This document shows positions 1 to 64,000 of a DNA stretch of 64,000 nt, in pieces. This DNA is from Ignavibacteriota bacterium (lineage in GTDB: Bacteria; Bacteroidota; Ignavibacteria; Tepidaquicellales; Tepidaquicellaceae). A program made the translations under genes and the position numbers. Every line of letters starts with the position of its first letter. The first letter of the stretch is position 1. Under the pieces are notes generated by a model that was not told where the DNA came from, made no database searches, and saw only the letters and a program-made list of their open reading frames with translations. The stretch spans positions 62,001 to 126,000 of the forward strand of contig JACREY010000020.1 of the NCBI GenBank assembly GCA_016218085.1. Direction: 5' to 3'.

Positions 1-139
1 ACATTTTTCTGTCGTAATGCTGGCCTGTATGTATTATCTTATGAGTTACCTTTTTTTTGTGCTTTAAAAGTTCCTTATGTACTGGAGCCATTTTCATAAA
101 ATTTGGTCTGGCTCCTACGATCGAGACAAATTTTTTCAA
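1..139 (-). CDS. wecB: UDP-N-acetylglucosamine 2-epimerase, N-terminal part (runs off the window)
   Basis: Reading the minus strand from 139 gives a conserved WecB/MnaA N-terminus: [16 protein letters not shown], then a HTGQHYD motif, both typical of non-hydrolysing UDP-GlcNAc 2-epimerases that interconvert UDP-GlcNAc and UDP-ManNAc in the cytoplasm. An in-frame TAA lies only four codons upstream, so the TTG at 137-139 is the only common start codon; no clear Shine-Dalgarno is seen. Only about 46 residues are in the window. It lies downstream of the DegT aminotransferase on the same strand, so the two probably belong to one surface-sugar biosynthesis locus. Confidence 0.8.
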
Positions 140-280
140 ATAATAAATTAATTAAATTTCTACAATTTAAGCAAAAAAAGGTTTAGTTTATAGAGAATTA
201 TATTGATTACAGTAAGGATATATTTTATTTGCTTTTTCGGAAAACGATACATGAAAATTCTAAATACGTTTAAAACATTA

Positions 281-1420
281 TTAATATTTTAATATTGTAA
301 GGATAGTATTGTAAATATATTCAATTTTTTCCTCGCTGAGGTTATTGTAAAAAGGTAATGCTATTGTTCTGTCAGAAATGCTCTCGGTAACAGGAAAGTC
401 GTTTTTCCTCCATCCGAATTTCTTAAAATGGTTTTGGAGGTGAATAGGCGGGAAATACGCTTTACATTGAATTCCTTTAGCTTTTAATTCTTCAATAATA
501 TTATTTCTGCAAAAAGAATCAAAGTCTTTTGAGAGTCTTATGACATAAACAAACGGATTAAAAAAAACATTACCCAGAATCTTTTGAGGAAACAATACTT
601 TTTTTAAGAATAATTGTTCGAAATAATTGTCATAAATTTTTTTAACATTCCTTCTTTTTGAAATTAATTCATTTATTCTGCTCATTTGTGCAATTCCGAG
701 TGATGCATTAATATCGCTCATTCTGTAATTATATCCCAGCCTTTCAAAAAGAGTCACATCATTTATCTCTATTCGTCCTAGGTTTCTGAAACTTTTTGCA
801 AATTCCGAAATCCTTTTATCATTACACAATAGAATTCCTCCTTCACCAGTTGTTATCTGCTTATTAGGATAAAAAGCAAAAAGAGCAGCATTTCCAAACG
901 AACCGCATTTCCTGTTATTAATAGAGGAGCCAAGAGCTTCTGCAGAGTCTTCAATTACAAACAAATTATACTTTTTACCTAGCTCTTCAAATCCTTCTCC
1001 GTCTGCTGGATTTCCAAATGTATCAACATATAAAATACCCTTTGTTTTTTCTTTTATGTTATTCGGTAATGAAATGTATTTCTTTTCAACATTTTCAGGT
1101 GTTAGATTGTAAGTGTCAGGATCAATTTCAACGAAGATTGGTCTAGCATCTTCAAAAAGCAGGCAATTTGAAGAAGATATGAAGGAAAATGAAGTTGTTA
1201 AGATAAAATCTCCTTTTTTTATTCCAAGGCTTCTTATAATCGTATGTAAAACTGCTGTACCGCTGGACATTGAAATTGCGTATTTTACTCCGGTAAATTC
1301 TCTAATTTCTTTTTCAAATTCAGAAATTTTTGGTCCTGAACTCAAATGATTTGTATTTAAAACTTCACATACTGCGCTTTTCTCGGAATCTGTAATATCC
1401 GGATTAGATAAAGGTATCAT
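281..1420 (-). CDS. DegT/DnrJ/EryC1/StrS family sugar aminotransferase
   Basis: A 379-residue PLP-dependent aminotransferase of the family that converts keto-sugar nucleotides to amino sugars for O-antigen, capsule or glycan precursors. The fold-type I landmarks are visible: SSGTAVLH near residue 52, VIEDSAEA with the pyridine-binding Asp158, and the Schiff-base Lys187 in FYPNKQITTGEGG. The C-terminal substrate region (PPIHLQ, then LPFYNNLSEE) also fits the family. Length is normal. It is followed on the same strand, after 141 bp, by wecB, which supports a nucleotide-sugar role. The precise sugar cannot be read from sequence. Confidence 0.9.
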   Translation of the reverse strand: MIPLSNPDITDSEKSAVCEVLNTNHLSSGPKISEFEKEIREFTGVKYAISMSSGTAVLHTIIRSLGIKKGDFILTTSFSFISSSNCLLFEDARPIFVEIDPDTYNLTPENVEKKYISLPNNIKEKTKGILYVDTFGNPADGEGFEELGKKYNLFVIEDSAEALGSSINNRKCGSFGNAALFAFYPNKQITTGEGGILLCNDKRISEFAKSFRNLGRIEINDVTLFERLGYNYRMSDINASLGIAQMSRINELISKRRNVKKIYDNYFEQLFLKKVLFPQKILGNVFFNPFVYVIRLSKDFDSFCRNNIIEELKAKGIQCKAYFPPIHLQNHFKKFGWRKNDFPVTESISDRTIALPFYNNLSEEKIEYIYNTILTILKY

Positions 1421-1686
1421 TATAAAATAAGAGAATTTAAATAAAAGATTTTTACAGTTATTGTATGATAAGATAAAAAACTAATTTCAAACAAACAATT
1501 AACAATGATTATAATATATTATTAATAAAGTAGTTTGTTAATTCTTACTTTGACAATTAAAGCATAAATGAATTTTATGAAATTAAATTTCCCTGATTTG
1601 ATTGATAAATATCATTTGAAATATTAAAAATTGGTATTTTCTATTGAGTTGAAAATAATTAATAAAATTCTTACTTTATATGATAT
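1421..1686. other. AT-rich intergenic region upstream of tRNA-Glu
   Basis: This spacer separates the minus-strand sugar genes from the plus-strand tRNA. It must hold promoters for both, but no confident -35/-10 pair or repeat was recognised. The pre-repeat segment seen before the later tRNA-Glu fragments (near 37.83 and 45.44 kb) is not evident here. Confidence 0.4.
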
Positions 1687-1760
1687 GCGCCCATCGTCTA
1701 ATCGGTTAGGACATCACCCTTTCACGGTGAAGATTACGGGTTCGAGTCCCGTTGGGCGTG
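1687..1760 (+). tRNA. tRNA-Glu (anticodon TTC)
   Basis: A complete cloverleaf is visible. The acceptor stem is GCGCCCA with TGGGCGT (first pair G-U), there is a D arm, and the anticodon stem TCACC/GGTGA encloses loop CTTTCAC with anticodon TTC. The T arm is ACGGG-TTCGAGT-CCCGT and the discriminator is G. The CCA end is not encoded. It is followed directly by an intrinsic terminator. Several degenerate copies of its 3' half occur downstream in the same orientation. Confidence 0.95.
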
Positions 1761-1768
1761 CAAAACTG

Positions 1769-1799
1769 ACCCTGCATTAATAAATGCGGGGTTTTTTTA
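1769..1799 (+). terminator. Intrinsic terminator of tRNA-Glu
   Basis: A GC-rich 9-bp stem (CCCTGCATT pairing with AATGCGGGG, loop AATA) is followed by seven T residues. It begins nine bases after the tRNA discriminator base. Confidence 0.85.
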
Positions 1800-1825
1800 T
1801 TCTGAAATTATATGTAAAATCAGAA

Positions 1826-1873
1826 AGGACACTTTTCACAGAAAAGTGAGCGGTTCGAGTCCCGTTGGGCGTA
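1826..1873 (+). pseudogene. Degenerate tRNA-Glu 3' end (fragment 1)
   Basis: GGTTCGAGTCCCGTTGGGCGT at 1853-1872 matches the T arm and acceptor 3' strand of the intact tRNA-Glu. Upstream, the anticodon arm is replaced by a perfect hairpin (CACTTTT-CACAG-AAAAGTG). The 5' half of the tRNA is absent, so it cannot fold as a tRNA. It looks like a scar of the tRNA 3' end rather than a second tRNA. Confidence 0.75.
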
Positions 1874-2003
1874 CGAAAAGCTCTGAAACAATAATTTCAG
1901 TTTTTTAAAAAAATTAGTAAAGTCGAGTCAAAACACTTTTTATTATTAATGATTATACGATTTATTTAAAATCTATGTGAATTTATGAGAATCTAAAAAG
2001 TAA
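1855..2003 (+). repeat. About 150-bp direct repeat, copy A (tRNA tail, terminator and AT-rich flank)
   Basis: This segment starts inside tRNA-Glu fragment 1, runs through the CTGAAA/TTTCAG terminator and ends near AGAATCTAAAAAG. It aligns along its whole length with 37993-38136, with shared blocks such as TGAAACAA, GTCAAAAC and AGAATCTAAAAAG. By eye roughly three quarters of positions agree. Both copies are in the same orientation and precede a gene block. Confidence 0.7.
1883..1906 (+). terminator. Intrinsic terminator after tRNA-Glu fragment 1
   Basis: Stem CTGAAA/TTTCAG with loop CAATAA is followed by six T residues. The related site near 38.02 kb has lost perfect pairing. Confidence 0.7.
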
Positions 2004-2123
2004 AAAATAATAAAATGTTAAATAATAATTGAAAATACTTAAAATCATTTATTAATAAATATTGCGAATTATAAAAACATTGAGATTTCAACTTTTAAAA
2101 TTTATATTAATTAAACTTAAAAT

Positions 2124-2468
2124 ATGCACGAGTTATCGGTTGCGCAAAATATAATCGATATCGTTAAGGAAAACGTTCCCGATACGGATTATAAACATGT
2201 CAATAAAATTCTGCTTGAAGTTGGAGAGTTTTCCGGTATAGTTGCGGATTCCCTTCTTTATTGCTTTGATGTTATAAAATCCGATACCGATTTCCTTAAT
2301 ACAAAAATGGAAATAAAAAAAATTCCATTTATTCTTTTTTGTAATTCGTGTAAAACCGAAACAACTAATAATGCAGGAATAAGAATGTGCAATATATGCG
2401 GCGGATATGATACTAAAATAATCTCCGGAATAGATATGAAAATAATTGAAGTAGAAGTAAACACTTAA
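2124..2468 (+). CDS. hypA: Hydrogenase nickel incorporation protein HypA
   Basis: A 114-residue zinc protein that works with HypB to insert nickel into the [NiFe] active site. It begins with the family's invariant MHE, whose His2 is a nickel ligand, and has the structural zinc site made by C73-x2-C76 and C89-x2-C92. Length is normal for HypA. It is the first gene of a complete hypABFCDE set on the plus strand, with 15 bp to hypB. The promoter must lie in the AT-rich 1874-2123 spacer, but none was recognised with confidence. Confidence 0.95.
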   Translation: MHELSVAQNIIDIVKENVPDTDYKHVNKILLEVGEFSGIVADSLLYCFDVIKSDTDFLNTKMEIKKIPFILFCNSCKTETTNNAGIRMCNICGGYDTKIISGIDMKIIEVEVNT

Positions 2469-2483
2469 ATAGTTTTTTACATC

Positions 2484-3134
2484 ATGGGTATAATTACAAT
2501 AGAAAGAAAAGTACTTGAGAAGAACGACGAGCTTGCATCTCAAATCAGAGATAAATTTAAAATTAATAACACATTTGTTGTTAATATTGTGAGCTCACCG
2601 GGTTCAGGGAAAACCAGCATACTGGAAAGGACAATCGAAAAGTTGAAAGATAAAATTAAAATTGCAGTAATAGAAGGTGATGTTCAGACTGATTTAGATG
2701 CAAAAAGAGTTGAGAGATATAGTGTACCTGTTGTGCAGATTGTAACGAACGGCGGATGTCATCTGGAAGCTAAACTTGTAAAAGATGCTCTTGAAAATAT
2801 AGATTTAAAAGAAATTAGATTTCTTGTAATAGAGAATGTCGGAAATTTGGTTTGTCCTGCAGGATATGACCTTGGTGAGGATTTAAAAGTTTTGATATTA
2901 AGTACTACGGAGGGCGAAGACAAACCTCTTAAATATCCGAAGATGTTTATTAATTCATCCATACTTATAATAAATAAGATTGACCTTCTGCCTTATGTTG
3001 ATTGTAATATTGAAAATCTTAAAAAAAATGCATTAAGCATTAATCCTGATCTTGTAGTGTTCGAGACCTCCTGCACAACAGGGGAGGGTATAGAAAAATG
3101 GTGCGAATGGATTTTGGGAAATATCAAGTATTAG
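2484..3134 (+). CDS. hypB: Hydrogenase nickel incorporation GTPase HypB
   Basis: A 216-residue SIMIBI-class GTPase that drives nickel delivery to the hydrogenase large subunit. The P-loop SPGSGKTS (38-45), the G4 motif NKID (164-167), the metal-site C92-H93 and the conserved ENVGNLVCPA segment (117-126) are all present. It lacks the His-rich N-terminal nickel store and the N-terminal CCxxC-type motif found in some homologues, so nickel storage is unlikely. It lies between hypA and hypF in a close operon. Confidence 0.95.
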   Translation: MGIITIERKVLEKNDELASQIRDKFKINNTFVVNIVSSPGSGKTSILERTIEKLKDKIKIAVIEGDVQTDLDAKRVERYSVPVVQIVTNGGCHLEAKLVKDALENIDLKEIRFLVIENVGNLVCPAGYDLGEDLKVLILSTTEGEDKPLKYPKMFINSSILIINKIDLLPYVDCNIENLKKNALSINPDLVVFETSCTTGEGIEKWCEWILGNIKY

Positions 3135-3196
3135 ATTTAGTTATTTTGTAGTCCTGCTGTACGAAAAAAACAGCCAATACAAATAATAACAAAACT

Positions 3197-5461
3197 TTGA
3201 CACATCGGATAAAAATATCGATTAAAGGTGCTGTACAGGGTGTCGGATTTCGTCCTTTTATTTATAAACTTGCAAAATCTCTCGGCTTAAAAGGATATGT
3301 GTTAAATACTCCTCAAGGTGTAATAATTGAAGCAGAAGGTGAACATAATATACTGGCAGAATTTATTGAAAGGATCAAATCAGAAAAACCTCCGATTTCA
3401 TTAATTCAAAATATTTCAATTGAAAAATATTCGTTGAATAATTTCAAAGAATTTGAAATCAGAAAAAGCGATTTAAGAGGCTCTCCCAATGCAATAGTCC
3501 TTCCTGATATTGCGACATGCAAAGACTGCATAGAGGAAATATGCGATCCGAGCAATAGGCGTTTTCTATATCCGTTCACAAACTGCACAAATTGCGGGCC
3601 ACGTTATTCCATTATAGAATCATTACCTTATGACAGAGCAAGAACTACGATGAAAAAATTTAATATGTGTACGGAATGTAATACTGAATATGAGAATCCG
3701 GATGATAGGAGGTTTCATGCTCAACCAAATGCATGTCCTATTTGCGGTCCTCACGTTGAGCTGTGGACTTCAAATGGAAGGATTTTAGAATTTCATAATG
3801 ATGCAATTATAGCGGCCGCTAAAGCAATAAAAGAGGGAAAAATAATTGCTATAAAGGGACTTGGAGGATTTCACTTTGTAGTTGATGCAATGAATGTTGA
3901 TTCAATTAACAGGTTACGAAAGAAAAAAAACCGTGAAGAGAAACCTTTTGCATTAATGTACCCCAATATTAATCTGATTAAAAATGACTGTGACGTTACA
4001 GAAACAGAAGAAAAGCTGTTGTTGTCAGCACAAGCCCCTATCGTGCTATTAAAGAGAAAAGATAATTGCGGAATACCCGGTGAAGTTACGCCATTGAATC
4101 CCAATCTTGGAATAATGCTTCCATACACACCGTTGCATCATATCATTATGATGTACTTGAAAAACCCTATTGTAGCTACAAGCGGAAATATTGCTGAAGA
4201 ACCGATTTGTATTGATGAGAAAGATGCATTAAAAAGATTAAAAGATGTAACGGATTTATTTCTTATACACAACAGACCGATTTACCGAAATGTTGACGAT
4301 TCGATTGCAAGAATAATATCAAATGAAAGAGTTATATTAAGAAGAGCCCGCGGTTATGCACCGATGCCTGTGATTATAAACACAGAGAATAAAAAGACTA
4401 TTTTATCTGTCGGCGGGCATTTGAAAAATACAATTGCTGTTTCAAAAGGGAGCGAAGTTTTTATAAGCCAGCATATAGGTGATCTTGAAACAATTGAATC
4501 CTACAACAGCTTTTGCAATACAATTGATAAGTTTCAAGAAATTTATGAAATCGAGCCTGATATTGTTGTATCAGATTCACATCCGGATTATATTTCCTCA
4601 AAGTATGCTAAAGAAAAATTCAAAAAAACGGAATTGGTTCAGCATCACGTATCACATATATTATCTGTAATAGCCGAAAACGAAATTGATGGACCTGTTC
4701 TCGGAATATCCTGGGATGGTGCGGGTTTCGGTGATGATAAGACAATATGGGGAGGAGAATTCATAAGATTTAATGAATGCGGGTATAAGAGAATTGCTCA
4801 TCTAAAAAAATTCCGTTTACCGGGCGGTGAAAGTTCTTTTAAAGAAATTTATAAATCGGCATTCGGATTACTTTATGAAATCTATGGTGATGATGAATTG
4901 AAATATGTTCCTTTTAACATATCTGAAAAAGAAACAGGGATATTATTGCAAATGCTGAAAAAAAATATCAACTCACCTGAATGTTCAAGTGCAGGAAGAT
5001 TATTCGATGCTGTTGCATCGATTTTAGGTATTAGACGGAAAGTAAAATTTGAAGGACAGGCGGCAATGGAGCTGGAATTTCTTACTTATGGATTTGCATC
5101 GGAAGAAAATTACAATTTTGAAATTGTGAAAGATAAAAATGGATTGTATGTTATTGACTGGATACCGATGATAAAACAAATATTAGAGGATAAGATGAAT
5201 TATATCCTGTTAAATATGATTTCAATAAAATTTCATAATACTTTAGTGAAAATAATTACTGAAGTTGCAAAATTAGTAAAGGAAAAAAATGTTGCTCTAA
5301 GCGGGGGATGTTTTCAGAATAAATATTTATTGGAAAATTCAATAAAAGAGTTGTTGAAAAACGGATTCAGAGTATTCTGGAATAAAGAAGTGCCTGCGAA
5401 TGATGGGGGGATTTCACTGGGCCAGATTGCATATCTTTCTTATTTTAAAAATATTAAATAA
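3197..5461 (+). CDS. hypF: Carbamoyltransferase HypF
   Basis: A 754-residue enzyme that makes the CN ligands of the NiFe cofactor by moving a carbamoyl group from carbamoyl phosphate, via carbamoyl-adenylate, to the HypE C-terminal cysteine. The domains are in the usual order: acylphosphatase-like (KGAVQGVGFRPF, 9-20), two zinc-finger pairs (about 105-185), YrdC-like (about 200-385) and Kae1-like with the metal-binding HHVSHI near 485. Start: the TTG at 3197 is chosen because the only upstream in-frame interval back to a TAG at 3149 has no ATG and the conserved N-terminus begins at residue 8. Length is normal. Confidence 0.93.
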   Translation: MTHRIKISIKGAVQGVGFRPFIYKLAKSLGLKGYVLNTPQGVIIEAEGEHNILAEFIERIKSEKPPISLIQNISIEKYSLNNFKEFEIRKSDLRGSPNAIVLPDIATCKDCIEEICDPSNRRFLYPFTNCTNCGPRYSIIESLPYDRARTTMKKFNMCTECNTEYENPDDRRFHAQPNACPICGPHVELWTSNGRILEFHNDAIIAAAKAIKEGKIIAIKGLGGFHFVVDAMNVDSINRLRKKKNREEKPFALMYPNINLIKNDCDVTETEEKLLLSAQAPIVLLKRKDNCGIPGEVTPLNPNLGIMLPYTPLHHIIMMYLKNPIVATSGNIAEEPICIDEKDALKRLKDVTDLFLIHNRPIYRNVDDSIARIISNERVILRRARGYAPMPVIINTENKKTILSVGGHLKNTIAVSKGSEVFISQHIGDLETIESYNSFCNTIDKFQEIYEIEPDIVVSDSHPDYISSKYAKEKFKKTELVQHHVSHILSVIAENEIDGPVLGISWDGAGFGDDKTIWGGEFIRFNECGYKRIAHLKKFRLPGGESSFKEIYKSAFGLLYEIYGDDELKYVPFNISEKETGILLQMLKKNINSPECSSAGRLFDAVASILGIRRKVKFEGQAAMELEFLTYGFASEENYNFEIVKDKNGLYVIDWIPMIKQILEDKMNYILLNMISIKFHNTLVKIITEVAKLVKEKNVALSGGCFQNKYLLENSIKELLKNGFRVFWNKEVPANDGGISLGQIAYLSYFKNIK

Positions 5462-5467
5462 AAAACT

Positions 5468-5701
5468 ATGTGTCTTGCAGTACCTGGAAAAATTCTTGAA
5501 ATTATAGAAGGGGAAGAATTATTAAAAATTGCTAAAGTCAGTTTTGGCGGTGCCGTTAAGGTTATTAATATTTCATTCGTACCCGACGCAAAGATTGGTG
5601 ATTATGTAATTGCTCACGTTGGTTTTGCATTAAATATTATTGACGAAGAAGAAGCACAAAAGACAATGGATTATCTGAGACAGATAGGAGATATTAAATG
5701 A
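5468..5701 (+). CDS. hypC: Hydrogenase assembly chaperone HypC
   Basis: A 77-residue chaperone beginning MCLAVPGKI. Cys2 is the ligand that, after Met removal, holds the Fe(CN)2CO unit with HypD. Its small beta-barrel pattern and length match HypC/HybG. It starts 6 bp after hypF and overlaps hypD by 4 bp (ATGA), consistent with translational coupling of the two partner proteins. Confidence 0.95.
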
Positions 5702-6792
5702 AGTTTCTGGATGAATACAGGGATTCGGAAAAAGCAAAAAAACTGATTGAAGCTATTCACCGAAGGGTATCAAAAAACTGGAACATTATGGAAATTTGCG
5801 GAGGACAGACTCACTCAATTTTAAAATACGGCATCGATGAATTGTTACCGAAAGAAATCAACCTTATTCACGGGCCGGGCTGTCCTGTTTGCGTTACGCC
5901 GATTGAGAAAATTGATAAGGCGATTGAGATAGCTTCGAATCAGAATGTTATTTTCTGTTCATACGGTGATATGTTAAGGGTTCCCGGTTCTCATACTGAT
6001 TTGCTGAAAATCAAAGCACAGGGATTTGACGTAAGGATTGTTTATTCACCCGTCGATGCGGTAAATATAGCAAAAAAGAATCCCGAAAAGGAAATAGTTT
6101 TTTTTGCAGTTGGGTTTGAAACTACGGCACCACCTAATGCGCTGGCAATTTTTATGGCACATCAGCAGGGATTAATAAATTTTACCGAGCTTGTATCGCA
6201 TGTCTGCGTTCCACCTGCAATTAAAGCAATTTTAGATTCAATAAATAATCGGGTACAGGGACTGCTTGCGGCAGGACATGTTTGTACTGTAATGGGATTC
6301 AAGGAATATGAAGATATTGCAAAAAGATATAAAATCCCGGTTGTTGTTACCGGATTTGAACCGCTCGATATTTTACAGGGAATTTATATGTGTATATTAC
6401 AACTCGAGAATGATATAAATATAGTGGAAAATCAATATTCGAGGGCGGTGAAAAGAGAAGGAAATGTAAAAGCCCGGGAAATTATGAATGAGGTTTTTGA
6501 AATATGCGACAGGAAGTGGAGAGGAATAGGGGAAATCAAGGATAGCGGATTTAAAATCAAAGTAAAATATGAAGAATATGATGCCGAAATAAAATTCGGA
6601 TTGGAAGATTATTCAATCGAAGAGTCTAAAGAATGTAAAAGTGGTTTGATTTTACAGGGGTTAATAAAACCTGTTGATTGCTCTGTATTTGGAAATAAAT
6701 GCACACCCGAGCATCCGCTGGGAGCAACGATGGTATCCTCAGAGGGTGCTTGCTCTGCCTATTATTTATACAAAGAGAAAAAATTACAATAA
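5698..6792 (+). CDS. hypD: Hydrogenase expression/formation protein HypD
   Basis: A 364-residue Fe-S scaffold on which, with HypC, the Fe(CN)2CO moiety is assembled. Family signatures are clear: [11 protein letters not shown] (about 31-41), [10 protein letters not shown] (about 60-69) with the redox Cxx[12 protein letters not shown] (about 97-107), and C-terminal cysteines including the [10 protein letters not shown] and [11 protein letters not shown] segments that bind the [4Fe-4S] cluster. Length is normal. It overlaps hypC by 4 bp and hypE begins 1 bp after its stop. Confidence 0.95.
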
Positions 6793-6793
6793 A

Positions 6794-7882
6794 ATGGAAG
6801 AAGTAAAAAACATTATTGATAAATTGAGCTGTCCGCTACTTGTAAACGATTATGAGACCATAACAATGTCACATGGCGGTGGCGGGAAGATTATGGGTAA
6901 TTTGATTGATAAAATGATTCTACAATTTCTAAGCAATGATTTTATTAATGAAAAACATGATGGTGCTGTATTTCTGACTGATGGACACAGGTTAGCATTT
7001 ACAACTGATTCTTACGTGATAAATCCGATTTTCTTTCCCGGAGGTGATATAGGTGAGCTTGCAGTATACGGAACGGTAAATGATTTATCCATGTGCGGGG
7101 CGAAACCTCTATACTTGAGTCTTGGACTAATTCTCGAAGAAGGGTTTGTAATAAAAGATTTGGAGAAAATTATTATTTCTGTTAAAAATGCTTGTGAAAG
7201 AACAGGGGTTAAAATAATTACAGGGGATACTAAAGTTGTTGAAAAAGGAAAAGGGGACAAGATATTTATAAATACAGCAGGTATAGGGATTGTTAAAGAT
7301 GATATTAATATTTCTCCCTCCCGAGTAGAAGAAGGTGATGTTGTTTTGCTAAGTGGAGATATTGGCAGGCACGGAATAGCAATCATGACAACAAGGGAGA
7401 ATCTTGATTTCGAGAGCAAAATAAAAAGTGATTGCGCTCCACTGAATGATATTGTACAAAAATTACTTGAATCGGGAATTGATATACATTGCCTGCGTGA
7501 TTTAACGAGAGGCGGTTTGGGAAGTGCATTAAATGAAATTGCATCAAAAGCAAAGGTCGAAATTGAAATTAATGAAATACATATAAATGTAATCGAGGAA
7601 GTAAAAGGTATATGCGAAATACTCGGATTTGACCCTTTAAATGTTGCTAATGAAGGTAGATTCATAGCTTTTGTTAAAAAAAAAGATGCCGCGAAAGCTT
7701 TGAAAATATTGAAAGAAGAAGAAGACGGTAAATACGCATCTATAATCGGGGTAGTGAAAAAGAAATCTTTGAAAATAGAAAATGGGAAAAAAGAAAATGG
7801 AATTGTGATCCTAAAAAGTATATTGGGAACAAATAGGATTCTCGATATGCTCAGCGGTGAACAATTGCCGAGGATATGCTAA
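6794..7882 (+). CDS. hypE: Hydrogenase maturation protein HypE
   Basis: A 362-residue PurM-fold ATPase that dehydrates its own C-terminal thiocarboxamide to thiocyanate, the source of the CN ligands. The open frame extends upstream into hypD, but the ATG at 6794, directly after the hypD stop, gives the normal N-terminus and SHGGGGKIMG near residue 24. The protein ends LPRIC; this terminal Cys is the carbamoylation site. HypE completes the maturation set, so the cluster needs no outside accessory gene except slyD-type chaperones. Confidence 0.95.
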   Translation: MEEVKNIIDKLSCPLLVNDYETITMSHGGGGKIMGNLIDKMILQFLSNDFINEKHDGAVFLTDGHRLAFTTDSYVINPIFFPGGDIGELAVYGTVNDLSMCGAKPLYLSLGLILEEGFVIKDLEKIIISVKNACERTGVKIITGDTKVVEKGKGDKIFINTAGIGIVKDDINISPSRVEEGDVVLLSGDIGRHGIAIMTTRENLDFESKIKSDCAPLNDIVQKLLESGIDIHCLRDLTRGGLGSALNEIASKAKVEIEINEIHINVIEEVKGICEILGFDPLNVANEGRFIAFVKKKDAAKALKILKEEEDGKYASIIGVVKKKSLKIENGKKENGIVILKSILGTNRILDMLSGEQLPRIC

Positions 7883-7970
7883 AAATACAATATTTAGTAA
7901 GGTGATTATTTATTTAGAAATTGCCTGTTATAAATTTCCTTTGTATATTACAAACAATTAATCAGAAGAA

Positions 7971-9374
7971 ATGCTTGGACTTATTCCATCATATACTTAT
8001 GATTTTGAGCAACTCTGGTCTTTATTAATAAACAGAAATAAGTGGTTAATAAAATTACGCTATCTTGTTTCCATTACTCTAGCTCTGTTTACCATTTTAT
8101 CTGCATATTTTTTTAAACTTGAATTCAGCCGCGAGCAATTCAATACACTCCTTTTTTTATCCGGAATTATTTTGCTTTATAATGTATTATTCGGATATTT
8201 AATAAATACCAGTTTGGTAAAAAATGATGTTGAACATTTTAATCCTATGCATATTTCACTGCTTCAAATACTTACCGACCAGATTTCTCTAGCTATTGTT
8301 GTTTATTATACAGGCGGAATAGAAAGCCCGTTTTATATTTTTTTTATTTTCCAGATGATAATCGGAAGCCTGATATTATCCGGTTTTGTAATTTATACGA
8401 TTGCAGGCATTACGGTAATTTGTTTTTTTCTTGCATCACTTCTTGAGTACTTTGCTGTTGTTCCGCATTATAAATTCGGTGTCTTGCTTAAACTTCCGAT
8501 TTACAATGAGCTTGATTACGTTTTATTGTTTTCGACATCTTTCGGAATAACAATGGTGCTAACAGTATTCCTTGCAAACTCGATAGCTCGATCGCAATAC
8601 AGGAGAGGTCAGGAATTAAATGCAGCGTTTGAAAAACTGAAGCAGGCAGAAGCCGTTAAGCAGAAATATTCGATGGGGATTGTACACGAAATTAAATCTC
8701 CGCTTTCATCGGTGCAATCTTACCATGATATAATTCTTGAAGGATATACGGGTCCGATAAATCCGCAGGCAAAGGAGAAACTGATACGGGCAAGAGCGAG
8801 AACAGAGGAAGCGATACATATAATAAATGATGTATTAAGCATTTCGAGGTTAAAACTTCAGACTGAGATAAAAAAAGAGGAAGTGGATTTGAGTGAGTTA
8901 TTACGAAAGGTTATATCTAAGAAAAAAGTTCAAGCTGATTATTTAAGGATTGGTATGAATTTTTATAATATGAGCACAAATAATGGAATTGTCAAAGGAG
9001 ATCCCGTATTGCTGGAACTTGCATTCTCGAATTTATTAGGCAATTCAATTAAGTACACAAATCCTGGCGGAGTTGTGGAAATAATTATAGAAGACGGGAA
9101 AAAAGAAAATGAAATCGAAGTTGAAGTTTGCGATAACGGTATTGGAATTCCAGAGAAGGACAAAGAAAAGATTTTCAAAGAATTTTTCAGGGCTTCAAAT
9201 GTAAAACACAAGAGTTACGAAGGCACGGGACTTGGATTATCAGTAGTAAAACAAATAATAGAACAGCATGCAGGACAAATCAGTTTTCAAAGTCCCTCAC
9301 GGATGGCTAACGAAGAAGGGTTGGGTACATGTTTCAGGGTATCATTGGTTAAAGCATATCTTTTAAAAGAATAA
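7971..9374 (+). CDS. Membrane sensor histidine kinase with RegB-like quinone motif
   Basis: A 467-residue kinase with about six N-terminal membrane segments (30-205), a short coiled coil, HisKA with phospho-acceptor His239 in GIVHEIKSPL, and a HATPase domain (N box NLLGNSIKYT, then DNGIGIP and GTGLGL). Between membrane helices it has GGIESPF at 115-121, close to the GGxxNPF heptapeptide that binds ubiquinone in RegB/PrrB kinases. A redox or quinone-pool signal is therefore inferred. It stands 88 bp after hypE and 38 bp before a second kinase, between the maturation and structural hydrogenase genes. Confidence 0.85.
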   Translation: MLGLIPSYTYDFEQLWSLLINRNKWLIKLRYLVSITLALFTILSAYFFKLEFSREQFNTLLFLSGIILLYNVLFGYLINTSLVKNDVEHFNPMHISLLQILTDQISLAIVVYYTGGIESPFYIFFIFQMIIGSLILSGFVIYTIAGITVICFFLASLLEYFAVVPHYKFGVLLKLPIYNELDYVLLFSTSFGITMVLTVFLANSIARSQYRRGQELNAAFEKLKQAEAVKQKYSMGIVHEIKSPLSSVQSYHDIILEGYTGPINPQAKEKLIRARARTEEAIHIINDVLSISRLKLQTEIKKEEVDLSELLRKVISKKKVQADYLRIGMNFYNMSTNNGIVKGDPVLLELAFSNLLGNSIKYTNPGGVVEIIIEDGKKENEIEVEVCDNGIGIPEKDKEKIFKEFFRASNVKHKSYEGTGLGLSVVKQIIEQHAGQISFQSPSRMANEEGLGTCFRVSLVKAYLLKE

Positions 9375-9412
9375 TTATTACGGTAAATATATATTCAAAA
9401 AATTAAAATGTT

Positions 9413-11395
9413 ATGAAAAAGGCTAACACTAGAAGCATTCATTATTTCTTAATAAAATATTTTTCGATTTCAATATTAATTCCTACAATTATTCTGAGTA
9501 TTATCGGCACCAAGATTATTTATAACCAGGTAATCAACCGGGCAGAGATGAAGACAATATCGGATTTAAATTCTGCAAAAGAAATTTACAGCAATAAAAT
9601 ATCTTCAATTGAAGTCATTGCGAGGTTAACATCATTAAGAGGCTTTATAATTTCCTCACTACTTGAAAACAAAGCTGATACACTTCAGAAGGAGTTGCAG
9701 ACAACACTTAACACCGAAAAACTTGATATATTTACTATTGTAAATAAAAAAGGTATAGTTGTATGCAGAGGCAGGAATTTCTTATCACGGGGTGATACGT
9801 TATTAAATGACAGATTTTTTCAGAAAGTCCTAAAAAGCGGGGAATCATTTTCGGGAACAGACGTGATAAGCCGGGAAGAATTGGAGAAAGAATCTCCTGA
9901 ATTGGTCAAGAACGCAATAATGAAAATTATACCGACTCCGAAATCAAAAGAAAGAAAAGATTCAGTTGAATCGATGGGTATGATATTGAAAACTGCTGTA
10001 CCCGTTTTCGACAGAAATAAAAATCTGGTAGGAGTATTAATTGCAGGCGTATTATTGAACAGAAATTACGAACTTCTGCATAAAATAAAAGAAATAGTTC
10101 ATGAAAAAGAAATATATAAAGGAAAAGAAATAGGGACAGAAACTATTTTTTATAAAGATTTAAGGATAAGCACCAATGTAAAAAATCTTGACGGAAGTTA
10201 TGCAATTGGTACATTAGTTTCGGAGGAAGTGTATAATCAAACAATTGAAAAGGGTGAAAGGTGGACAGGTGACGCATTCGTAGTTAATGCATGGTACATA
10301 AGTGCATACGAGCCAATTAAGGATATCGAAGGTAAAGTAATCGGTATGTTGTATGTCGGATTGTTAAAGCAGCCTTTCAACGATATTCTTGCTAGTACAA
10401 TTCTGATATTTCTTGGAGTTGCAGTGATTGTATTGGTAATAATTTATTTTGTTGCGATTATGCTGTCAAATAGGATTACTGCCCCATTAAGGCAGCTTGA
10501 AGATGTTGCAAAGAAATTTACTGAAGGTGATTATAAATCCGAATTCACAATCAGTAAAGCCCCCCGTGAAGTTAAAAGTTTAGCAATTGCTCTGAATCAC
10601 ATGGCTGAAGAAGTTGAAAGGGAAAAGAATGAACTTGAAGAGTGGGCTGATAAAATGGAGGTGAAAGTTCAGGAGAGAACTTCCGAACTTAAAAAAATTC
10701 ACGGACAGCTTTTCCGTTCAGAAAAGCTTGCATCAATTGGAAAGCTTGCCGCAGGGGTTGCACACGAAATAAACAATCCTCTTACCGGCATATTGACTAA
10801 TGCGAGTTTGTTGCTTGAAGATTTAAATGTTGGAGATACAAAAAGAGATGATGTGCAGGTGATTGTGAATGAAACAATCAGATGCAGGGAAATTGTCAAA
10901 CGACTTCTGGATTTTGCAAGGCAGACCAAGCCGCAAAAAAGTCTAACGAATATTAATATTTTAATTGATAATATTGTACTACTGGTAAGAAATCAGGCAT
11001 CTTTCAGAAATGTGAATATAGAAAGATACTTTGCGGATGATTTACCCGATATTATGGTAGATAGAGATCAGATTCAACAGGTATTTATAAATTTTATATT
11101 AAACGCCTCGGATGCAATGCCGAAAGGTGGTGATATAAAAATATTATCAAGAGTTATTGAAAACGGTGAGTATATCGAGGTAAGGTTTTCTGATAATGGT
11201 ACCGGAATATCGGAAGATGACAAGCATAAGATTTTCGATCCGTTCTTCACAACAAAAGAAAGCGGAACCGGGCTGGGCTTATCTATCAGTTACGGAATAA
11301 TAGAGCAGCACGGCGGGACAATTAATGTAGAAAGTGAATTAGGCAAAGGGACAAGTTTTATAGTTCTGTTGCCGATAAAACCAATAGCAGAATAA
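9413..11395 (+). CDS. Cache-domain sensor histidine kinase (NtrB-like transmitter)
   Basis: A 660-residue kinase. TM1 is about 15-36, followed by an extracytoplasmic double-Cache-like sensor (about 38-322) with the GMLYVGLLKQPF end typical of such domains, TM2 (about 328-350), HAMP (350-405), a charged coiled coil, HisKA with His451 in GVAHEINNPLTG, and HATPase (DNGTGI, GTGLGLSISYG). Its stop overlaps the start of the NtrC-type regulator (TAATG), so it is very likely the cognate kinase. The ligand is unknown; Cache domains commonly bind small organic acids or amino acids. Confidence 0.88.
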   Translation: MKKANTRSIHYFLIKYFSISILIPTIILSIIGTKIIYNQVINRAEMKTISDLNSAKEIYSNKISSIEVIARLTSLRGFIISSLLENKADTLQKELQTTLNTEKLDIFTIVNKKGIVVCRGRNFLSRGDTLLNDRFFQKVLKSGESFSGTDVISREELEKESPELVKNAIMKIIPTPKSKERKDSVESMGMILKTAVPVFDRNKNLVGVLIAGVLLNRNYELLHKIKEIVHEKEIYKGKEIGTETIFYKDLRISTNVKNLDGSYAIGTLVSEEVYNQTIEKGERWTGDAFVVNAWYISAYEPIKDIEGKVIGMLYVGLLKQPFNDILASTILIFLGVAVIVLVIIYFVAIMLSNRITAPLRQLEDVAKKFTEGDYKSEFTISKAPREVKSLAIALNHMAEEVEREKNELEEWADKMEVKVQERTSELKKIHGQLFRSEKLASIGKLAAGVAHEINNPLTGILTNASLLLEDLNVGDTKRDDVQVIVNETIRCREIVKRLLDFARQTKPQKSLTNINILIDNIVLLVRNQASFRNVNIERYFADDLPDIMVDRDQIQQVFINFILNASDAMPKGGDIKILSRVIENGEYIEVRFSDNGTGISEDDKHKIFDPFFTTKESGTGLGLSISYGIIEQHGGTINVESELGKGTSFIVLLPIKPIAE

Positions 11396-12795
11396 TGAAG
11401 GCAAACATTTTAGTAATTGATGATGAACTGGTAATATGCCAGAGCTGTGAAAAAATATTTAAAAAATCAGGACACGATGTTATCTATGCAACCGGAGGAA
11501 GGCAAGCTTTAAAAATACTTGAAGAAATTAATTTTGATGTGGTCTTTACGGATTTAAAAATGATAGATGTAGGTGGTATGGAAGTTTTACAGGCGATAAA
11601 GCAGAAATATCCAGATACAATTGTTGTTGTGATAACAGGCTATGCAACAGTTGCGTCTGCAGTCGAGACAATGAAATACGGTGCATTCGATTACCTCCCG
11701 AAGCCATTTACTCCTTCTGAAATACTGACAGTGTTAAACAGGGCATTGGAAAAAAGAAGTCTCGTGAAAATTACTACCGAGGAATACAACTATTCGGATT
11801 TATCCGGTTTCGAAGGAATAATTGGGAAGAGCCCGAGTATAGTGAGAGTATATAATTTAATCGGTAAAGTTGCACCCACGGATAGTACGGTTTTAATACT
11901 GGGAGAAAGTGGAACAGGGAAAGAAATGACTGCACATGCTATTCATAATAGAAGTTTAAGAAAAGAAAACAGGTTTTTCCCGATTGATATTTCAAGCTTG
12001 TCTGCGGGGTTGATAGAGAGTGAATTATTCGGGCATATTAAAGGCTCGTTTACGGGAGCCATTACGGATAAGCAGGGTGTATTCGAAGCGGCAAAAGATG
12101 GAACTATATTTCTGGACGAGATAGGAAACCTACCGTTGGAAACTCAATCAAAGATGTTAAGGATAATTCAGGAAAAAGAATTTATTCCTGTCGGAAGTAC
12201 GACAACAAAGCAGACAAATGTTAGGCTGATATTTGCGACTAATCAGAATCTTAAGAAAGCAGTCGAAAACGGAAAATTCAGAGAAGATTTATATTACAGG
12301 TTAAATGTTTTTCCGATAAAGCTTCCGGCACTCAGAGAAAGAAAGGAAGATATTCCCGAACTTACTTTGCATTTCCTTAAAAAATATTGCGGGAAAATTA
12401 ATAAAGTAATTCCTTCCATCGATATTGAAGCAATGGAGATGCTTCAAAATTATCATTGGCCCGGAAATATCAGGGAACTCGAGCATATCATAGAACGACT
12501 TACTATTTTAATAGAAGGGGATTTAATTAACTCTGTTCAAATTTCATCAGTTCTTTATAAAACTGATATGATTGCAAGCTCTGTTTTACCAAAAAATATT
12601 TATGACCTGAACAGTTTCAAAAAACAGGTCAAAGAAACATCTATAAAGGAAATTGAAAAACTTTTTGTTACTGAAGCGCTTTTAAGAAATAACTGGAATA
12701 TCTCAAAGGCAGCCCTGGATGTGAGTATGCAAAGGTCGAATTTTCAAGCTTTGATGAGAAAATACGGTATAAAAAAACCGGAGTATGATGAATAA
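11395..12795 (+). CDS. NtrC-family sigma54-dependent response regulator
   Basis: A 466-residue enhancer-binding activator. It has a receiver with Asp53 (VVFTDLKM), an AAA+ domain with Walker A GESGTGK (169-175) and Walker B FLDEIG (D240/E241), and a C-terminal Fis-type helix-turn-helix ([17 protein letters not shown]). The sigma54-contact loop reads GSFTGA at 216-221, with Ser for Ala in the usual GAFTGA. It is coupled to the upstream Cache kinase by a 1-bp overlap. The nearest target is the sigma54 promoter at 12973-12988 with two palindromes upstream. It probably controls the following double-receiver gene and perhaps the hydrogenase operon. Confidence 0.9.
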
Positions 12796-12906
12796 CAGAA
12801 AATTAATATTGCTTTTTCTGCATAAATATTTATACACTTCATAAATCCACAAAAAACAACAATACTTTATTTAATTCTCTCTTTCTTTTTGAAATTGCGA
12901 TTTTAA

Positions 12907-12944
12907 TGCATATGATTTTATGCACTTATAATGCAAAAGCATTA
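12907..12944 (+). promoter_or_regulatory. Two adjacent palindromes, candidate enhancer (UAS) sites
   Basis: Two perfect inverted repeats lie four bases apart: TGCATA-N6-TATGCA at 12907-12924 and TAATGC-N4-GCATTA at 12929-12944. They end about 30 bp upstream of the sigma54 -24 element. This fits NtrC-type activator binding, although the distance is shorter than the usual 80-150 bp. A related palindrome occurs at 14301-14318. Confidence 0.55.
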
Positions 12945-12972
12945 AAATTAACGTTTAAACTTAATTTTTAGA

Positions 12973-12988
12973 CTGGCACGGCAGTTGT
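12973..12988 (+). promoter_or_regulatory. Sigma54 (RpoN) promoter
   Basis: CTGGCACGGCAGTTGTA matches the sigma54 consensus TGGCACG-N4-TTGCW at all key positions except the -12 C, which is T. The GG and GT dinucleotides have the correct spacing. It sits about 48 bp before the ATG at 13036 and directly after an NtrC-family gene. Confidence 0.8.
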
Positions 12989-13035
12989 AAGTATTTTGTC
13001 AAAGAATATAAAAAATAAAATAAAGGAATTATAAA

Positions 13036-14196
13036 ATGATTACGGAAAAAATATTAGTAGTGGATGATGAATCAACAATTTGTGATAGTGTAAAGAAGAT
13101 TCTTTCGAGAAAAGGATTTGAAGTTGAGAACTCACTCAATGCAACCGATGCAATCGAAAAAATGAAGGAGAAAAAATTCGACATTTTAATCACAGATTTG
13201 ATGATGCCGGAAATAAGCGGAATGGAATTAATCGAACTCGTGAAAAAATATTACCCCGAAATAGATGTACTCGTTATTACAGGATATGCTACAATTGATT
13301 CAGCAGTACATGCAACAAAATTAGGAGCACTCGATTACCTGCAAAAGCCATTTACCCCTACTGAACTTACTGACAGGATTCAGAAAGCGGTTGAGTTAAG
13401 GAAAAGCAGGAAGAAAGAAGAGGAAGAAAGGGAAAGAGATAGTAAAATGGCAAAAGAAGTCATTGATGTCGATATGCCTTTCGTAATAGAAGAAATCGAA
13501 AAAGCAACATCTTCGGATTTTGTAAACAGGCTAACACGTTCCGACATACCGCTTTCCAAAAAATATTCCGTTACTATTCAATGCGCAAAAGGTAACAGGG
13601 AATGCAAGATTTTTACAAGAACAAGAATAGAATGCAAAGGAGAATGCATCGAAATTAAAAAAGAAAAAAAAGCATTACTGAAAAAAGGAATGGGTTTACA
13701 AAAAAACGAAGGACTGATTGATGTCGATATGCCATTTAATATAACTGAAGTAGAAAGCGAAATCGGGAGCGATTATCTTGATTGCATGGACAGGTCAGAT
13801 TACCCGAGGGCAGCACTCTACGGTAAAAATGCTGAAGTAAGAAAGTGCGTGCTTGTTGTCGACGACGAACCTATCGTCTGTCATAGCGTCCGCAGAATAT
13901 TATCAAGACAGAATTTCACAGTCGAAGAAGCATTCGATGTTGATGTTGCTCAGCAGAAAATAAAAAATAATAAATATGATTTGATATTCCTCGACCTCAA
14001 GATGCCCAAAAAAGACGGGATGAATATTCTGGTTTCTATAAAAGAAAATTATCCCGGCACACCTGTAATTATGATAACGGGTTACGGAACGATAGATAAA
14101 GCAATAGAAGCGACAAGGCTTGGTGCTTTCCAGTTTATACCTAAACCTTTTTCCCCAGAAGAGCTTAAAGAGATTGCACTCGAAGCAATCTCTTAA
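13036..14196 (+). CDS. Double-receiver protein with duplicated linker motif and Cys cluster
   Basis: A 386-residue protein without an output domain. REC1 (1-120) has phospho-acceptor Asp54 and REC2 (270-386) has Asp320; both keep the DD pair, the Thr in ITGY and the KPF lysine. Between them a 32-residue unit starting IDVDMPF occurs twice (141-172 and 226-258, both ending RSD-x-P). The region between the copies has four cysteines, C183-x6-C190-x9-C200-x3-C204, which could bind a metal or Fe-S centre. It is transcribed from the sigma54 promoter just upstream. It may act as a phosphate sink or relay for the two kinases; this is inference. Confidence 0.8.
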   Translation: MITEKILVVDDESTICDSVKKILSRKGFEVENSLNATDAIEKMKEKKFDILITDLMMPEISGMELIELVKKYYPEIDVLVITGYATIDSAVHATKLGALDYLQKPFTPTELTDRIQKAVELRKSRKKEEEERERDSKMAKEVIDVDMPFVIEEIEKATSSDFVNRLTRSDIPLSKKYSVTIQCAKGNRECKIFTRTRIECKGECIEIKKEKKALLKKGMGLQKNEGLIDVDMPFNITEVESEIGSDYLDCMDRSDYPRAALYGKNAEVRKCVLVVDDEPIVCHSVRRILSRQNFTVEEAFDVDVAQQKIKNNKYDLIFLDLKMPKKDGMNILVSIKENYPGTPVIMITGYGTIDKAIEATRLGAFQFIPKPFSPEELKEIALEAIS

Positions 14197-14225
14197 AAGA
14201 GCACCTTGAAATAATTTGTAAACAT

Positions 14226-14252
14226 AAACCGGATGAAAATCCGGTTTTTTTT
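14226..14252 (+). terminator. Intrinsic terminator after the double-receiver gene
   Basis: Perfect 9-bp stem AAACCGGAT/ATCCGGTTT with a GAAA tetraloop, running into eight T residues. It cleanly separates the regulatory operon from the hydrogenase operon. Confidence 0.92.
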
Positions 14253-14300
14253 ATAAATAATTATTTCCAAAAATAGAGTTTTGAGTCCTAAATACTACGG

Positions 14301-14318
14301 TGCATAAAATATTATGCA
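14301..14318 (+). promoter_or_regulatory. Palindrome upstream of the Rrf2/hydrogenase operon
   Basis: Perfect inverted repeat TGCATAA-N4-TTATGCA, 118 bp before the Rrf2 ATG. Its half-site TGCATA is shared with the palindrome at 12907, so it may be read by the same NtrC-type activator; alternatively it is the Rrf2 operator. No convincing sigma54 -24/-12 pair was found between it and the gene. Confidence 0.5.
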
Positions 14319-14436
14319 TTATAAATATTTGATTATTAATAATATAAAGAATACTAAAAAAATTACACTTGCATTTAAAAAAAAGTATTGATAGATTTTA
14401 AACATTATAAAAAGGTCTTTTTATCCTTTATCATTG

Positions 14437-14856
14437 ATGCTTTATTCAAAGTATTGTGAATATTCAATAAGGGCTTTAGCATATCTGGGTGCTAACTCGC
14501 AAAAGAAAAATTACCTCCTCGTCAAGGAAATCTCTGAAAAGACGAATATTCCTTGTGCCTATCTTCATAAAATATTCCAGGACCTGGCCAGTAATACAAA
14601 CTGGATTGTCTCAAAGAAAGGAAGGAACGGCGGCGTAACCATGTCCATTGAAAGCAGAAAAATAAAATTGATGGATATAATTAAATTATGCGACGGTGTT
14701 CAGACAATCAGGAAATGTATTTTTGGCGGTGAGAAGGAATGCAAAGCACACCCAAAATGTAAGATGTATGAATACTGTTCTTACATACTCAACGAAATAA
14801 CGACTTTTTATGAAAAGACGACTCTTGATGTAATCGCAAAGATGGATCCGTTTTAA
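14437..14856 (+). CDS. Rrf2-family transcriptional regulator
   Basis: A winged-helix repressor or sensor of 139 residues. The HTH region is LVKEISEKTNIPCAYLHKI, followed by the wing GRNGGV, and the C-terminal loop is Cys-rich (KCIFGGEKEC, PKC, YC), which in IscR/NsrR-like members binds an Fe-S cluster. Start: the ATG at 14437 is preferred over the TTG one codon earlier. It is the first gene of the long hydrogenase run, 30 bp before the maturation protease, so it probably controls that operon in response to redox, O2 or Fe-S status. Confidence 0.85.
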   Translation: MLYSKYCEYSIRALAYLGANSQKKNYLLVKEISEKTNIPCAYLHKIFQDLASNTNWIVSKKGRNGGVTMSIESRKIKLMDIIKLCDGVQTIRKCIFGGEKECKAHPKCKMYEYCSYILNEITTFYEKTTLDVIAKMDPF

Positions 14857-14886
14857 TAAAGGATTTCGAAATTTTAATTTAGTGTT

Positions 14887-15453
14887 TTGAAAACACTTGT
14901 CTTAGGGATGGGGAACACCATACTGAACGATGATGCAATAGGCATTATCATTGTCAGGTATTTAAGCGCGCATTTTAAAAATGAACCCGGAATCGATTTC
15001 AAAGAAACATCATGGGGAGGATTCAGGATTATTGATTTGATGCGTGGGTATAATTATGTAATTATAATCGACTCCATTAAAACAGGAAAAATGTATCCTG
15101 GTTTTATTCATCACCTGAAAACAACAGATTTACTTCACACTTTAAGATTAAATTCCTATCACGATATTAACTTTATTACTGCAATTAAACTTGCAGAGAT
15201 ATTAGATGAAAAAATGCCTTCCGAAATGGATATTCTAGCTGTTGAGGTCGTAAATAATTTTATTATTACGGAAAAATTATCGGATGAAATTAAAGACAGC
15301 ATTTATAAATGTTCTCTAGAAATCCTAGATTTATTAAAAACTAATAAAATCATCGGTAATAATTTTAATGAAAGCACTTTTAAAAAAATTGAATCTGATA
15401 TTGACTTAAAAATTTATTACGATGAAGAAATGATGAGCGAATTTACAAATTAG
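14887..15453 (+). CDS. [NiFe]-hydrogenase maturation endopeptidase (peptidase M52)
   Basis: A 188-residue protease that cuts the C-terminal tail off the hydrogenase large subunit once nickel is in place. The family motif GMGNTILNDDAIG is at 7-19. The three expected nickel ligands are Asp16, Asp62 and His92, matching Glu16/Asp62/His93 of HybD. The start is a TTG at 14887; there is no in-frame ATG before the conserved N-terminus. The C-terminal 25 or so residues extend beyond most homologues. The only large subunit in the window (27741-29219) carries a 26-residue tail and is its likely substrate. Confidence 0.88.
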   Translation: MKTLVLGMGNTILNDDAIGIIIVRYLSAHFKNEPGIDFKETSWGGFRIIDLMRGYNYVIIIDSIKTGKMYPGFIHHLKTTDLLHTLRLNSYHDINFITAIKLAEILDEKMPSEMDILAVEVVNNFIITEKLSDEIKDSIYKCSLEILDLLKTNKIIGNNFNESTFKKIESDIDLKIYYDEEMMSEFTN

Positions 15454-15486
15454 GTTTGAAAAAGTTATTAATAAAATTTCATAAAT

Positions 15487-16170
15487 ATGAAAATTGTAAA
15501 TATAAAAATTCCAGGTAAGCTGTCGCAGAAAGAGCAGGATTTAAGAGTGTCATTTTTAAGGCAGCTAGAAGCTGTTCCGAACAGCGAGAAAATTAAATCC
15601 TGCATACAGTGCGGAACATGCACAGGTTCTTGTCCTGTATCATATGCAATGGACATCTCTCCGAGAGAGGTGATAGCGCTTTTCAGGGCAGGTGATATGG
15701 AATCGCTGCTTCACAGCAAAACAATATGGGTATGTGCTTCTTGTTATGCTTGCCAGACGAGATGTACAGCTCTAATAAAAGTTACGGATATAATTTACGC
15801 ATTAAAAAGACTTGCAATGGAAAAAAATATTTACCCCCCGCATTTTCCCGTGTATTCCCTGTCGCAATCCTTCGTAAAAATAATGAATTCGTACGGCAGG
15901 CTTCACGAAGCAAGATTACTTATATTTTATTTCATGAAAACAAACCCGTTTAAATTATTCAGTTTCATGCCTCTTGGATTAAGGATGGCTAAGAGAAAAA
16001 GAATAGCCTATCTGCCGTCTAAGATTAAAGATTTAAAAAATTTCCAGAAAATAATTAAGAAAGCGGAACAATTCGATATGCCGAGGGCAGTTGAAGAAGC
16101 ACAATATTTAAAAGGCGCGGTCGGTTACGGTGCAGTTGATAAAAAAACAGAATTAGAATCAAAAAAATAA
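15487..16170 (+). CDS. hdrC: Heterodisulfide reductase subunit C-like Fe-S protein
   Basis: A 227-residue soluble electron-transfer subunit. Two [4Fe-4S] motifs are present: CIQCGTCTGSCP (about 39-50) and CASCYACQTRC (about 83-93), spaced as in HdrC. It would pass electrons to the HdrB site encoded 9 bp downstream. The roughly 130 residues after the clusters are helical and lack membrane segments, unlike HdrE- or NarI-linked forms. Adjacent HdrB and HdrA-N genes define an hdrCBA arrangement at the front of the hydrogenase run. Confidence 0.85.
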   Translation: MKIVNIKIPGKLSQKEQDLRVSFLRQLEAVPNSEKIKSCIQCGTCTGSCPVSYAMDISPREVIALFRAGDMESLLHSKTIWVCASCYACQTRCTALIKVTDIIYALKRLAMEKNIYPPHFPVYSLSQSFVKIMNSYGRLHEARLLIFYFMKTNPFKLFSFMPLGLRMAKRKRIAYLPSKIKDLKNFQKIIKKAEQFDMPRAVEEAQYLKGAVGYGAVDKKTELESKK

Positions 16171-16179
16171 ATTACCATA

Positions 16180-17052
16180 ATGGATTATTCATATTTTCCG
16201 GGCTGCAGTTTGGAATCGGCCCATAGCAGTTATAACGATTCTATGAAAAAAGTTTTTAGCCACCTCGAATGTAATCTTCACGAACTCGAAGACTGGAATT
16301 GCTGCGGTGCAACTGCTTATATGTCGGTAAAAGAGGTTGTAGGATTTGCGATATCAGCAAGGAATCTTGCCATTGCAGAAAAGCAAAAATGGGACCTGGT
16401 TGCTCCTTGCAGCTCGTGTTATACGATACTGGCAAAGACACACAGGTATATGAAGGAATTGCCGGAACTTAAAGATAGGGTTAACGAATGCTTGAAAGAG
16501 GGTGGACTGAGCTACAATCTAAAAGTGAAAGTTAGGCACCCCCTTGATGTGTTGATTAATGATATCGGTCTGGATAAAATAAAAGTAAAAACAAAAGTAA
16601 GGCTTGAAGGACTGAAGGTTGCAAATTATTATGGTTGCCAGATTGTAAGACCCGAAAAAGGATTCGATGACAGAGAAGAGCCAATGACCATGGATAATTT
16701 GTTTAATGCTGTTGGAGCTGAAAATGTTTATTACCCTATGAAAGTAAAGTGCTGCGGCGGAATGCTGATGACTACTTATGAAGACGTTGCAATAAAACTT
16801 TCAAAAGAGATTATTGAATGTGCGATTAATAACGGTGCAAACTGCATTGTAACGACATGCCCGTTGTGCCAGATGAACCTTGAAGCATATCAGGACGAAA
16901 TTAATAGAGTATATAATACAAAATATAATATGCCGATTTTATTTTTCACGCAGGTTCTAGGACTTGCATTTGGTTTTTCGGATTCGGAACTGGGAATTAA
17001 TAAGAACCTTACTGCATCGATAAAATTAAAAGGTGCACTGATTCATCAATAA
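16180..17052 (+). CDS. hdrB: Heterodisulfide reductase subunit B-like protein
   Basis: A 290-residue protein with two CCG domains, the cysteine signature of HdrB. First set: the Cys near residue 9, WNCCGA (about 41-46) and PCSSC (about 78-82). Second set: YGC (about 155), KCCGG (about 194-198) and TCPLCQ (about 227-232). In methanogen HdrB these cysteines hold two noncubane [4Fe-4S] clusters that reduce a disulfide. The organism is probably bacterial, so the natural substrate is unknown; a protein or low-molecular-weight disulfide is possible. Confidence 0.85.
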   Translation: MDYSYFPGCSLESAHSSYNDSMKKVFSHLECNLHELEDWNCCGATAYMSVKEVVGFAISARNLAIAEKQKWDLVAPCSSCYTILAKTHRYMKELPELKDRVNECLKEGGLSYNLKVKVRHPLDVLINDIGLDKIKVKTKVRLEGLKVANYYGCQIVRPEKGFDDREEPMTMDNLFNAVGAENVYYPMKVKCCGGMLMTTYEDVAIKLSKEIIECAINNGANCIVTTCPLCQMNLEAYQDEINRVYNTKYNMPILFFTQVLGLAFGFSDSELGINKNLTASIKLKGALIHQ

Positions 17053-17081
17053 AAAAGTTTATAAAAGCTAAAATTAATTAT

Positions 17082-17939
17082 ATGTTTAAAGAAGAGCAAA
17101 ATAACCCTGACGTCAGAATTGGATTTTTTATTTGCCACTGCGGTGTGAATATATCGTCCACTGTGAATGTTACTGAAGTAAGGGATTATATTGCGGGACA
17201 ACCGAATGTAATATTGTCACGCGATTACAAGTTCATGTGTTCCGACCCCGGGCAGAATTTAATCAAGGATGCAATTAAGACTCATAAGCTAAATAGGATT
17301 GTAGTATCTGCATGTTCACCCTTGATGCACGAGCTTACTTTCAGGAATGCCTGCGAGAAAGCAGGTATTAACAGATTTCTTTTCCAAATGGCAAATATAC
17401 GTGAACATTGCGCATGGGTTCACGATGATAAAAAGAAAGCAACTCTGAAAGCAAAAGCTCATGCAAGCGCTGCTGTTGCGCGTGTGGCATTCCAGATGCC
17501 ACTCGAAGTCAAAAAAGCAAAACTTAATCCCGATACTCTGATAATTGGCGCAGGTATATCCGGAATACAGGCTGCACTTGAGATTGCAGATTCAGGTAAT
17601 AATGTTTATCTCGTTGAAAGAGAACCTTCCATCGGCGGCAAGATGGCAATCTTTGATAAAACATTCCCGACACTTGATTGCTCTGCCTGCATATTGACTC
17701 CGAAAATGGTATCTGTCGGACACAGGGACTCTATTAAATTATTTTCCTGGAGCGAAGTCGTTTCAGTTTCAGGTTATCTTGGAAATTTTAAAGTGAAAAT
17801 TAAAAAAAGAGCGAGATATGTTGATATGGATAAATGTACAGGCTGCGGTCAATGCTGGAGTCATTGCCCAGCTTCTAAATTTCCATCGAGACGGCAGATT
17901 ATTATGGGTGAAAATAAAATAATTAACGAGATAAAATAA
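17082..17939 (+). CDS. hdrA: HdrA N-terminal half (flavin-binding subunit, split)
   Basis: A 285-residue protein equal to only the first part of HdrA. It contains the N-terminal domain with FICHCGVN (16-23), C53 and C78, the FAD dinucleotide fold GAGISG (156-161), the TLDCSACILTPKM segment (198-210) and one ferredoxin motif C252-x2-C255-x2-C258-x3-C262. It then stops; full HdrA is about 650 residues. The sequence after the stop is an unrelated DRTGG gene, so this is not a simple frameshift. The missing C-terminal half is found at 24407-26176, fused to a different N-terminus. The two proteins may assemble to restore the flavin site. Confidence 0.85.
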   Translation: MFKEEQNNPDVRIGFFICHCGVNISSTVNVTEVRDYIAGQPNVILSRDYKFMCSDPGQNLIKDAIKTHKLNRIVVSACSPLMHELTFRNACEKAGINRFLFQMANIREHCAWVHDDKKKATLKAKAHASAAVARVAFQMPLEVKKAKLNPDTLIIGAGISGIQAALEIADSGNNVYLVEREPSIGGKMAIFDKTFPTLDCSACILTPKMVSVGHRDSIKLFSWSEVVSVSGYLGNFKVKIKKRARYVDMDKCTGCGQCWSHCPASKFPSRRQIIMGENKIINEIK

Positions 17940-17940
17940 A

Positions 17941-18324
17941 ATGCAGTTAAAAGAAATCGTAAATATTTTGGAATGCAAAAACCATACAGACGAAGGATTG
18001 CTTTGGCGGGACATAGAGTATTGCTATGCAACAGATATGATGAGCGATGTTTTAAAAACCTGCAAGATTGGTTCTTTGTTAATAACAGGTCTTGTGAATC
18101 AGCAGGTTATACAGGTTGCTGAGATTATGGATTTGAAAGGAATAATATTCGTGTCCGGAAAAGAACCTGCTACTGAGATCATCGAAAAGGCAAACGAAAA
18201 AAATCTACCGATGCTGACGACAGAAAAACAATTATTCGAAGCCTGTGGAATTTTATATACATTCGGCTTAAGAGGAAGAGAAATATTTCAAAAGGCGGAT
18301 GATGGAACAGGAAATTCTATATAA
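17941..18324 (+). CDS. DRTGG-domain protein
   Basis: A 127-residue single-domain protein resembling DRTGG domains, as found next to CBS domains and in phosphotransacetylases. It shows an alternating strand/helix pattern (GSLLITGLVN, KGIIFVSGKEP, NLPMLTT) consistent with that fold. Its function is unknown, but DRTGG genes are regular neighbours of trimeric bifurcating hydrogenase operons. It starts 1 bp after the HdrA-N stop and its 3' end overlaps the ATPase gene by 26 bp. A second copy lies at 20046. Confidence 0.7.
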   Translation: MQLKEIVNILECKNHTDEGLLWRDIEYCYATDMMSDVLKTCKIGSLLITGLVNQQVIQVAEIMDLKGIIFVSGKEPATEIIEKANEKNLPMLTTEKQLFEACGILYTFGLRGREIFQKADDGTGNSI

Positions 18325-18733
18325 TAAAATTTTCGGAATTTCCGGCAAGGATTTTGCAAATGCAGGTTCAGTATCAGTGAAAATAAAAAAGATACTAAAA
18401 GAAATAGGAATTAAACCAGAAGTTGTTTACAGGGTTTCGATTTGCTGTTATGAAGCTGAAATGAATGTGATTATGTATGCAAGAATTGCAAAATTGAATT
18501 TTACTATCACTCCGAACGAAGTGATAATTATAATTGAGGATGAGGGTCCGGGAATTGAAAACATAGAGCTTGCGATGAAAGAAGGTTTTTCAACTGCAAC
18601 TCAGGAAATGCGGGAAATGGGATTCGGAGCGGGTTTGGGATTACCCAATATAAAAAACAATTCCGATGAATTTAAAATAGAGACGGAATTATTAAAAGGG
18701 ACAAAATTATTTTTTAAAATTTATCTTAATTGA
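18299..18733 (+). CDS. RsbW-like ATP-binding protein (HATPase_c_2)
   Basis: A 144-residue GHKL-type ATPase domain alone, similar to anti-sigma serine kinases. The N box (CCYEAEMNVIMYA), the G1 box (EDEGPGIENI) and the glycine-rich G2 box (GFGAGLGLPNIK) are visible. No receiver or HisKA domain is attached. Within this operon type such small ATPases accompany DRTGG and H-domain proteins; whether it phosphorylates anything is unknown. Two in-frame ATGs (18299, 18302) are possible starts. It overlaps the genes on both sides, suggesting coupled translation. Confidence 0.75.
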   Translation: MMEQEILYNKIFGISGKDFANAGSVSVKIKKILKEIGIKPEVVYRVSICCYEAEMNVIMYARIAKLNFTITPNEVIIIIEDEGPGIENIELAMKEGFSTATQEMREMGFGAGLGLPNIKNNSDEFKIETELLKGTKLFFKIYLN

Positions 18734-20043
18734 ATCCGGTCATAGACACATATAAACATTCGATTTATTTTGAACCTACACGGTGCACAGGTGAAATGGA
18801 TTGCCTGAAGGTTTGTCCTGTTGAATCTATACGTGTCAGAAACGGCAAGGCAAGAATGCTCGAAGATAAATGCATAGATTGCGGTGAATGTGTGAAAATT
18901 TGCAGAACAGGGGCAATTATTCCTTTGACAAATACTTTTAAGGATTTTTCGAAATTCGAATATACGATTGTAATACCTTCTCTTGCTCTATATACTCAAT
19001 TCGACAGACATATAAAACCAAAGACGATATTAAGTTCTTTGAAAAAAACAGGCTTTAATGAAGTTGTGGATATTACTAGAGCATGCATTTCCGTATTGAG
19101 AACAATTGGAAAATATGTGAAAGATTATAAAGGCAGAAAACCTTTGATCTCATCTTTCTGCCCAACCTGCGTAAAGATAATACAGATGCGCTATCCAGAG
19201 TTGATAGAGAATTTAATTCCGGTAATTTCACCTATGGGACTTGCTGCTAAAGAAGCTAAAAGAGAAGCGTCAGTCAGGTTGGAGATTGAAGAAAGCAATA
19301 TTGGAGTAATCTATATTACACCCTGTCCCTCGAAAACCGTAATTATTTCAAAGAAGACTGAAAAATATTATTCCGCATTCGACGGAGCTATCCCTGTTTC
19401 TGAGATTTATAATACTCTATATGATGCGATTCAGAAAACTGCAAGAAGCAAGGATGACGATTTTGAATATTTCGATATAAGCGGTTTCGGTCTGAACTTT
19501 GCGAGATTAGGCGGGCTCGGGTTTATGATGAATTGCGATAACTGCATTACTGTTTCCGGTATAAATAATGTTCTTTTTATACTTGATGAAATAGAAAAAG
19601 GAAAATTGCATAATGTCGATTTTGTGGAAATGCACGGCTGTACCGAAGCCTGCCTCGGCGGACCTATGAATATTGAAAATGTTTATCTGTCGCGAACAAA
19701 CCTGCACAACCTGATAAACTATTACAGTGAATCGAAAATTCCGTTTGGTAAAAAAGATAAGTATGAATCGTACAATCTTATTTGTGAAAACATGTTCGAA
19801 CCGGAATTCAAAGATGATATAAGCATAGATATTAAAAAAGCGCTTTCTAAAAGAAGTGAAAGAAAAAAAATATATTCGGTATTGCCTAAGATAAATTGCG
19901 GAGCCTGCGGCTCGCCGACTTGCGAGACTTTTGCTGAAGATGCAGTGGAAGGTGAGGTAAGTCTGACAGATTGCATTATGCTTGCAAATAAAAATCTAGA
20001 AGAAAAATTAAAGAACAGTGAATTCGGTATGGCCGGAGAATAA
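18730..20043 (+). CDS. [FeFe]-hydrogenase H-domain-like Fe-S protein with RnfB-like C-terminus
   Basis: A 437-residue protein. An N-terminal two-[4Fe-4S] ferredoxin (about 15-70) is followed by a domain resembling the HydA large-subunit H domain (about 75-350), then by a C-terminal four-Cys Fe-S domain of RnfB/ACS type (INCGACGSPTCETFAEDAV). The H-domain loops are altered: SSFCPTC replaces TSCCPxW, TPCPSK replaces PCxxKK, and HGCTEACLGG replaces the L3 motif. The four cubane-ligating cysteines seem kept, but other H-cluster contacts are not, and no hydEFG genes are in view. A sensory or electron-transfer role is more likely than H2 catalysis. TTG start overlapping the previous stop (TTGA). 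Confidence 0.8.
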   Translation: MNPVIDTYKHSIYFEPTRCTGEMDCLKVCPVESIRVRNGKARMLEDKCIDCGECVKICRTGAIIPLTNTFKDFSKFEYTIVIPSLALYTQFDRHIKPKTILSSLKKTGFNEVVDITRACISVLRTIGKYVKDYKGRKPLISSFCPTCVKIIQMRYPELIENLIPVISPMGLAAKEAKREASVRLEIEESNIGVIYITPCPSKTVIISKKTEKYYSAFDGAIPVSEIYNTLYDAIQKTARSKDDDFEYFDISGFGLNFARLGGLGFMMNCDNCITVSGINNVLFILDEIEKGKLHNVDFVEMHGCTEACLGGPMNIENVYLSRTNLHNLINYYSESKIPFGKKDKYESYNLICENMFEPEFKDDISIDIKKALSKRSERKKIYSVLPKINCGACGSPTCETFAEDAVEGEVSLTDCIMLANKNLEEKLKNSEFGMAGE

Positions 20044-20045
20044 AA

Positions 20046-20381
20046 ATGAAAATTAAAGAGTTAATAGAAAAATTCGATCTGAAAGTGCTTAATGAAGTTT
20101 TCGATCCCGGAAGAGAAGTATCCGGAGGTTATACGGGTGACTTGCTGAGTGATGTGATTGCCAATTCAAAAAAAGATAATATATGGATTACAATGCAGAC
20201 TCATTTAAATATTATTGCAGTTGCAAGCCTGAAAGAATTATCTGCTATTATAGTGGTGATGGGAAGAGAAGTTGACAAAGATGCAATAGCGAAGGCAACT
20301 GAAGAAAATATTACGATTCTTGGAACTGATTTAACGGCTTATCGCATGAGTGGAAAGATTTTTGAATCAGGAATAAAATGA
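20046..20381 (+). CDS. DRTGG-domain protein (second copy)
   Basis: A 111-residue single DRTGG-type domain (GYTGDLLSDVIANS near the N-terminus, IWITMQTHLNIIAVA, then AIIVVMGREV). It is distantly similar to the protein at 17941 and lies 2 bp after the H-domain gene. Its stop overlaps the PHP gene (ATGA). Pairs of such domains in one operon may form a heterodimeric nucleotide or ligand sensor; this is inference. Confidence 0.7.
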   Translation: MKIKELIEKFDLKVLNEVFDPGREVSGGYTGDLLSDVIANSKKDNIWITMQTHLNIIAVASLKELSAIIVVMGREVDKDAIAKATEENITILGTDLTAYRMSGKIFESGIK

Positions 20382-21103
20382 AAGCAGGGCAGCTAATAAG
20401 AGCTGATGTTCATTTGCATACTTGTTTATCTCCTTGCGCCGACATAACACAATCGCCGATGAGAATTATAGAAAAAGTTAATGAAAAAAAAATCGATTTA
20501 ATCTTTATTACCGATCATAATTCGGTTGAAAATGCATTTGCAGCGGTTGAAGCAGGAAGAAAATACATGAATCTTAAAATTTATCCCGGGATGGAAATTA
20601 CGACTAAGGAAGAAATTCATATTTTATCGCTCTTTGAAAATTTGATAAACGCCTGTAATACTAAGGATTACATAAATAATTATTTACCGGATGTGTATTT
20701 CGAAAAAGAAAGACTGGAACAGGTTATTGCAAATGAATATGATGAAGTTGAAGGGTTTTACGGAAAATCGCTTTTCAGTGCGGTTGATTTAAATCTGGAT
20801 GAAACAATTGATTTAATCCATGCGAATAATGGACTTGCAATTGCGGCTCACATAGACAGGCAGAGTTTTTCAATAATTAGTCAATTGGGATTTATTCCGG
20901 AAAAATGTAAGCTGGATGCATTGGAAATATCACCAAATATGAGTTTGAAAGATGCAAATGAGATATATAAAGATTATACTTTAAAATATAAATTTGTGAA
21001 AGGTTCGGATTCACATTCTTTACATACGATAGGATGTTCATATACGGAGTTCAATGGAAAGGATAATTCTTTTAGTAGTTTTTATAATTTTATAAATGGA
21101 TGA
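20378..21103 (+). CDS. PHP-domain metal-dependent phosphoesterase
   Basis: A 241-residue PHP superfamily phosphoesterase. The metal-binding motifs are all present: DVHLHTCLSPC (I), TDHNS (II), GMEITTKEEIHIL (III), AAHIDR and a final KGSDSHSL. The TrpH/PolX-like signature suggests phosphate-ester hydrolysis of a nucleotide or phosphoprotein. It is translationally coupled to the DRTGG gene upstream and overlaps the second small ATPase downstream by 8 bp, so it is probably part of the same regulatory module. The substrate is unknown. Confidence 0.82.
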   Translation: MKAGQLIRADVHLHTCLSPCADITQSPMRIIEKVNEKKIDLIFITDHNSVENAFAAVEAGRKYMNLKIYPGMEITTKEEIHILSLFENLINACNTKDYINNYLPDVYFEKERLEQVIANEYDEVEGFYGKSLFSAVDLNLDETIDLIHANNGLAIAAHIDRQSFSIISQLGFIPEKCKLDALEISPNMSLKDANEIYKDYTLKYKFVKGSDSHSLHTIGCSYTEFNGKDNSFSSFYNFING

Positions 21104-21635
21104 TTTATCTCTGTATATTCTGGACATATCGGAAAACTGTATAGATGCAGGTGCGAAAAATATTGAAATAATTATTAATGAAGATACGAAGAAAGATATA
21201 CTGATAATAGAAATCAATGATGATGGTAAAGGAATAGATGAAGATATGATAAAACTGATTCAGAATCCGTTTACAACAAGCAGGACAACAAGGAAGGTAG
21301 GGCTGGGGATTCCTTTTTTTAAAGAAGCCGCAGAAAGTTGTGAAGGGAAATTTTCGATTAGTTCTGCAAAAGGTATCGGAACAAAAGTGAAAGCAACATT
21401 TAAGCACAGTCATATAGACAGGAAACCTATGGGAGATATTGCAGAAACATTAATAGCACTGATTTTAAGGGCGGAAAAGACAGAAATATTATATTATCAC
21501 AAGAGAAATGGAAAAGATTTTACGTTCAGGACAAAAGATTTAAAACTGCAATTAAAAGTAAAAGATTTAAAACAGGTAATGCTGCTAAATAGTTTAAAAA
21601 AAATAGTAAAACAAAAAATATCAGAATTACAATAA
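21096..21635 (+). CDS. GHKL ATP-binding domain protein
   Basis: A 179-residue HATPase-only protein. The N box is DISENCIDAGA, the G1 box NDDGKGIDED and the lid region GLGIPFFKEAAE. The last 70 residues form a small helical or beta extension. It resembles the ATP-binding half of a histidine kinase without phospho-acceptor domain. With the PHP protein, the DRTGG proteins and the H-domain protein it makes the conserved accessory set upstream of the NuoE-like subunit. Confidence 0.75.
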   Translation: MDDLSLYILDISENCIDAGAKNIEIIINEDTKKDILIIEINDDGKGIDEDMIKLIQNPFTTSRTTRKVGLGIPFFKEAAESCEGKFSISSAKGIGTKVKATFKHSHIDRKPMGDIAETLIALILRAEKTEILYYHKRNGKDFTFRTKDLKLQLKVKDLKQVMLLNSLKKIVKQKISELQ

Positions 21636-21656
21636 ATATAAATAAATATTAAAACT

Positions 21657-22124
21657 ATGTCTTCTGAAACACAAAACAAAGCTAAAGAAATTTCGGAGAA
21701 ATGGGATAACAATCCCGAAAATATCATCGAAATGATGCATGATATACAAGACGAATATAAATATCTTCCCCGGGAAGTTATCGAGAGCTTATCGAACGAG
21801 TCCAATGTTCCGGTGAGCAAAATTTTGAATATAGCTACGTTTTATAATGCTTTTAGTTTAAAACCCAAAGGGAAACATAAAATTTGCGTTTGTATGGGAA
21901 CACCCTGTCATACACTCGGAGCTGCCAGGGTTGCTGAAGCATTAGAAAGGGAATTAAAAATAAAAATGGGAGAGACTACTCCAGATTTAAAATACAGTCT
22001 TGAAGAAACCCGATGCTTAAGTGCTTGCGGTTTAGCACCTGTTGTGGTAATTGGAGAAGATTTATATGGTCCTGCTACAGTCCCAAATATTCCAAAATTA
22101 TTAAAAAAATATGAAAAGAAATAA
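21657..22124 (+). CDS. hydC: NuoE/HydC-like [2Fe-2S] subunit
   Basis: A 155-residue thioredoxin-fold [2Fe-2S] subunit of the diaphorase part of a multimeric hydrogenase. The cluster ligands C79-x4-C84 and C120-x3-C124 are intact (GTPCHT and RCLSACGLAP), and the N-terminal helical part (LPREVIESLS, IATFYNAFSL) is typical. It would accept or pass electrons next to the FMN of the NuoF-like subunit. It precedes an HndB-like and a NuoF-like gene, the order seen in HydCB and HndABC operons. Confidence 0.9.
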   Translation: MSSETQNKAKEISEKWDNNPENIIEMMHDIQDEYKYLPREVIESLSNESNVPVSKILNIATFYNAFSLKPKGKHKICVCMGTPCHTLGAARVAEALERELKIKMGETTPDLKYSLEETRCLSACGLAPVVVIGEDLYGPATVPNIPKLLKKYEKK

Positions 22125-22135
22125 AGGAGAAAAAA

Positions 22136-22519
22136 ATGGCAAAACTAAAAATTGAAGATTTAGAAAAGATTACAGAGGAATTTAAAAGAAAAATGACTCT
22201 AAGGGAAGGCGCCGGAAGAGTAAAAATTACCGTTCATTTAGGGACATGCGGAATTGCTGCCGGAGCAAGGAAAATTATGAATTCGTTTATGGAAGAAATA
22301 GAAAAGAGTAAAGCAACAGATATAATTATGACAACTTCGGGGTGTGCAGGATTGTGCAGTCGCGAACCAATGGCAACTGTAGAAGTAATAGGGAATGCTC
22401 CGATTAAATATGTTGATCTCACTATAGATAAAGTAAAAATAATTTTTGATAAGCACGTAATGAAAGGAGCATTCGTTCAGGAATATGCGCTTTCAGTTGG
22501 TAGTGAAAAAATACAATAA
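22136..22519 (+). CDS. HndB-like thioredoxin-fold [2Fe-2S] family protein
   Basis: A 127-residue protein of the thioredoxin-like ferredoxin family that sits between the NuoE and NuoF homologues in NADP-reducing (Hnd-type) hydrogenase operons. Only three cysteines are seen in the motif region (C38 in HLGTCG; C70 and C74 in TSGCAGLCS), one fewer than a standard C-x4-C/C-x3-C cluster. It may bind a cluster with another ligand or be mainly structural. A good Shine-Dalgarno (AAAGGAG) precedes the ATG. Confidence 0.8.
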   Translation: MAKLKIEDLEKITEEFKRKMTLREGAGRVKITVHLGTCGIAAGARKIMNSFMEEIEKSKATDIIMTTSGCAGLCSREPMATVEVIGNAPIKYVDLTIDKVKIIFDKHVMKGAFVQEYALSVGSEKIQ

Positions 22520-22540
22520 TATAATTATAAGGAATATTTG

Positions 22541-24373
22541 ATGAAACCATATACAATACAATTAATGATTTGTGCCGGTACCGGCTGTGTTTCAAACCAG
22601 TCATTTGAAATAAAAGAGGTACTAGAAAAAGAAATCAAAAAACATAATCTGCAAAATGAAGCAATGGTTGTAACAACCGGTTGTAACGGATTTTGTGGTG
22701 CGGGACCAATAATGGTAGTTCAACCGGACGGGATTTTCTACCAATATCTAAAAGTTACTGATATTCCTTATTTGGTTGAAGAGCATTTAGTCAAAGGTAG
22801 ACCGGTAAAGAAATTTATGTACGTTCCCCCAAAAGAGGAAATTCCGATTCCAAGAATGAATAAGATTCCTTTTTTCTCCGGGCAAACGCTGGTTGCACTC
22901 AGAAACAGGGGAATGATAGACCCGGAGTTTATCGAAGATTATATTGCACGAGGAGGTTACAGGGCTTTAGCAAAAGTATTAACAACAATGTCCCCCGATG
23001 AAGTATTAAAAGAAATTAAAAAGTCCGGACTTCGAGGAAGAGGAGGAGGAGGATTTCCTACCGGTGTAAAATGGGAAACATGTAAGAAAATACCTGGGGA
23101 TAGAAAGTTTGTTATTTGTAATGCTGACGAGGGTGACCCCGGAGCATTTATGGACAGAAGTATTATAGAAGGTGATCCGCACTCAGTAATCGAAGGTATG
23201 ATAATCGGTGCTTATGCAATCGAGAATGTTAGAGAAGGATATATTTATGTGAGAATGGAATATCCGCTTGCAATAAAGAGATTTAATATTGCCGTTCAAC
23301 AAGCAAAGGATAATGGATTACTTGGTGACAACATTTTTGATACAAATTTCTGCTTTGATATTAAAGTAAGGAGAGGTGCTGGGGCATTTGTTTGCGGCGA
23401 ATCAACAGCACTAATGGCTTCTATTATGGGAAATCCGGGTGAACCTCGGGCAAAATATATTCATACGGTTGAAAAAGGACTTTATGATTGTCCGACATGT
23501 TTGAATAACGTTGAAACCTGGGCAAATATTCCTCAAATTGTACTGAAAGGTGCTGATTGGTTTACTGGTATCGGTACCGGTGATGTAACTCACGACCCAT
23601 GGGGTGGGAGCAAAGGCACAAAAGTATTTTCACTTGCTGGAAAAGTTAATAACACCGGTCTTGTTGAAGTCCCGATGGGAATTACACTTCGTGAAATTGT
23701 ATTTAATGTTGGAGGGGGAATAAGAGATGGTAAAAGATTTAAAGCAGTACAAACAGGTGGTCCTTCGGGTGGCTTTATTCCCGAAAGTTTAGTTGACTTA
23801 CCGGTAGATTATGACGAATTGACAAAAGTCGGTTCGATGATGGGCTCGGGCGGAATGGTAGTGTTAGATGAAAATAACTGTATGGTTGATATGGCGAAAT
23901 TCTTTTTAAGATTTACACAGGATGAATCTTGCGGGAAGTGTGTTCCATGTAGAGAAGGAACAAAAAGGATGTATGATATTCTTTATAGAATAACAAAAGG
24001 GGAAGGAAAAGAAGAAGACCTTGATTTGCTTGAAGAACTGTCGAATATGATTGTTGAATCGTCCTTATGTGCACTTGGAGGTTCCGCACCGAATCCTGTT
24101 TTAACATCGTTAAAATATTTTCGTGAAGAATATTTAACACACGTAAGAGACAAAAAATGCCCTGCTAAAGTATGCCGTGAGTTACTGACTTTTTCAATTG
24201 ACCCGGAAAAATGTCTGGAAAATGGTCATGGATGCGGGGTTTGTGAAAAAAACTGCCCCGATGGTGCAATATATGGCGAAAAGAAAAATGTTCATTTTAT
24301 TGACTCAATGAAATGTGGAAAGTGTGGAGTGTGCTTTGATGTTTGCAAATTTGGGGCAATTACTGTAGAATAA
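22541..24373 (+). CDS. hydB: NuoF/HydB-like FMN and NAD(H)-binding subunit
   Basis: A 610-residue diaphorase subunit. An N-terminal thioredoxin-like [2Fe-2S] domain (C11, C16, C48, C52) is followed by the NuoF core with the glycine-rich GRGGGGFPTGVKW motif for FMN and NADH, the [4Fe-4S] site SCGKCVPCREGT, and two C-terminal [4Fe-4S] ferredoxin motifs (HGCGVCEKNCP and CGKCGVCFDVC). This is the HydB/HndC layout; in bifurcating HydABC enzymes the flavin here is the proposed bifurcation centre. The ATG at 22541 is preferred to the TTG one codon earlier. It sits 33 bp before the HydA-like fusion. Confidence 0.92.
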   Translation: MKPYTIQLMICAGTGCVSNQSFEIKEVLEKEIKKHNLQNEAMVVTTGCNGFCGAGPIMVVQPDGIFYQYLKVTDIPYLVEEHLVKGRPVKKFMYVPPKEEIPIPRMNKIPFFSGQTLVALRNRGMIDPEFIEDYIARGGYRALAKVLTTMSPDEVLKEIKKSGLRGRGGGGFPTGVKWETCKKIPGDRKFVICNADEGDPGAFMDRSIIEGDPHSVIEGMIIGAYAIENVREGYIYVRMEYPLAIKRFNIAVQQAKDNGLLGDNIFDTNFCFDIKVRRGAGAFVCGESTALMASIMGNPGEPRAKYIHTVEKGLYDCPTCLNNVETWANIPQIVLKGADWFTGIGTGDVTHDPWGGSKGTKVFSLAGKVNNTGLVEVPMGITLREIVFNVGGGIRDGKRFKAVQTGGPSGGFIPESLVDLPVDYDELTKVGSMMGSGGMVVLDENNCMVDMAKFFLRFTQDESCGKCVPCREGTKRMYDILYRITKGEGKEEDLDLLEELSNMIVESSLCALGGSAPNPVLTSLKYFREEYLTHVRDKKCPAKVCRELLTFSIDPEKCLENGHGCGVCEKNCPDGAIYGEKKNVHFIDSMKCGKCGVCFDVCKFGAITVE

Positions 24374-24406
24374 AAAAAATATTTCGGAATTTTAAAAAAA
24401 TTCAAT

Positions 24407-26176
24407 ATGATAAACGTTAATATTGATGGTAAAGAAATTCAAATAGTCGAAGAAACTACTATTGTAAGAGCAGCAGAGTCTGCCGGTATCTGGGTACCGA
24501 CTTTATGTTATTCGGAGTTGTTTGAACCTTATGGAGTATGTCGGATATGCAGTGTCGAAGTTATTAGAGGTAAGCGTAGCAGAATAGTAACTGCTTGTAA
24601 TTATCCTCTAAGAGATAACGGTACAAAAATATTGACAAACTCTCCGAGAATTCAGACGATTAGAAAAATGATTATGGAGCTTCTTTTATCCCGTTGGCCA
24701 AATGTACAAATAATAAAGGATATTGCGGAAGCGGTTGGAGTAAAAGAACCGAGAATCAAATGTCTTGAAAGGGATGAAGACCCTAATGCGTGTATTCTCT
24801 GCGGAAATTGTGTAAATATTTGCAAAGATGTTGTAAAAGCAAATGTTCTTAGTTTTGAAAACCGTGGAATAAAAAGAGAGATTTCTTTACCTTTCGATGA
24901 AAAATCGGATGAATGTATTGTGTGCGGGGCTTGTGCACATGTTTGTCCAACCGGACATATTAAAATAAAAACTCTTGGTTATGAAAGAGGTGCATTACAG
25001 GATTGGTATCTTGGTCCTAAAACGGCAATCAATATTCCGACACTTCAAGCGGTACCACGCGTCCCAATTATTAATGAAGAAGCTTGTATAAAAATGCAAA
25101 CTGGTGGTTGTGGAATATGCTCTACATATTGCGAACCTGAAGCAATTAATTATGATGCAAAAGACGAAGAAGTTGAAATTGAAGTCGGACAAATTTTATT
25201 AACAACCGGGTATCAGACAATTGATTTAAAACAAATGCCTCAGTACGGATATGGCAGGCTTGATAATGTGTATTCATCTCTTGAGTTTGAGCATATGCTA
25301 AATTCAACAGGACCAACAGGCGGAACGATTCTATGCAAGGATGGCAGTGTGCCGAGAGCAGTTGGAATAATTCACTGCATCGGTTCGCGTGATGAAAATT
25401 TCCACAAATACTGTTCCCGCGTCTGCTGTATGTATGCATTGAAGTTTGCTCATCTTGTAAAAGACAGAACACCTGCGGAAGTATATCAATTTTACATTGA
25501 TATGCGTGCATTTGGAAAAGGATATGAGGAATTTTACAAGAGATTACTCGATGAAGGCGTGAATATGATTAGAGGTAAAGTAGCTGAGATATCAGAAGGA
25601 TATTTAACAAATGGAGAAAAACCATTCTTAATGGTTAAATGTGAAGATACTTTAATAGGTAAATTCAGAGAAATTCCGGTTGATATGGTTATACTATGTC
25701 CTGCAATAGAACCACAATTTGATGCAAGTAATATTAAAAAGATATTTTCAATTAGTCAAAGTCCTGATAAGTTTTTCTTAGAGCGTCATCCGAAGCTTGA
25801 CCCTGTTTCTACAATGACAGATGGGGTATTTATTGCTGGATGTGCACAAGGACCAAAAGATATACCTGATTCGGTTGCACAGGCATCTGCGGCTGCGGCG
25901 AGGATTCTTTCATTGATTTCTCTTGGAGAGGTTGCAGTTGACCCGATTAAAGCAGAAGTCGCTGATGAATATTGCAGTGGATGTAGAATATGTAACAGTC
26001 TCTGCCCTTATACCGCGATTTCATTTGAAGAAGAAAAGAAAGTATCATTTATCAATGATATGCTTTGCAAAGGATGCGGAACGTGTGTATCTGCGTGTCC
26101 GTCTTCTGCTATAACAGGTAAAGGATTTACTGACAAGCAGATTCTTGCGGAGCTGGAAGGTATATTATCAGTGTAA
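24407..26176 (+). CDS. NuoG/HydA-like N-terminus fused to the HdrA C-terminal half
   Basis: A 589-residue chimera. Residues 1-75 form a NuoG/HydA-type [2Fe-2S] domain (C34, C45, C48, C64). Residues 118-185 hold two [4Fe-4S] motifs (CILCGNCVNIC and CIVCGACAHVC). From about 215 the protein is collinear with the second half of HdrA: a further Cys set (C227, C235, C238, C242), VGQILLTTGYQ, SLEFEHMLNSTGPTGG, CIGSRD with YCSRVCCMYA (336-344), RAFGKGYEEFY, and GVFIAGCAQGPKDIPDSVAQA. Two C-terminal [4Fe-4S] motifs (523-533, 554-564) end it. The HdrA N-terminal FAD GxGxxG part is missing and is encoded separately at 17082. Confidence 0.88.
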   Translation: MINVNIDGKEIQIVEETTIVRAAESAGIWVPTLCYSELFEPYGVCRICSVEVIRGKRSRIVTACNYPLRDNGTKILTNSPRIQTIRKMIMELLLSRWPNVQIIKDIAEAVGVKEPRIKCLERDEDPNACILCGNCVNICKDVVKANVLSFENRGIKREISLPFDEKSDECIVCGACAHVCPTGHIKIKTLGYERGALQDWYLGPKTAINIPTLQAVPRVPIINEEACIKMQTGGCGICSTYCEPEAINYDAKDEEVEIEVGQILLTTGYQTIDLKQMPQYGYGRLDNVYSSLEFEHMLNSTGPTGGTILCKDGSVPRAVGIIHCIGSRDENFHKYCSRVCCMYALKFAHLVKDRTPAEVYQFYIDMRAFGKGYEEFYKRLLDEGVNMIRGKVAEISEGYLTNGEKPFLMVKCEDTLIGKFREIPVDMVILCPAIEPQFDASNIKKIFSISQSPDKFFLERHPKLDPVSTMTDGVFIAGCAQGPKDIPDSVAQASAAAARILSLISLGEVAVDPIKAEVADEYCSGCRICNSLCPYTAISFEEEKKVSFINDMLCKGCGTCVSACPSSAITGKGFTDKQILAELEGILSV

Positions 26177-26260
26177 GAGTGTGTAGATTGTAATGAGTGT
26201 ATGAGTGAAGATTGAGTTGAAAATAAATTATAGAAAATAAAATAAATCTAAAAATAATAT

Positions 26261-26683
26261 ATGGAACAGGATAAAGAATTTAACCCGAAAATTGTAGCTT
26301 TCTTATGCAACTGGTGTACATATACCGGTGCTGACCTTGCAGGTGTTTCGAGACTGAAATCGTCACCTTGTGTCAGAATTATTCGAGTTATGTGTAGCGG
26401 TAGGGTTGACCCTACATTTATTATTAAAGCATTTAAGCAAGGCGCTGATGGAGTTTTCATAGGCGGATGCCACATTGGAGATTGTCATTACTCAGAAGGT
26501 AATTATAAGACTTTAAGGAGAGTTGAATTTATGAAAACTTTTTTGGAAGAATTTGGTATTAACCCGAAAAGATTAAGACTCGAATGGATATCAGCATCAG
26601 AAGGTGATAAGTATGCCGCCACAACTTTAGAATTTGAAACTGAAATACGAGAACTTGGACCGTTACATTTAGTTGAAGCATAA
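26261..26683 (+). CDS. mvhD: MvhD-family [2Fe-2S] electron-transfer subunit
   Basis: A 140-residue protein matching MvhD/FrhD-like subunits that wire a [NiFe] hydrogenase to HdrA. Conserved cysteines: C16-x2-C19 (LCNWC), C45 (RVMCSGRVDP), C70 and C75 (GGCHIGDCH). The GADGVFIGGCHIGDCHY block is diagnostic. It lies directly before the small and large subunits, as in mvhDGA clusters, and after the HdrA-C fusion, so it probably bridges the NiFe dimer to that chimera. Confidence 0.93.
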   Translation: MEQDKEFNPKIVAFLCNWCTYTGADLAGVSRLKSSPCVRIIRVMCSGRVDPTFIIKAFKQGADGVFIGGCHIGDCHYSEGNYKTLRRVEFMKTFLEEFGINPKRLRLEWISASEGDKYAATTLEFETEIRELGPLHLVEA

Positions 26684-26718
26684 AAAATTTTATAATAAAA
26701 ATATTAATTTCTTTTATA

Positions 26719-27720
26719 ATGAAACCAAAATTAGCTTTATACTGGGCATCTTCCTGTGGAGGTTGTGAAATTGCAGTTGTAGATATTGAATTAAAAATAC
26801 TTGATGTTGCTGGATTTTTCGATATTGTTTTCTGGCCCTGTATAATGGATTTTAAATATAAAGATGTAGAAGCAATGCAAGATGGTGATATTACATTGTG
26901 TTTATTCAATGGAGCAATCAGAACTTCTGAAAATGAACATCTTGCGAAGCTGCTCAGAGCAAAATCAAAAGTACTAGTTGCGTTTGGTTCCTGTGCTAAG
27001 GAAGGATGCATTCCCGGGCTTGCAAATTTCTATGATAAAAAAACAATCCTGGATTATGTTTATAATGACAGTCCTTCATTAGAAGCTGAATCAAAGGGAG
27101 TTTATCCTGAGATGAGGACGAATATGCCCGAAGGTGAAATCGAAATTCCCGAGTTCTGGAATACAGTGAAAACACTTGACCAGGTGGTTGATGTCGATTA
27201 CTATGTCCCGGGTTGCCCTCCACAATCATTCCAGATAATAAATGTGATTGAAGCTGTAATTGATATTTTAAAAAACGGTAAACCACTTCCTCCTAAAGGA
27301 ACTATACTTGGAGCAGGAGATAAAACTTGCTGTGATGAATGTCCGCGTGAAAGAAAAGAAAAGAAAATTAAAAAATTTTACAGACCTCAGGAAATTATTC
27401 CTGATCCGAAAGAATGCCTGCTTGACCAGGGAATAATGTGCATGGGACCTGCAACAAGAAGCGGATGTGATGCATTATGCGTAAAGGCAAATTCAGGTTG
27501 CAGGGGATGTTACGGTCCGCCTCCGAATGTAATGGACCAGGGGACTAAAATGGTTTCGGCACTAAGTTCTGTAATTGACTCCACTGACCCAAATGAAGTC
27601 AAGGAAATAATTAAAACTATTGCTGACCCGCTTGGTACGTTTTACAGATTTTCACTTGCATCTTCTTTGATGAAAAGGGTTCAACAAAAAAACGGTGAGG
27701 ATAAAAATAGAAAATTTTAA
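26719..27720 (+). CDS. mvhG: [NiFe]-hydrogenase small subunit, group 3 (Mvh/HydS type)
   Basis: A 333-residue Fe-S subunit that conducts electrons away from the NiFe site. The proximal-cluster motif SSCGGCE (C13, C16) is at the N-terminus, followed by GSCAKEGC and the VPGCPPQ motif. The C-terminal part is Cys-rich (CCDECP, MCMGPATRSGC, NSGCRGCYGPP). No twin-arginine signal is present, so the enzyme is cytoplasmic, as expected for group 3. It stands 20 bp before the large subunit. Confidence 0.93.
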   Translation: MKPKLALYWASSCGGCEIAVVDIELKILDVAGFFDIVFWPCIMDFKYKDVEAMQDGDITLCLFNGAIRTSENEHLAKLLRAKSKVLVAFGSCAKEGCIPGLANFYDKKTILDYVYNDSPSLEAESKGVYPEMRTNMPEGEIEIPEFWNTVKTLDQVVDVDYYVPGCPPQSFQIINVIEAVIDILKNGKPLPPKGTILGAGDKTCCDECPRERKEKKIKKFYRPQEIIPDPKECLLDQGIMCMGPATRSGCDALCVKANSGCRGCYGPPPNVMDQGTKMVSALSSVIDSTDPNEVKEIIKTIADPLGTFYRFSLASSLMKRVQQKNGEDKNRKF

Positions 27721-27740
27721 AAGACAAATACAATATAAAT

Positions 27741-29219
27741 ATGAGACAAATAAAAATCGACCCTGTAACAAGACTGGAAGGTCACGGAAAAATTGATATC
27801 TTTTTAAATGATGATGGTGAAGTAGCTAATTGCTATTTTCAAATTCCCGAACTTAGAGGGTTCGAGCAGTTTGCTGTAGGAAGGCCTATTGAAGAAATGG
27901 CAAGAATAACTACAAGAATATGCGGTGTATGTCCTGAAGCTCATCATATGGCTGCAGCAAAAGCAGCTGATGATGTATATAAAGTTCAAATACCTTCTGC
28001 CGGCAAAAAACTCCGTGAACTTTTATATAACACGTTTTATACTGCAGACCATACTGTGCATTTTTATGCACTTGCGGGACCTGATTTTGTTTGCGGGCCG
28101 GATGCTCCTCCTGCAGAAAGAAATATTCTTGGGTTGATTAATAAAGTCGGTCTTGAAGCAGGAGCAAAAGTGATTGGGTTAAGAGCAAGATGTCAGGAAA
28201 TCATTCAGATGCTTGGAGGTAAAAAAATTCATCAGGTTACTTCTATCCCGGGTGGTGTAACGAGAGGAATAAACGAGGAAGAAAGAAAAAAAATCGAAGA
28301 ATATGCCCAATATATGATTGACTTTGGGCAGTTTACTTTTAAAGTTTTCGAAGATATTGTTTTAAAAAATAATGCTTATGTCGATTTGATTGTCAACGGT
28401 CCTTACATTCATAAAACTTATTATATGGGATTAGTAGATGAAAATAATCAGGTGAATTTTTACGACGGAAATGTAAGAGTTGTTGACCCTGAAGGTAATG
28501 AATTTTGCAAATACAAACCTTCTGAATATTTAGATAATATTGCAGAACATACGGAAAAATGGAGCTATTTAAAATATCCTTATCTTAAAAAAATTGGTTG
28601 GAAAGGTTTTGTTGACGGGAAGGATAGCGGTGTTTATATTGCAACTCCATTATCGAGATTAAATGCGTCCGATGGAATGCCGACACCCCTTGCACAAGCT
28701 GAATATGAAAAAATGTATTCAACATTAACCGGAGATAGTTCCGGTAAAAAGCCTATTCATCAACGTCTTGCAACACACTGGGCAAGAATAATAGAACTTC
28801 AATACGCAGCGGAAAGAGTTATGCAACTTGTTAAAGACCCGGAAATTACTTCCCCTAATTTTAGAGTTATTCCAACGGAAACTCCTTGTGAAGGTATAGG
28901 AATTGTGGAAGCACCGAGAGGGACACTAACTCATCATTATATTACAGATGAAAGAGGAATTGTTAAAAAAGCAAACTTAATCGTCGGTACGACAAACAAC
29001 CATGCTGCAATTTCGATGTCGATTAAAAAAGCTGCTGAAGGATTGATTAGAAAAGGAACTGAAGTAACCGAGCCGATTTTAAATATGATAGAAATGGCAT
29101 TCCGTGCATATGACCCGTGTTTCGGCTGCGCAACTCATACTCTTCCCGGTGAAATGCCGATGATACTGACTATCCGGGATTCAAAAGGTGAGATTATTGA
29201 ATCAATAAAAAGACATTAA
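27741..29219 (+). CDS. mvhA: [NiFe]-hydrogenase large subunit, group 3 (Mvh/HydL type)
   Basis: The 492-residue catalytic subunit that holds the NiFe(CN)2CO centre and splits or forms H2. The N-terminal L1 motif RICGVCPEAHH supplies C61 and C64, and the C-terminal L2 motif DPCFGCATH supplies C460 and C463. A 26-residue tail follows His466 and is the predicted target of the M52 protease at 14887. Sequence and the MvhD partner place it in group 3 (F420-non-reducing or HydABCSL-like) rather than the uptake group. It is the last catalytic gene of the run. Confidence 0.95.
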   Translation: MRQIKIDPVTRLEGHGKIDIFLNDDGEVANCYFQIPELRGFEQFAVGRPIEEMARITTRICGVCPEAHHMAAAKAADDVYKVQIPSAGKKLRELLYNTFYTADHTVHFYALAGPDFVCGPDAPPAERNILGLINKVGLEAGAKVIGLRARCQEIIQMLGGKKIHQVTSIPGGVTRGINEEERKKIEEYAQYMIDFGQFTFKVFEDIVLKNNAYVDLIVNGPYIHKTYYMGLVDENNQVNFYDGNVRVVDPEGNEFCKYKPSEYLDNIAEHTEKWSYLKYPYLKKIGWKGFVDGKDSGVYIATPLSRLNASDGMPTPLAQAEYEKMYSTLTGDSSGKKPIHQRLATHWARIIELQYAAERVMQLVKDPEITSPNFRVIPTETPCEGIGIVEAPRGTLTHHYITDERGIVKKANLIVGTTNNHAAISMSIKKAAEGLIRKGTEVTEPILNMIEMAFRAYDPCFGCATHTLPGEMPMILTIRDSKGEIIESIKRH

Positions 29220-29237
29220 AAAATAAATATAATTCAA

Positions 29238-29765
29238 ATGAAAAACATAAGAAGTCTGGTATTTTACGGCAATACATTACCTTTAAATAATTTAAGAGCA
29301 TATTTATTTGAATCATTGTTTGTAATTCTTGCTGTCGCTTTGCCGTCTGTTTGCCATTTATTAGGTGCTCCTGTAAGATATATACTCCCTATGCACTGGA
29401 CAGTCATACTTGCAGGACTGGTTTACGGATGGCGGGGAGGAGCAATTGCGGGGTTTTTATCACCCGTTGTAAGTTTTTTAATTACCGGTATGCCGTTTCT
29501 TATTTCACTTGTTCCGATGACTGCGGAATTATTTACATATGGATTAATTACCGGAATATTGGTTCAGAAAATAAAAATGAATTCATTTGCCTCGATTGCA
29601 ATTGCATTAATTATTGGAAGAACAATTTTTTTATTTATTTTTATTATATCAAATCAGGGGATAGATATTTCGGGTTATTTTATGTCGGCTATACTTCCCG
29701 GATTAATAATCGGTTTAGTCCAAATTATTTCAATACCTTTAATTGCAAAATTCTGGATAAAGTAA
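29238..29765 (+). CDS. ECF-type transporter S component, substrate unknown
   Basis: A 175-residue membrane protein with five to six hydrophobic segments. It has the small, very hydrophobic layout and GWRGGAIAGFLSPVVSF-type glycine pattern of ECF S components, which bind a vitamin or metal and dock onto a shared energising module. No EcfA or EcfT gene is in the window. It is 18 bp after the hydrogenase large subunit, so a hydrogenase-linked substrate (nickel, or a flavin or other cofactor precursor) is an attractive inference, not shown by the sequence. Confidence 0.65.
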   Translation: MKNIRSLVFYGNTLPLNNLRAYLFESLFVILAVALPSVCHLLGAPVRYILPMHWTVILAGLVYGWRGGAIAGFLSPVVSFLITGMPFLISLVPMTAELFTYGLITGILVQKIKMNSFASIAIALIIGRTIFLFIFIISNQGIDISGYFMSAILPGLIIGLVQIISIPLIAKFWIK

Positions 29766-29776
29766 AAATCATATAA

Positions 29777-30112
29777 ATGGAAAATAAAAAGAAAATTGAA
29801 GCCTTCGTAAAGAATTTGCCGGTAAATACGGAATCTTATTTTCAAATTCTGGATTCGTCACAAACAGTAACCATGAGGTCCGGTTTGGTTACTCTAAAGA
29901 AAGGAAAGAGCGTTGGTGAGCATACGACTTCAGGTAACGAGGAGATGCTTGTAATTTTAAACGGAAAAGGGGAGGTGGAAATTAAAAATGAAGAAAAATT
30001 CAGTATTAATAAAGGAATGATTGCTTATGTACCCCCTAATACTGTTCATAATGTAATAAATAATAATGATGAGGATTTACAATATATATATATTGTAGCA
30101 AAAGCTGAGTAA
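29777..30112 (+). CDS. Cupin-domain protein
   Basis: A 111-residue single conserved beta-barrel cupin. The pattern GEHTTSGNEEMLVILNGKGE gives motif 1 with one His and Glu, and PPNTVHNV gives the motif 2 His. A divalent metal site is therefore likely. It ends the hydrogenase run, 11 bp after the transporter gene. Its function is unknown; small cupins can be metal-binding, regulatory or isomerase proteins. Confidence 0.75.
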   Translation: MENKKKIEAFVKNLPVNTESYFQILDSSQTVTMRSGLVTLKKGKSVGEHTTSGNEEMLVILNGKGEVEIKNEEKFSINKGMIAYVPPNTVHNVINNNDEDLQYIYIVAKAE

Positions 30113-30205
30113 ATTTCTTAAGAACTTCGTAAAAAATCGAGTGCAATCTTAGGTAAAATAATTATTAAAAAGTGGGTAATTAAGCTCTTTTTATGCTTTA
30201 TCCTT

Positions 30206-30249
30206 CCCTTTCACGTTGAAGATTACGGGTTCGAGTCCCGTTGGGCGTG
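30206..30249 (+). pseudogene. tRNA-Glu 3' half (fragment 2, nearly intact)
   Basis: These 44 bases match positions 1717-1760 of the intact tRNA-Glu with one substitution (the second G of CACGG in the anticodon arm is T). The match begins at the anticodon-loop side and ends at the discriminator G. The 5' half is missing, so it is not a functional tRNA. It marks the end of the hydrogenase block. Confidence 0.9.
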
Positions 30250-30252
30250 CAA

Positions 30253-30289
30253 AAAAAATCCTGTAAATATTAATGTTTAAGGGTTTTTT
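30253..30289 (+). terminator. Terminator-like hairpin after tRNA-Glu fragment 2
   Basis: AAAATCCT can pair with AGGGTTTT (one U-G pair) across a 20-base loop, running into a T tract. It begins just after the tRNA scar. Confidence 0.6.
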
Positions 30290-30463
30290 GTTTTTACTTA
30301 AAATTTTCCTTGAAAATTTTCATTTCTATTAAAATAGGATCGAAACAGTTCTTTAAGTAAAATAAGATTTGCAAAATAAATCAATTTTTTTTATTAATAG
30401 ATTGTAGTATTTTAATTTTCCAACATTGAAAAAGTTATTTCTAAACAAAAAAACGGAGGAAAA

Positions 30464-30736
30464 ATGCTTCACGAACCTGCTGTCGTTATTTCTACGGATA
30501 ATGCGGCTTCAAAAAAATCAAAACTAGGTATTATTTTGTTTTTTGTCTACACAGTTATTTATTCCGGTTTTGTTCTGATTGGTCTGACTAAACCCGAATT
30601 GATGGGATTAGAATTAATCGGAGGACAAAACATTGCCATTATATATGGATTTGGATTAATTGTGCTGGCTATAGTTATGGGTTTTATCTATAACTATTTC
30701 TGTACTAAAATGGAAAAAAAATTAAATAAAAACTAA
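30464..30736 (+). CDS. DUF485-type small membrane protein, partner of the acetate symporter
   Basis: A 90-residue protein with two membrane segments (about 23-43 and 56-79), the profile of DUF485 (YjcH) proteins that are almost always encoded just before ActP-type sodium/acetate symporters. Here it lies 18 bp before such a symporter. A strong Shine-Dalgarno (GGAGGAAA) precedes the ATG. It probably assists or regulates the transporter. Confidence 0.82.
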   Translation: MLHEPAVVISTDNAASKKSKLGIILFFVYTVIYSGFVLIGLTKPELMGLELIGGQNIAIIYGFGLIVLAIVMGFIYNYFCTKMEKKLNKN

Positions 30737-30754
30737 AATTAAATTAAATAAAAT

Positions 30755-32677
30755 ATGATTTACGAAGTCTCAAATTTAGCAATAATAATATTTCTGTTTA
30801 TCGTAGGTTTAGTATTGGGTTTATCTTTTTATTTTGCAAGAAAAACAAAATCTTCCGCCGGTTATTATGCTGCTGGTGGAAATATACATTGGAGCGTTAA
30901 CGGTATTGCATTTGCCGGTGATTACTTATCTGCAGCTTCTTTTCTGGGTATATGTGGAATGATTGCATATTCAGGTTATGATGGATTTTTATATTCAATC
31001 GGATATCTTGCCGGCTGGGTAGTTGCATTATTTCTTGTTGCCGAGCCGTTGAAAAAACTCGGCAAATACACATTCGCGGATGCCTTGGATTCTAAATTTA
31101 ATTCTAAATCAATTAAACTTGCTGCTTCAATCAGCACATTAATTGTTTCGATTTTTTATCTTATTCCGCAAATGGTTGGTGCGGGTGATCTTGTAGTTCC
31201 TTTACTTGGACTGCCTCATTGGATGGGCGTGCTTATTGTAGGTTCAATTGTGATTTTTATTGTTGCAACCGCAGGTATGACTTCTACGACTTATGTGCAA
31301 TTTATCAAGGGTGCCTTGTTGGTCGTTTTTTCAACCATTTTAACGATTTATATTCTAAATAACGGATTATCATTAACTCCTAATGAGAATTACCATAAAT
31401 TTACCCAATTAGAAGCAATAGTTTCAAATGATACAATAGTAAATGTTACTAATCCCGCCTATATCGTAAAGACAACAAAAGTAGTTGATAAAAGTGTCTT
31501 TGTTAAACTTGAAAAAGATGGTTCAATTTGTTGGTATAAATTAAACAAGAAAGAAGGTAAAACAACACTCGATGAAATTCTCTCTACTACAGTTATTGCA
31601 AGTGGTGAAAAATTATATAATGGAGCTCCTAAATCAGAAAAGAAATTCTACCAGGTTGGGCATTTAAGTAAAATTATTGTTGACGGAAAAGAAGTTGACA
31701 AAACCGGTCCTGTCGGTCCTTTTGAGTTTATAAAGACAATTGAAAAAAGTGAAGTAGTCCGGTTTTCCAAGAAAACGTTTTCAGATGGAAGTGACAAAGT
31801 TACAGTCTGGTATCAACAAATTACAAAGGGTGAAGATGTTATGAAACCGGGACTATTATACAAACTTTCAGACGCATCAGGTGCAACTATATGGGATAAG
31901 TTAAACTTCTTATCACTTATGCTTGCATTGTTTTTAGGAACTTCTGCATTGCCTCATATACTTATCCGATATTATACCGTACCAAGTCAGCGAGCCGCAA
32001 GGAAATCCACTATTGTTGCTATTGCTGCAATCGGATTTTTCTATATCTTAACTCTTTATATGGGACTTGGCTCGATGATAAATGGAGTTTTAGACGTTGA
32101 AAGCAGTAATATGTCGGGTCCGCTTTTAGCGAAATCATTTGGTGTCGGATTGTTCTCTATTATATCAGCAATTGCATTTGCTACTGTTCTTGGTACTGTC
32201 AGCGGATTGATTGTAGCTTCATCCGGTGCTATTGCTCATGATTTTATTGATAAGTATTTGCAGGTTGAGATGACTGATAATGCTAAAGTAAAAGCAGGAA
32301 AAATAGCTGCAATGTGCGTTGGTATCTTTGCAATTATTTTAGGAATATTATTCAAAGGAATGAATGTTTCTTTCTTGGTTGGACTTGCATTTGCCGTTGC
32401 AGCTTCGGCCAATCTGCCTGCAATATTATTCCTTTTATTCTGGAAAAAAACAACTGCTAAAGGAATAGCATGGTCAATCATAGTTGGTATTGTCTCTTCG
32501 ATCGGTATTATTCTATTCTCTCCGACTATGTATGATAAATATGGTTTAATACCAAAGGATGCTCCAATACCTTTGGATAATCCCGGTATTATTTCCATCC
32601 CGTTAGCAGTACTTACTTTAATCGTTGTATCGTTAATGACACAAAAAGATAATTCGACAAAAGATTTTTCAAAATAA
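30755..32677 (+). CDS. actP: SSS-family sodium/solute symporter, ActP-like (acetate permease type)
   Basis: A 640-residue inner-membrane symporter. The start of the fold (AGDYLSAASFLGICGMIA near 54-71), the Na+-site region and the segment ALFLGTSALPHILIRYYTVP match ActP, which imports acetate and other short monocarboxylates. It is longer than the usual 550 residues because residues about 212-378 form a soluble insertion between membrane helices, rich in charged residues and short strands. The DUF485 gene precedes it and a porin and a CBS-DUF294 protein follow, all consistent with acetate uptake. Confidence 0.85.
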   Translation: MIYEVSNLAIIIFLFIVGLVLGLSFYFARKTKSSAGYYAAGGNIHWSVNGIAFAGDYLSAASFLGICGMIAYSGYDGFLYSIGYLAGWVVALFLVAEPLKKLGKYTFADALDSKFNSKSIKLAASISTLIVSIFYLIPQMVGAGDLVVPLLGLPHWMGVLIVGSIVIFIVATAGMTSTTYVQFIKGALLVVFSTILTIYILNNGLSLTPNENYHKFTQLEAIVSNDTIVNVTNPAYIVKTTKVVDKSVFVKLEKDGSICWYKLNKKEGKTTLDEILSTTVIASGEKLYNGAPKSEKKFYQVGHLSKIIVDGKEVDKTGPVGPFEFIKTIEKSEVVRFSKKTFSDGSDKVTVWYQQITKGEDVMKPGLLYKLSDASGATIWDKLNFLSLMLALFLGTSALPHILIRYYTVPSQRAARKSTIVAIAAIGFFYILTLYMGLGSMINGVLDVESSNMSGPLLAKSFGVGLFSIISAIAFATVLGTVSGLIVASSGAIAHDFIDKYLQVEMTDNAKVKAGKIAAMCVGIFAIILGILFKGMNVSFLVGLAFAVAASANLPAILFLLFWKKTTAKGIAWSIIVGIVSSIGIILFSPTMYDKYGLIPKDAPIPLDNPGIISIPLAVLTLIVVSLMTQKDNSTKDFSK

Positions 32678-32701
32678 ATTAAATAATAATTACTAACTAA
32701 T

Positions 32702-33964
32702 ATGAAACAAATTATAATTGTTTTAATAATTGCTGTTTCTTTTACAATCTGTGCACAGGATAAAAAAGATGATTCGAAATTCATTCTAAAATTATCGGGT
32801 TTTGTGAAAACAGATGCGTTTTTCGATTCACGTCAAACAGTTAATATCAGGGAAGGTCATTTTTTATTATATCCTGATAATGTTTCTCTCGATGCCAACA
32901 AAGATGATATTAATGCGAAATCAAATTTCAATATACTTTCTATACAGTCCAGGTTAAAAGTTGCTGTTACAGGTCCCGATGTCTTCGATGCCAAACCGTC
33001 AGGTGTAATAGAGGCAGATTTCTTTGGAAATGAGAACTCGAGTTTTAGTGATGTAAACGGTTTCAGGCTCAGACATGCTTTCGTAAAATTAAATTGGAAG
33101 ACAACTGAATTATTGGCAGGTCAATATTGGCATCCAATGTTCATTGCAGAATCATTCCCGGGTGTAATTTCATTCAATACAGGTGCCCCGTTTCAGCCAT
33201 TCTCTCGTAATCCGCAAATTCGTGTATCTCAAACTATGGGTAATCTGAAATTAATAGGATGTGTATTCTCTCAAAGGGATTTTACAAGTTTCGGGCCGGA
33301 TGGAGCAAGTTCAAAATATATTAGAAATTCAGCTATCCCGAATTTACATTTTCAAATGCAATATAAATCCGATTCATCGGATTTCTTTGCCGGAGCAGGC
33401 GTAGATTATAAAACTTTAACTCCTGAACTATACACCTCAAATTCATCAGCAACAAAGAAATTTACTTCCGATAAAACTTTAAGCAGTTTATCAACTATTG
33501 GTTTTTTAAATATGAAATTTAAACCATTATCAATCAAATTGGAAGGGATATTTGCTCAAAACGCATACGACATGGTTATGATAGGAGGATATGCGGTTAA
33601 AAATATTATTGATACCTCTACAGGTGTTAAAGAGTTTACAAATCTTAATACCATTTCTTTCTGGGCTGATTTACAGACAACCGGTGAAACTGTTCAATTT
33701 GGTCTTTTCACCGGATATACTAAAAATTTAGGATCTAATGATTCGATTAATGGAACAATATATGCCCGCGGTTCTAATGTCGATTATGTTTATAGAGTTG
33801 CTCCAAGAATTGTATTTATTTCAGGTAAATTTAATATAGCATTGGAAGGTGAATATACATTTGCAATGTATGGAATAGTAAACGGAGATAAAAAAGGAAG
33901 AGTAACCAGCGGTTATGCAATGAACAATACAAGAGGATTGCTTTCTTTCATTTATAATTTTTAA
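32702..33964 (+). CDS. Outer-membrane beta-barrel protein (porin-like)
   Basis: A 420-residue secreted protein. An 18-residue signal peptide (ending FTICAQ) is followed by about 16 amphipathic strands with frequent aromatic girdle residues (GQYWHPMF, FWADLQTTGETVQFGLFTGY), and the chain ends in Phe, as outer-membrane barrels do. No close named family was recognised; DcaP-like or phosphate-selective porins are similar in plan. Its place 24 bp after the acetate symporter suggests outer-membrane passage of the same solute. Confidence 0.75.
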   Translation: MKQIIIVLIIAVSFTICAQDKKDDSKFILKLSGFVKTDAFFDSRQTVNIREGHFLLYPDNVSLDANKDDINAKSNFNILSIQSRLKVAVTGPDVFDAKPSGVIEADFFGNENSSFSDVNGFRLRHAFVKLNWKTTELLAGQYWHPMFIAESFPGVISFNTGAPFQPFSRNPQIRVSQTMGNLKLIGCVFSQRDFTSFGPDGASSKYIRNSAIPNLHFQMQYKSDSSDFFAGAGVDYKTLTPELYTSNSSATKKFTSDKTLSSLSTIGFLNMKFKPLSIKLEGIFAQNAYDMVMIGGYAVKNIIDTSTGVKEFTNLNTISFWADLQTTGETVQFGLFTGYTKNLGSNDSINGTIYARGSNVDYVYRVAPRIVFISGKFNIALEGEYTFAMYGIVNGDKKGRVTSGYAMNNTRGLLSFIYNF

Positions 33965-34045
33965 ATATATTTTATTTATAACTAATTTATCGTATAAGAT
34001 ATATGCTTTTGTTAAATCTTGTTTATATTGTATTGTATAAATGAT

Positions 34046-36907
34046 ATGAGCAAATTTTATATAAAAATTATTCTGCCTTCTGTTATATCTATTCTTTTAT
34101 TCATTCTTACTATTTTTTTGATTATTATTCCGAATTTTCAGCAGAATATTATGAATGGAAAAAGGGAAATGATAAAAGAACTTACTAATTCTGCATTGAG
34201 TATTCTGTCGAAATACGAAAATGATGAAAGGAATGGTTTACTTACCCGTGAAGAAGCACAAAATACAGCTGTCTCAAGAATTCAATATCTTAGATACGGT
34301 GAGGAGAACAAAGATTATTTCTGGATTACCGATATGCAACCTAAAATGATTATTCATCCGTATAGAACAGATTTAAACGGAAAAGATTTATCAAATTTCA
34401 GTGATCCGCACGGAAAAAAGTTGTTCGTGGAATTTGTAAATACAGTCAAAGAATTAGATCACGGATATGTAGATTATATGTGGCAATGGAAGGATGATTC
34501 ACTTCATATTGTTCCTAAATTATCTTATGTCAGTATTTTTAAACCATGGGGATGGGTTATTGGGACAGGTATTTATATTGAAGATGTAAAAAAAGAAATA
34601 GACAATCTTACAAAAAAACTCCTTTGGATTTCGGTGGGAATTTCGTTTTCAATAGCTTTTCTGCTTTTATTCATTTCCCAGCAAAGTCTTAAAATCGAAA
34701 AGCAAAGAATTAAAGCGAATAACGAATTGCACGATTCGAAAGAAAAATATAAAACTCTTGTAGAAGCTACAACCGAAGGACTAATAATGCTTATAGACGG
34801 GAAAATAAGTTTTACTAATAATGTGCTGAGTAAAATGTTATATTATGAAAATAACGAACTTGTTAATTGTACTTTAAACGAATTAATTAGTGAAAACAAT
34901 AATAAAGAAATTATAAGTGCTTTTTCAGAGATAATCGTAAAAGAGGGACAATATGAAGTAAATTTGAAAAAGAAAAACGGTGGATTTATAGAGGTCTTAG
35001 TTACATCATCTACAGCAGTAATTAATGGTAAAGAAGTGAATATAATAATTGCAAAAGATATTACAGTTGATAAGAATCTGAATTTGTCGGTTTTAGATTA
35101 CCAAAAATTATTAAGCACTCTGGATATTGGATTTTTCCGTATAAACCTTGATTCTAAAGGAAAATTTATATTTGCAAACGATACTACTATAAGAATTTTA
35201 GGATATGTTAATTACAGGGATCTTTCTGAGACTCATTTTATTGAAATGCTCACGAAATCAGAAGACCGAAAAATCTTGAGAAAGAATCTAATTGAAAACG
35301 GTTTTATCAAAAACAGAGTCTTGAATATACGGAAGAAAAATAATGAAGAAGCTTATGTTTCTGTTACACTCGTTGCGTACAACAACAATGATTCCGAAGA
35401 TTTATTTTGTGACGGAATTATCGAAGATATTACAATTAAGGAAAAAGAGAAAGCAGATACAGTCAATTTAATTACTGAATTAAAATCCAATTCATTTTTA
35501 ATAGAACAATCCGTAAAGAACTTTCTGTCACCGTTAAATACTTTGGACTCAGATGCAACTATATTTGATGCGATCGATTTATTAAATAAAAGGAAAATAG
35601 ATAACTTAGTGATTACTAATGCGAGAAAACAATATATCGGAATAGTAACAAACAGCGACGTTCAGAAAAGGGTGCTTTTGCTTAATCTGAATTTGGATAA
35701 TCCTATATATTTAATAATGAGTTCCCCAATAGTTTATATAAAAGAAAGTACTTCCATTTGCGATGCAATAAATATTAGCGAAGAAAAAAATGTAAATCAT
35801 CTTGTTGTTAGAAATGATATTGATGAAGTTGCAGGAATATTGAGAACTAATGATATATACAAAGTTTTAAAAGATTCACTTACATTTTTCATTTCAAATA
35901 TAAGTAAAGCAGAAACAAAAAATGAATTGCAACAGCTATACAAAAAATTGCATCTATTTATAAAACCTCTGATTAGAAGTGATATCAATGTAAAATACAT
36001 AACAAATATCACTTCGTCTTTTTCAGATGCTGTGACAAAAAGATTAATAGAATTGACCATTAAAGAATTAGGTAATCCCCCAACAGGTTTTACATTTATA
36101 AGTATGGGGAGTGAAGGAAGAAAAGAAGAAACTTTATTTACTGACCAGGACAATGCAATTATCTATGAAGATATACCGGATAATGAAAATAATTTAACGG
36201 GTGACTATTTTAATAAACTTGGTGAAATAGTATGTGATTCACTGAATTATATTGGTTATAAGTATTGTATGGGCAATGTTATGGCTAAAAATAAACAGTG
36301 GTGCCAACCTGTAAGCGTTTGGGTAAAATATTTCGAAGAATGGGTAACAACTCCTGAACCACAGAATCTTCTAGATGCTACAATATTTTTTGATTTCAGA
36401 TGTGTTTATGGAGATGAAGGATTCACTAATAGGATAAAGGATACTATTGCTAAATTAATTAAAGAACACTCGCTGTTCCTGTATCATCTTGCTCATAATA
36501 CTTATAGTATTAAACTTCAGCAAATATCTTCAGGAAATATTATTTCGGATAAATATACGGAGTCAATCGATTTGAAGAATGCAGTTAATCCAATTGTTAT
36601 GTTTGCAAGGACCTATTCTCTCCAGAATAATATTTGTTGCTCCAATACATTTGATAGGTTAAATGCAATAAAAACAAAAAATATTATTAGTGCAAACACT
36701 GTAGATGAAATATTATTTGCATATAATTTTCTTATGAAACTGCGCTTTAAAAATCAAATTGATTTGTCGGATAATAATTTACCATTATCTAACACTATGA
36801 ACCTGAAAAATCTAATTGAATTAGAATTTAAGATTCTGAAGAAAATACTTTCTTTAATTCCCGCATATCAGAATAAAATTAATGTTGATTTCAGATTAAC
36901 AACTTGA
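34046..36907 (+). CDS. Membrane sensor: Cache-PAS-PAS-CBS-DUF294 nucleotidyltransferase
   Basis: A 953-residue protein that joins a chemoreceptor-like input to a nucleotidyltransferase. Order: TM1 (about 5-27), single-Cache sensor (about 30-190, with KDYFWITDMQPKMIIHP and PWGWVIGTGIY), TM2 (about 195-215), two PAS domains (about 230-470), a CBS pair (about 496-615) and a DUF294/GlnD-like nucleotidyltransferase with GSEGRKEETLFTDQDNA near 686, then the DUF294 C-terminal helical domain. The ATG at 34046 is preferred over a TTG nine codons upstream. Cytoplasmic CBS-DUF294 proteins are common beside actP; fusion to a membrane sensor is unusual. Confidence 0.85.
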   Translation: MSKFYIKIILPSVISILLFILTIFLIIIPNFQQNIMNGKREMIKELTNSALSILSKYENDERNGLLTREEAQNTAVSRIQYLRYGEENKDYFWITDMQPKMIIHPYRTDLNGKDLSNFSDPHGKKLFVEFVNTVKELDHGYVDYMWQWKDDSLHIVPKLSYVSIFKPWGWVIGTGIYIEDVKKEIDNLTKKLLWISVGISFSIAFLLLFISQQSLKIEKQRIKANNELHDSKEKYKTLVEATTEGLIMLIDGKISFTNNVLSKMLYYENNELVNCTLNELISENNNKEIISAFSEIIVKEGQYEVNLKKKNGGFIEVLVTSSTAVINGKEVNIIIAKDITVDKNLNLSVLDYQKLLSTLDIGFFRINLDSKGKFIFANDTTIRILGYVNYRDLSETHFIEMLTKSEDRKILRKNLIENGFIKNRVLNIRKKNNEEAYVSVTLVAYNNNDSEDLFCDGIIEDITIKEKEKADTVNLITELKSNSFLIEQSVKNFLSPLNTLDSDATIFDAIDLLNKRKIDNLVITNARKQYIGIVTNSDVQKRVLLLNLNLDNPIYLIMSSPIVYIKESTSICDAINISEEKNVNHLVVRNDIDEVAGILRTNDIYKVLKDSLTFFISNISKAETKNELQQLYKKLHLFIKPLIRSDINVKYITNITSSFSDAVTKRLIELTIKELGNPPTGFTFISMGSEGRKEETLFTDQDNAIIYEDIPDNENNLTGDYFNKLGEIVCDSLNYIGYKYCMGNVMAKNKQWCQPVSVWVKYFEEWVTTPEPQNLLDATIFFDFRCVYGDEGFTNRIKDTIAKLIKEHSLFLYHLAHNTYSIKLQQISSGNIISDKYTESIDLKNAVNPIVMFARTYSLQNNICCSNTFDRLNAIKTKNIISANTVDEILFAYNFLMKLRFKNQIDLSDNNLPLSNTMNLKNLIELEFKILKKILSLIPAYQNKINVDFRLTT

Positions 36908-36926
36908 TTTTACTCATGTAATAATA

Positions 36927-37682
36927 TCAAAAAGAAAAGTAAGCATTGTGCTTAAAATATTTGAATTCATTATTATGAACATATCCAAGCTGATTTGTAA
37001 GCATAATTGTATTTCCAATATATAGGGGCATTTGGTTGAAATGGCTATGTCCGTAAAGCCAGAAATTCACATCTGATTTTTCAATAAAATTGGTCAAATC
37101 GACACAAAATGCTTCGTTTATCAGACTTTTGTTATGATGGGAGGAATTGCATAACTGTGAAGGTAAATGATGTGTAACTATAACTGTTTTACTTTTTTTA
37201 TTGTTTAACTCTTGTTCAATAAAGCTTAAGCATTCTTTGTGCAGTATATTGAAATCTGCAACTTTAAGTTTCCTGCCGTTATTTGTTATACAATCAAAAT
37301 CCGATACACTTTGTTCGATAATTTTTTCGTTATCGTTACTTATTTCTGACCAAAGTGTGCTGAAAATAAACTGAATGTTTTCATACTGTAAAGCAATATT
37401 ATTAACAATGTTAATATTGCTTTTTATTTTAATATTAAAAGATTTGCTGAATTCATTTAAATCATTATAATAAAATTCGTGATTACCCGGAACCCAAAAC
37501 ACTTTTTCATAATTATCGGAAATAAAATTAAAAAAAGTGTTATTAAAATATTCATCATGCAAAGGAATAATATCCCCAGCTAATATTAATATTTCTCCTT
37601 TTACAGACAGGGGATTATTTGATATATATTTGCTGTTATGCTCAAACTCAAGATGCAAATCGGAACAATATTGAATTCTCAT
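36927..37682 (-). CDS. Calcineurin-like metallophosphoesterase
   Basis: A 251-residue phosphoesterase. The dinuclear metal motifs are complete: DLH (8-10), GD in LAGDIIP (about 36), GNHE in VPGNHEFYY (about 66), THHLPS (about 167) and GHSH (about 211). No signal peptide, so it is cytoplasmic. Substrate unknown. It converges on the nucleotidyltransferase gene with 19 bp between stops. A second, only distantly similar phosphoesterase is at 50367. Confidence 0.85.
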   Translation of the reverse strand: MRIQYCSDLHLEFEHNSKYISNNPLSVKGEILILAGDIIPLHDEYFNNTFFNFISDNYEKVFWVPGNHEFYYNDLNEFSKSFNIKIKSNINIVNNIALQYENIQFIFSTLWSEISNDNEKIIEQSVSDFDCITNNGRKLKVADFNILHKECLSFIEQELNNKKSKTVIVTHHLPSQLCNSSHHNKSLINEAFCVDLTNFIEKSDVNFWLYGHSHFNQMPLYIGNTIMLTNQLGYVHNNEFKYFKHNAYFSF

Positions 37683-37827
37683 TAACTAATAAATCTTTTA
37701 TGCAACAAAAAATTAAAGTAATACAATATTAATATTTGTAAAAATCAATTCAAGTCTTTTCATTTAACACTTCCAAACGTAGCATTTATTTTAATAAAAT
37801 CAGTAAATAAATAGTGAGTAATCTGAG

Positions 37828-37868
37828 GTAATCTGGTGCATACAGAGGTAAAATAATGCAAATTAATT
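37828..37868 (+). repeat. 41-bp pre-repeat upstream of tRNA tail (copy 1)
   Basis: GTAATCTGGTGCA-N6-GGTAAAATAATG and the following bases match 45437-45477 at 36 of 41 positions by my count. A weaker copy is at 30141-30162. All three lie upstream of a tRNA-Glu 3' fragment in the same orientation. Confidence 0.75.
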
Positions 37869-37869
37869 A

Positions 37870-37878
37870 TGGGCGTGC
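37870..37878 (+). pseudogene. tRNA-Glu acceptor tail remnant (fragment 3)
   Basis: Only TGGGCGTG, the acceptor 3' strand plus discriminator, remains, followed by CAAA as in the intact locus and by a terminator. Alone it would be chance. It counts because it sits directly after the pre-repeat and before a second tail, as in the 1.7 kb locus. Confidence 0.5.
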
Positions 37879-37886
37879 AAATCTTA

Positions 37887-37927
37887 ATGAGTAAAGAGTA
37901 ATGAATAATAACGTTACTCATTTTTTT
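37887..37927 (+). terminator. Intrinsic terminator after tRNA tail fragment 3
   Basis: ATGAGTAA pairs perfectly with TTACTCAT (an inner alternative is GAGTAATG/CGTTACTC), followed by seven T residues. Confidence 0.75.
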
Positions 37928-37992
37928 ATGATCAAATATGATGAGTAATTATAGAAATAATTGAGCCAGAACATCATTCACAAGAAAGTTTT

Positions 37993-38136
37993 ACGAGTTC
38001 CGCGGGCGTGTAAAAAGTTTTGAAACAAAAACTTCAGTATTTTTTATAATAAGTCAAATCGTGTCAAAACGCTTTTCATTATAAATTATTTACGATTACT
38101 AAATATTTTTGTGTATATATAAGAATCTAAAAAGCA
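37993..38136 (+). repeat. About 150-bp direct repeat, copy B (degenerate tRNA tail fragment 4 and flank)
   Basis: It begins with ACGAGTTCCGCGGGCGTG, a decayed version of the tRNA-Glu T-arm and acceptor tail. It continues through a degraded TGAAACAA..TTCAG terminator to AGAATCTAAAAAG, in step with copy A at 1855-2003. The two-tail arrangement of the 1.7 kb locus (tail, terminator, 110-130 bp, tail, terminator, flank) is therefore preserved here. Confidence 0.7.
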
Positions 38137-38179
38137 ACAAAGGATGATTTTTTTAATATTAATTAAAAATATTAAAAAT

Positions 38180-38204
38180 CCGGTTGTTCCGGCAAAAACC
38201 GGAA
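38180..38204 (+). promoter_or_regulatory. Alternative hairpins in the leader of the glycosyltransferase gene
   Basis: CCGGTT can pair with AACCGG, or TTCCGG with CCGGAA; the two stems share bases and exclude each other. No T tract follows. It lies 80 bp before the ATG. It could be a small attenuator or mRNA stabiliser, but no known riboswitch class was recognised. Confidence 0.35.
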
Positions 38205-38284
38205 AACAATTTGCTGTCTATATCCGATATTAAACTTGAAATTGAGCTGTTATTAATGTAACTTTAATCAATAAAAAAACTAAT

Positions 38285-40525
38285 ATGAAATTCGCATTTA
38301 TCGGAACATATCCTCCGCAAAAATGCGGAATCGGAACTTTCACTCATAATCTTATACAATCCGTTGCAGATAACTTTGGCTACACGAATTTATTCCCAAA
38401 TCTATATGTAATTGCTGTAAGTGATAATGAGCAGGTGTATCAATATCCTTCTGAAGTCTCTTTTGTGGTAAATCAAAATAATCAGAGAGACTATGTCAGC
38501 GCGGCAAAATTTATTAATTACAATAAAGCCGACGTATGCGTTATTGAACACGAATTCGGAATTTTCGGGGGTGAAAGCGGAGTGTACATACTTTCGCTTG
38601 TTAGCAGAATTGAAATTCCACTTATAGTAACTTTTCATACCGTTATCAGAGAGCCATCTCTTATTCAAAAAGTAATCGTTCAGGAATTAAGCAGCAAGGC
38701 ATTCAAGGTAATTGTAATGAGCAAAAAAGCAGTAAAGTTTCTTGTTGAAATATATAAAATTCCGGAAGATAAAATTGAAATTATAGAGCACGGAGTGCCT
38801 GTCGGTAAAGTGTTTCACAGGGATTCCGTACGGGAAAAATTTAATTTCAGCAATAAGACAGCTCTGTTCACATTCGGGCTTTTAAGCAGGAATAAGGGCA
38901 TAGAAACGGTAATTAAAGCACTGCCAAAAGTCGTGAAGAAACATAAAAACATTCTATATGTAGTTCTGGGGAATACACATCCGAAAGTTTTGAGCAGGTA
39001 CGGGGAAGAATATAGGGAATATCTATTGCGTCTTGTTAAAGAATATAATCTCGAAGATTATGTGTATTTTTATAAAAGCTTTGTACCGGAAGAACTCCTG
39101 ATGGAATATTTATATGCGGCCGACATATACATAACTCCGTATTTAAACGAAGCGCAGATTACAAGCGGAACTCTCTCTTACGCTATCGGAGCCGGCACTG
39201 CCGTATTATCAACTCCTTACTGGCACGCAGAAGAATTGCTTGCAGATGGCAGGGGAGTTTTATTCGATTTTCATAATCACGAACAGCTTGGAGATATATT
39301 GCTGGACTTACTCGACAACCGTCACAAAGTTGAACAATTGCGCGAAGCCGCTTTTGAATACGGTCATAAGTTAAAATGGCCAAAGATAGGTGCAAAATAT
39401 ATTAAAGTTGCTAAATCGGCGATGGATAGTTTTACATTTATTCAGAAGGAAAAACGTACAACCCTTGATCCTTATCTGCTGCCAGATTTCACTCTTGCTC
39501 ATATAAAGCGACTTACAGATGATACGGGAATTGTTCAGCATGCAAAATACGGCATACCGAATCTGAAAGAGGGATATTGCCTAGATGATAATGCAAGGGC
39601 ACTTTTAATGACTGCAATGGCTCAGTATAAAAACAAGACCGATGAAACGGTTGGTTTGATGCCGATTTATCTCAGTTATATTCACTATATGCAGAATGAT
39701 GACGGTTCGTTCAGGAATTTTCTGAGTTTCAGCAGAAACTATCTGGATGAGGTAGGATCCGAAGATTCTTTCGGAAGGACAATCTGGGCGCTGGGTTTTC
39801 TTATTTACGGCTTTCCTAAGGATTCCTATCATGAGCTTGGGTTGGATATTTTCAATAAGTCAATACCGTTTTTTAAAAAGCTTGTCCATTTAAGGGGGAT
39901 TGCAAATACAATATTGGGTTTATCTTATTATCTGAAGCGTTTTCCCGATGAAAAGAAAATAATGAAAATAACGCATGAGCTTACATATAAATTAATAGAT
40001 TCTTATAAAGCTGAAAAATCCGGTAAATGGAACTGGTTTGAAAATATTTTAACGTATGACAATGCAATTATTCCTCTTTCGATATTTCACGCATATGAAA
40101 TATTCAGGGAAGATGAGATTCTGAAAGTGGCAGTTGATTCGACTAAATTTTTGAAAGACGTTACAATGAAGAGCGGTCATCTGAGACCTGTAGGGAGCAA
40201 GGGGTGGTATCGCAAAGTGTCTGAATGCGCAGAATTTGCACAACAGTCAATTGATGTTATGGGAATGGTTCTGCTGTTCTTCAAAGCTTATGAAGTGACA
40301 AAAGAAAATAAATATCTTGATAAGATGTTCACATCGTATATGTGGTACATGGGAAAAAATGATTTGAATACACCGGTTTACGATTATGAATCAGGAGGAT
40401 GCTTCGACGGACTGGAGGATTACGGTATTAATAAAAATCAGGGTGCTGAAAGCACTCTATCATATTTAATTTCGCATTTGACTGTTTTAAATGCATTCGA
40501 ACTCGAACACGAATATGAAAAGTGA
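38285..40525 (+). CDS. GT4 glycosyltransferase fused to an alpha/alpha-barrel domain
   Basis: A 746-residue two-domain protein. Residues 1 to about 385 are a GT-B glycosyltransferase of family 4, with the glycine-rich start TYPPQKCGIGTFTHN, the nucleotide-side FGLLSRNKG and the EELLMEYLYAADIYITPYLNE segment. From about 400 to the end lies an all-helical region with repeated aromatic motifs (DDNARALLMTAMAQY, GSFRNFLSF, GKWNWFENILTYDNA), resembling alpha/alpha toroid glycosidase-like domains. It starts the glycan locus that also holds two GH130 proteins and a second GT4, so it probably builds a mannose-containing oligosaccharide or polymer. Confidence 0.82.
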   Translation: MKFAFIGTYPPQKCGIGTFTHNLIQSVADNFGYTNLFPNLYVIAVSDNEQVYQYPSEVSFVVNQNNQRDYVSAAKFINYNKADVCVIEHEFGIFGGESGVYILSLVSRIEIPLIVTFHTVIREPSLIQKVIVQELSSKAFKVIVMSKKAVKFLVEIYKIPEDKIEIIEHGVPVGKVFHRDSVREKFNFSNKTALFTFGLLSRNKGIETVIKALPKVVKKHKNILYVVLGNTHPKVLSRYGEEYREYLLRLVKEYNLEDYVYFYKSFVPEELLMEYLYAADIYITPYLNEAQITSGTLSYAIGAGTAVLSTPYWHAEELLADGRGVLFDFHNHEQLGDILLDLLDNRHKVEQLREAAFEYGHKLKWPKIGAKYIKVAKSAMDSFTFIQKEKRTTLDPYLLPDFTLAHIKRLTDDTGIVQHAKYGIPNLKEGYCLDDNARALLMTAMAQYKNKTDETVGLMPIYLSYIHYMQNDDGSFRNFLSFSRNYLDEVGSEDSFGRTIWALGFLIYGFPKDSYHELGLDIFNKSIPFFKKLVHLRGIANTILGLSYYLKRFPDEKKIMKITHELTYKLIDSYKAEKSGKWNWFENILTYDNAIIPLSIFHAYEIFREDEILKVAVDSTKFLKDVTMKSGHLRPVGSKGWYRKVSECAEFAQQSIDVMGMVLLFFKAYEVTKENKYLDKMFTSYMWYMGKNDLNTPVYDYESGGCFDGLEDYGINKNQGAESTLSYLISHLTVLNAFELEHEYEK

Positions 40526-40613
40526 TGATATTTAAATAAATTTAGAAAATTTGTATATTTTTATATAATCTTATTTGTAATTATTTATCCAATTTTAAAA
40601 AAACAAAAAGAAT

Positions 40614-41876
40614 ATGTATGGTTTAAATGAAGAAAATATATTTTATAATAATTTCGAAATAAAATTCGCTCCTCAATATGGAATAGTAAGTTTAAAGAAT
40701 TCGAATGAAAATATAACTACAAACCTTATTAATTTGTGGACATATCCAGATTACCATAACTACAGTCACCATTTATATGATTGTAAAGATTATTGCGAAA
40801 AGCTAAAAATTTTTATGAACGAAATTCTAACACTTGCAAATAATATAAAAAAAGAAAGAGGAGATATATATTCATATTTATGTTCACATTTTTTTGAATG
40901 TTTAACAAATTATACATTATCTTTAAGAAAATTCCATCTATATTTTAATGGTATAATTTTTTGGGATTTTATAAATACGATAGTCTTAGAATGGGAAAAA
41001 AATAATCCAAATTTTACTATTCATAAAGGTTCGCTATATTGTTTTGAAGCTGAAATTTATATGGCGGTGAAAGATGTTGAAATTGCTTTTACTTTTCTTC
41101 ATAGAGCTATTGGAGAAGATTATAAAATTAAAGACTATATTAAGGGATATCCAAATTCTGCCCCTGCATATAAAATTGTCACATTGAGGGAAACAATAGA
41201 TCATTTTATGAGTAATTACGTTGATTATATAAGAAATGAAATTAAAATTGGAATTAATGCCTTCAATGATATTATTAATGTTTCCCCCCCACTTACACTA
41301 GAAGAATTTGATCAACTATTATTATCAAATGATTTATTTGATTCTGATAAATTATATGAAAATATAAAAATAAATATTTCATATTATATTTGGAATACAA
41401 GCTATTATCTGTCTAAGACTAAAATAAATAATGAAATTACACAATTTGACAATTTAAACATTCTAAACAAACTTTTTGGAATGTGTGTTGTTCTTGAATC
41501 ATTAATTAAGATATTATCTAAAAAAGAAAAACTAGAAAGTACTAAAGATATTACAAAAAAACTGTATCTTGTTGTCGGTGGTGATAATAAAACATTTGAT
41601 AAACTTTACGATTATGTTAAAAAAAAGGATGATATGATAGATGGTTTGATTTTGGAATTATTAATTTCCGAAAATCATGAATTTAAAAGTTATTCAATTT
41701 CTAATGAAGTTAAATGTGTATTAATATACCATATTATTAGAAACTTTACTGCACATAATATTAAATCTGTAGAAGCCATTGGAAAAAATTTTCTCGAAAT
41801 ATCCCAGAGATTATTATTTCTATTGTTTATTATTTTAAGATATTATAAAAGTACTTTGTTAAAAGCAAAAAGCTAA
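40614..41876 (+). CDS. Unknown AT-rich protein with C-terminal HEPN-type RNxxxH motif
   Basis: A 420-residue, mostly helical soluble protein that I do not recognise. Near its end is HIIRNFTAHNI, an R-x4-H arrangement (Arg376, His381) typical of HEPN ribonuclease and Abi-like domains, preceded by helices with a matching hydrophobic pattern. Base composition is clearly more AT-rich than the flanking glycan genes, with many Asn, Ile, Lys and Tyr codons, suggesting recent transfer. It interrupts the glycosyltransferase/GH130 run on the same strand. A defence or toxin-like RNase is possible; a non-catalytic nucleotide-binding role cannot be excluded. Confidence 0.6.
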   Translation: MYGLNEENIFYNNFEIKFAPQYGIVSLKNSNENITTNLINLWTYPDYHNYSHHLYDCKDYCEKLKIFMNEILTLANNIKKERGDIYSYLCSHFFECLTNYTLSLRKFHLYFNGIIFWDFINTIVLEWEKNNPNFTIHKGSLYCFEAEIYMAVKDVEIAFTFLHRAIGEDYKIKDYIKGYPNSAPAYKIVTLRETIDHFMSNYVDYIRNEIKIGINAFNDIINVSPPLTLEEFDQLLLSNDLFDSDKLYENIKINISYYIWNTSYYLSKTKINNEITQFDNLNILNKLFGMCVVLESLIKILSKKEKLESTKDITKKLYLVVGGDNKTFDKLYDYVKKKDDMIDGLILELLISENHEFKSYSISNEVKCVLIYHIIRNFTAHNIKSVEAIGKNFLEISQRLLFLLFIILRYYKSTLLKAKS

Positions 41877-41932
41877 ATACCTCTTGTTAAACGCGGTATT
41901 ATGAATGGACTAAACAATTATATAAATATATT

Positions 41933-42862
41933 ATGCCAATAATAAAAAGATATTCGGGCAATCCGATACTTACAAGAGAAGATGTCCCATATGAAGTTGC
42001 AACTGTTCATAATGCAGGCGCAGTTAAATTCGGAGAAAAATATATTTTGCTATTTCGTTCACATCTGAATAATGGCAGAAGCATAATAGGAATGGCGGAA
42101 AGTAAAGATGGTTATTCCTTTAAAGTACATCCCGAACCTTTTATCACTCCTTCTGAAAAAGATGGATTTAAGCTTTATGAAGAGTACGGAGTGGAGGACC
42201 CGAGAATTACCTATATAGATAATGAATACCTGATTACATACAGCGCATACTCGAGATACGGTGTCAGAATAGGACTTGCGAAAACTTCAGATTTCAAAAG
42301 CACAGAAAGAATCGCTTTAATAACTGAAGCGGATTACAGAAATGTAGTAATCTTTCCTGAAAAATTTAACGGACTTTACGCCAGACTTGACAGACCTCAT
42401 TCGGAGATTTCTCCCTGGTCAATCTGGATTTCTTATTCACCTGATTTAAAACACTGGGGTAATTCAAAAGTAATTATGAGGCCGATGATGTATCACTGGG
42501 ATGAAATGAAAATCGGTCCGGGTGCTCCGCCAATTAAAACAAGCAAAGGCTGGCTGAGCATTTATCATGGGGTGTTTCCGACTATGGATGGAAATATTTA
42601 CAGGCTTGGAGTTGCATTGCACGATTTAAAAGATCCTTCCTTAATATTAGGCGTTGGAGATAACTGGATTCTTCAGCCCGAAGAAATTTATGAAGTTACA
42701 GGATATGTTCATAATGTTGTGTTCACTTGCGGAGCAATTCCCGAACCGGACGGAACAGTAAAAATATACTGGGGGGGAGCTGATAAAGTTATATGTGCGG
42801 GAGAAGCAGTTATTGATGACCTAGTGAGTATGTGTTTAAATAATTCAAGAAAAGCATTATGA
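41933..42862 (+). CDS. GH130-family glycoside phosphorylase
   Basis: A 309-residue five-bladed propeller enzyme of family GH130, which phosphorolyses or builds beta-mannosides. The catalytic Asp lies in GVEDPRIT, and other family landmarks are RYSGNPILTREDVP at the start, IGPGAPPIKTSKGWL for phosphate binding, and YHGVF. Length is typical of bacterial mannosyl-glucose or mannobiose phosphorylases. Its stop overlaps the following GT4 gene by 4 bp. Together they suggest synthesis and recovery of a beta-mannoside reserve or surface glycan. The exact linkage cannot be told. Confidence 0.88.
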   Translation: MPIIKRYSGNPILTREDVPYEVATVHNAGAVKFGEKYILLFRSHLNNGRSIIGMAESKDGYSFKVHPEPFITPSEKDGFKLYEEYGVEDPRITYIDNEYLITYSAYSRYGVRIGLAKTSDFKSTERIALITEADYRNVVIFPEKFNGLYARLDRPHSEISPWSIWISYSPDLKHWGNSKVIMRPMMYHWDEMKIGPGAPPIKTSKGWLSIYHGVFPTMDGNIYRLGVALHDLKDPSLILGVGDNWILQPEEIYEVTGYVHNVVFTCGAIPEPDGTVKIYWGGADKVICAGEAVIDDLVSMCLNNSRKAL

Positions 42863-43872
42863 GAGTTGCAGTATTATCACCTGTAGTATGGAGGACTCCA
42901 CCGCGGAAATACGGTCCGTGGGAACAGGTCGCATCTAATATTGCAGAAGGATTGATTGAAAAAGGAATAGATGTTACTCTTTTCGCAACAAGTGACTCCG
43001 TTACAAAAGCCAAACTTGAATCCGTCATAAACAATCCTTACGGAGAAAACTCCGGACTCGATGCAAAAGTCTGCGAATGTTTACATATAAGCCATCTGAT
43101 GGAATGCGCAAATGAATTTGATATTATACATAATAATTATGATTTTCTTCCTCTTACATATTCACGTTTGATAAAAACTCCAATGGTTACAACGATTCAC
43201 GGGTTTTCGTCGCCTAAAATTGTTACTGTTTACAAAAAATATAATGATTTTAACAATTATGTATCTATAAGCAATTCAAACCGTAGTCCTGAACTGAAAT
43301 ATACAGCGACTGTGTATAACGGTATTAATGAAAAGGAATTTACATTCAAAAAGGAGCACGGTGATTATCTGCTTTTCTTCGGACGCATTCATCCTGACAA
43401 AGGAACATATGAAAGCATTGAAATCGCAAAAATGGCCGGGATGAAACTGATTATTTCAGGGCTGATTCAGGATGAAAAGTATTTTGAAGAAAAAGTAAAC
43501 CCGTACATTGATGGCGAGAATATAATATATGCAGGAAACTCCGGACCCGATAAGAGAAACGAACTGCTTGGAGGGGCTTATTTATTGCTTCATCCGATAA
43601 GTTTCGAAGAGCCATTCGGTTTAAGTGTTGTGGAATCATATTTCTGCGGTACACCTGTTATTGCTTTTAATAGAGGCTCTATGCCGGAATTAGTATCAGA
43701 TGGCAAGACTGGTTTTCTCGTATCAGGAATAAATGAAGCTGCAGAAGCATTAAAGAAAATCAAAGGAATAAACAGAGTGGATTGCTTTACGTGGGCTAAA
43801 AGCAAATTTACCCGCTCAAAAATGGCAGATGATTATATCGATGTTTATAAAAAGGTTCTATATAATAAATAA
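42859..43872 (+). CDS. GT4-family glycosyltransferase
   Basis: A 337-residue GT-B fold transferase. The N-terminal loop TPPRKYGPWEQVASNIAEGL, the DIIHNNYDFLPL acceptor side, YLLFFGRIHPDKG at the nucleotide-sugar domain start, and the E-x7-E motif region FEEPFGLSVVES are typical of GT4. It begins in the GH130 gene (4-bp overlap), so the two are co-translated. Donor and acceptor are unknown. It converges on a second, longer GH130-like gene with 6 bp between stops. Confidence 0.87.
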   Translation: MRVAVLSPVVWRTPPRKYGPWEQVASNIAEGLIEKGIDVTLFATSDSVTKAKLESVINNPYGENSGLDAKVCECLHISHLMECANEFDIIHNNYDFLPLTYSRLIKTPMVTTIHGFSSPKIVTVYKKYNDFNNYVSISNSNRSPELKYTATVYNGINEKEFTFKKEHGDYLLFFGRIHPDKGTYESIEIAKMAGMKLIISGLIQDEKYFEEKVNPYIDGENIIYAGNSGPDKRNELLGGAYLLLHPISFEEPFGLSVVESYFCGTPVIAFNRGSMPELVSDGKTGFLVSGINEAAEALKKIKGINRVDCFTWAKSKFTRSKMADDYIDVYKKVLYNK

Positions 43873-43878
43873 AAATTC

Positions 43879-45339
43879 CTACTCTTTTAATTTCGCCAAT
43901 AAAGTGTTCAGATTTACAGTTGCAAAACTAGAGGCATAATCAGATATTGCATAGGGGATAACTAATACATTATTGTAAACCAAAGAGCCGCACGAATAAA
44001 CTACATTAGGAACATATCCTTCTCTTTCATCTTCGTTAGGTACAATCAGCGGGTCTTTTAAACTCCCGATTACTTTTGTCGGGTCATATAAATCAAGTAA
44101 TAATGCTCCAATGGAATATTTTCTCATTTGTCCGACACCATGAGTAATAACCAGCCAGCCTTCGGATGTTTCGATAGGCGAGCCGCAGTTTCCGACCTGA
44201 ATTAATTCCCAGTTATATGTTGGTTCGCGAAGTAACTGGGAATTTTCCCAGAGCGTAATATTATCCGAAAACATAATATAATGGTTTATTCCGTCCAGCC
44301 TGGATAGCATAGCATAATGGCCGTTGATTTTTTTCGGGAAAAGAGCAAAATTCTTATCCCGGGTGCATTCTCCGTGAAGCGGCAAATTTTTAAAATGATA
44401 AAAATCCTTTGTCTCAAGAAGTTTTGGAAGAATAGTATAACCGTCATAAGCTGTGTAAGTTGCGTAATAAGTTATGTCACCGTTTTCATCTTTGAATTTC
44501 ACAAATCTGGCATCTTCTATTCCATTGCTTTCTGTTCTGGAGACAGGAAAAATAGTTCTTTCTGAAATGTCAGTATCCTGAGAAAAAACTATTTCGTAAT
44601 GCGACTTTGCGAGCCACATCATTTGTTTCAGGGTTTTTTGCTGGTCAAGGTTCAGAGTTTTTTTGCTTTTAGCTTTTTCGATTGTGTTTTTAAGTTGAGT
44701 ATAATAAAAATATTCCTCAAGTTGATCCAGTACGTCGGTGGAAATATTATTAACTATATCGTGTTCCTGAAGAATCATTTTGAATTCATCTTTGTTATAT
44801 GCGTGACCTTTAATAATTTCCGCTTCGCTTATGTAGTTACCCTGCGGGTCAAAATGTAGGTTGAAATCTTTATCTATGATACCGCTTCTGAAAACTATGG
44901 ATGAAATGTGACTTTCCCCCGTTGCCCTGAAACTCACTATGATTCGCTTCTGCCCCTCTTCAAGCTCATTCTGGTCAGGATGTTCCATTATGGATGGATT
45001 GAATAGAGCCGCGGATTCAATTGAATACTCCATAGTAAAATAAGAACCTATTAAAAGTCTTTTAGTAGGAGACATTTTTTCGTGGCTTCCCGTCAATTCA
45101 TTAACATACTCAATTATTTTCGAGAAATTCATCAGGAAAATCTTTGTGATATTTCTGTGGCGTTTGGCAAATTCCCTTAAAACCAGGTTGAGTGCCGTTT
45201 CTGCCTCTGTTTCGCTCATATCAAGAATCTTTTGTATTATTGATTTTGCCTTTGTCTCGGGGTGATTAAAAAATCTTGTGATAACCCTTTTGGAGTCAGG
45301 GTATATCCTGTCTCTTTTTCTATCGACGGTGATTCTCAT
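43879..45339 (-). CDS. GH130-like glycosidase-related protein with N-terminal helical extension
   Basis: A 486-residue protein. Residues 1 to about 160 form a helical extension, and about 165-486 are a GH130-type propeller with the Asp in NGIEDARFV, CGSPIETSEGWLVITHGVG and a final YVPNVVYSCGS blade. This longer form matches the GH130 subgroup that includes beta-1,2-mannoside phosphorylases and mannosyltransferase-phosphorylases. It is on the opposite strand to the rest of the locus. Its own promoter must lie in the 45340-45786 spacer. Confidence 0.82.
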   Translation of the reverse strand: MRITVDRKRDRIYPDSKRVITRFFNHPETKAKSIIQKILDMSETEAETALNLVLREFAKRHRNITKIFLMNFSKIIEYVNELTGSHEKMSPTKRLLIGSYFTMEYSIESAALFNPSIMEHPDQNELEEGQKRIIVSFRATGESHISSIVFRSGIIDKDFNLHFDPQGNYISEAEIIKGHAYNKDEFKMILQEHDIVNNISTDVLDQLEEYFYYTQLKNTIEKAKSKKTLNLDQQKTLKQMMWLAKSHYEIVFSQDTDISERTIFPVSRTESNGIEDARFVKFKDENGDITYYATYTAYDGYTILPKLLETKDFYHFKNLPLHGECTRDKNFALFPKKINGHYAMLSRLDGINHYIMFSDNITLWENSQLLREPTYNWELIQVGNCGSPIETSEGWLVITHGVGQMRKYSIGALLLDLYDPTKVIGSLKDPLIVPNEDEREGYVPNVVYSCGSLVYNNVLVIPYAISDYASSFATVNLNTLLAKLKE

Positions 45340-45436
45340 ATTATTGCATATTTAATTTAATTTAGTTTATCATTTTATAAATTGAAATGATAATATTAAA
45401 AAGGTCAATTGCAGAATTTATATTATTAACTCCCGT

Positions 45437-45477
45437 GTAATCTGGTGCAAACTAAGGTAAAGTAATGAAAATTAATT
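45437..45477 (+). repeat. 41-bp pre-repeat upstream of tRNA scar (copy 2)
   Basis: GTAATCTGGTGCA followed by AAGGTAAAGTAATG and AAATTAATT; 36 of 41 bases equal the copy at 37828. It lies about 45 bp before tRNA-Glu fragment 5. Confidence 0.75.
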
Positions 45478-45520
45478 TTAGAAAAGTGTGATTTTAGGTT
45501 ATTATTAAGTTTTTTTATCT

Positions 45521-45591
45521 CTCTTTCACGGTGAAGATTATCCGACCACCTCGGCGGTTCTTCGACAGCGGCGGAAGTCCCGTTGGGCGTG
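45521..45591 (+). pseudogene. tRNA-Glu 3' half interrupted by a GC-rich insert (fragment 5)
   Basis: 45521-45540 matches the anticodon arm of tRNA-Glu with one mismatch, and GTCCCGTTGGGCGTG at 45577-45591 matches the T-arm and acceptor tail. Between them about 36 very GC-rich bases (CCGACCACCTCGGCGG and on) replace the nine-base T-stem and loop segment. It cannot fold as a tRNA. Confidence 0.8.
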
Positions 45592-45603
45592 CTACTCTAA
45601 AAT

Positions 45604-45630
45604 CCTCCGATTTACATCGGAGGGCTTTTG
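45604..45630 (+). terminator. Strong intrinsic terminator after tRNA-Glu fragment 5
   Basis: Perfect stem CCTCCGAT/ATCGGAGG with TTAC loop, then GCTTTTG. It lies 13 bp after the tRNA tail. Confidence 0.85.
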
Positions 45631-45786
45631 TTTTATTTTATTTTGAGTTACATAAATTTATATGTTATTAAAATTAAATAAGTTTAATAAACTACTAAAA
45701 CGAGTTAGAATCAATATTTAAAATGATGCATTAAACTTATTTAAGGGTAAATAACGCAGATTCAAAAATTTGTTATTAATAATACG

Positions 45787-47688
45787 CTATTTGATTAAAA
45801 TCATTTTCTTTGTTTCCGAAAATTCATTAGTAGATAGAACATAGAAATAAACTCCGCTTGAGAGTTTTGTACCGTCTATTTCTGCGTTGTAATAACCTGT
45901 TTTTATATTTCCTTCAAAATATGTATCAATTAATTTTCCGGTTATATCATATATTCTTAAACTTGCGTAACCATTCTTTGGAATCCCGAATTTAATATTA
46001 GTAATTGGATTAAAAGGATTCGGATAATTTTGTGAAAGTTCTAATTTAATTGGAATTACTGAAGGTTCATTGATTCCAGCTGTAAGTATATTGGTTTGAA
46101 TAGCCTGTTGAATTTCTGCCAAATTCAGTTGTGAATTATCCTTATAAACAAATACTTTCAATTTACAGTTAATATCATTCCAGCCTGTTCCAAGTAATGT
46201 TGTAAATGTTTTGGATATAACCTGTCCGTTTGTCCACGTTCCTCCTGAATTTAGGTTTTCACCGGTCGCATTATTTATCATAGTTCTTACAATCCACTTA
46301 TGAATATAATCTGTTCCTCCTGTACACCAGGAATTACCCGATTGCGAATAAATAAGATTATCCTCTGTTATTACATAGCTAATCTTATACTGTCCGGTAA
46401 GATTTGTTAGAGCAGTAGCATTTAAAGTTACATTGAGTTGTCTTGTTTCGGGATTATAATTTTTTGTTAAAATATTAATTTCTACTGGAGCAACCGGAAA
46501 ATTTAGATACCGCATAAACGGACGTTCTACTAAATCACTGAATCCTGAATTCCATGGATCGATTTGCCGGTCAACTGTTCCAAGCGGATATGCAGTTAAA
46601 CCTAATAGCGTAAAAATATTATTTCCGTTAAAGTTACCCCACGGATCTGAAATGCCACCACCGTGGTAAGAAAGTGTTACCGTATTAGGAAAATAATTTT
46701 CAAGGTCGTGGATTCTATGTTCGGCACATGGGCACCAACTGCACCAGGTTCCTGTGCTGAATTCAATCAAGACATTTCTTCCGTTATCAGAGATAATATA
46801 ATTGTTATATATCGTATCGTTGGATTTATTTTGGTCGCTACTCAAGTTTGTATATGCTTTCATTATTATATTTCCCGATGAAAGGGCAGTCCATTGTGGA
46901 AAACTCAATAAATAAATTGCTCCGGGTGCAAGTGAATTTATGGTTTGTGTTTGAATGTAACCTCCCGGTGAAATATTCAAGGTAACCTGAAAAGTTTGTG
47001 ATGTAGTTCCATAATTTTTTACAAATACTTTTGGAGTGTCTGTACTACCGGGAATAATTGTCTTTATATATCTCTTAAATCCGCTTGCCCCGACATCTGT
47101 GTAGTATCTTGTACCTATTTTAATGTTATCAAGATATAGATTATTACCATCAGCAGAAATTGCATTAAATTTTAATTTATTTGTACCGGAAGGTAATTCA
47201 AATCTTTTTGTAGCCCACTCTGTTGAAGTTGGAACAAACGCTTGTCCGGTATTTGGAGCAGTTGTAAGTTGACCGGAATTCCCCCCGTTTAGTAACACAA
47301 GTTGTGTCCAGTTGCTACCACCATTTGTTGAATACCAAATTATTAATTTATCATTTTGCTCCGCAAATGATGTTGTATAAGCATGGTCGAATATTAACGA
47401 ATCACCCGAAACCGAAGAAGTAAATTGAGGTGAAATAATATCGAAACTTAAATTATAGTCTGCATCACAAAAATTTGCTTTCATCGAACCATTTCCAAAA
47501 CCATATCCTGAGCACATAATTGACCAATCCCAGTTATACACATTTGTTGTATTTAAAATCCATCCCGGAGGAGGAAAACTTGGATTGTCGAAATCCTGGC
47601 ATATATAAAATGCAAATGAATTTATATTTAAAAATAAAGTTAACAGTATTACTAATATTAGATAAATATTCTTCATTTTTAATTCCAT
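45787..47688 (-). CDS. T9SS-secreted Omp28-like protein with cleaved-adhesin and thioredoxin-fold regions
   Basis: A 633-residue exported protein. A signal peptide (to about residue 26) is followed by a cleaved-adhesin-type jelly-roll region (about 30-200, FDNPSFPPPGW, FDHAYTTSF), an Omp28/thioredoxin-like region with GTWCSWCPCAEHR near 320, and a C-terminal type IX sorting domain (SQNYPNPFNP, then GYYNAEIDGTKLSSGVYFY, ending KKMILIK). The CxxC suggests thiol chemistry at the surface. A shorter start at Met5 (47676) is equally possible. It overlaps the upstream gene by 1 bp, so the two surface proteins are co-transcribed. Confidence 0.85.
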   Translation of the reverse strand: MELKMKNIYLILVILLTLFLNINSFAFYICQDFDNPSFPPPGWILNTTNVYNWDWSIMCSGYGFGNGSMKANFCDADYNLSFDIISPQFTSSVSGDSLIFDHAYTTSFAEQNDKLIIWYSTNGGSNWTQLVLLNGGNSGQLTTAPNTGQAFVPTSTEWATKRFELPSGTNKLKFNAISADGNNLYLDNIKIGTRYYTDVGASGFKRYIKTIIPGSTDTPKVFVKNYGTTSQTFQVTLNISPGGYIQTQTINSLAPGAIYLLSFPQWTALSSGNIIMKAYTNLSSDQNKSNDTIYNNYIISDNGRNVLIEFSTGTWCSWCPCAEHRIHDLENYFPNTVTLSYHGGGISDPWGNFNGNNIFTLLGLTAYPLGTVDRQIDPWNSGFSDLVERPFMRYLNFPVAPVEINILTKNYNPETRQLNVTLNATALTNLTGQYKISYVITEDNLIYSQSGNSWCTGGTDYIHKWIVRTMINNATGENLNSGGTWTNGQVISKTFTTLLGTGWNDINCKLKVFVYKDNSQLNLAEIQQAIQTNILTAGINEPSVIPIKLELSQNYPNPFNPITNIKFGIPKNGYASLRIYDITGKLIDTYFEGNIKTGYYNAEIDGTKLSSGVYFYVLSTNEFSETKKMILIK

Positions 47689-50141
47689 TATTTAATTAAT
47701 AACATTTTCTTTGTATCGATTTTAATTCCGTTAACAAACAAAGAATAAAAATACAAACCCGATGAATAATTTTTTCCATAGAAAGTTAAATCATATGTTC
47801 CAGCCGAATAATTATTATTTACAAGTGTTGAAATTTCTTTTCCTAAATTACTATAGACTTTTATTGTAACAAATCCTTTTTCTTTAATTTTAAATTCAAT
47901 CTTTGTATTAGGATTAAATGGATTTGGATAGTTTTGGAACAATGTGTAATTATTAGGTACATTATAATTATTTCCTGACATACCTGCAATAGTACCTATA
48001 ATTTCCCATGTACCTCTTCCATGAGTACCGAGCCTGATTTTCCCGGATGCTTCGTTGTAATCGAGATGCATTGCAACCGTATTAGGTAATCCGTTTGCAA
48101 GTTCAATCCAATTTGCGCCGTAATTATTTGTCATAAATACTCCAACATCAGTAGCCGCAAGATATATACTTGTCGAATAGCCAGGGTGATAAATCAATGC
48201 ATCATTAATTGGAGTGTCCGGCAGGTTACCGCTGATATCAATCCAGTTGACACCTTCATTCGTAGTTTTGTAAATTTTACCTGCACCGAATCCGGAGAAT
48301 GTAACAATTGCAACTTTTGAGGAATCGGGATGGAAATTTACACTTGTAATAGTTCTGTTCGGCATTCCATTTGATACCTGCGAAAAATTATATCCCCGAT
48401 CACTTGAATAATATAAAACGCTTCCAATAGAAGCATACATTGAAGCAGGACTGCTTTTGCAAATGGCCATTTCTCTTATAGTACCACTTGTTCCCGTGGA
48501 AATTACCGTCCAGTTTGCAGCATTATTGGTCGTTCTAAATACTTGCTGGCGTGCTGTGTAAAAAATTCCAGCCGAATCAGGATGCGATATAATTGGACCA
48601 ACCCAGGCACCTGTTCCTGTTAAACCGTTTATACCGCCAACCCACGACATTCCTCCGTTAGTTGATCGAAATATACCGTTTTCCTGATATTCCCCTATAA
48701 TATATCTTGAATCTGTTTTTCTAAAACATACTTCTCCTCCATCACCGCTTTGTACTCCAGTCCAATTCATCGTACCGGTAGTCCTTTGCGTTCCGTTATC
48801 CTGTGTTCCTCCAAGTAAATGTGAAGGGTTTGACGGGTCAGAAGTCATTCTGTAAAATTGAGTCAATGTCAGGTTAGTATTTAAATTTGTATATGTTGCC
48901 CCTCTATTATCAGATTTCCAGATACCCCCATCGTTTACACAAAGTAATTTATTTGAATCAGTCGGATGAAAATCCATATTATGCTGGTCAACATGAACAC
49001 CACTGCTTGAATTATTTTGGAAATTTACTCCTCCATTCGTTGTTCTGTAAACGTATATTGTCCCGACATAAGCGTAGTCAGGATTAAACGGATTTACGTA
49101 CATATGAAAATCATACCATGCCTGGCCGCCTGTCAATTCATAACCCGGAACAAGCTGCGTAAAGTTTAAGCCTTTATTCATAGATTTATAGACTGAAACA
49201 GTTCCCGTAGAATAATATACCGCCGCATAAAATATGTTAGGATAATTTTTGCAATATGAGAAATGGTGTCTGTTCCCAAATGTTATTCCGTTTCCTATTA
49301 CATCAGGGAATGTTACACCTCCGTCATAAGAAATTCTCATACTCTGTCCGCTTCCTATTGCATAAGCCGTATCACCGGTTAATGAAAATAAAACATCATC
49401 ACATTTTCCGCTTCTTACCTGATACCAGTTTACACCGGAATCCGAGCTTCTATAAATTCCACTCGTTCCGAGTGCCGCTAAAAGTTCGTTATTGTGATTT
49501 GGTCTTACAATTAATCTTGAAAAATATGTTGATACCGGCAAACCGTTTCTATAGTTTGTCCATGTTTCTCCTCCATTGGTTGATTTCAATAATCCTCTGC
49601 CATAATATGATACACTGCTGTAAGTTGCTTCTCCTGTTCCATAATACACAACAGATGGTGTTTGAGTTCCGTCAATAGCCAGGGCGCCCGAGGAAAGTGA
49701 TATTTCGAAATCTGTTTTTGCCGACCAGTTTTGTCCGCCATTTGTAGATTTCCACAAGCCGCCAAAAGCACCTCCGATGTATATGATTTCCGGATTATTC
49801 GGGTCATATTTTACTGTAGCAATTCGGGAAGATATATTACCATTGCTAAATAAATTACCGGGAGTTGGTCCAATGTTCGACCAAACTACACTCCTATCAA
49901 AATAGTATCCGCTTTTTTCTTTTAAATACATCTTTTGATTGTACGCTTTTTCATATGCATTTTCGGGAATGAAATTAAAAGGATACATTCTCTGTTCATA
50001 GAACCATCGTTCACGCTTAAAAGCATTCTTATTTAAATTGTATTTGTCTGCATTATCGTAAGGATTATCCTTTATGTATAAATCCTGAGAAAATACTAAA
50101 GAAGAGATTATTATAAATATAAATAAAATACAGAATTTCAT
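47688..50141 (-). CDS. T9SS-secreted beta-propeller protein with Asp-box (BNR-like) repeats
   Basis: An 817-residue secreted protein. The signal peptide (about 1-18) is followed by a long propeller region with many Asp-box motifs of the S-x-D/N-x-G-x-x-W kind (KSTNGGQNW, KSTNGGETW, RSTNGGMSW, KTTNEGVNW), as in VPS10/sortilin and GH74-like proteins, and a C-terminal sorting domain (FQNYPNPFNP, ending KKMLLIK). No catalytic residues could be assigned. It is probably exported across the outer membrane by the Por/T9SS system and attached to, or released from, the surface. Confidence 0.87.
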   Translation of the reverse strand: MKFCILFIFIIISSLVFSQDLYIKDNPYDNADKYNLNKNAFKRERWFYEQRMYPFNFIPENAYEKAYNQKMYLKEKSGYYFDRSVVWSNIGPTPGNLFSNGNISSRIATVKYDPNNPEIIYIGGAFGGLWKSTNGGQNWSAKTDFEISLSSGALAIDGTQTPSVVYYGTGEATYSSVSYYGRGLLKSTNGGETWTNYRNGLPVSTYFSRLIVRPNHNNELLAALGTSGIYRSSDSGVNWYQVRSGKCDDVLFSLTGDTAYAIGSGQSMRISYDGGVTFPDVIGNGITFGNRHHFSYCKNYPNIFYAAVYYSTGTVSVYKSMNKGLNFTQLVPGYELTGGQAWYDFHMYVNPFNPDYAYVGTIYVYRTTNGGVNFQNNSSSGVHVDQHNMDFHPTDSNKLLCVNDGGIWKSDNRGATYTNLNTNLTLTQFYRMTSDPSNPSHLLGGTQDNGTQRTTGTMNWTGVQSGDGGEVCFRKTDSRYIIGEYQENGIFRSTNGGMSWVGGINGLTGTGAWVGPIISHPDSAGIFYTARQQVFRTTNNAANWTVISTGTSGTIREMAICKSSPASMYASIGSVLYYSSDRGYNFSQVSNGMPNRTITSVNFHPDSSKVAIVTFSGFGAGKIYKTTNEGVNWIDISGNLPDTPINDALIYHPGYSTSIYLAATDVGVFMTNNYGANWIELANGLPNTVAMHLDYNEASGKIRLGTHGRGTWEIIGTIAGMSGNNYNVPNNYTLFQNYPNPFNPNTKIEFKIKEKGFVTIKVYSNLGKEISTLVNNNYSAGTYDLTFYGKNYSSGLYFYSLFVNGIKIDTKKMLLIK

Positions 50142-50366
50142 ATTAGTTTATATTAATATTCTGGAAATTACTTAAAATAATTATAAAATTGAAGTAGTAT
50201 AAAAAGTAATTGTTGTGATATTTTAAAAAATGCTTAAATTAACTAATTAATATCACAATCTTTATTCTTCAAATGAAAATAAATATTAACTGTGCTGAAA
50301 TACTTACCTATTTTATGAATTTACTTAGTAAAACATTAATCATATTTTATAATAAATCAAAAAATC

Positions 50367-51224
50367 ATGTACTCATTTTTTGTAAGCGATTTACATGGTT
50401 CTATTAACCGATATGAAAAATTATTTAATATAATAATAAATGAAAAACCTGAATCGGTTTTCATTGGAGGTGATATATTGCCTTCTTATTCGTTTAAAAA
50501 TTCCTCTCAAACAGATTTTAATGATTTTGTAAATGATTATTTAATAAAAAAATTGTTATCGATAAAAGAGGAAATGAAAAATGAATATCCCGATATATTT
50601 ATTATTTTAGGCAACGATGATTTAAAAACAGAAGAAGTCGATTTAATAAAAGCATCAGAATCCGGAATTTTAAATTATATTAGTTGCAAGAAAATTGAAT
50701 TAAAAGGATTTAAAATTTATGGTTACAGCTATGTTCCTCCTTCACCTTTCTTACTTAAAGATTGGGAAAAATATGATGTTTCGAGATATGTTGACACCGG
50801 TTGCGTTTCTCCTGAAGAAGGGTACAGGTCAGTAAAAGTTGAGGATTCGGAGATGAAATATTCAACGATTAAAAATGATTTGAATGTACTTACTAAAGAC
50901 GAAGATTTATCGAGTACGATTTTTCTTTTTCATACACCCCCATATAAAACAAATTTAGATAGGGTTGCAAATGACGGAAAGTTTATCGAACATGTTCCGC
51001 TCGACCTTTATGCCGGCAGTATCGCTATTAAAAGATTTATTGAAGAGCGGCAACCTTTATTAACACTGCACGGACACATCCACGAATCAACACGATTGAC
51101 GGGAAGTTGGAAAGATAAAATAGGGGATACTTATTGTTTCAATGCTTCCCACGACGGACCTGAATTATCTTTAATTAAATTTAATACAAACAATATTGAA
51201 GATGCAGTCCGTGTTTTAATTTAA
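50367..51224 (+). CDS. Calcineurin-like metallophosphoesterase
   Basis: A 285-residue phosphoesterase with DLHG (8-11), GGDILP, LGNDD in place of the usual GNHD/E, FHTPPYKT and GHIHES motifs. The Asn-Asp-Asp variant in the second metal motif sets it apart from the enzyme at 36927. Cytoplasmic, substrate unknown. Its 3' end overlaps the convergent PEP/pyruvate-binding gene by 4 bp. Confidence 0.85.
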   Translation: MYSFFVSDLHGSINRYEKLFNIIINEKPESVFIGGDILPSYSFKNSSQTDFNDFVNDYLIKKLLSIKEEMKNEYPDIFIILGNDDLKTEEVDLIKASESGILNYISCKKIELKGFKIYGYSYVPPSPFLLKDWEKYDVSRYVDTGCVSPEEGYRSVKVEDSEMKYSTIKNDLNVLTKDEDLSSTIFLFHTPPYKTNLDRVANDGKFIEHVPLDLYAGSIAIKRFIEERQPLLTLHGHIHESTRLTGSWKDKIGDTYCFNASHDGPELSLIKFNTNNIEDAVRVLI

Positions 51225-54200
51225 CTTTGTAAGTTCATAAGAAGTGGTTTTGCCGCATCCGTAACGGCATTTATTTTCACAGCCCAGCTTGTTTTGTTTT
51301 CGATATCCAAATCAGTAACGAAGTGTACATCAAGCAGGCCGTTTGTTTTATATCCTGTTCTGATATAATTTATTTCGCTCAGGCACTTGCTCCATCCGTC
51401 CAGCCAGATTTTCAGTTCTTCCAGCCTATCGCTATAGTTATCGATATGAATCAGAAGGTCAATATCACTTGCAGGTCCGGCTGTCGCATTTTTTGTGCTA
51501 CCGAATATGTATATTCCTCTGATTCCATAAAGATTCGGATTGACCTGCGATGCAATCTGCTCCGCCATTTTATGTCTCCATTTCCACTGGTCGCTCGGTT
51601 TCCATTCACTTACATCTGATGAGATGTTTTCTTTCGAACCGGATTTGACAGGAGATGAAAATATTGCGACAGATTCCTCGAGATCTGCATTTATAAGCAC
51701 ACGTAGAATCATACCGTCTTTTGTTTCGGGAACATCTATGACCGAAATCACATCTTTAAGATGAGAGAATTCAGGCACAAGGTCAGGGAAAATATTTTTT
51801 GAGCGTTTCAGGAATAACTCATTAAATATAATTCCTGCATCATCAGGATAGAGCGGCAGGTATCTGATAGAAGCTTCTACCAGATCCTGGAAGAAGTGTG
51901 TTCCGAATGACAAATCCGGAATATAGTTACCCTTTTTCCTTGCAATTTCTATCAACATGGAAGTATTGTTAATATCCGAATAAGTTACATTCACTCCGAG
52001 TTTAATATCACCTCTGCTGCCCCATCTTCCGGGTCCCATAAGTATAAACTGTCTTTTAGGAAGAATTTTGTTAAGTCTGCCAACTGCCCTGCCGATTGCG
52101 AGCAGGTCATTTCTGTTTCCGATTTCATTATATTTCTCAGGGTCGACATATACGATATGGGATATTTCGGGAACCTTTCCGTTTGAGATATGTTTTTTTG
52201 CAGTAAAGAGAATTTTGTCTGGGGGAATATCCCGGGGAATCGAATCGGGGGCTGTTTCGCGTGTTCTGCTTTGGGGGCGGCATTGCAGGAGGTAAAAATC
52301 ATTACCGTCAGAAGCAAATTCAAGATCAACAGGTGCTTTTGTCTTTTCCTGAAGTATATTCAAAATCAAATCAACCTGTTTAATAAATTTAGTATTCTTT
52401 ATCAAACCATCAAATGTCACTACCACATCGGAATTTGAATCATCGAGTCCGAAACCAATGGGACTGACCAGGAGGTTGTTTTTGATTACAGAAATAATGT
52501 TGTTTATTTTCGGATACGAATCGCCGATTTCATCGAGAAGTTCTTTTACCGTTTTTGACTGGAAATCATTATTTTTCAGGTTAATCACATCAATTTTCAT
52601 CGGTGAATATTTTATCATTTCATCGAGTGTGACATTTACTCTCAAATTCGGCTGTCCCGGAGCAATAAGAGTAGGGTAGTCGTCGCTGAGTCTGTCAACG
52701 GCCCGAGTGCCCAGTCCAGGAACCAATCTTAGAAGTCCGTCCTCACGTTTTATTCTGGGTGACCATCTGAATTCATTATTACTAAATGCGACTCCGGCGA
52801 AAGCAGGGAAATAGTAATCCCCGACCTGTTTACCAACCACTTCCTGAATCATAATACCCATTTCTTCATGGAAATCCAGAAGGCCTCTTTCCGCCCTGTA
52901 TTCAATCGGGTCAGGGCTGAATGTAGATGCATAGACTTCTGCAATCACATCCATCAGTGCGCTCATTCTTTCCTTCTTGTTTCCTTTATTTGCGAGAAAA
53001 AGGCTTTTGTATTTTCCGGAAAATGCAGCTCCTACCTGATCTTCAAGGAGACTAGAGCTTCTGACGATTAATGGTTTATCTCCGAAGTCATCTAGAGCGA
53101 CAGAAAGTCCCTGAATCATTTCCGGAGGAAACAGTGAATTTTTAAAAATCTGGATTATGTGAGGATATTCGCGTCTGATTTCCTCAATATCCTTATACTT
53201 TTGCTCAATAACTTCTTCAAGATTATTGTACTGCAGGAATTGTATGATTCCATCAGAAGGGATATACCAGGTTTTTGGAATTTTTATATTGCCCAGGAGT
53301 TCGTTATCCTGAGTGAATTTTTTTATTATATTGGAAGCGAGAAAAAGACCTGCACTTTTTCCGCCGAGTTTGCCGTGGCTTGTCGGCGAGAAAATTATTT
53401 TATCGATTAAATTATAAAAGTCATCAAGGTCGACATATTCCTTTGCAAGTGTAATATACTCTGTCTGCTCGGTAAAGAATCTTCTCAGCAAGGAAACGCG
53501 CAAGCCTTTATCAATTGATGTAGAAACTTCGTGTTTTTCAATTGCAATCTTGTAATGTTTCCTTAAAATTTCACTGATAGCAGGAAGGGAAGTATTATTG
53601 TTTTCCACAGCCTTAACGAGTGAGCTTATCTTATCGTCAGTAATCCATTTCTGAATTTTTTCTATTACTTCCTCGTCTTTGAGGTGTTTTTCCGTCAGAT
53701 GGAGAATAGTGGATTCATATTCATCATTATTTACCAGTTTGCGTTTCAGCGGTTTATTCTCGTCGAATGGAGTCTCATCGCCTGAGGCAATCATTTCGAT
53801 GCTTGAGCTGGAAAGGAAATCGATTGCTTCCTTAATATCATTCCAGCACAGGTGATAAAGAAGTTTTCTCAGGATTGTTTTATAAAGGACCGGGTCGGTT
53901 CTGAAAAGCATTTCAATAATTATGCGCCAGTTTTCTTTTGTTCCTGTTCTGGAATTATCTTTAATCTTTTGCAGGTTATTAAGAATCCTTTTTGATTCTT
54001 CGTGGTGGATGTAGAGTGAAAGCCGGTCCGCAATTGTGTCGAGAAGTTTCCTTTCTTCCTTTAAAAAAGGACCTTCATCGAACTGAGGAGTTTCTTTTGA
54101 ATAAAATACCTGAACATATCCTTTTACAACTTCGTCAATGATAATTTCGGATTTCATAAAATATTTACTTTCACAAAAATTACCGCTTGTGAATCTCACA

Positions 54201-54403
54201 GTTCCTGCAACAATCACGGCGCTGGTAATATCAGTAAACTGCCAGCCTTTTGGAATAGCGTTTACTACCGTACTGAAAACCTTATCATATGTGAATTCGG
54301 GATTATTGATTGCATCTTCGATAGTATATAAGCAATTCAACTCTTTTGCTCTTTCCTCGAGTGCATGTACCAGATTATTAATATTTGCAGAATTTATGGT
54401 CAT
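51221..54403 (-). CDS. GAF-like, PEP/pyruvate-binding (PPDK N-domain) and Pol-beta nucleotidyltransferase fusion
   Basis: A 1060-residue multidomain protein. Residues 15-130 form a GAF-like domain nearly shared with the histidine kinase at 58654 (KELxCLY and GPFLKEER blocks). After a helical linker comes an ATP-grasp PPDK/PEP-synthase N-domain (GKLGGKSAGLFLASNII, PLIVRSSSLLED, LQCRPQS), then a domain with MGPGRWGSRGD and GTHFFQDLVE, and a C-terminal nucleotidyltransferase with GS-x10-DxD (G968, S969, D980, D982; third Asp probably D1025). The phosphohistidine and PEP-binding domains of true PPDK are absent. The activity is unknown; nucleotidyl transfer or phosphotransfer signalling is possible. 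Confidence 0.8.
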   Translation of the reverse strand: MTINSANINNLVHALEERAKELNCLYTIEDAINNPEFTYDKVFSTVVNAIPKGWQFTDITSAVIVAGTVRFTSGNFCESKYFMKSEIIIDEVVKGYVQVFYSKETPQFDEGPFLKEERKLLDTIADRLSLYIHHEESKRILNNLQKIKDNSRTGTKENWRIIIEMLFRTDPVLYKTILRKLLYHLCWNDIKEAIDFLSSSSIEMIASGDETPFDENKPLKRKLVNNDEYESTILHLTEKHLKDEEVIEKIQKWITDDKISSLVKAVENNNTSLPAISEILRKHYKIAIEKHEVSTSIDKGLRVSLLRRFFTEQTEYITLAKEYVDLDDFYNLIDKIIFSPTSHGKLGGKSAGLFLASNIIKKFTQDNELLGNIKIPKTWYIPSDGIIQFLQYNNLEEVIEQKYKDIEEIRREYPHIIQIFKNSLFPPEMIQGLSVALDDFGDKPLIVRSSSLLEDQVGAAFSGKYKSLFLANKGNKKERMSALMDVIAEVYASTFSPDPIEYRAERGLLDFHEEMGIMIQEVVGKQVGDYYFPAFAGVAFSNNEFRWSPRIKREDGLLRLVPGLGTRAVDRLSDDYPTLIAPGQPNLRVNVTLDEMIKYSPMKIDVINLKNNDFQSKTVKELLDEIGDSYPKINNIISVIKNNLLVSPIGFGLDDSNSDVVVTFDGLIKNTKFIKQVDLILNILQEKTKAPVDLEFASDGNDFYLLQCRPQSRTRETAPDSIPRDIPPDKILFTAKKHISNGKVPEISHIVYVDPEKYNEIGNRNDLLAIGRAVGRLNKILPKRQFILMGPGRWGSRGDIKLGVNVTYSDINNTSMLIEIARKKGNYIPDLSFGTHFFQDLVEASIRYLPLYPDDAGIIFNELFLKRSKNIFPDLVPEFSHLKDVISVIDVPETKDGMILRVLINADLEESVAIFSSPVKSGSKENISSDVSEWKPSDQWKWRHKMAEQIASQVNPNLYGIRGIYIFGSTKNATAGPASDIDLLIHIDNYSDRLEELKIWLDGWSKCLSEINYIRTGYKTNGLLDVHFVTDLDIENKTSWAVKINAVTDAAKPLLMNLQS

Positions 54404-56100
54404 TTTTTTATAATCCCCCTGCCTTTTCTTCCGTCGACTAAAATTTTCAGAGGCTTTTCCAGCTTAATATGCCTAACAAATTTTAAATCTTCAATAACAA
54501 TTTGTTTTTCCAGCCAATCCCAGTCAATTTTATATTCGTCATTATATTTTATCGAAAAGTAAGACACTTTAAAACTTATGAGGTTATGGAAAAAGTGCGA
54601 GCCCTGGCTAAGTTCGATTGCAAAATCCGGCAGGGCAATTTCCACAATTGCTTTAGCGGCGGAAATCTGTCCCCAGTTAACAGGAATTCCAAGCCACCTG
54701 TCAGTGCTGCCCCATCTGCCGAATCCCATATAAACAGCATTCTTAGATACCGCCTGAAGTTTTTTATTGACCGATTCAATTTCCTGAGCAATAAGATTAG
54801 TATTTGAAATGTCGAAAACTTCTTTTTTCACATACACAATATCTTCGATATCTTCCACAATTCCGTTTCCGAGGACCTTATCGGAAGACAGCAGGTTACT
54901 GACGGAAGTCATATTCCCGTCAGGAATTTCAATTTTTTCTTTAGAAACAAACATAGGGCGTAGTTGTAGAAAGTAAAATACAAGTTTATCTATTGACTTG
55001 TCATAATTCATTGCGAATTCAATTTCAACGGGGCATCCGACAGTCTGTTCACATATTCTTAAGACATCCGAAATAAAAGTATTATAACCATATTCATTCA
55101 GTTGCAGAAGGGGAGCAAAGTTAAGGATTCTGACTCCGTCGTTGCCCATTCCCATTGACAGCCTGTCGGAAGAGCTGTCGTAAGTTGAAACGGATATTTT
55201 AATAGTGTTATCATATTCGGCTTCTTTAAGAGTAAGTTCAGTAAGGTATTCCGTTTCCTTAGTCGGGTCATAATCAGTAATGTGACCCATATTGACTGCC
55301 CAGAATTTTAACTGTGTTTTTTTAAGAATATCGGAAATTCCCGAGAACGGGGAAGATATTTTAGGAAATGCCGGAGAATAATTCCAGGCTATTCCGTTAT
55401 CCACGATAGTTTTTCCAAGTCCGAGTGCGAGCTGAACAACACCCTGCTCGGGTTTAGATCTTCCGACAGGGTAATAATTATAGGATCTTGCAACTCCTGA
55501 AATTTCAGGATAGTACCTGTCATAATGCCTTTTACCTGCAACCTCCTGTATGATTACAGCCATTTTTTCTTCCTTGATATTTCGTTTAATTGCTTTGAAA
55601 TAATTTCTTGCAGGTTTAAGGAACAAAGAGGAATATACAAATTTTATTGCTTCCGTAAGTACCCTGTATCTGTCGTCTATAAATGGAGAGTTATTTGAAA
55701 TCATTTTTGTTTCATAGACACCGGCAAATGGTTCTTCCAGACTGTCTTCCAGCATACTTGATGACCGGACTGCTATTGGGGTTTTGAATTTCTGAACGAG
55801 TTTTCTGATTTCCCCTACTATTTCGACCGGAAGAGTACCCTGTTGAAATTTCAGGGAGATTCCCTTGTCGTTATTGTAATTTTCCGAACTCTTCAGCAAA
55901 TCATTGCGGGATATAAAATCATCAAAGACGCTTGTGCTTAAAACGGTAAATTCGGGGACACAAATTTCCATATACGGATATTTCTTCTTATCAATTTTAT
56001 TATCAATAATATTATTTATCAGAAGCAAGCCGCTTGCTTTTCCTCCGAGTTTGCCGTCCCCAAGAATATTGAATTTCTTTTCAAAATCCGGTTTATCCAT
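54400..56100 (-). CDS. PEP/pyruvate-binding (PPDK N-domain) protein
   Basis: A 566-residue protein homologous to the central part of its neighbour. It has DGKLGGKASGLLLINNII at 14-31, TPIAVRSSSMLED, AVIIQEVAGKRHYDRYYPEISG, FLQLRPM, and the shared end domain MGFGRWGS with GSHFFHNL. It lacks the GAF-like and nucleotidyltransferase ends. Its stop overlaps the start of the longer protein by 4 bp, so the pair is coupled and may form a complex. No catalytic phosphohistidine domain is present. The function is unknown. Confidence 0.8.
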   Translation of the reverse strand: MDKPDFEKKFNILGDGKLGGKASGLLLINNIIDNKIDKKKYPYMEICVPEFTVLSTSVFDDFISRNDLLKSSENYNNDKGISLKFQQGTLPVEIVGEIRKLVQKFKTPIAVRSSSMLEDSLEEPFAGVYETKMISNNSPFIDDRYRVLTEAIKFVYSSLFLKPARNYFKAIKRNIKEEKMAVIIQEVAGKRHYDRYYPEISGVARSYNYYPVGRSKPEQGVVQLALGLGKTIVDNGIAWNYSPAFPKISSPFSGISDILKKTQLKFWAVNMGHITDYDPTKETEYLTELTLKEAEYDNTIKISVSTYDSSSDRLSMGMGNDGVRILNFAPLLQLNEYGYNTFISDVLRICEQTVGCPVEIEFAMNYDKSIDKLVFYFLQLRPMFVSKEKIEIPDGNMTSVSNLLSSDKVLGNGIVEDIEDIVYVKKEVFDISNTNLIAQEIESVNKKLQAVSKNAVYMGFGRWGSTDRWLGIPVNWGQISAAKAIVEIALPDFAIELSQGSHFFHNLISFKVSYFSIKYNDEYKIDWDWLEKQIVIEDLKFVRHIKLEKPLKILVDGRKGRGIIKK

Positions 56101-56120
56101 TTTTTGTCTGATTTAAATTT

Positions 56121-56154
56121 AAAAAAGCCGGGGAACTCTACTAACCCCGGCTTT
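56121..56154 (-). terminator. Intrinsic terminator downstream of glutamate dehydrogenase
   Basis: Perfect 10-bp stem AAAGCCGGGG/CCCCGGCTTT with an 11-base loop; read on the minus strand it runs into a T tract. It separates gdh from the two PEP/pyruvate-binding genes. Confidence 0.9.
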
Positions 56155-56179
56155 CCTCTTATTCATTCGTCCTGTCTGA

Positions 56180-57466
56180 TTATGACCACCCTCTATCCTT
56201 ACAGGCCTGTGCTACGCGGCTAATTGATATTACGTAAGCCGCATCTCTCATATAGAGATTTTTTTTCTTAGACAAATCGCTTACAGCATTGAATGCTGAA
56301 GTCATAATATAATCGAGTTTTCCGAGTACTTCGTCTTTTTCCCAGAAGTAATTCATATTTGATTGAACCTGCTCGAAGTAACTGCATGTAACTCCTCCGG
56401 CATTTGCAAGAAAATCAGGAATAAGGAATATTCCTTTTTCTTCTATGATTTTGTCGGCTTCGGGAGTTGTAGGTCCGTTTGCTCCTTCAGCAATTATTTT
56501 TACTTTTTTTCCGACTTTTACAATATTATCTTCTCTTACCTGGTTTTCCATAGCTGCCGGAATTAAAATGTCGACATCCTGTTCAATCCACGCATCCGCG
56601 TCAAGAATTTCGTATCCGAGTTCAATTGCTTTCTTCTGGTCAATTCCACCGAACCTGTCAGTAATTCCTGTCAGTTCTTCAAAAGTAATTCCCGAAGTTT
56701 TCTTGAATGAATATGCTTTCTGGTCTTTCTGGTCCCAGCAGGATACGCAGACAACTTTACCGCCGAGCATACTATAAAGCTGGAGAGCATACTGAGCAAC
56801 ATTTCCGAATCCCTGAATGCTTGCAGTTGTATCTTCAGGTCTTATACCGAGCATTTTCAGAGCTTCTCTTACGGTAAAAATCACTCCATAACCCGTTGCT
56901 TCTGTTCTACCGAGCGAGCCGCCGAGACCGATTGGTTTGCCTGTAATAAATCCCGGATATTTAGAGCCTTTTATGGTTTCGAATTCATCGAGCATCCACA
57001 GCATATGCTGAGAGCTTGTCATAACATCAGGAGCAGGTACGTCGTTCAAAGGTCCCACATCTTTTGCGAGCTGCCTTACCCATCCTCTGCAAATCTGTTC
57101 CTGTTCACGCATACTTAGGTTGTGAGGGTCGCAGATTACACCGCCTTTTCCGCCGCCGAGAGGGATTCCGACGACTGCGCATTTCCAGGTCATCCACATT
57201 GCTAGCGCCCTTACTGTATCAACTGTTTCCTGGGGGTGAAATCTTATTCCGCCCTTGCAGGGACCGAATGCATCATTATGCTGCACCCTGAATCCTTTAA
57301 ATACTTTTGTAGTTCCGTCATCCATTTTAACGGGTATGCTAAAATGATATTCCCTTAAAGGTTCGCGAAGTAATTGACGGGTAGGTTCGTCGAGTGTTAA
57401 AATTTCCGCAACTTTATCGAACTGTGTTTGTGCCATCTGAAAGGCATTGAAGTTTTTATCAGCCAT
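56180..57466 (-). CDS. gdhA: Glutamate dehydrogenase (Glu/Leu/Phe/Val family)
   Basis: A 428-residue hexameric-type dehydrogenase catalysing reversible oxidative deamination of glutamate to 2-oxoglutarate and ammonia. The substrate segment GPCKGGIRFHP (68-78), catalytic PLGGGKGGV with Lys107, DVPAPDVMTS, and the Rossmann motif QGFGNVAQYA are all present. Length is typical of clostridial/thermophile-type GDH. Coenzyme choice between NAD and NADP cannot be fixed by eye. It is a single gene with its own terminator. Confidence 0.93.
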   Translation of the reverse strand: MADKNFNAFQMAQTQFDKVAEILTLDEPTRQLLREPLREYHFSIPVKMDDGTTKVFKGFRVQHNDAFGPCKGGIRFHPQETVDTVRALAMWMTWKCAVVGIPLGGGKGGVICDPHNLSMREQEQICRGWVRQLAKDVGPLNDVPAPDVMTSSQHMLWMLDEFETIKGSKYPGFITGKPIGLGGSLGRTEATGYGVIFTVREALKMLGIRPEDTTASIQGFGNVAQYALQLYSMLGGKVVCVSCWDQKDQKAYSFKKTSGITFEELTGITDRFGGIDQKKAIELGYEILDADAWIEQDVDILIPAAMENQVREDNIVKVGKKVKIIAEGANGPTTPEADKIIEEKGIFLIPDFLANAGGVTCSYFEQVQSNMNYFWEKDEVLGKLDYIMTSAFNAVSDLSKKKNLYMRDAAYVISISRVAQACKDRGWS

Positions 57467-57512
57467 AATTTCCTTATTAAATTGTTTTATTAATGAAGTA
57501 TATTTTGCAATT

Positions 57513-57899
57513 TTAATTGCTTTCTTCTTTTACTTTATTTGAAAGATCCCTGCATATTTCCAGGACTTTTTCGAACTCAATTGATTTATCCAGAAAATAA
57601 TCTGCGCCTTCGAGTTTGCATACTGTCTGGTAAACTGTTTCGGTGTAATTAGTAAGCATAATAACTTTTGTCGAGGGTCTTGTATTCTTAATGCTGCGCA
57701 GAATATCTATTCCACTGCCGTCGGGCATGTGTATATCCAGGATGACTACATCAGGATTTGATTTTGAAATATATTCAAAAGCTTTTAAGGCATTATTTGC
57801 AATTCCGATTATCTTGATATTATTATTTCCGGACAGCAATCCGGTCAACCTTTCAACGATAGGCATTGCATCATCCACTATGAATATTTTTAAAGCCAT
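57513..57899 (-). CDS. Stand-alone response-regulator receiver protein
   Basis: A 128-residue single REC domain with the acidic pair in VDDAMP, phospho-acceptor Asp55 (VVILDIHMPDGSG), Thr in MLTNY and a conserved Lys in LDKS. No output domain. The ATG at 57899 is preferred to the TTG three codons upstream. It lies between gdh and a NarL-type regulator on the same strand and may be a relay partner of the kinase at 58654. Confidence 0.85.
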   Translation of the reverse strand: MALKIFIVDDAMPIVERLTGLLSGNNNIKIIGIANNALKAFEYISKSNPDVVILDIHMPDGSGIDILRSIKNTRPSTKVIMLTNYTETVYQTVCKLEGADYFLDKSIEFEKVLEICRDLSNKVKEESN

Positions 57900-58021
57900 A
57901 AATTTCAATTAAGCTTATACAAAAATATTCATTCTTGAATTTATACTGTATCGGCGGAGATGTGATTCCTTTGTAGGTTAAATAAGGATATTTATGAGAG
58001 TGAAATACTTATAAGATAATA

Positions 58022-58654
58022 TTATAATGTAAAGCCTTCTTTCATACAATAGCTTGTAATTTCGGAATTATTTTTAAGGTTAAGCTTTCCCAGAATTCTC
58101 GCCCTGTAAGTGCTTATGGTTCTGACATTGAGAAAAAGCTCATTGGCAATTTCGCTCACTGTTTTTCCCGAACCGATAAGGCACATAATCTGGAATTCTC
58201 TTTTAGAGAGTTTTTCGTGGGGTTCTTTTGCGGTTCCCTTTTTAAAATCAACAGCAAGCTTTTCGCCCAGGAAATCGCTTACATAAACACCTCCTGAATA
58301 AACCTTTCTTATTGCTTTAACAAGCTCCTCGGGAGCGGCTTCTTTATTTATAAAACCCGATGCACCTGACTTTAATGTTTTAAGCGCATAAAGCTCTTCA
58401 GACAATGCGCTGAGCATAAGCACCGGTACTGACGGATATTTTTGCTTTACTTTATCGAGAATCTCAATTCCGCTCATACCAGGCATTGAAATATCAAGTA
58501 TAAGGACATCGATTTTATGTTTCTTCATCATGTCAAATACCTCTTCTGCATTTGAGGCTTCGCAAGCAATCTCTATATCGCTTTGCTTTGATATAAGTTG
58601 TCTTAAACCGTTTCTTATCAACGGATGGTCATCTGCTATTAATATTCTAATCAT
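58022..58654 (-). CDS. NarL/LuxR-family response regulator
   Basis: A 210-residue regulator: REC domain with Asp54 (VLILDISMPGMSG) and Lys in GFINKEA, then a LuxR-type HTH (LSKREFQIMCLIGSGKTVSEIA, with NVRTISTYRARILGKL as the recognition region). It starts at the stop of the HisKA_3 kinase (1-bp overlap), so the two are a clear cognate pair. Confidence 0.92.
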   Translation of the reverse strand: MIRILIADDHPLIRNGLRQLISKQSDIEIACEASNAEEVFDMMKKHKIDVLILDISMPGMSGIEILDKVKQKYPSVPVLMLSALSEELYALKTLKSGASGFINKEAAPEELVKAIRKVYSGGVYVSDFLGEKLAVDFKKGTAKEPHEKLSKREFQIMCLIGSGKTVSEIANELFLNVRTISTYRARILGKLNLKNNSEITSYCMKEGFTL

Positions 58655-59826
58655 TATTTCACGGTTATGTTTTTTGGAATTTTTAATAAAATTCGAGTTC
58701 CTTTTGATTTATCGCCTTTTATTAAAAGCTCCCCTCCGAATAAAAGAGCCCTCTCTCTCATTCCTAAAAGTCCTAATGATTTAGGGTTGAAAATAAAACC
58801 CTCATCTATTCCGCATCCGTTATCTTTAATTTCGATTATAGTTGAGAAATCTCTTTCATAAATTTTAATGATAACTTCGGTTGCCTTTGAATGTCTTGCG
58901 ACGTTTGTAAGTGATTCCTGAAATATTCTGTAAACTCCAATAGAATGCTCTTTTGCAATTTCGATTTTTCCCAGGCCGGAAGAAATTTTACAGATAATAC
59001 CGGTTCTTTTTTCGAATTCCTTTGCATGCCATTCAAGAGCGGTAAGCAGCCCTAAGTCATCAAGAATGCTGGGTCTTAATTCGCGTGCAATATTTCTTAC
59101 GGTCTGGATAGTAGAATCTATAATTACTGACAGGTCGTTAGTCTGCTTAAGAATTAAATCCATATTTCCGGAATCATTTTTCTCGTTAATTTCTGTTGTG
59201 ATATTGAACAAATCGATTCTCATCGCAGTAAGTTTCTGTCCGAGATTATCGTGAAGCTCTCTCGAAATAAAAATCCTTTCCTCTTCCCTAATTGTCTGCA
59301 GGTGAGCTGCGAAATTCTTCAACTGTTCACGGGATTCGGTCAGTTCAATTTCCGTTTTTTTTCTTAATAAAAACTGTATTAAAAGCTGTGTTATTGAATT
59401 TATCAGATGTCTTTCTTCTTTAAGAAACGGTCCCTCGTATATGTCAGGTCGTTTTTTCAGGTAAATTACTTCAAGTTCACCAACCTGTTTCCTTTTTATT
59501 AAAATCGGAGATACCTGCTTCCATTGAGTACTTTTATAATTTGAGGTTTTGTATTCCATTTCCGGCAAAGTAAGCCGTGCAGCGGTTATATCGGGATACT
59601 GGTAAGATGGAATTATCACCTCAAGTATTTTTTTTAACGCTATTTCTGTCGAAAGGTTTGAATCATTTAATATATTTGAAATACTGTAAAGACAACTTAA
59701 TTCTTTTACTCTCTCTCCCAATTCATGTGAAAGTTTTTTAAGAGCCGTTTCAGTTTTGTAGGTGCTTTTTTTCGTAATTATTTTCTTTTTATCTGAATTT
59801 TTATTATTTGATTTACTAATTTTCAC
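58654..59826 (-). CDS. GAF-HisKA_3 sensor histidine kinase (NarX/DegS-like)
   Basis: A 390-residue soluble kinase with no membrane segment. A basic N-terminus is followed by a GAF-like domain (about 36-150) closely resembling that of the 1060-residue protein at 51221, a short coiled coil, the HisKA_3 dimerisation domain with His192 in SRELHDNLGQKL, and HATPase (ETxxN-type FQESLTNVARHS, DNGCGID, GLLGMRERA). The input is a cytoplasmic signal. It is coupled to the NarL-type regulator downstream. Confidence 0.9.
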   Translation of the reverse strand: MKISKSNNKNSDKKKIITKKSTYKTETALKKLSHELGERVKELSCLYSISNILNDSNLSTEIALKKILEVIIPSYQYPDITAARLTLPEMEYKTSNYKSTQWKQVSPILIKRKQVGELEVIYLKKRPDIYEGPFLKEERHLINSITQLLIQFLLRKKTEIELTESREQLKNFAAHLQTIREEERIFISRELHDNLGQKLTAMRIDLFNITTEINEKNDSGNMDLILKQTNDLSVIIDSTIQTVRNIARELRPSILDDLGLLTALEWHAKEFEKRTGIICKISSGLGKIEIAKEHSIGVYRIFQESLTNVARHSKATEVIIKIYERDFSTIIEIKDNGCGIDEGFIFNPKSLGLLGMRERALLFGGELLIKGDKSKGTRILLKIPKNITVK

Positions 59827-60394
59827 TACTGCTCCCGGTTTTCTGTAATGATAAGTTATAAATTTACACTATTCACATTTAAATTATTAAAGAATTAATA
59901 CAAATAAAATAATAAAAGAAATACTATGATTTTATTCACAAAAACCTAAGTTTTTGATTTTAAATATGAATGGGTAATTTAATGATTTTCATGGAAAATA
60001 GTTGGCTCCAGGTGAATGTAACCTTAAAAACACTGATTTTGGTTTGTTTGAGCATAATCGTGAATTAATATTACATATACTTATTATGGAAAAATTTTAA
60101 CAGAAATCTCCCTTTTCGGTACCACAGGTGCTAAATTAAAATTTTTGAAATTTGTCGAACTATGATATTTATTTCCTGATTGAATTTTATTAGTTTTTAT
60201 AATTCCTTTTTCAATAAGTTCAGTAAGAGATAAGAAAGAAATATCAAGAATCTTTTTTTCTATTCTTTGTCAATAATGTTAATTCTATCTGAATTTTATT
60301 TTGAAGAGAACAAATATCCAATCAAATTTAATGATAATTTATAGACAAAATTAGTAAGGACGACTTACGCACACAATTTAAAAATTTAATCTGC
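59827..60394. other. 568-bp intergenic region with a possible gene remnant
   Basis: No complete gene is seen. On the minus strand a frame of about 60 codons ending at 60084 encodes LDISFLSLTELIEKGIIK followed by a basic, Ser/Asn-rich tail ending SVKIFP, but it has no ATG and starts right after a stop. It could be the 3' remnant of a decayed gene. The remainder is AT-rich with no recognised terminator or repeat. Confidence 0.35.
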
Positions 60395-61084
60395 TTATTC
60401 CACTGAAATCATTCTATAACCCACACCTGATTCAGTAATAAATATTTTCGGTCTGGAAGGATTGTCTTCGAGTTTTTTTCTGAGGGCGGCAACGAATACG
60501 CGAAGATATTGTGTTTCATCCGAATATTGCCTGCCCCAAATTTCCTTTAGGAAATAATTATATGTCAGGACCTTTCCTTCATTCCTGACGAAAAGGGAAA
60601 GTATAGAAAATTCTGTAGCCGTCAGCTTTATTATCTGGTTTTTCTTTTTCACTTCGCGCGTCGAAAAATCAACGGTTATATTACCGTTTTTATAAACAGG
60701 ATTTCTTTGTTCGGGCTGTGAATGTCTGAGGCTTGTTCTAATTCTTGCAAGAAGTTCACCCGAATTAAATGGTTTAGTTATATAGTCATCGGCACCTGAG
60801 TCAAGTGCCTCGATAATTGCATTCTCCGAATTTCTGACTGATAGTATGATTACAGGAGTCTCCGAGAACTCCCTGACTTTTTTCAGCAGGGAAATACCGT
60901 CCTCATCAGGAAGCCCGAGGTCGAGAAGAATCAGTGATGGTCTGCAGTTTGCGACTTCAGGGAGACCGCTTTTTGCATCTGCTGCTTCGAAAACTTTATA
61001 TCCTGAATTTTCAAGCGTGATTTTGAGTAATCTTCTAATCTGAATTTCATCGTCGATTACAAGTATGTTTTCTGCAATGCCCAT
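60395..61084 (-). CDS. kdpE: Response regulator KdpE
   Basis: A 229-residue OmpR/PhoB-type regulator. The receiver has Asp55 (LILLDLGLPDEDG) and Lys in YITKPF, and the winged helix is complete (LTATEFSILSLFVRNEGKVLT, ETQYLRVFVAALRKKLE). It starts 1 bp after kdpD and controls high-affinity K+ uptake genes under K+ limitation or osmotic stress. Confidence 0.93.
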   Translation of the reverse strand: MGIAENILVIDDEIQIRRLLKITLENSGYKVFEAADAKSGLPEVANCRPSLILLDLGLPDEDGISLLKKVREFSETPVIILSVRNSENAIIEALDSGADDYITKPFNSGELLARIRTSLRHSQPEQRNPVYKNGNITVDFSTREVKKKNQIIKLTATEFSILSLFVRNEGKVLTYNYFLKEIWGRQYSDETQYLRVFVAALRKKLEDNPSRPKIFITESGVGYRMISVE

Positions 61085-61085
61085 T

Positions 61086-63731
61086 TTACATTCTTTGTAA
61101 TTTAATATTGAACTTTAAACCCCCGGATACCTTATTGGAGGCTGATATTGTTCCTTTATGAATTTCTATAATTCCTTTGGCAATTGAAAGACCAAGTCCG
61201 GTACCTCCGGAAATTTTATTATCCACCCTGTAAAATTTATCGAATATATGTTCGAGATGCTCTTCGGGAATTCCTTTGCCGTTATCCGAAATTGTAATAT
61301 AAATATTTTTATCATCAAAGAAAGCCTGTATGCTTATTTTCGGATTTGGAACAGCATATCTCAGGGCATTGTGAATTAAATTTTTCAGGGCGGTTTCAAT
61401 TAAAGTGAAATCAATGTTTATAAACGGAAAATATTCCTGAACTTCAACGGAAATATCATGCGAAGATTTTTCTTTTTCAAAATAATCAAGTACAACACTA
61501 AATAAATCGTTTATATCGCATTCTTTTATATTGGGAACGAGCATTCCGCTTTCGAGTCTTGCCATATCCAGGAGGTTTTCCACCAGTCTGTTAAGCCTTA
61601 TTGTTGCCGTGTGAACCTCATTAAGAAGCTGCTTTTGAGTTTCATTTATTTCTGAATCAGACTGAAGAAGGTAACTTGATGCACCCATAATAGCCGCAAT
61701 TGGAATTTTCAGTTCGTGGGAAATGCTGTCGAAAAGGGTTTTATAAAGTTTTTCGGATTCTTCGAGAAGCAATGCCTTATTAGCAGTTTTATTCAGTATT
61801 TCTCTTTCGACTGCTGCTCCGGACTGTTTGATAAAATTATCAATCAGAGTTTCTTTTTCACGATAGAGAATATCATCTTCCATTTTTATTCCAACAACTC
61901 CATAAATATCACGCGGACCCAATAGGGGATAATAAATAAATTCCGCAAATGGTAAGGATTCCGTATAATGTCCTGCTTTTTTTCTGTTCGTAAAAACCCA
62001 TTGAGCGACACTGAATTCTTTTTCAGAAATGGAACTCATTTCAGGGTTGGTAAAAACAAGTTTTTTTGTTTTACTATCTAACAAAAGAAAAATTACCTCC
62101 GAATTAAAAACTTTGTTTAGATTTTTTACGGATTGTCCTATAACTTCATCGAGGTCTTTTGATTTCGATAAATCATCTGCAAGATTATAAAGCGCTACGG
62201 CACGTTCTTCTCTTAATAAAACTGATTTTTCCCGCTGGCGTATTTTAGTTGTAAGTATTCCGGTAACAGTTGCAATTATAAGGAACATTATAAACATTAA
62301 AATGTCTTCTGTTCTGCTTATAAATAAAGTGAATTTTGGTGGAACAAAGAAATAATTCCATAAAACAGGGCTTAAAATTGCTGAAAGCAACACAGGTCCC
62401 GGACCGAAAATTAATGGGAGCATGCTGACAACGAAAAGTAAAATTAGTGCAACTGTTTGATAACCAAGAGTATCGCTGAACGGATAACAAATCGCAGCTA
62501 CAAATATCACAATAAGCGATGAAGACAGATATTTGTAAAATCCTGATTGAAGTTTAGGAAATGCAAATATTTTTCCTGTTTTATTTTCATAATTATCTCC
62601 TGAGACAACATAAACATCAATCTGACCGCTTTCAGTAAGGATTCTGTCAACAATATCTTTTTGAAACAATCTTGGGAAAAAACCTTTATTTTGTGATTTA
62701 CCGATAACTATATGTGTTGCATTTTCATTTTTTGCAACACGGATAATTCCCTTAACGATATCTGTATCGGAAGTTGTTATTACTTCTGCCCCAAGCTCTT
62801 TTGCAAGCTCTAGATTTTTATTAAGAAGCTTTTTCTGCTTTTCATCCAGCGGATGAGATGTCTCTACATTTACTGCTATCCAGCTGGCTTCCATAGTGTA
62901 AGCAATTCTTCTTGCCCATCTGACGAGGTCAGCTGAGTTCGGGCTTGGACCTATACCTATTAATATTCTCTGAGTAGATTTCCATGGACCGGGAATGCGG
63001 TTTTCCTGCATATAATATCTGACCTGTTTATCCACCCGGTCAGCAGCAAGCCTGAGAGCCATTTCCCTCAATGCACTAAGATTTCCTTTACGGAAGAAAT
63101 TATCGACTGCGTTTTTAGTTTTATCAGCGGTATAAACTTTCCCGTCGTTTAAGCGTTGTATCAGTTCGTCCGGAGAAATATCAATCAATTCGATTTCATC
63201 TGCCGCATCTAGAATGGAATCAGGGACAGTTTCACTGATAATGACACCGGTAATTTTGCTTACAGTATCGGCGAGGCTTTCTATATGCTGTACATTAACG
63301 GCGGTAAGAACATCGATACCGTTTTCAATTAATTCGATAACGTCAAGGTATCTTTTATTATGACGGCTTCCCGGAGCATTAGTATGAGCGAGTTCATCTA
63401 CAACCACTAGTTTTGGTCTCTTATCGAGGATGGTATCAATATCCATTTCTTCGAGAACGAAACCTTTGTATTCGATTTTCTTTCTTGGCAGCTGCGGGAG
63501 ATGGAAGAGTAAAAATTCAGTTTCGGCTCTGCCATGAGTTTCCACATAGCCTATAAGAACGTCAGTTCCGCGTCCACCTGCCTTGCTCGCATCCTGCAAC
63601 ATGGAAAAAGTTTTTCCCACACCGGCACACATACCGATGTAAATTTTAAGCTTGCCTTTTTTTTCTTTTTGCTCGTTCAGTTTGATACGGGCAAGAAGTT
63701 CATCCGGGTTCAGCCTCGATTGTTCTTCCAT
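61086..63731 (-). CDS. kdpD: Sensor histidine kinase KdpD
   Basis: An 881-residue K+-responsive kinase of normal length. N-terminal KdpD domain with Walker A GMCAGVGKTFSM (about 33-44) and VVVDELAHTNAPGSRH, a Usp-like domain (about 245-370), four membrane segments (about 395-490), a GAF domain (about 510-640), HisKA with His672 in SISHELKIPIAAI, and HATPase (SDNGKGIP, GTGLGLSIAKG). It follows kdpC by 2 bp on the same strand, so kdpABCDE is one operon as in many bacteria. Confidence 0.95.
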   Translation of the reverse strand: MEEQSRLNPDELLARIKLNEQKEKKGKLKIYIGMCAGVGKTFSMLQDASKAGGRGTDVLIGYVETHGRAETEFLLFHLPQLPRKKIEYKGFVLEEMDIDTILDKRPKLVVVDELAHTNAPGSRHNKRYLDVIELIENGIDVLTAVNVQHIESLADTVSKITGVIISETVPDSILDAADEIELIDISPDELIQRLNDGKVYTADKTKNAVDNFFRKGNLSALREMALRLAADRVDKQVRYYMQENRIPGPWKSTQRILIGIGPSPNSADLVRWARRIAYTMEASWIAVNVETSHPLDEKQKKLLNKNLELAKELGAEVITTSDTDIVKGIIRVAKNENATHIVIGKSQNKGFFPRLFQKDIVDRILTESGQIDVYVVSGDNYENKTGKIFAFPKLQSGFYKYLSSSLIVIFVAAICYPFSDTLGYQTVALILLFVVSMLPLIFGPGPVLLSAILSPVLWNYFFVPPKFTLFISRTEDILMFIMFLIIATVTGILTTKIRQREKSVLLREERAVALYNLADDLSKSKDLDEVIGQSVKNLNKVFNSEVIFLLLDSKTKKLVFTNPEMSSISEKEFSVAQWVFTNRKKAGHYTESLPFAEFIYYPLLGPRDIYGVVGIKMEDDILYREKETLIDNFIKQSGAAVEREILNKTANKALLLEESEKLYKTLFDSISHELKIPIAAIMGASSYLLQSDSEINETQKQLLNEVHTATIRLNRLVENLLDMARLESGMLVPNIKECDINDLFSVVLDYFEKEKSSHDISVEVQEYFPFINIDFTLIETALKNLIHNALRYAVPNPKISIQAFFDDKNIYITISDNGKGIPEEHLEHIFDKFYRVDNKISGGTGLGLSIAKGIIEIHKGTISASNKVSGGLKFNIKLQRM

Positions 63732-63733
63732 AA

Positions 63734-64000
63734 TTATAATTTATCTAACTCAATGTTTAAAATAAGTACATTTATTCTTGGTTCTCCAAAAAGCCCAAAT
63801 TGTTTTTGCTCCGTAAGAATATTTATAAGTTCTAATAATTTATTTTTCTTGTCTAATCCAAATCCTCTGGCTGAAGCGATTCTTTCAGCCTGTAACAAAG
63901 CATTTTCAGGGCTTATGTGAGGGTCAATACCGCTGCCGGATGAAAATACTGCATCAGGAGGAATTGCTGTGTTTTCACTCAGTAAATTTCTCCTTATAAA
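63734..64000 (-). CDS. kdpC: Potassium-transporting ATPase subunit KdpC, C-terminal part (runs off the window)
   Basis: The minus-strand frame open at 64000 and ending at the TAA 63734-63736 encodes about 88 residues with the KdpC signature SSGSGIDPHISPENALLQAE and the closing FGEPRINVLILNIELDKL. KdpC is the single-span subunit that joins KdpB to KdpA in the K+ pump. The 5' part and kdpAB should lie just beyond the window. Confidence 0.92.
   Translation of the reverse strand, partial: FIRRNLLSENTAIPPDAVFSSGSGIDPHISPENALLQAERIASARGFGLDKKNKLLELINILTEQKQFGLFGEPRINVLILNIELDKL

Follow-up and report, generated by a model that had tools for sequence, protein, structure and literature searches.

What do DUF294 nucleotidyltransferases do beside acetate symporters? 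The question has long been open, and the open-access literature yielded no biochemistry of any DUF294 protein. Pflu5625 of P. fluorescens belongs to the CrbS/R acetate regulon and is predicted to act by nucleotidylation (PMC5715377). The window analysed here, a stretch of 64,000 nucleotides from an Ignavibacteriota bacterium, encodes such a module as the output of a membrane receptor. This fusion narrows two of the unknowns: a crystal structure allows its input ligand to be predicted at the level of single residues, and a candidate eraser of its mark is encoded next door.

The receptor is the sole DUF294 protein of its genome and is encoded by a single open reading frame, which starts with ATG (MSKFYIKI...) or, from an alternative TTG start, would extend over 34019-36907. 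The gene and its domains are as follows:

34046-36907 (+): receptor nucleotidyltransferase, 953 aa (open reading frame, Pfam, model)
34151-34609 (+): sCache_2 sensor, residues 36-188 (Pfam E 1.3e-39, PDB alignment, pocket conservation)
34742-35446 (+): two PAS domains, residues about 233-467, in the interval from the second TM helix to the CBS pair (Pfam, model)
35513-35875 (+): CBS pair, residues about 490-610 (Pfam E 2.4e-15 for two CBS, conservation, model)
35948-36364 (+): DUF294 nucleotidyltransferase (NT) domain, residues 635-773 (Pfam E 2.8e-43, conservation)
36473-36886 (+): DUF294_C helical domain, residues 810-947 (Pfam E 9e-22, conservation)

The sCache_2 match (PF17200) scores 136 bits against a cut-off of 25, while DUF294 (PF03445, 147.6 bits against a gathering cut-off of 21) and DUF294_C (PF10335, 77.9 bits against 22.5) follow one another in the expected order. 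The first PAS domain spans residues 233-340 (PAS_9, E 1.2e-13) and the second begins at about residue 352 (PAS_8, E 7e-5), with a PAS fold modelled at 349-461. Read from the N-terminus, Pfam and the full-length model give TM, sCache_2, TM, PAS, PAS, CBS pair, DUF294 and DUF294_C, which matches the order claimed in the earlier note (Cache, two PAS, CBS pair, DUF294). In the model, long helices (2-62 and 178-240) flank the Cache domain and are followed by two PAS folds, the CBS pair and the NT module; the mean pLDDT is 83.8, and the relative placement of the domains is uninformative since the pTM is only 0.47. NCBIfam matches to MctS and CtpM are confined to the Cache part, and a Pfam scan of the protein found no HisKA/HATPase, MCP signal or GGDEF output domain.

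The fusion is an old one, and it is conserved: its relatives number about 80 and occur in Bacteroidota/Ignavibacteria, Calditrichota, KSB1 and Elusimicrobia. When named genomes were searched with six query peptides, 80 loci were recovered, most of them full-length and 31-75% identical to the window protein; the records are labelled Bacteroidetes, Ignavibacteriae, Calditrichaceae, KSB1 or Elusimicrobia, with a single Ectothiorhodospiraceae MAG. In a family search of 296 genomes from the phylum, all strong DUF294 matches (E < 1e-40) in the window's class fall in long frames (806-975 aa), and all such proteins that were fetched carry Cache, CBS and NT parts; in the other classes most DUF294 proteins measure about 640-690 aa, those scanned being cNMP-CBS-DUF294 proteins. 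Among relatives of one genome (G062) from those other Bacteroidota classes no fusion was found, the strong matches spanning CBS-DUF294 only, and none of 345 matching plasmid records covers 80% of the query. A quick tree requires two label changes for the fusions, with one locus (L087) as a long branch of uncertain place; judged on these sequences, a single origin of the Cache-DUF294 fusion is possible. One locus of the window's class (L114) and one from a Melioribacter record (L059) carry the same genes at the fusion locus, which points to Ignavibacteria as the probable class. In one MAG (L073:8001-10770) the frame is broken into ORFs of 451 aa (Cache) and 488 aa (NT), which may reflect a frameshift or an assembly error. 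A separate clade (L088, L089, L090, L094, L095, L098, L108) has a shorter fusion (837 aa) with one PAS domain by Pfam, and in it a gene of 255-258 aa (in L088, at 7195-7965, +, that of a TPR protein) occupies the position of the phosphoesterase gene in the sister loci L101, L105 and L110.

The input end of the receptor can be compared directly with known structures. In a PDB sequence search the Cache domain aligns to PscD (5g4y, E 2.2e-34) and Adeh_3718 (4k08, E 5.1e-35). PscD of Pseudomonas syringae has acetate, propionate, glycolate and pyruvate as ligands, and in the complex with propionate (5G4Z) the contacts come from Tyr90, Trp92, His103, Phe126, Tyr143, Trp145 and Lys156 (PMC5062169). 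All seven are identical in the window protein (Y91, W93, H104, F127, Y144, W146 and K158, in the same order), a match that the earlier note had not noticed, and so they are in 74/74 aligned fusions, a count that calls for caution because the six search peptides include one that extends into the pocket. A separate sCache_2 survey of the class found the full seven-residue pocket in 7/7 complete fusions vs 5/9 other sCache_2 proteins; the signature is thus not automatic for the family, yet it is common. Four of the other sCache_2 proteins of the class (L173, L174, L175, L178; about 640-700 aa, one cut at 387) directly adjoin homologues of the porin-like gene described below, and three of these four have the full pocket. 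The ligand class of the receptor is well supported by this residue identity, and the Cache domain very probably binds a C2/C3 carboxylate. Further along the protein, CBS-1 contains GIVTNSD, an instance of the nucleotide motif G-h-x-T-x-x-D in which G532 and D538 are at least 90% conserved; because this motif is kept, an internal adenylate input via the CBS pair is plausible.

At the output end, the DUF294 motif reads G688-S689-x2-R692-x-E694-x5-D700-Q701-D702-N703. The pattern GSxxRxE-x5-DQDN is invariant in the 74 aligned fusions on which conservation was counted; D783 (just downstream of the DUF294 domain) and K844, R855 and R871 (in DUF294_C) are invariant too. The claim that a receptor is here fused to an intact nucleotidyltransferase is therefore borne out: neither loss of the active-site residues nor lack of conservation of the fusion, the two observations named beforehand as speaking against it, was encountered. 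A catalytically silent NT module, serving for adenylate sensing and protein interaction, would accord with the Pflu5625 deletion, which has no growth phenotype on acetate (PMC5715377), and activity of the NT module is predicted from sequence and model. Silent domains, however, tend to lose such residues, while Gly-Ser, Arg, Glu, both Asp and D783 are invariant in 71-74 sequences down to 31% identity, and this alternative is very improbable. Catalytic competence of the output domain, the reading preferred here, is well supported by its conserved motif, and nucleotidyl transfer activity is highly probable.

The chemistry that this activity would serve is suggested by the fold. The model of the NT and helical part has a pLDDT of 91.7 and a pTM of 0.90; as a PDB sequence search with the NT region gave no meaningful match, a structure search was run instead. 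The best match of the modelled module was the deadenylylating domain of GlnE (1v4a, Z 27.9, 307 residues, 2.7 A), followed by the adenylylating domain of GlnE (3k7d, Z 26.2, 304 residues) and by DrrA (6YX5, Z 24.9), after which the next entry drops to Z 13.4. GlnE domains and DrrA put AMP onto proteins or take it off them. Since the three best matches all handle protein AMP, protein AMP chemistry is the most likely reaction, even though a fold alone is no proof: adenylylation, deadenylylation, uridylylation and small-molecule nucleotidylation are indistinguishable by it. Transfer of AMP to a protein is accordingly somewhat favoured.

A target may be sought among the neighbours. Upstream of the receptor, and on the same strand, lie three genes:

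30464-30736 (+): DUF485 small membrane protein, first gene of the co-directional cluster (PF04341, E 4.6e-11)
30755-32677 (+): SSF symporter, ActP/MctC-like, 640 aa (PF00474, E 5.9e-70)
32702-33964 (+): putative outer-membrane porin-like protein (no Pfam match; 'porin' suggested by its sequence)

The gaps along this cluster are 18 bases (DUF485 to SSF), 24 (SSF to porin-like) and 81 (porin-like to the receptor ATG); promoter-like sites are as frequent as expected by chance, and the number of terminator-like sites is near the chance expectation. The best NCBIfam matches of the symporter are MctC (NF058657, 457 bits against a cut-off of 670) and ActP, both under the curated cut-off. An insertion of about 150 residues (204-353; 31364-31814) splits its SSF match in two; next to related fusions, symporters close to it in length (635-641 aa) are found repeatedly.

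The generality of this arrangement was assessed in 51 loci, one per 90% identity group and with at least four genes on each side, against 235 distant genes of the same loci as background. An SSF symporter lies within five genes of the fusion in 46/51 loci, vs 1/235 background genes; a DUF485 or DUF4212 small protein is present in 44/51 and a homologue of the porin in 31/51. On the receptor tree the type of small partner switches at least six times, which indicates that the symporter link has been kept through repeated replacement of the symporter. The description of the region as an acetate locus thus stands as regards the linked ActP/MctC-type symporter and its companion genes, and falls as regards acs, which is not nearby. 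The further proposal that acetyl-CoA synthetase is a target found no support: no acs occurs in any fusion neighbourhood and the genome's own Acs gene is on another contig, making this target less likely.

The same turnover bears on what the linkage means. Because the symporter type is swapped while the receptor persists, the linkage may instead reflect a shared ligand. The receptor could then nucleotidylate a transcription factor or other regulator encoded elsewhere, with the symporter tied to it by ligand and regulon only, a reading with which two further observations agree: Pflu5625 shares its regulation with actP although its gene is located elsewhere (PMC5715377), and in 12/51 loci a CRP/FNR-type regulator is encoded no more than three genes from the fusion (e.g. 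L037:11840-12574, -). This regulator, however, is limited to loci related to the window clade and a few more and is absent from the window, while the symporter is by far the most constant neighbour; a distant regulator is rather unlikely. That the co-encoded symporter complex itself is the target is doubtful as well, since the replacements are between divergent symporter subfamilies, which fits a target poorly. Several conserved tyrosines (Y75, Y80, Y135 and Y430 in the window SSF), considered as possible AMP sites, are found in the fusion-linked symporters, the only symporters compared, and do not decide the matter.

Downstream, the receptor gene meets a second type of neighbour, which the earlier note had missed:

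36927-37682 (-): calcineurin-like phosphoesterase, 251 aa, convergent with the receptor gene, candidate eraser (PF00149, E 2e-16)

The gene is separated from the receptor gene by 19 bases, and the motifs DxH, GD, GNHE, H and GHxH are all present in its product. A metal-dependent hydrolase lies within three genes of the fusion in 43/51 loci: a calcineurin-like phosphoesterase in 33/51 (background 1/235) or an AP_endonuc_2 TIM-barrel protein (one clade) in 10/51, never both, with neither type in 8/51. The phosphoesterases form three unlinked sequence clusters in three positions, namely convergent (the window clade), upstream on the same strand, and downstream of the symporter (Elusimicrobia), and together with the AP_endonuc_2 clade these make four hydrolase states that need three changes on the receptor tree. 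The choice between phosphoesterase and AP_endonuc_2 protein is a single change on this tree, so that 'never both' represents one event rather than many, and in the window clade the convergent phosphoesterase gene is not co-transcribed with the receptor. Counting the DEDDh exonuclease of the cytoplasmic DUF294 proteins described below, the nucleotidyltransferase thus repeatedly adjoins an enzyme of a phosphodiester-cutting class, and these hydrolases have three unrelated folds.

Such a pairing could also indicate that DUF294 makes a diffusible nucleotide messenger (an oligonucleotide or a nucleotidylated metabolite), which the phosphoesterase, AP_endonuc_2 protein or exonuclease would degrade. 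The partner hydrolases are all of classes able to cut phosphodiester bonds, other polymerase-beta-type nucleotidyltransferases make such products, and HalB with oligodeoxyadenylate is among the weak structural matches of the NT module. The best matches by a wide margin, however, are protein-modifying enzymes, which cover the NT and helical domains together, and no dedicated messenger receptor was seen to recur in the fusion neighbourhoods; we regard a messenger as quite unlikely. If the mark is instead on a protein, removal by the neighbouring hydrolase is a reasonable role, because RNase Z, a nuclease, has been shown to be a deAMPylase (PMC12663964). By this analogy, the phosphoesterase is tentatively proposed as the eraser.

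Two further gene groups of the window deserve mention. The run at 22538-29219 (+) encodes NuoF-like, HdrA2-like, VhuG-like and VhuA-like NiFe-hydrogenase proteins and resembles a hydrogenase/heterodisulfide-reductase electron-bifurcating complex, in a non-methanogen. At 38285-45339, the genes of two GH130 proteins (41933-42862, + and 43879-45339, -), nearest to beta-1,2-mannobiose phosphorylases, are interleaved with those of two GT4-type glycosyltransferases; one of these glycosyltransferases is 746 aa long with a possible GH88-like C-terminal part.

Taken together, the locus may encode a transmembrane device in which one protein signals the presence of short monocarboxylates, namely a receptor adenylyltransferase gated by acetate or propionate and accompanied by a candidate eraser; we consider the chances of this reading to be even. 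The periplasmic sCache_2 domain, with its pocket matched by residue identity, would bind a C2/C3 carboxylate, for example acetate, propionate or pyruvate. The signal would pass via the second TM helix/coiled coil and the two PAS domains to the CBS pair, which may contribute a reading of internal adenine nucleotides. The GlnE-like DUF294/DUF294_C module, for which motif and fold are in hand, would thereby be switched and probably transfer AMP from ATP to a protein. The mark could be removed by the neighbouring metal-dependent hydrolase, here the phosphoesterase at 36927-37682. Most speculatively, the target might be the symporter complex encoded alongside, or some other protein that serves monocarboxylate uptake, in which case the response would act after translation. 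The full proposal, in which an extracellular nutrient directly gates reversible protein AMPylation and a co-encoded calcineurin-type or AP-endonuclease-like deAMPylase acts as eraser, is somewhat unlikely as it stands. If true, it would mean that bacteria can convert an external nutrient straight into a nucleotide tag on a protein, with no two-component cascade in between. It would also add a receptor output class beside histidine kinases, chemoreceptors, diguanylate cyclases and serine/threonine kinases, and account for the exonuclease next to cytoplasmic DUF294 proteins, which would erase the same mark. What appears new, as far as the sequences tell, is a DUF294 signalling nucleotidyltransferase in which a membrane carboxylate receptor replaces the cyclic-nucleotide input; no description of a Cache, nucleotidyltransferase and CBS fusion, or of the DUF294-hydrolase pairing of fusion loci, was found in the open-access literature.

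The closest known systems are the cytoplasmic cNMP-CBS-DUF294 proteins (e.g. Pflu5625), which share the order CBS pair, DUF294, DUF294_C with the window protein and are also linked or co-regulated with SSF symporters and a DUF485/DUF4212 small protein. At the N-terminus they carry a cyclic-nucleotide domain (PF00027 in 4/4 canonical proteins scanned; absent from the window protein in the Pfam scan), whereas the window protein has TM-Cache-TM-PAS-PAS there. Their occurrence beside actP-type symporters, as presumed earlier, was seen in alphaproteobacteria but not in the loci sampled from other Bacteroidota classes, of which 0/13 canonical loci have a symporter and 7/13 a DEDDh 3'-5' exonuclease. 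On alphaproteobacterial plasmids the genes run DUF4212, SSF, DUF294, small protein, 3'-5' exonuclease, and one of these loci has an acetate-CoA ligase and an annotated acetate symporter; symporter loci with cNMP-CBS-DUF294 in this group often carry the DEDDh exonuclease. The paired hydrolase of these proteins is thus often a DEDDh exonuclease, and that of the fusions a calcineurin-type phosphoesterase or AP_endonuc_2 protein; next to the window receptor stands the phosphoesterase, with no DEDDh exonuclease adjacent.

GlnE (1V4A, 3K7D) and DrrA (6YX5) have in common with the window NT a two-domain fold over about 300 residues (Z 25-28) and a catalytic motif from the same superfamily. The sequence identity is only 12-14%, the window protein has one NT module, with no tandem AT domains and no match to the GlnE family (PF03710) in Pfam, and its membrane receptor input sets it apart from both. 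With sCache_2 chemoreceptors of the PscD/Adeh_3718 type (5G4Y/5G4Z, 4K08; PMC5062169) it shares the domain family and 7/7 ligand-contact residues, though their output is a chemotaxis signalling domain and that of the window protein a nucleotidyltransferase. Lastly, by analogy, SLC5-STAC histidine kinases of the CrbS type likewise couple the presence of monocarboxylates to acetate uptake and use; unlike CrbS, the window system has neither histidine kinase nor response regulator, its symporter and sensor are separate proteins, and its output would be nucleotidyl transfer.
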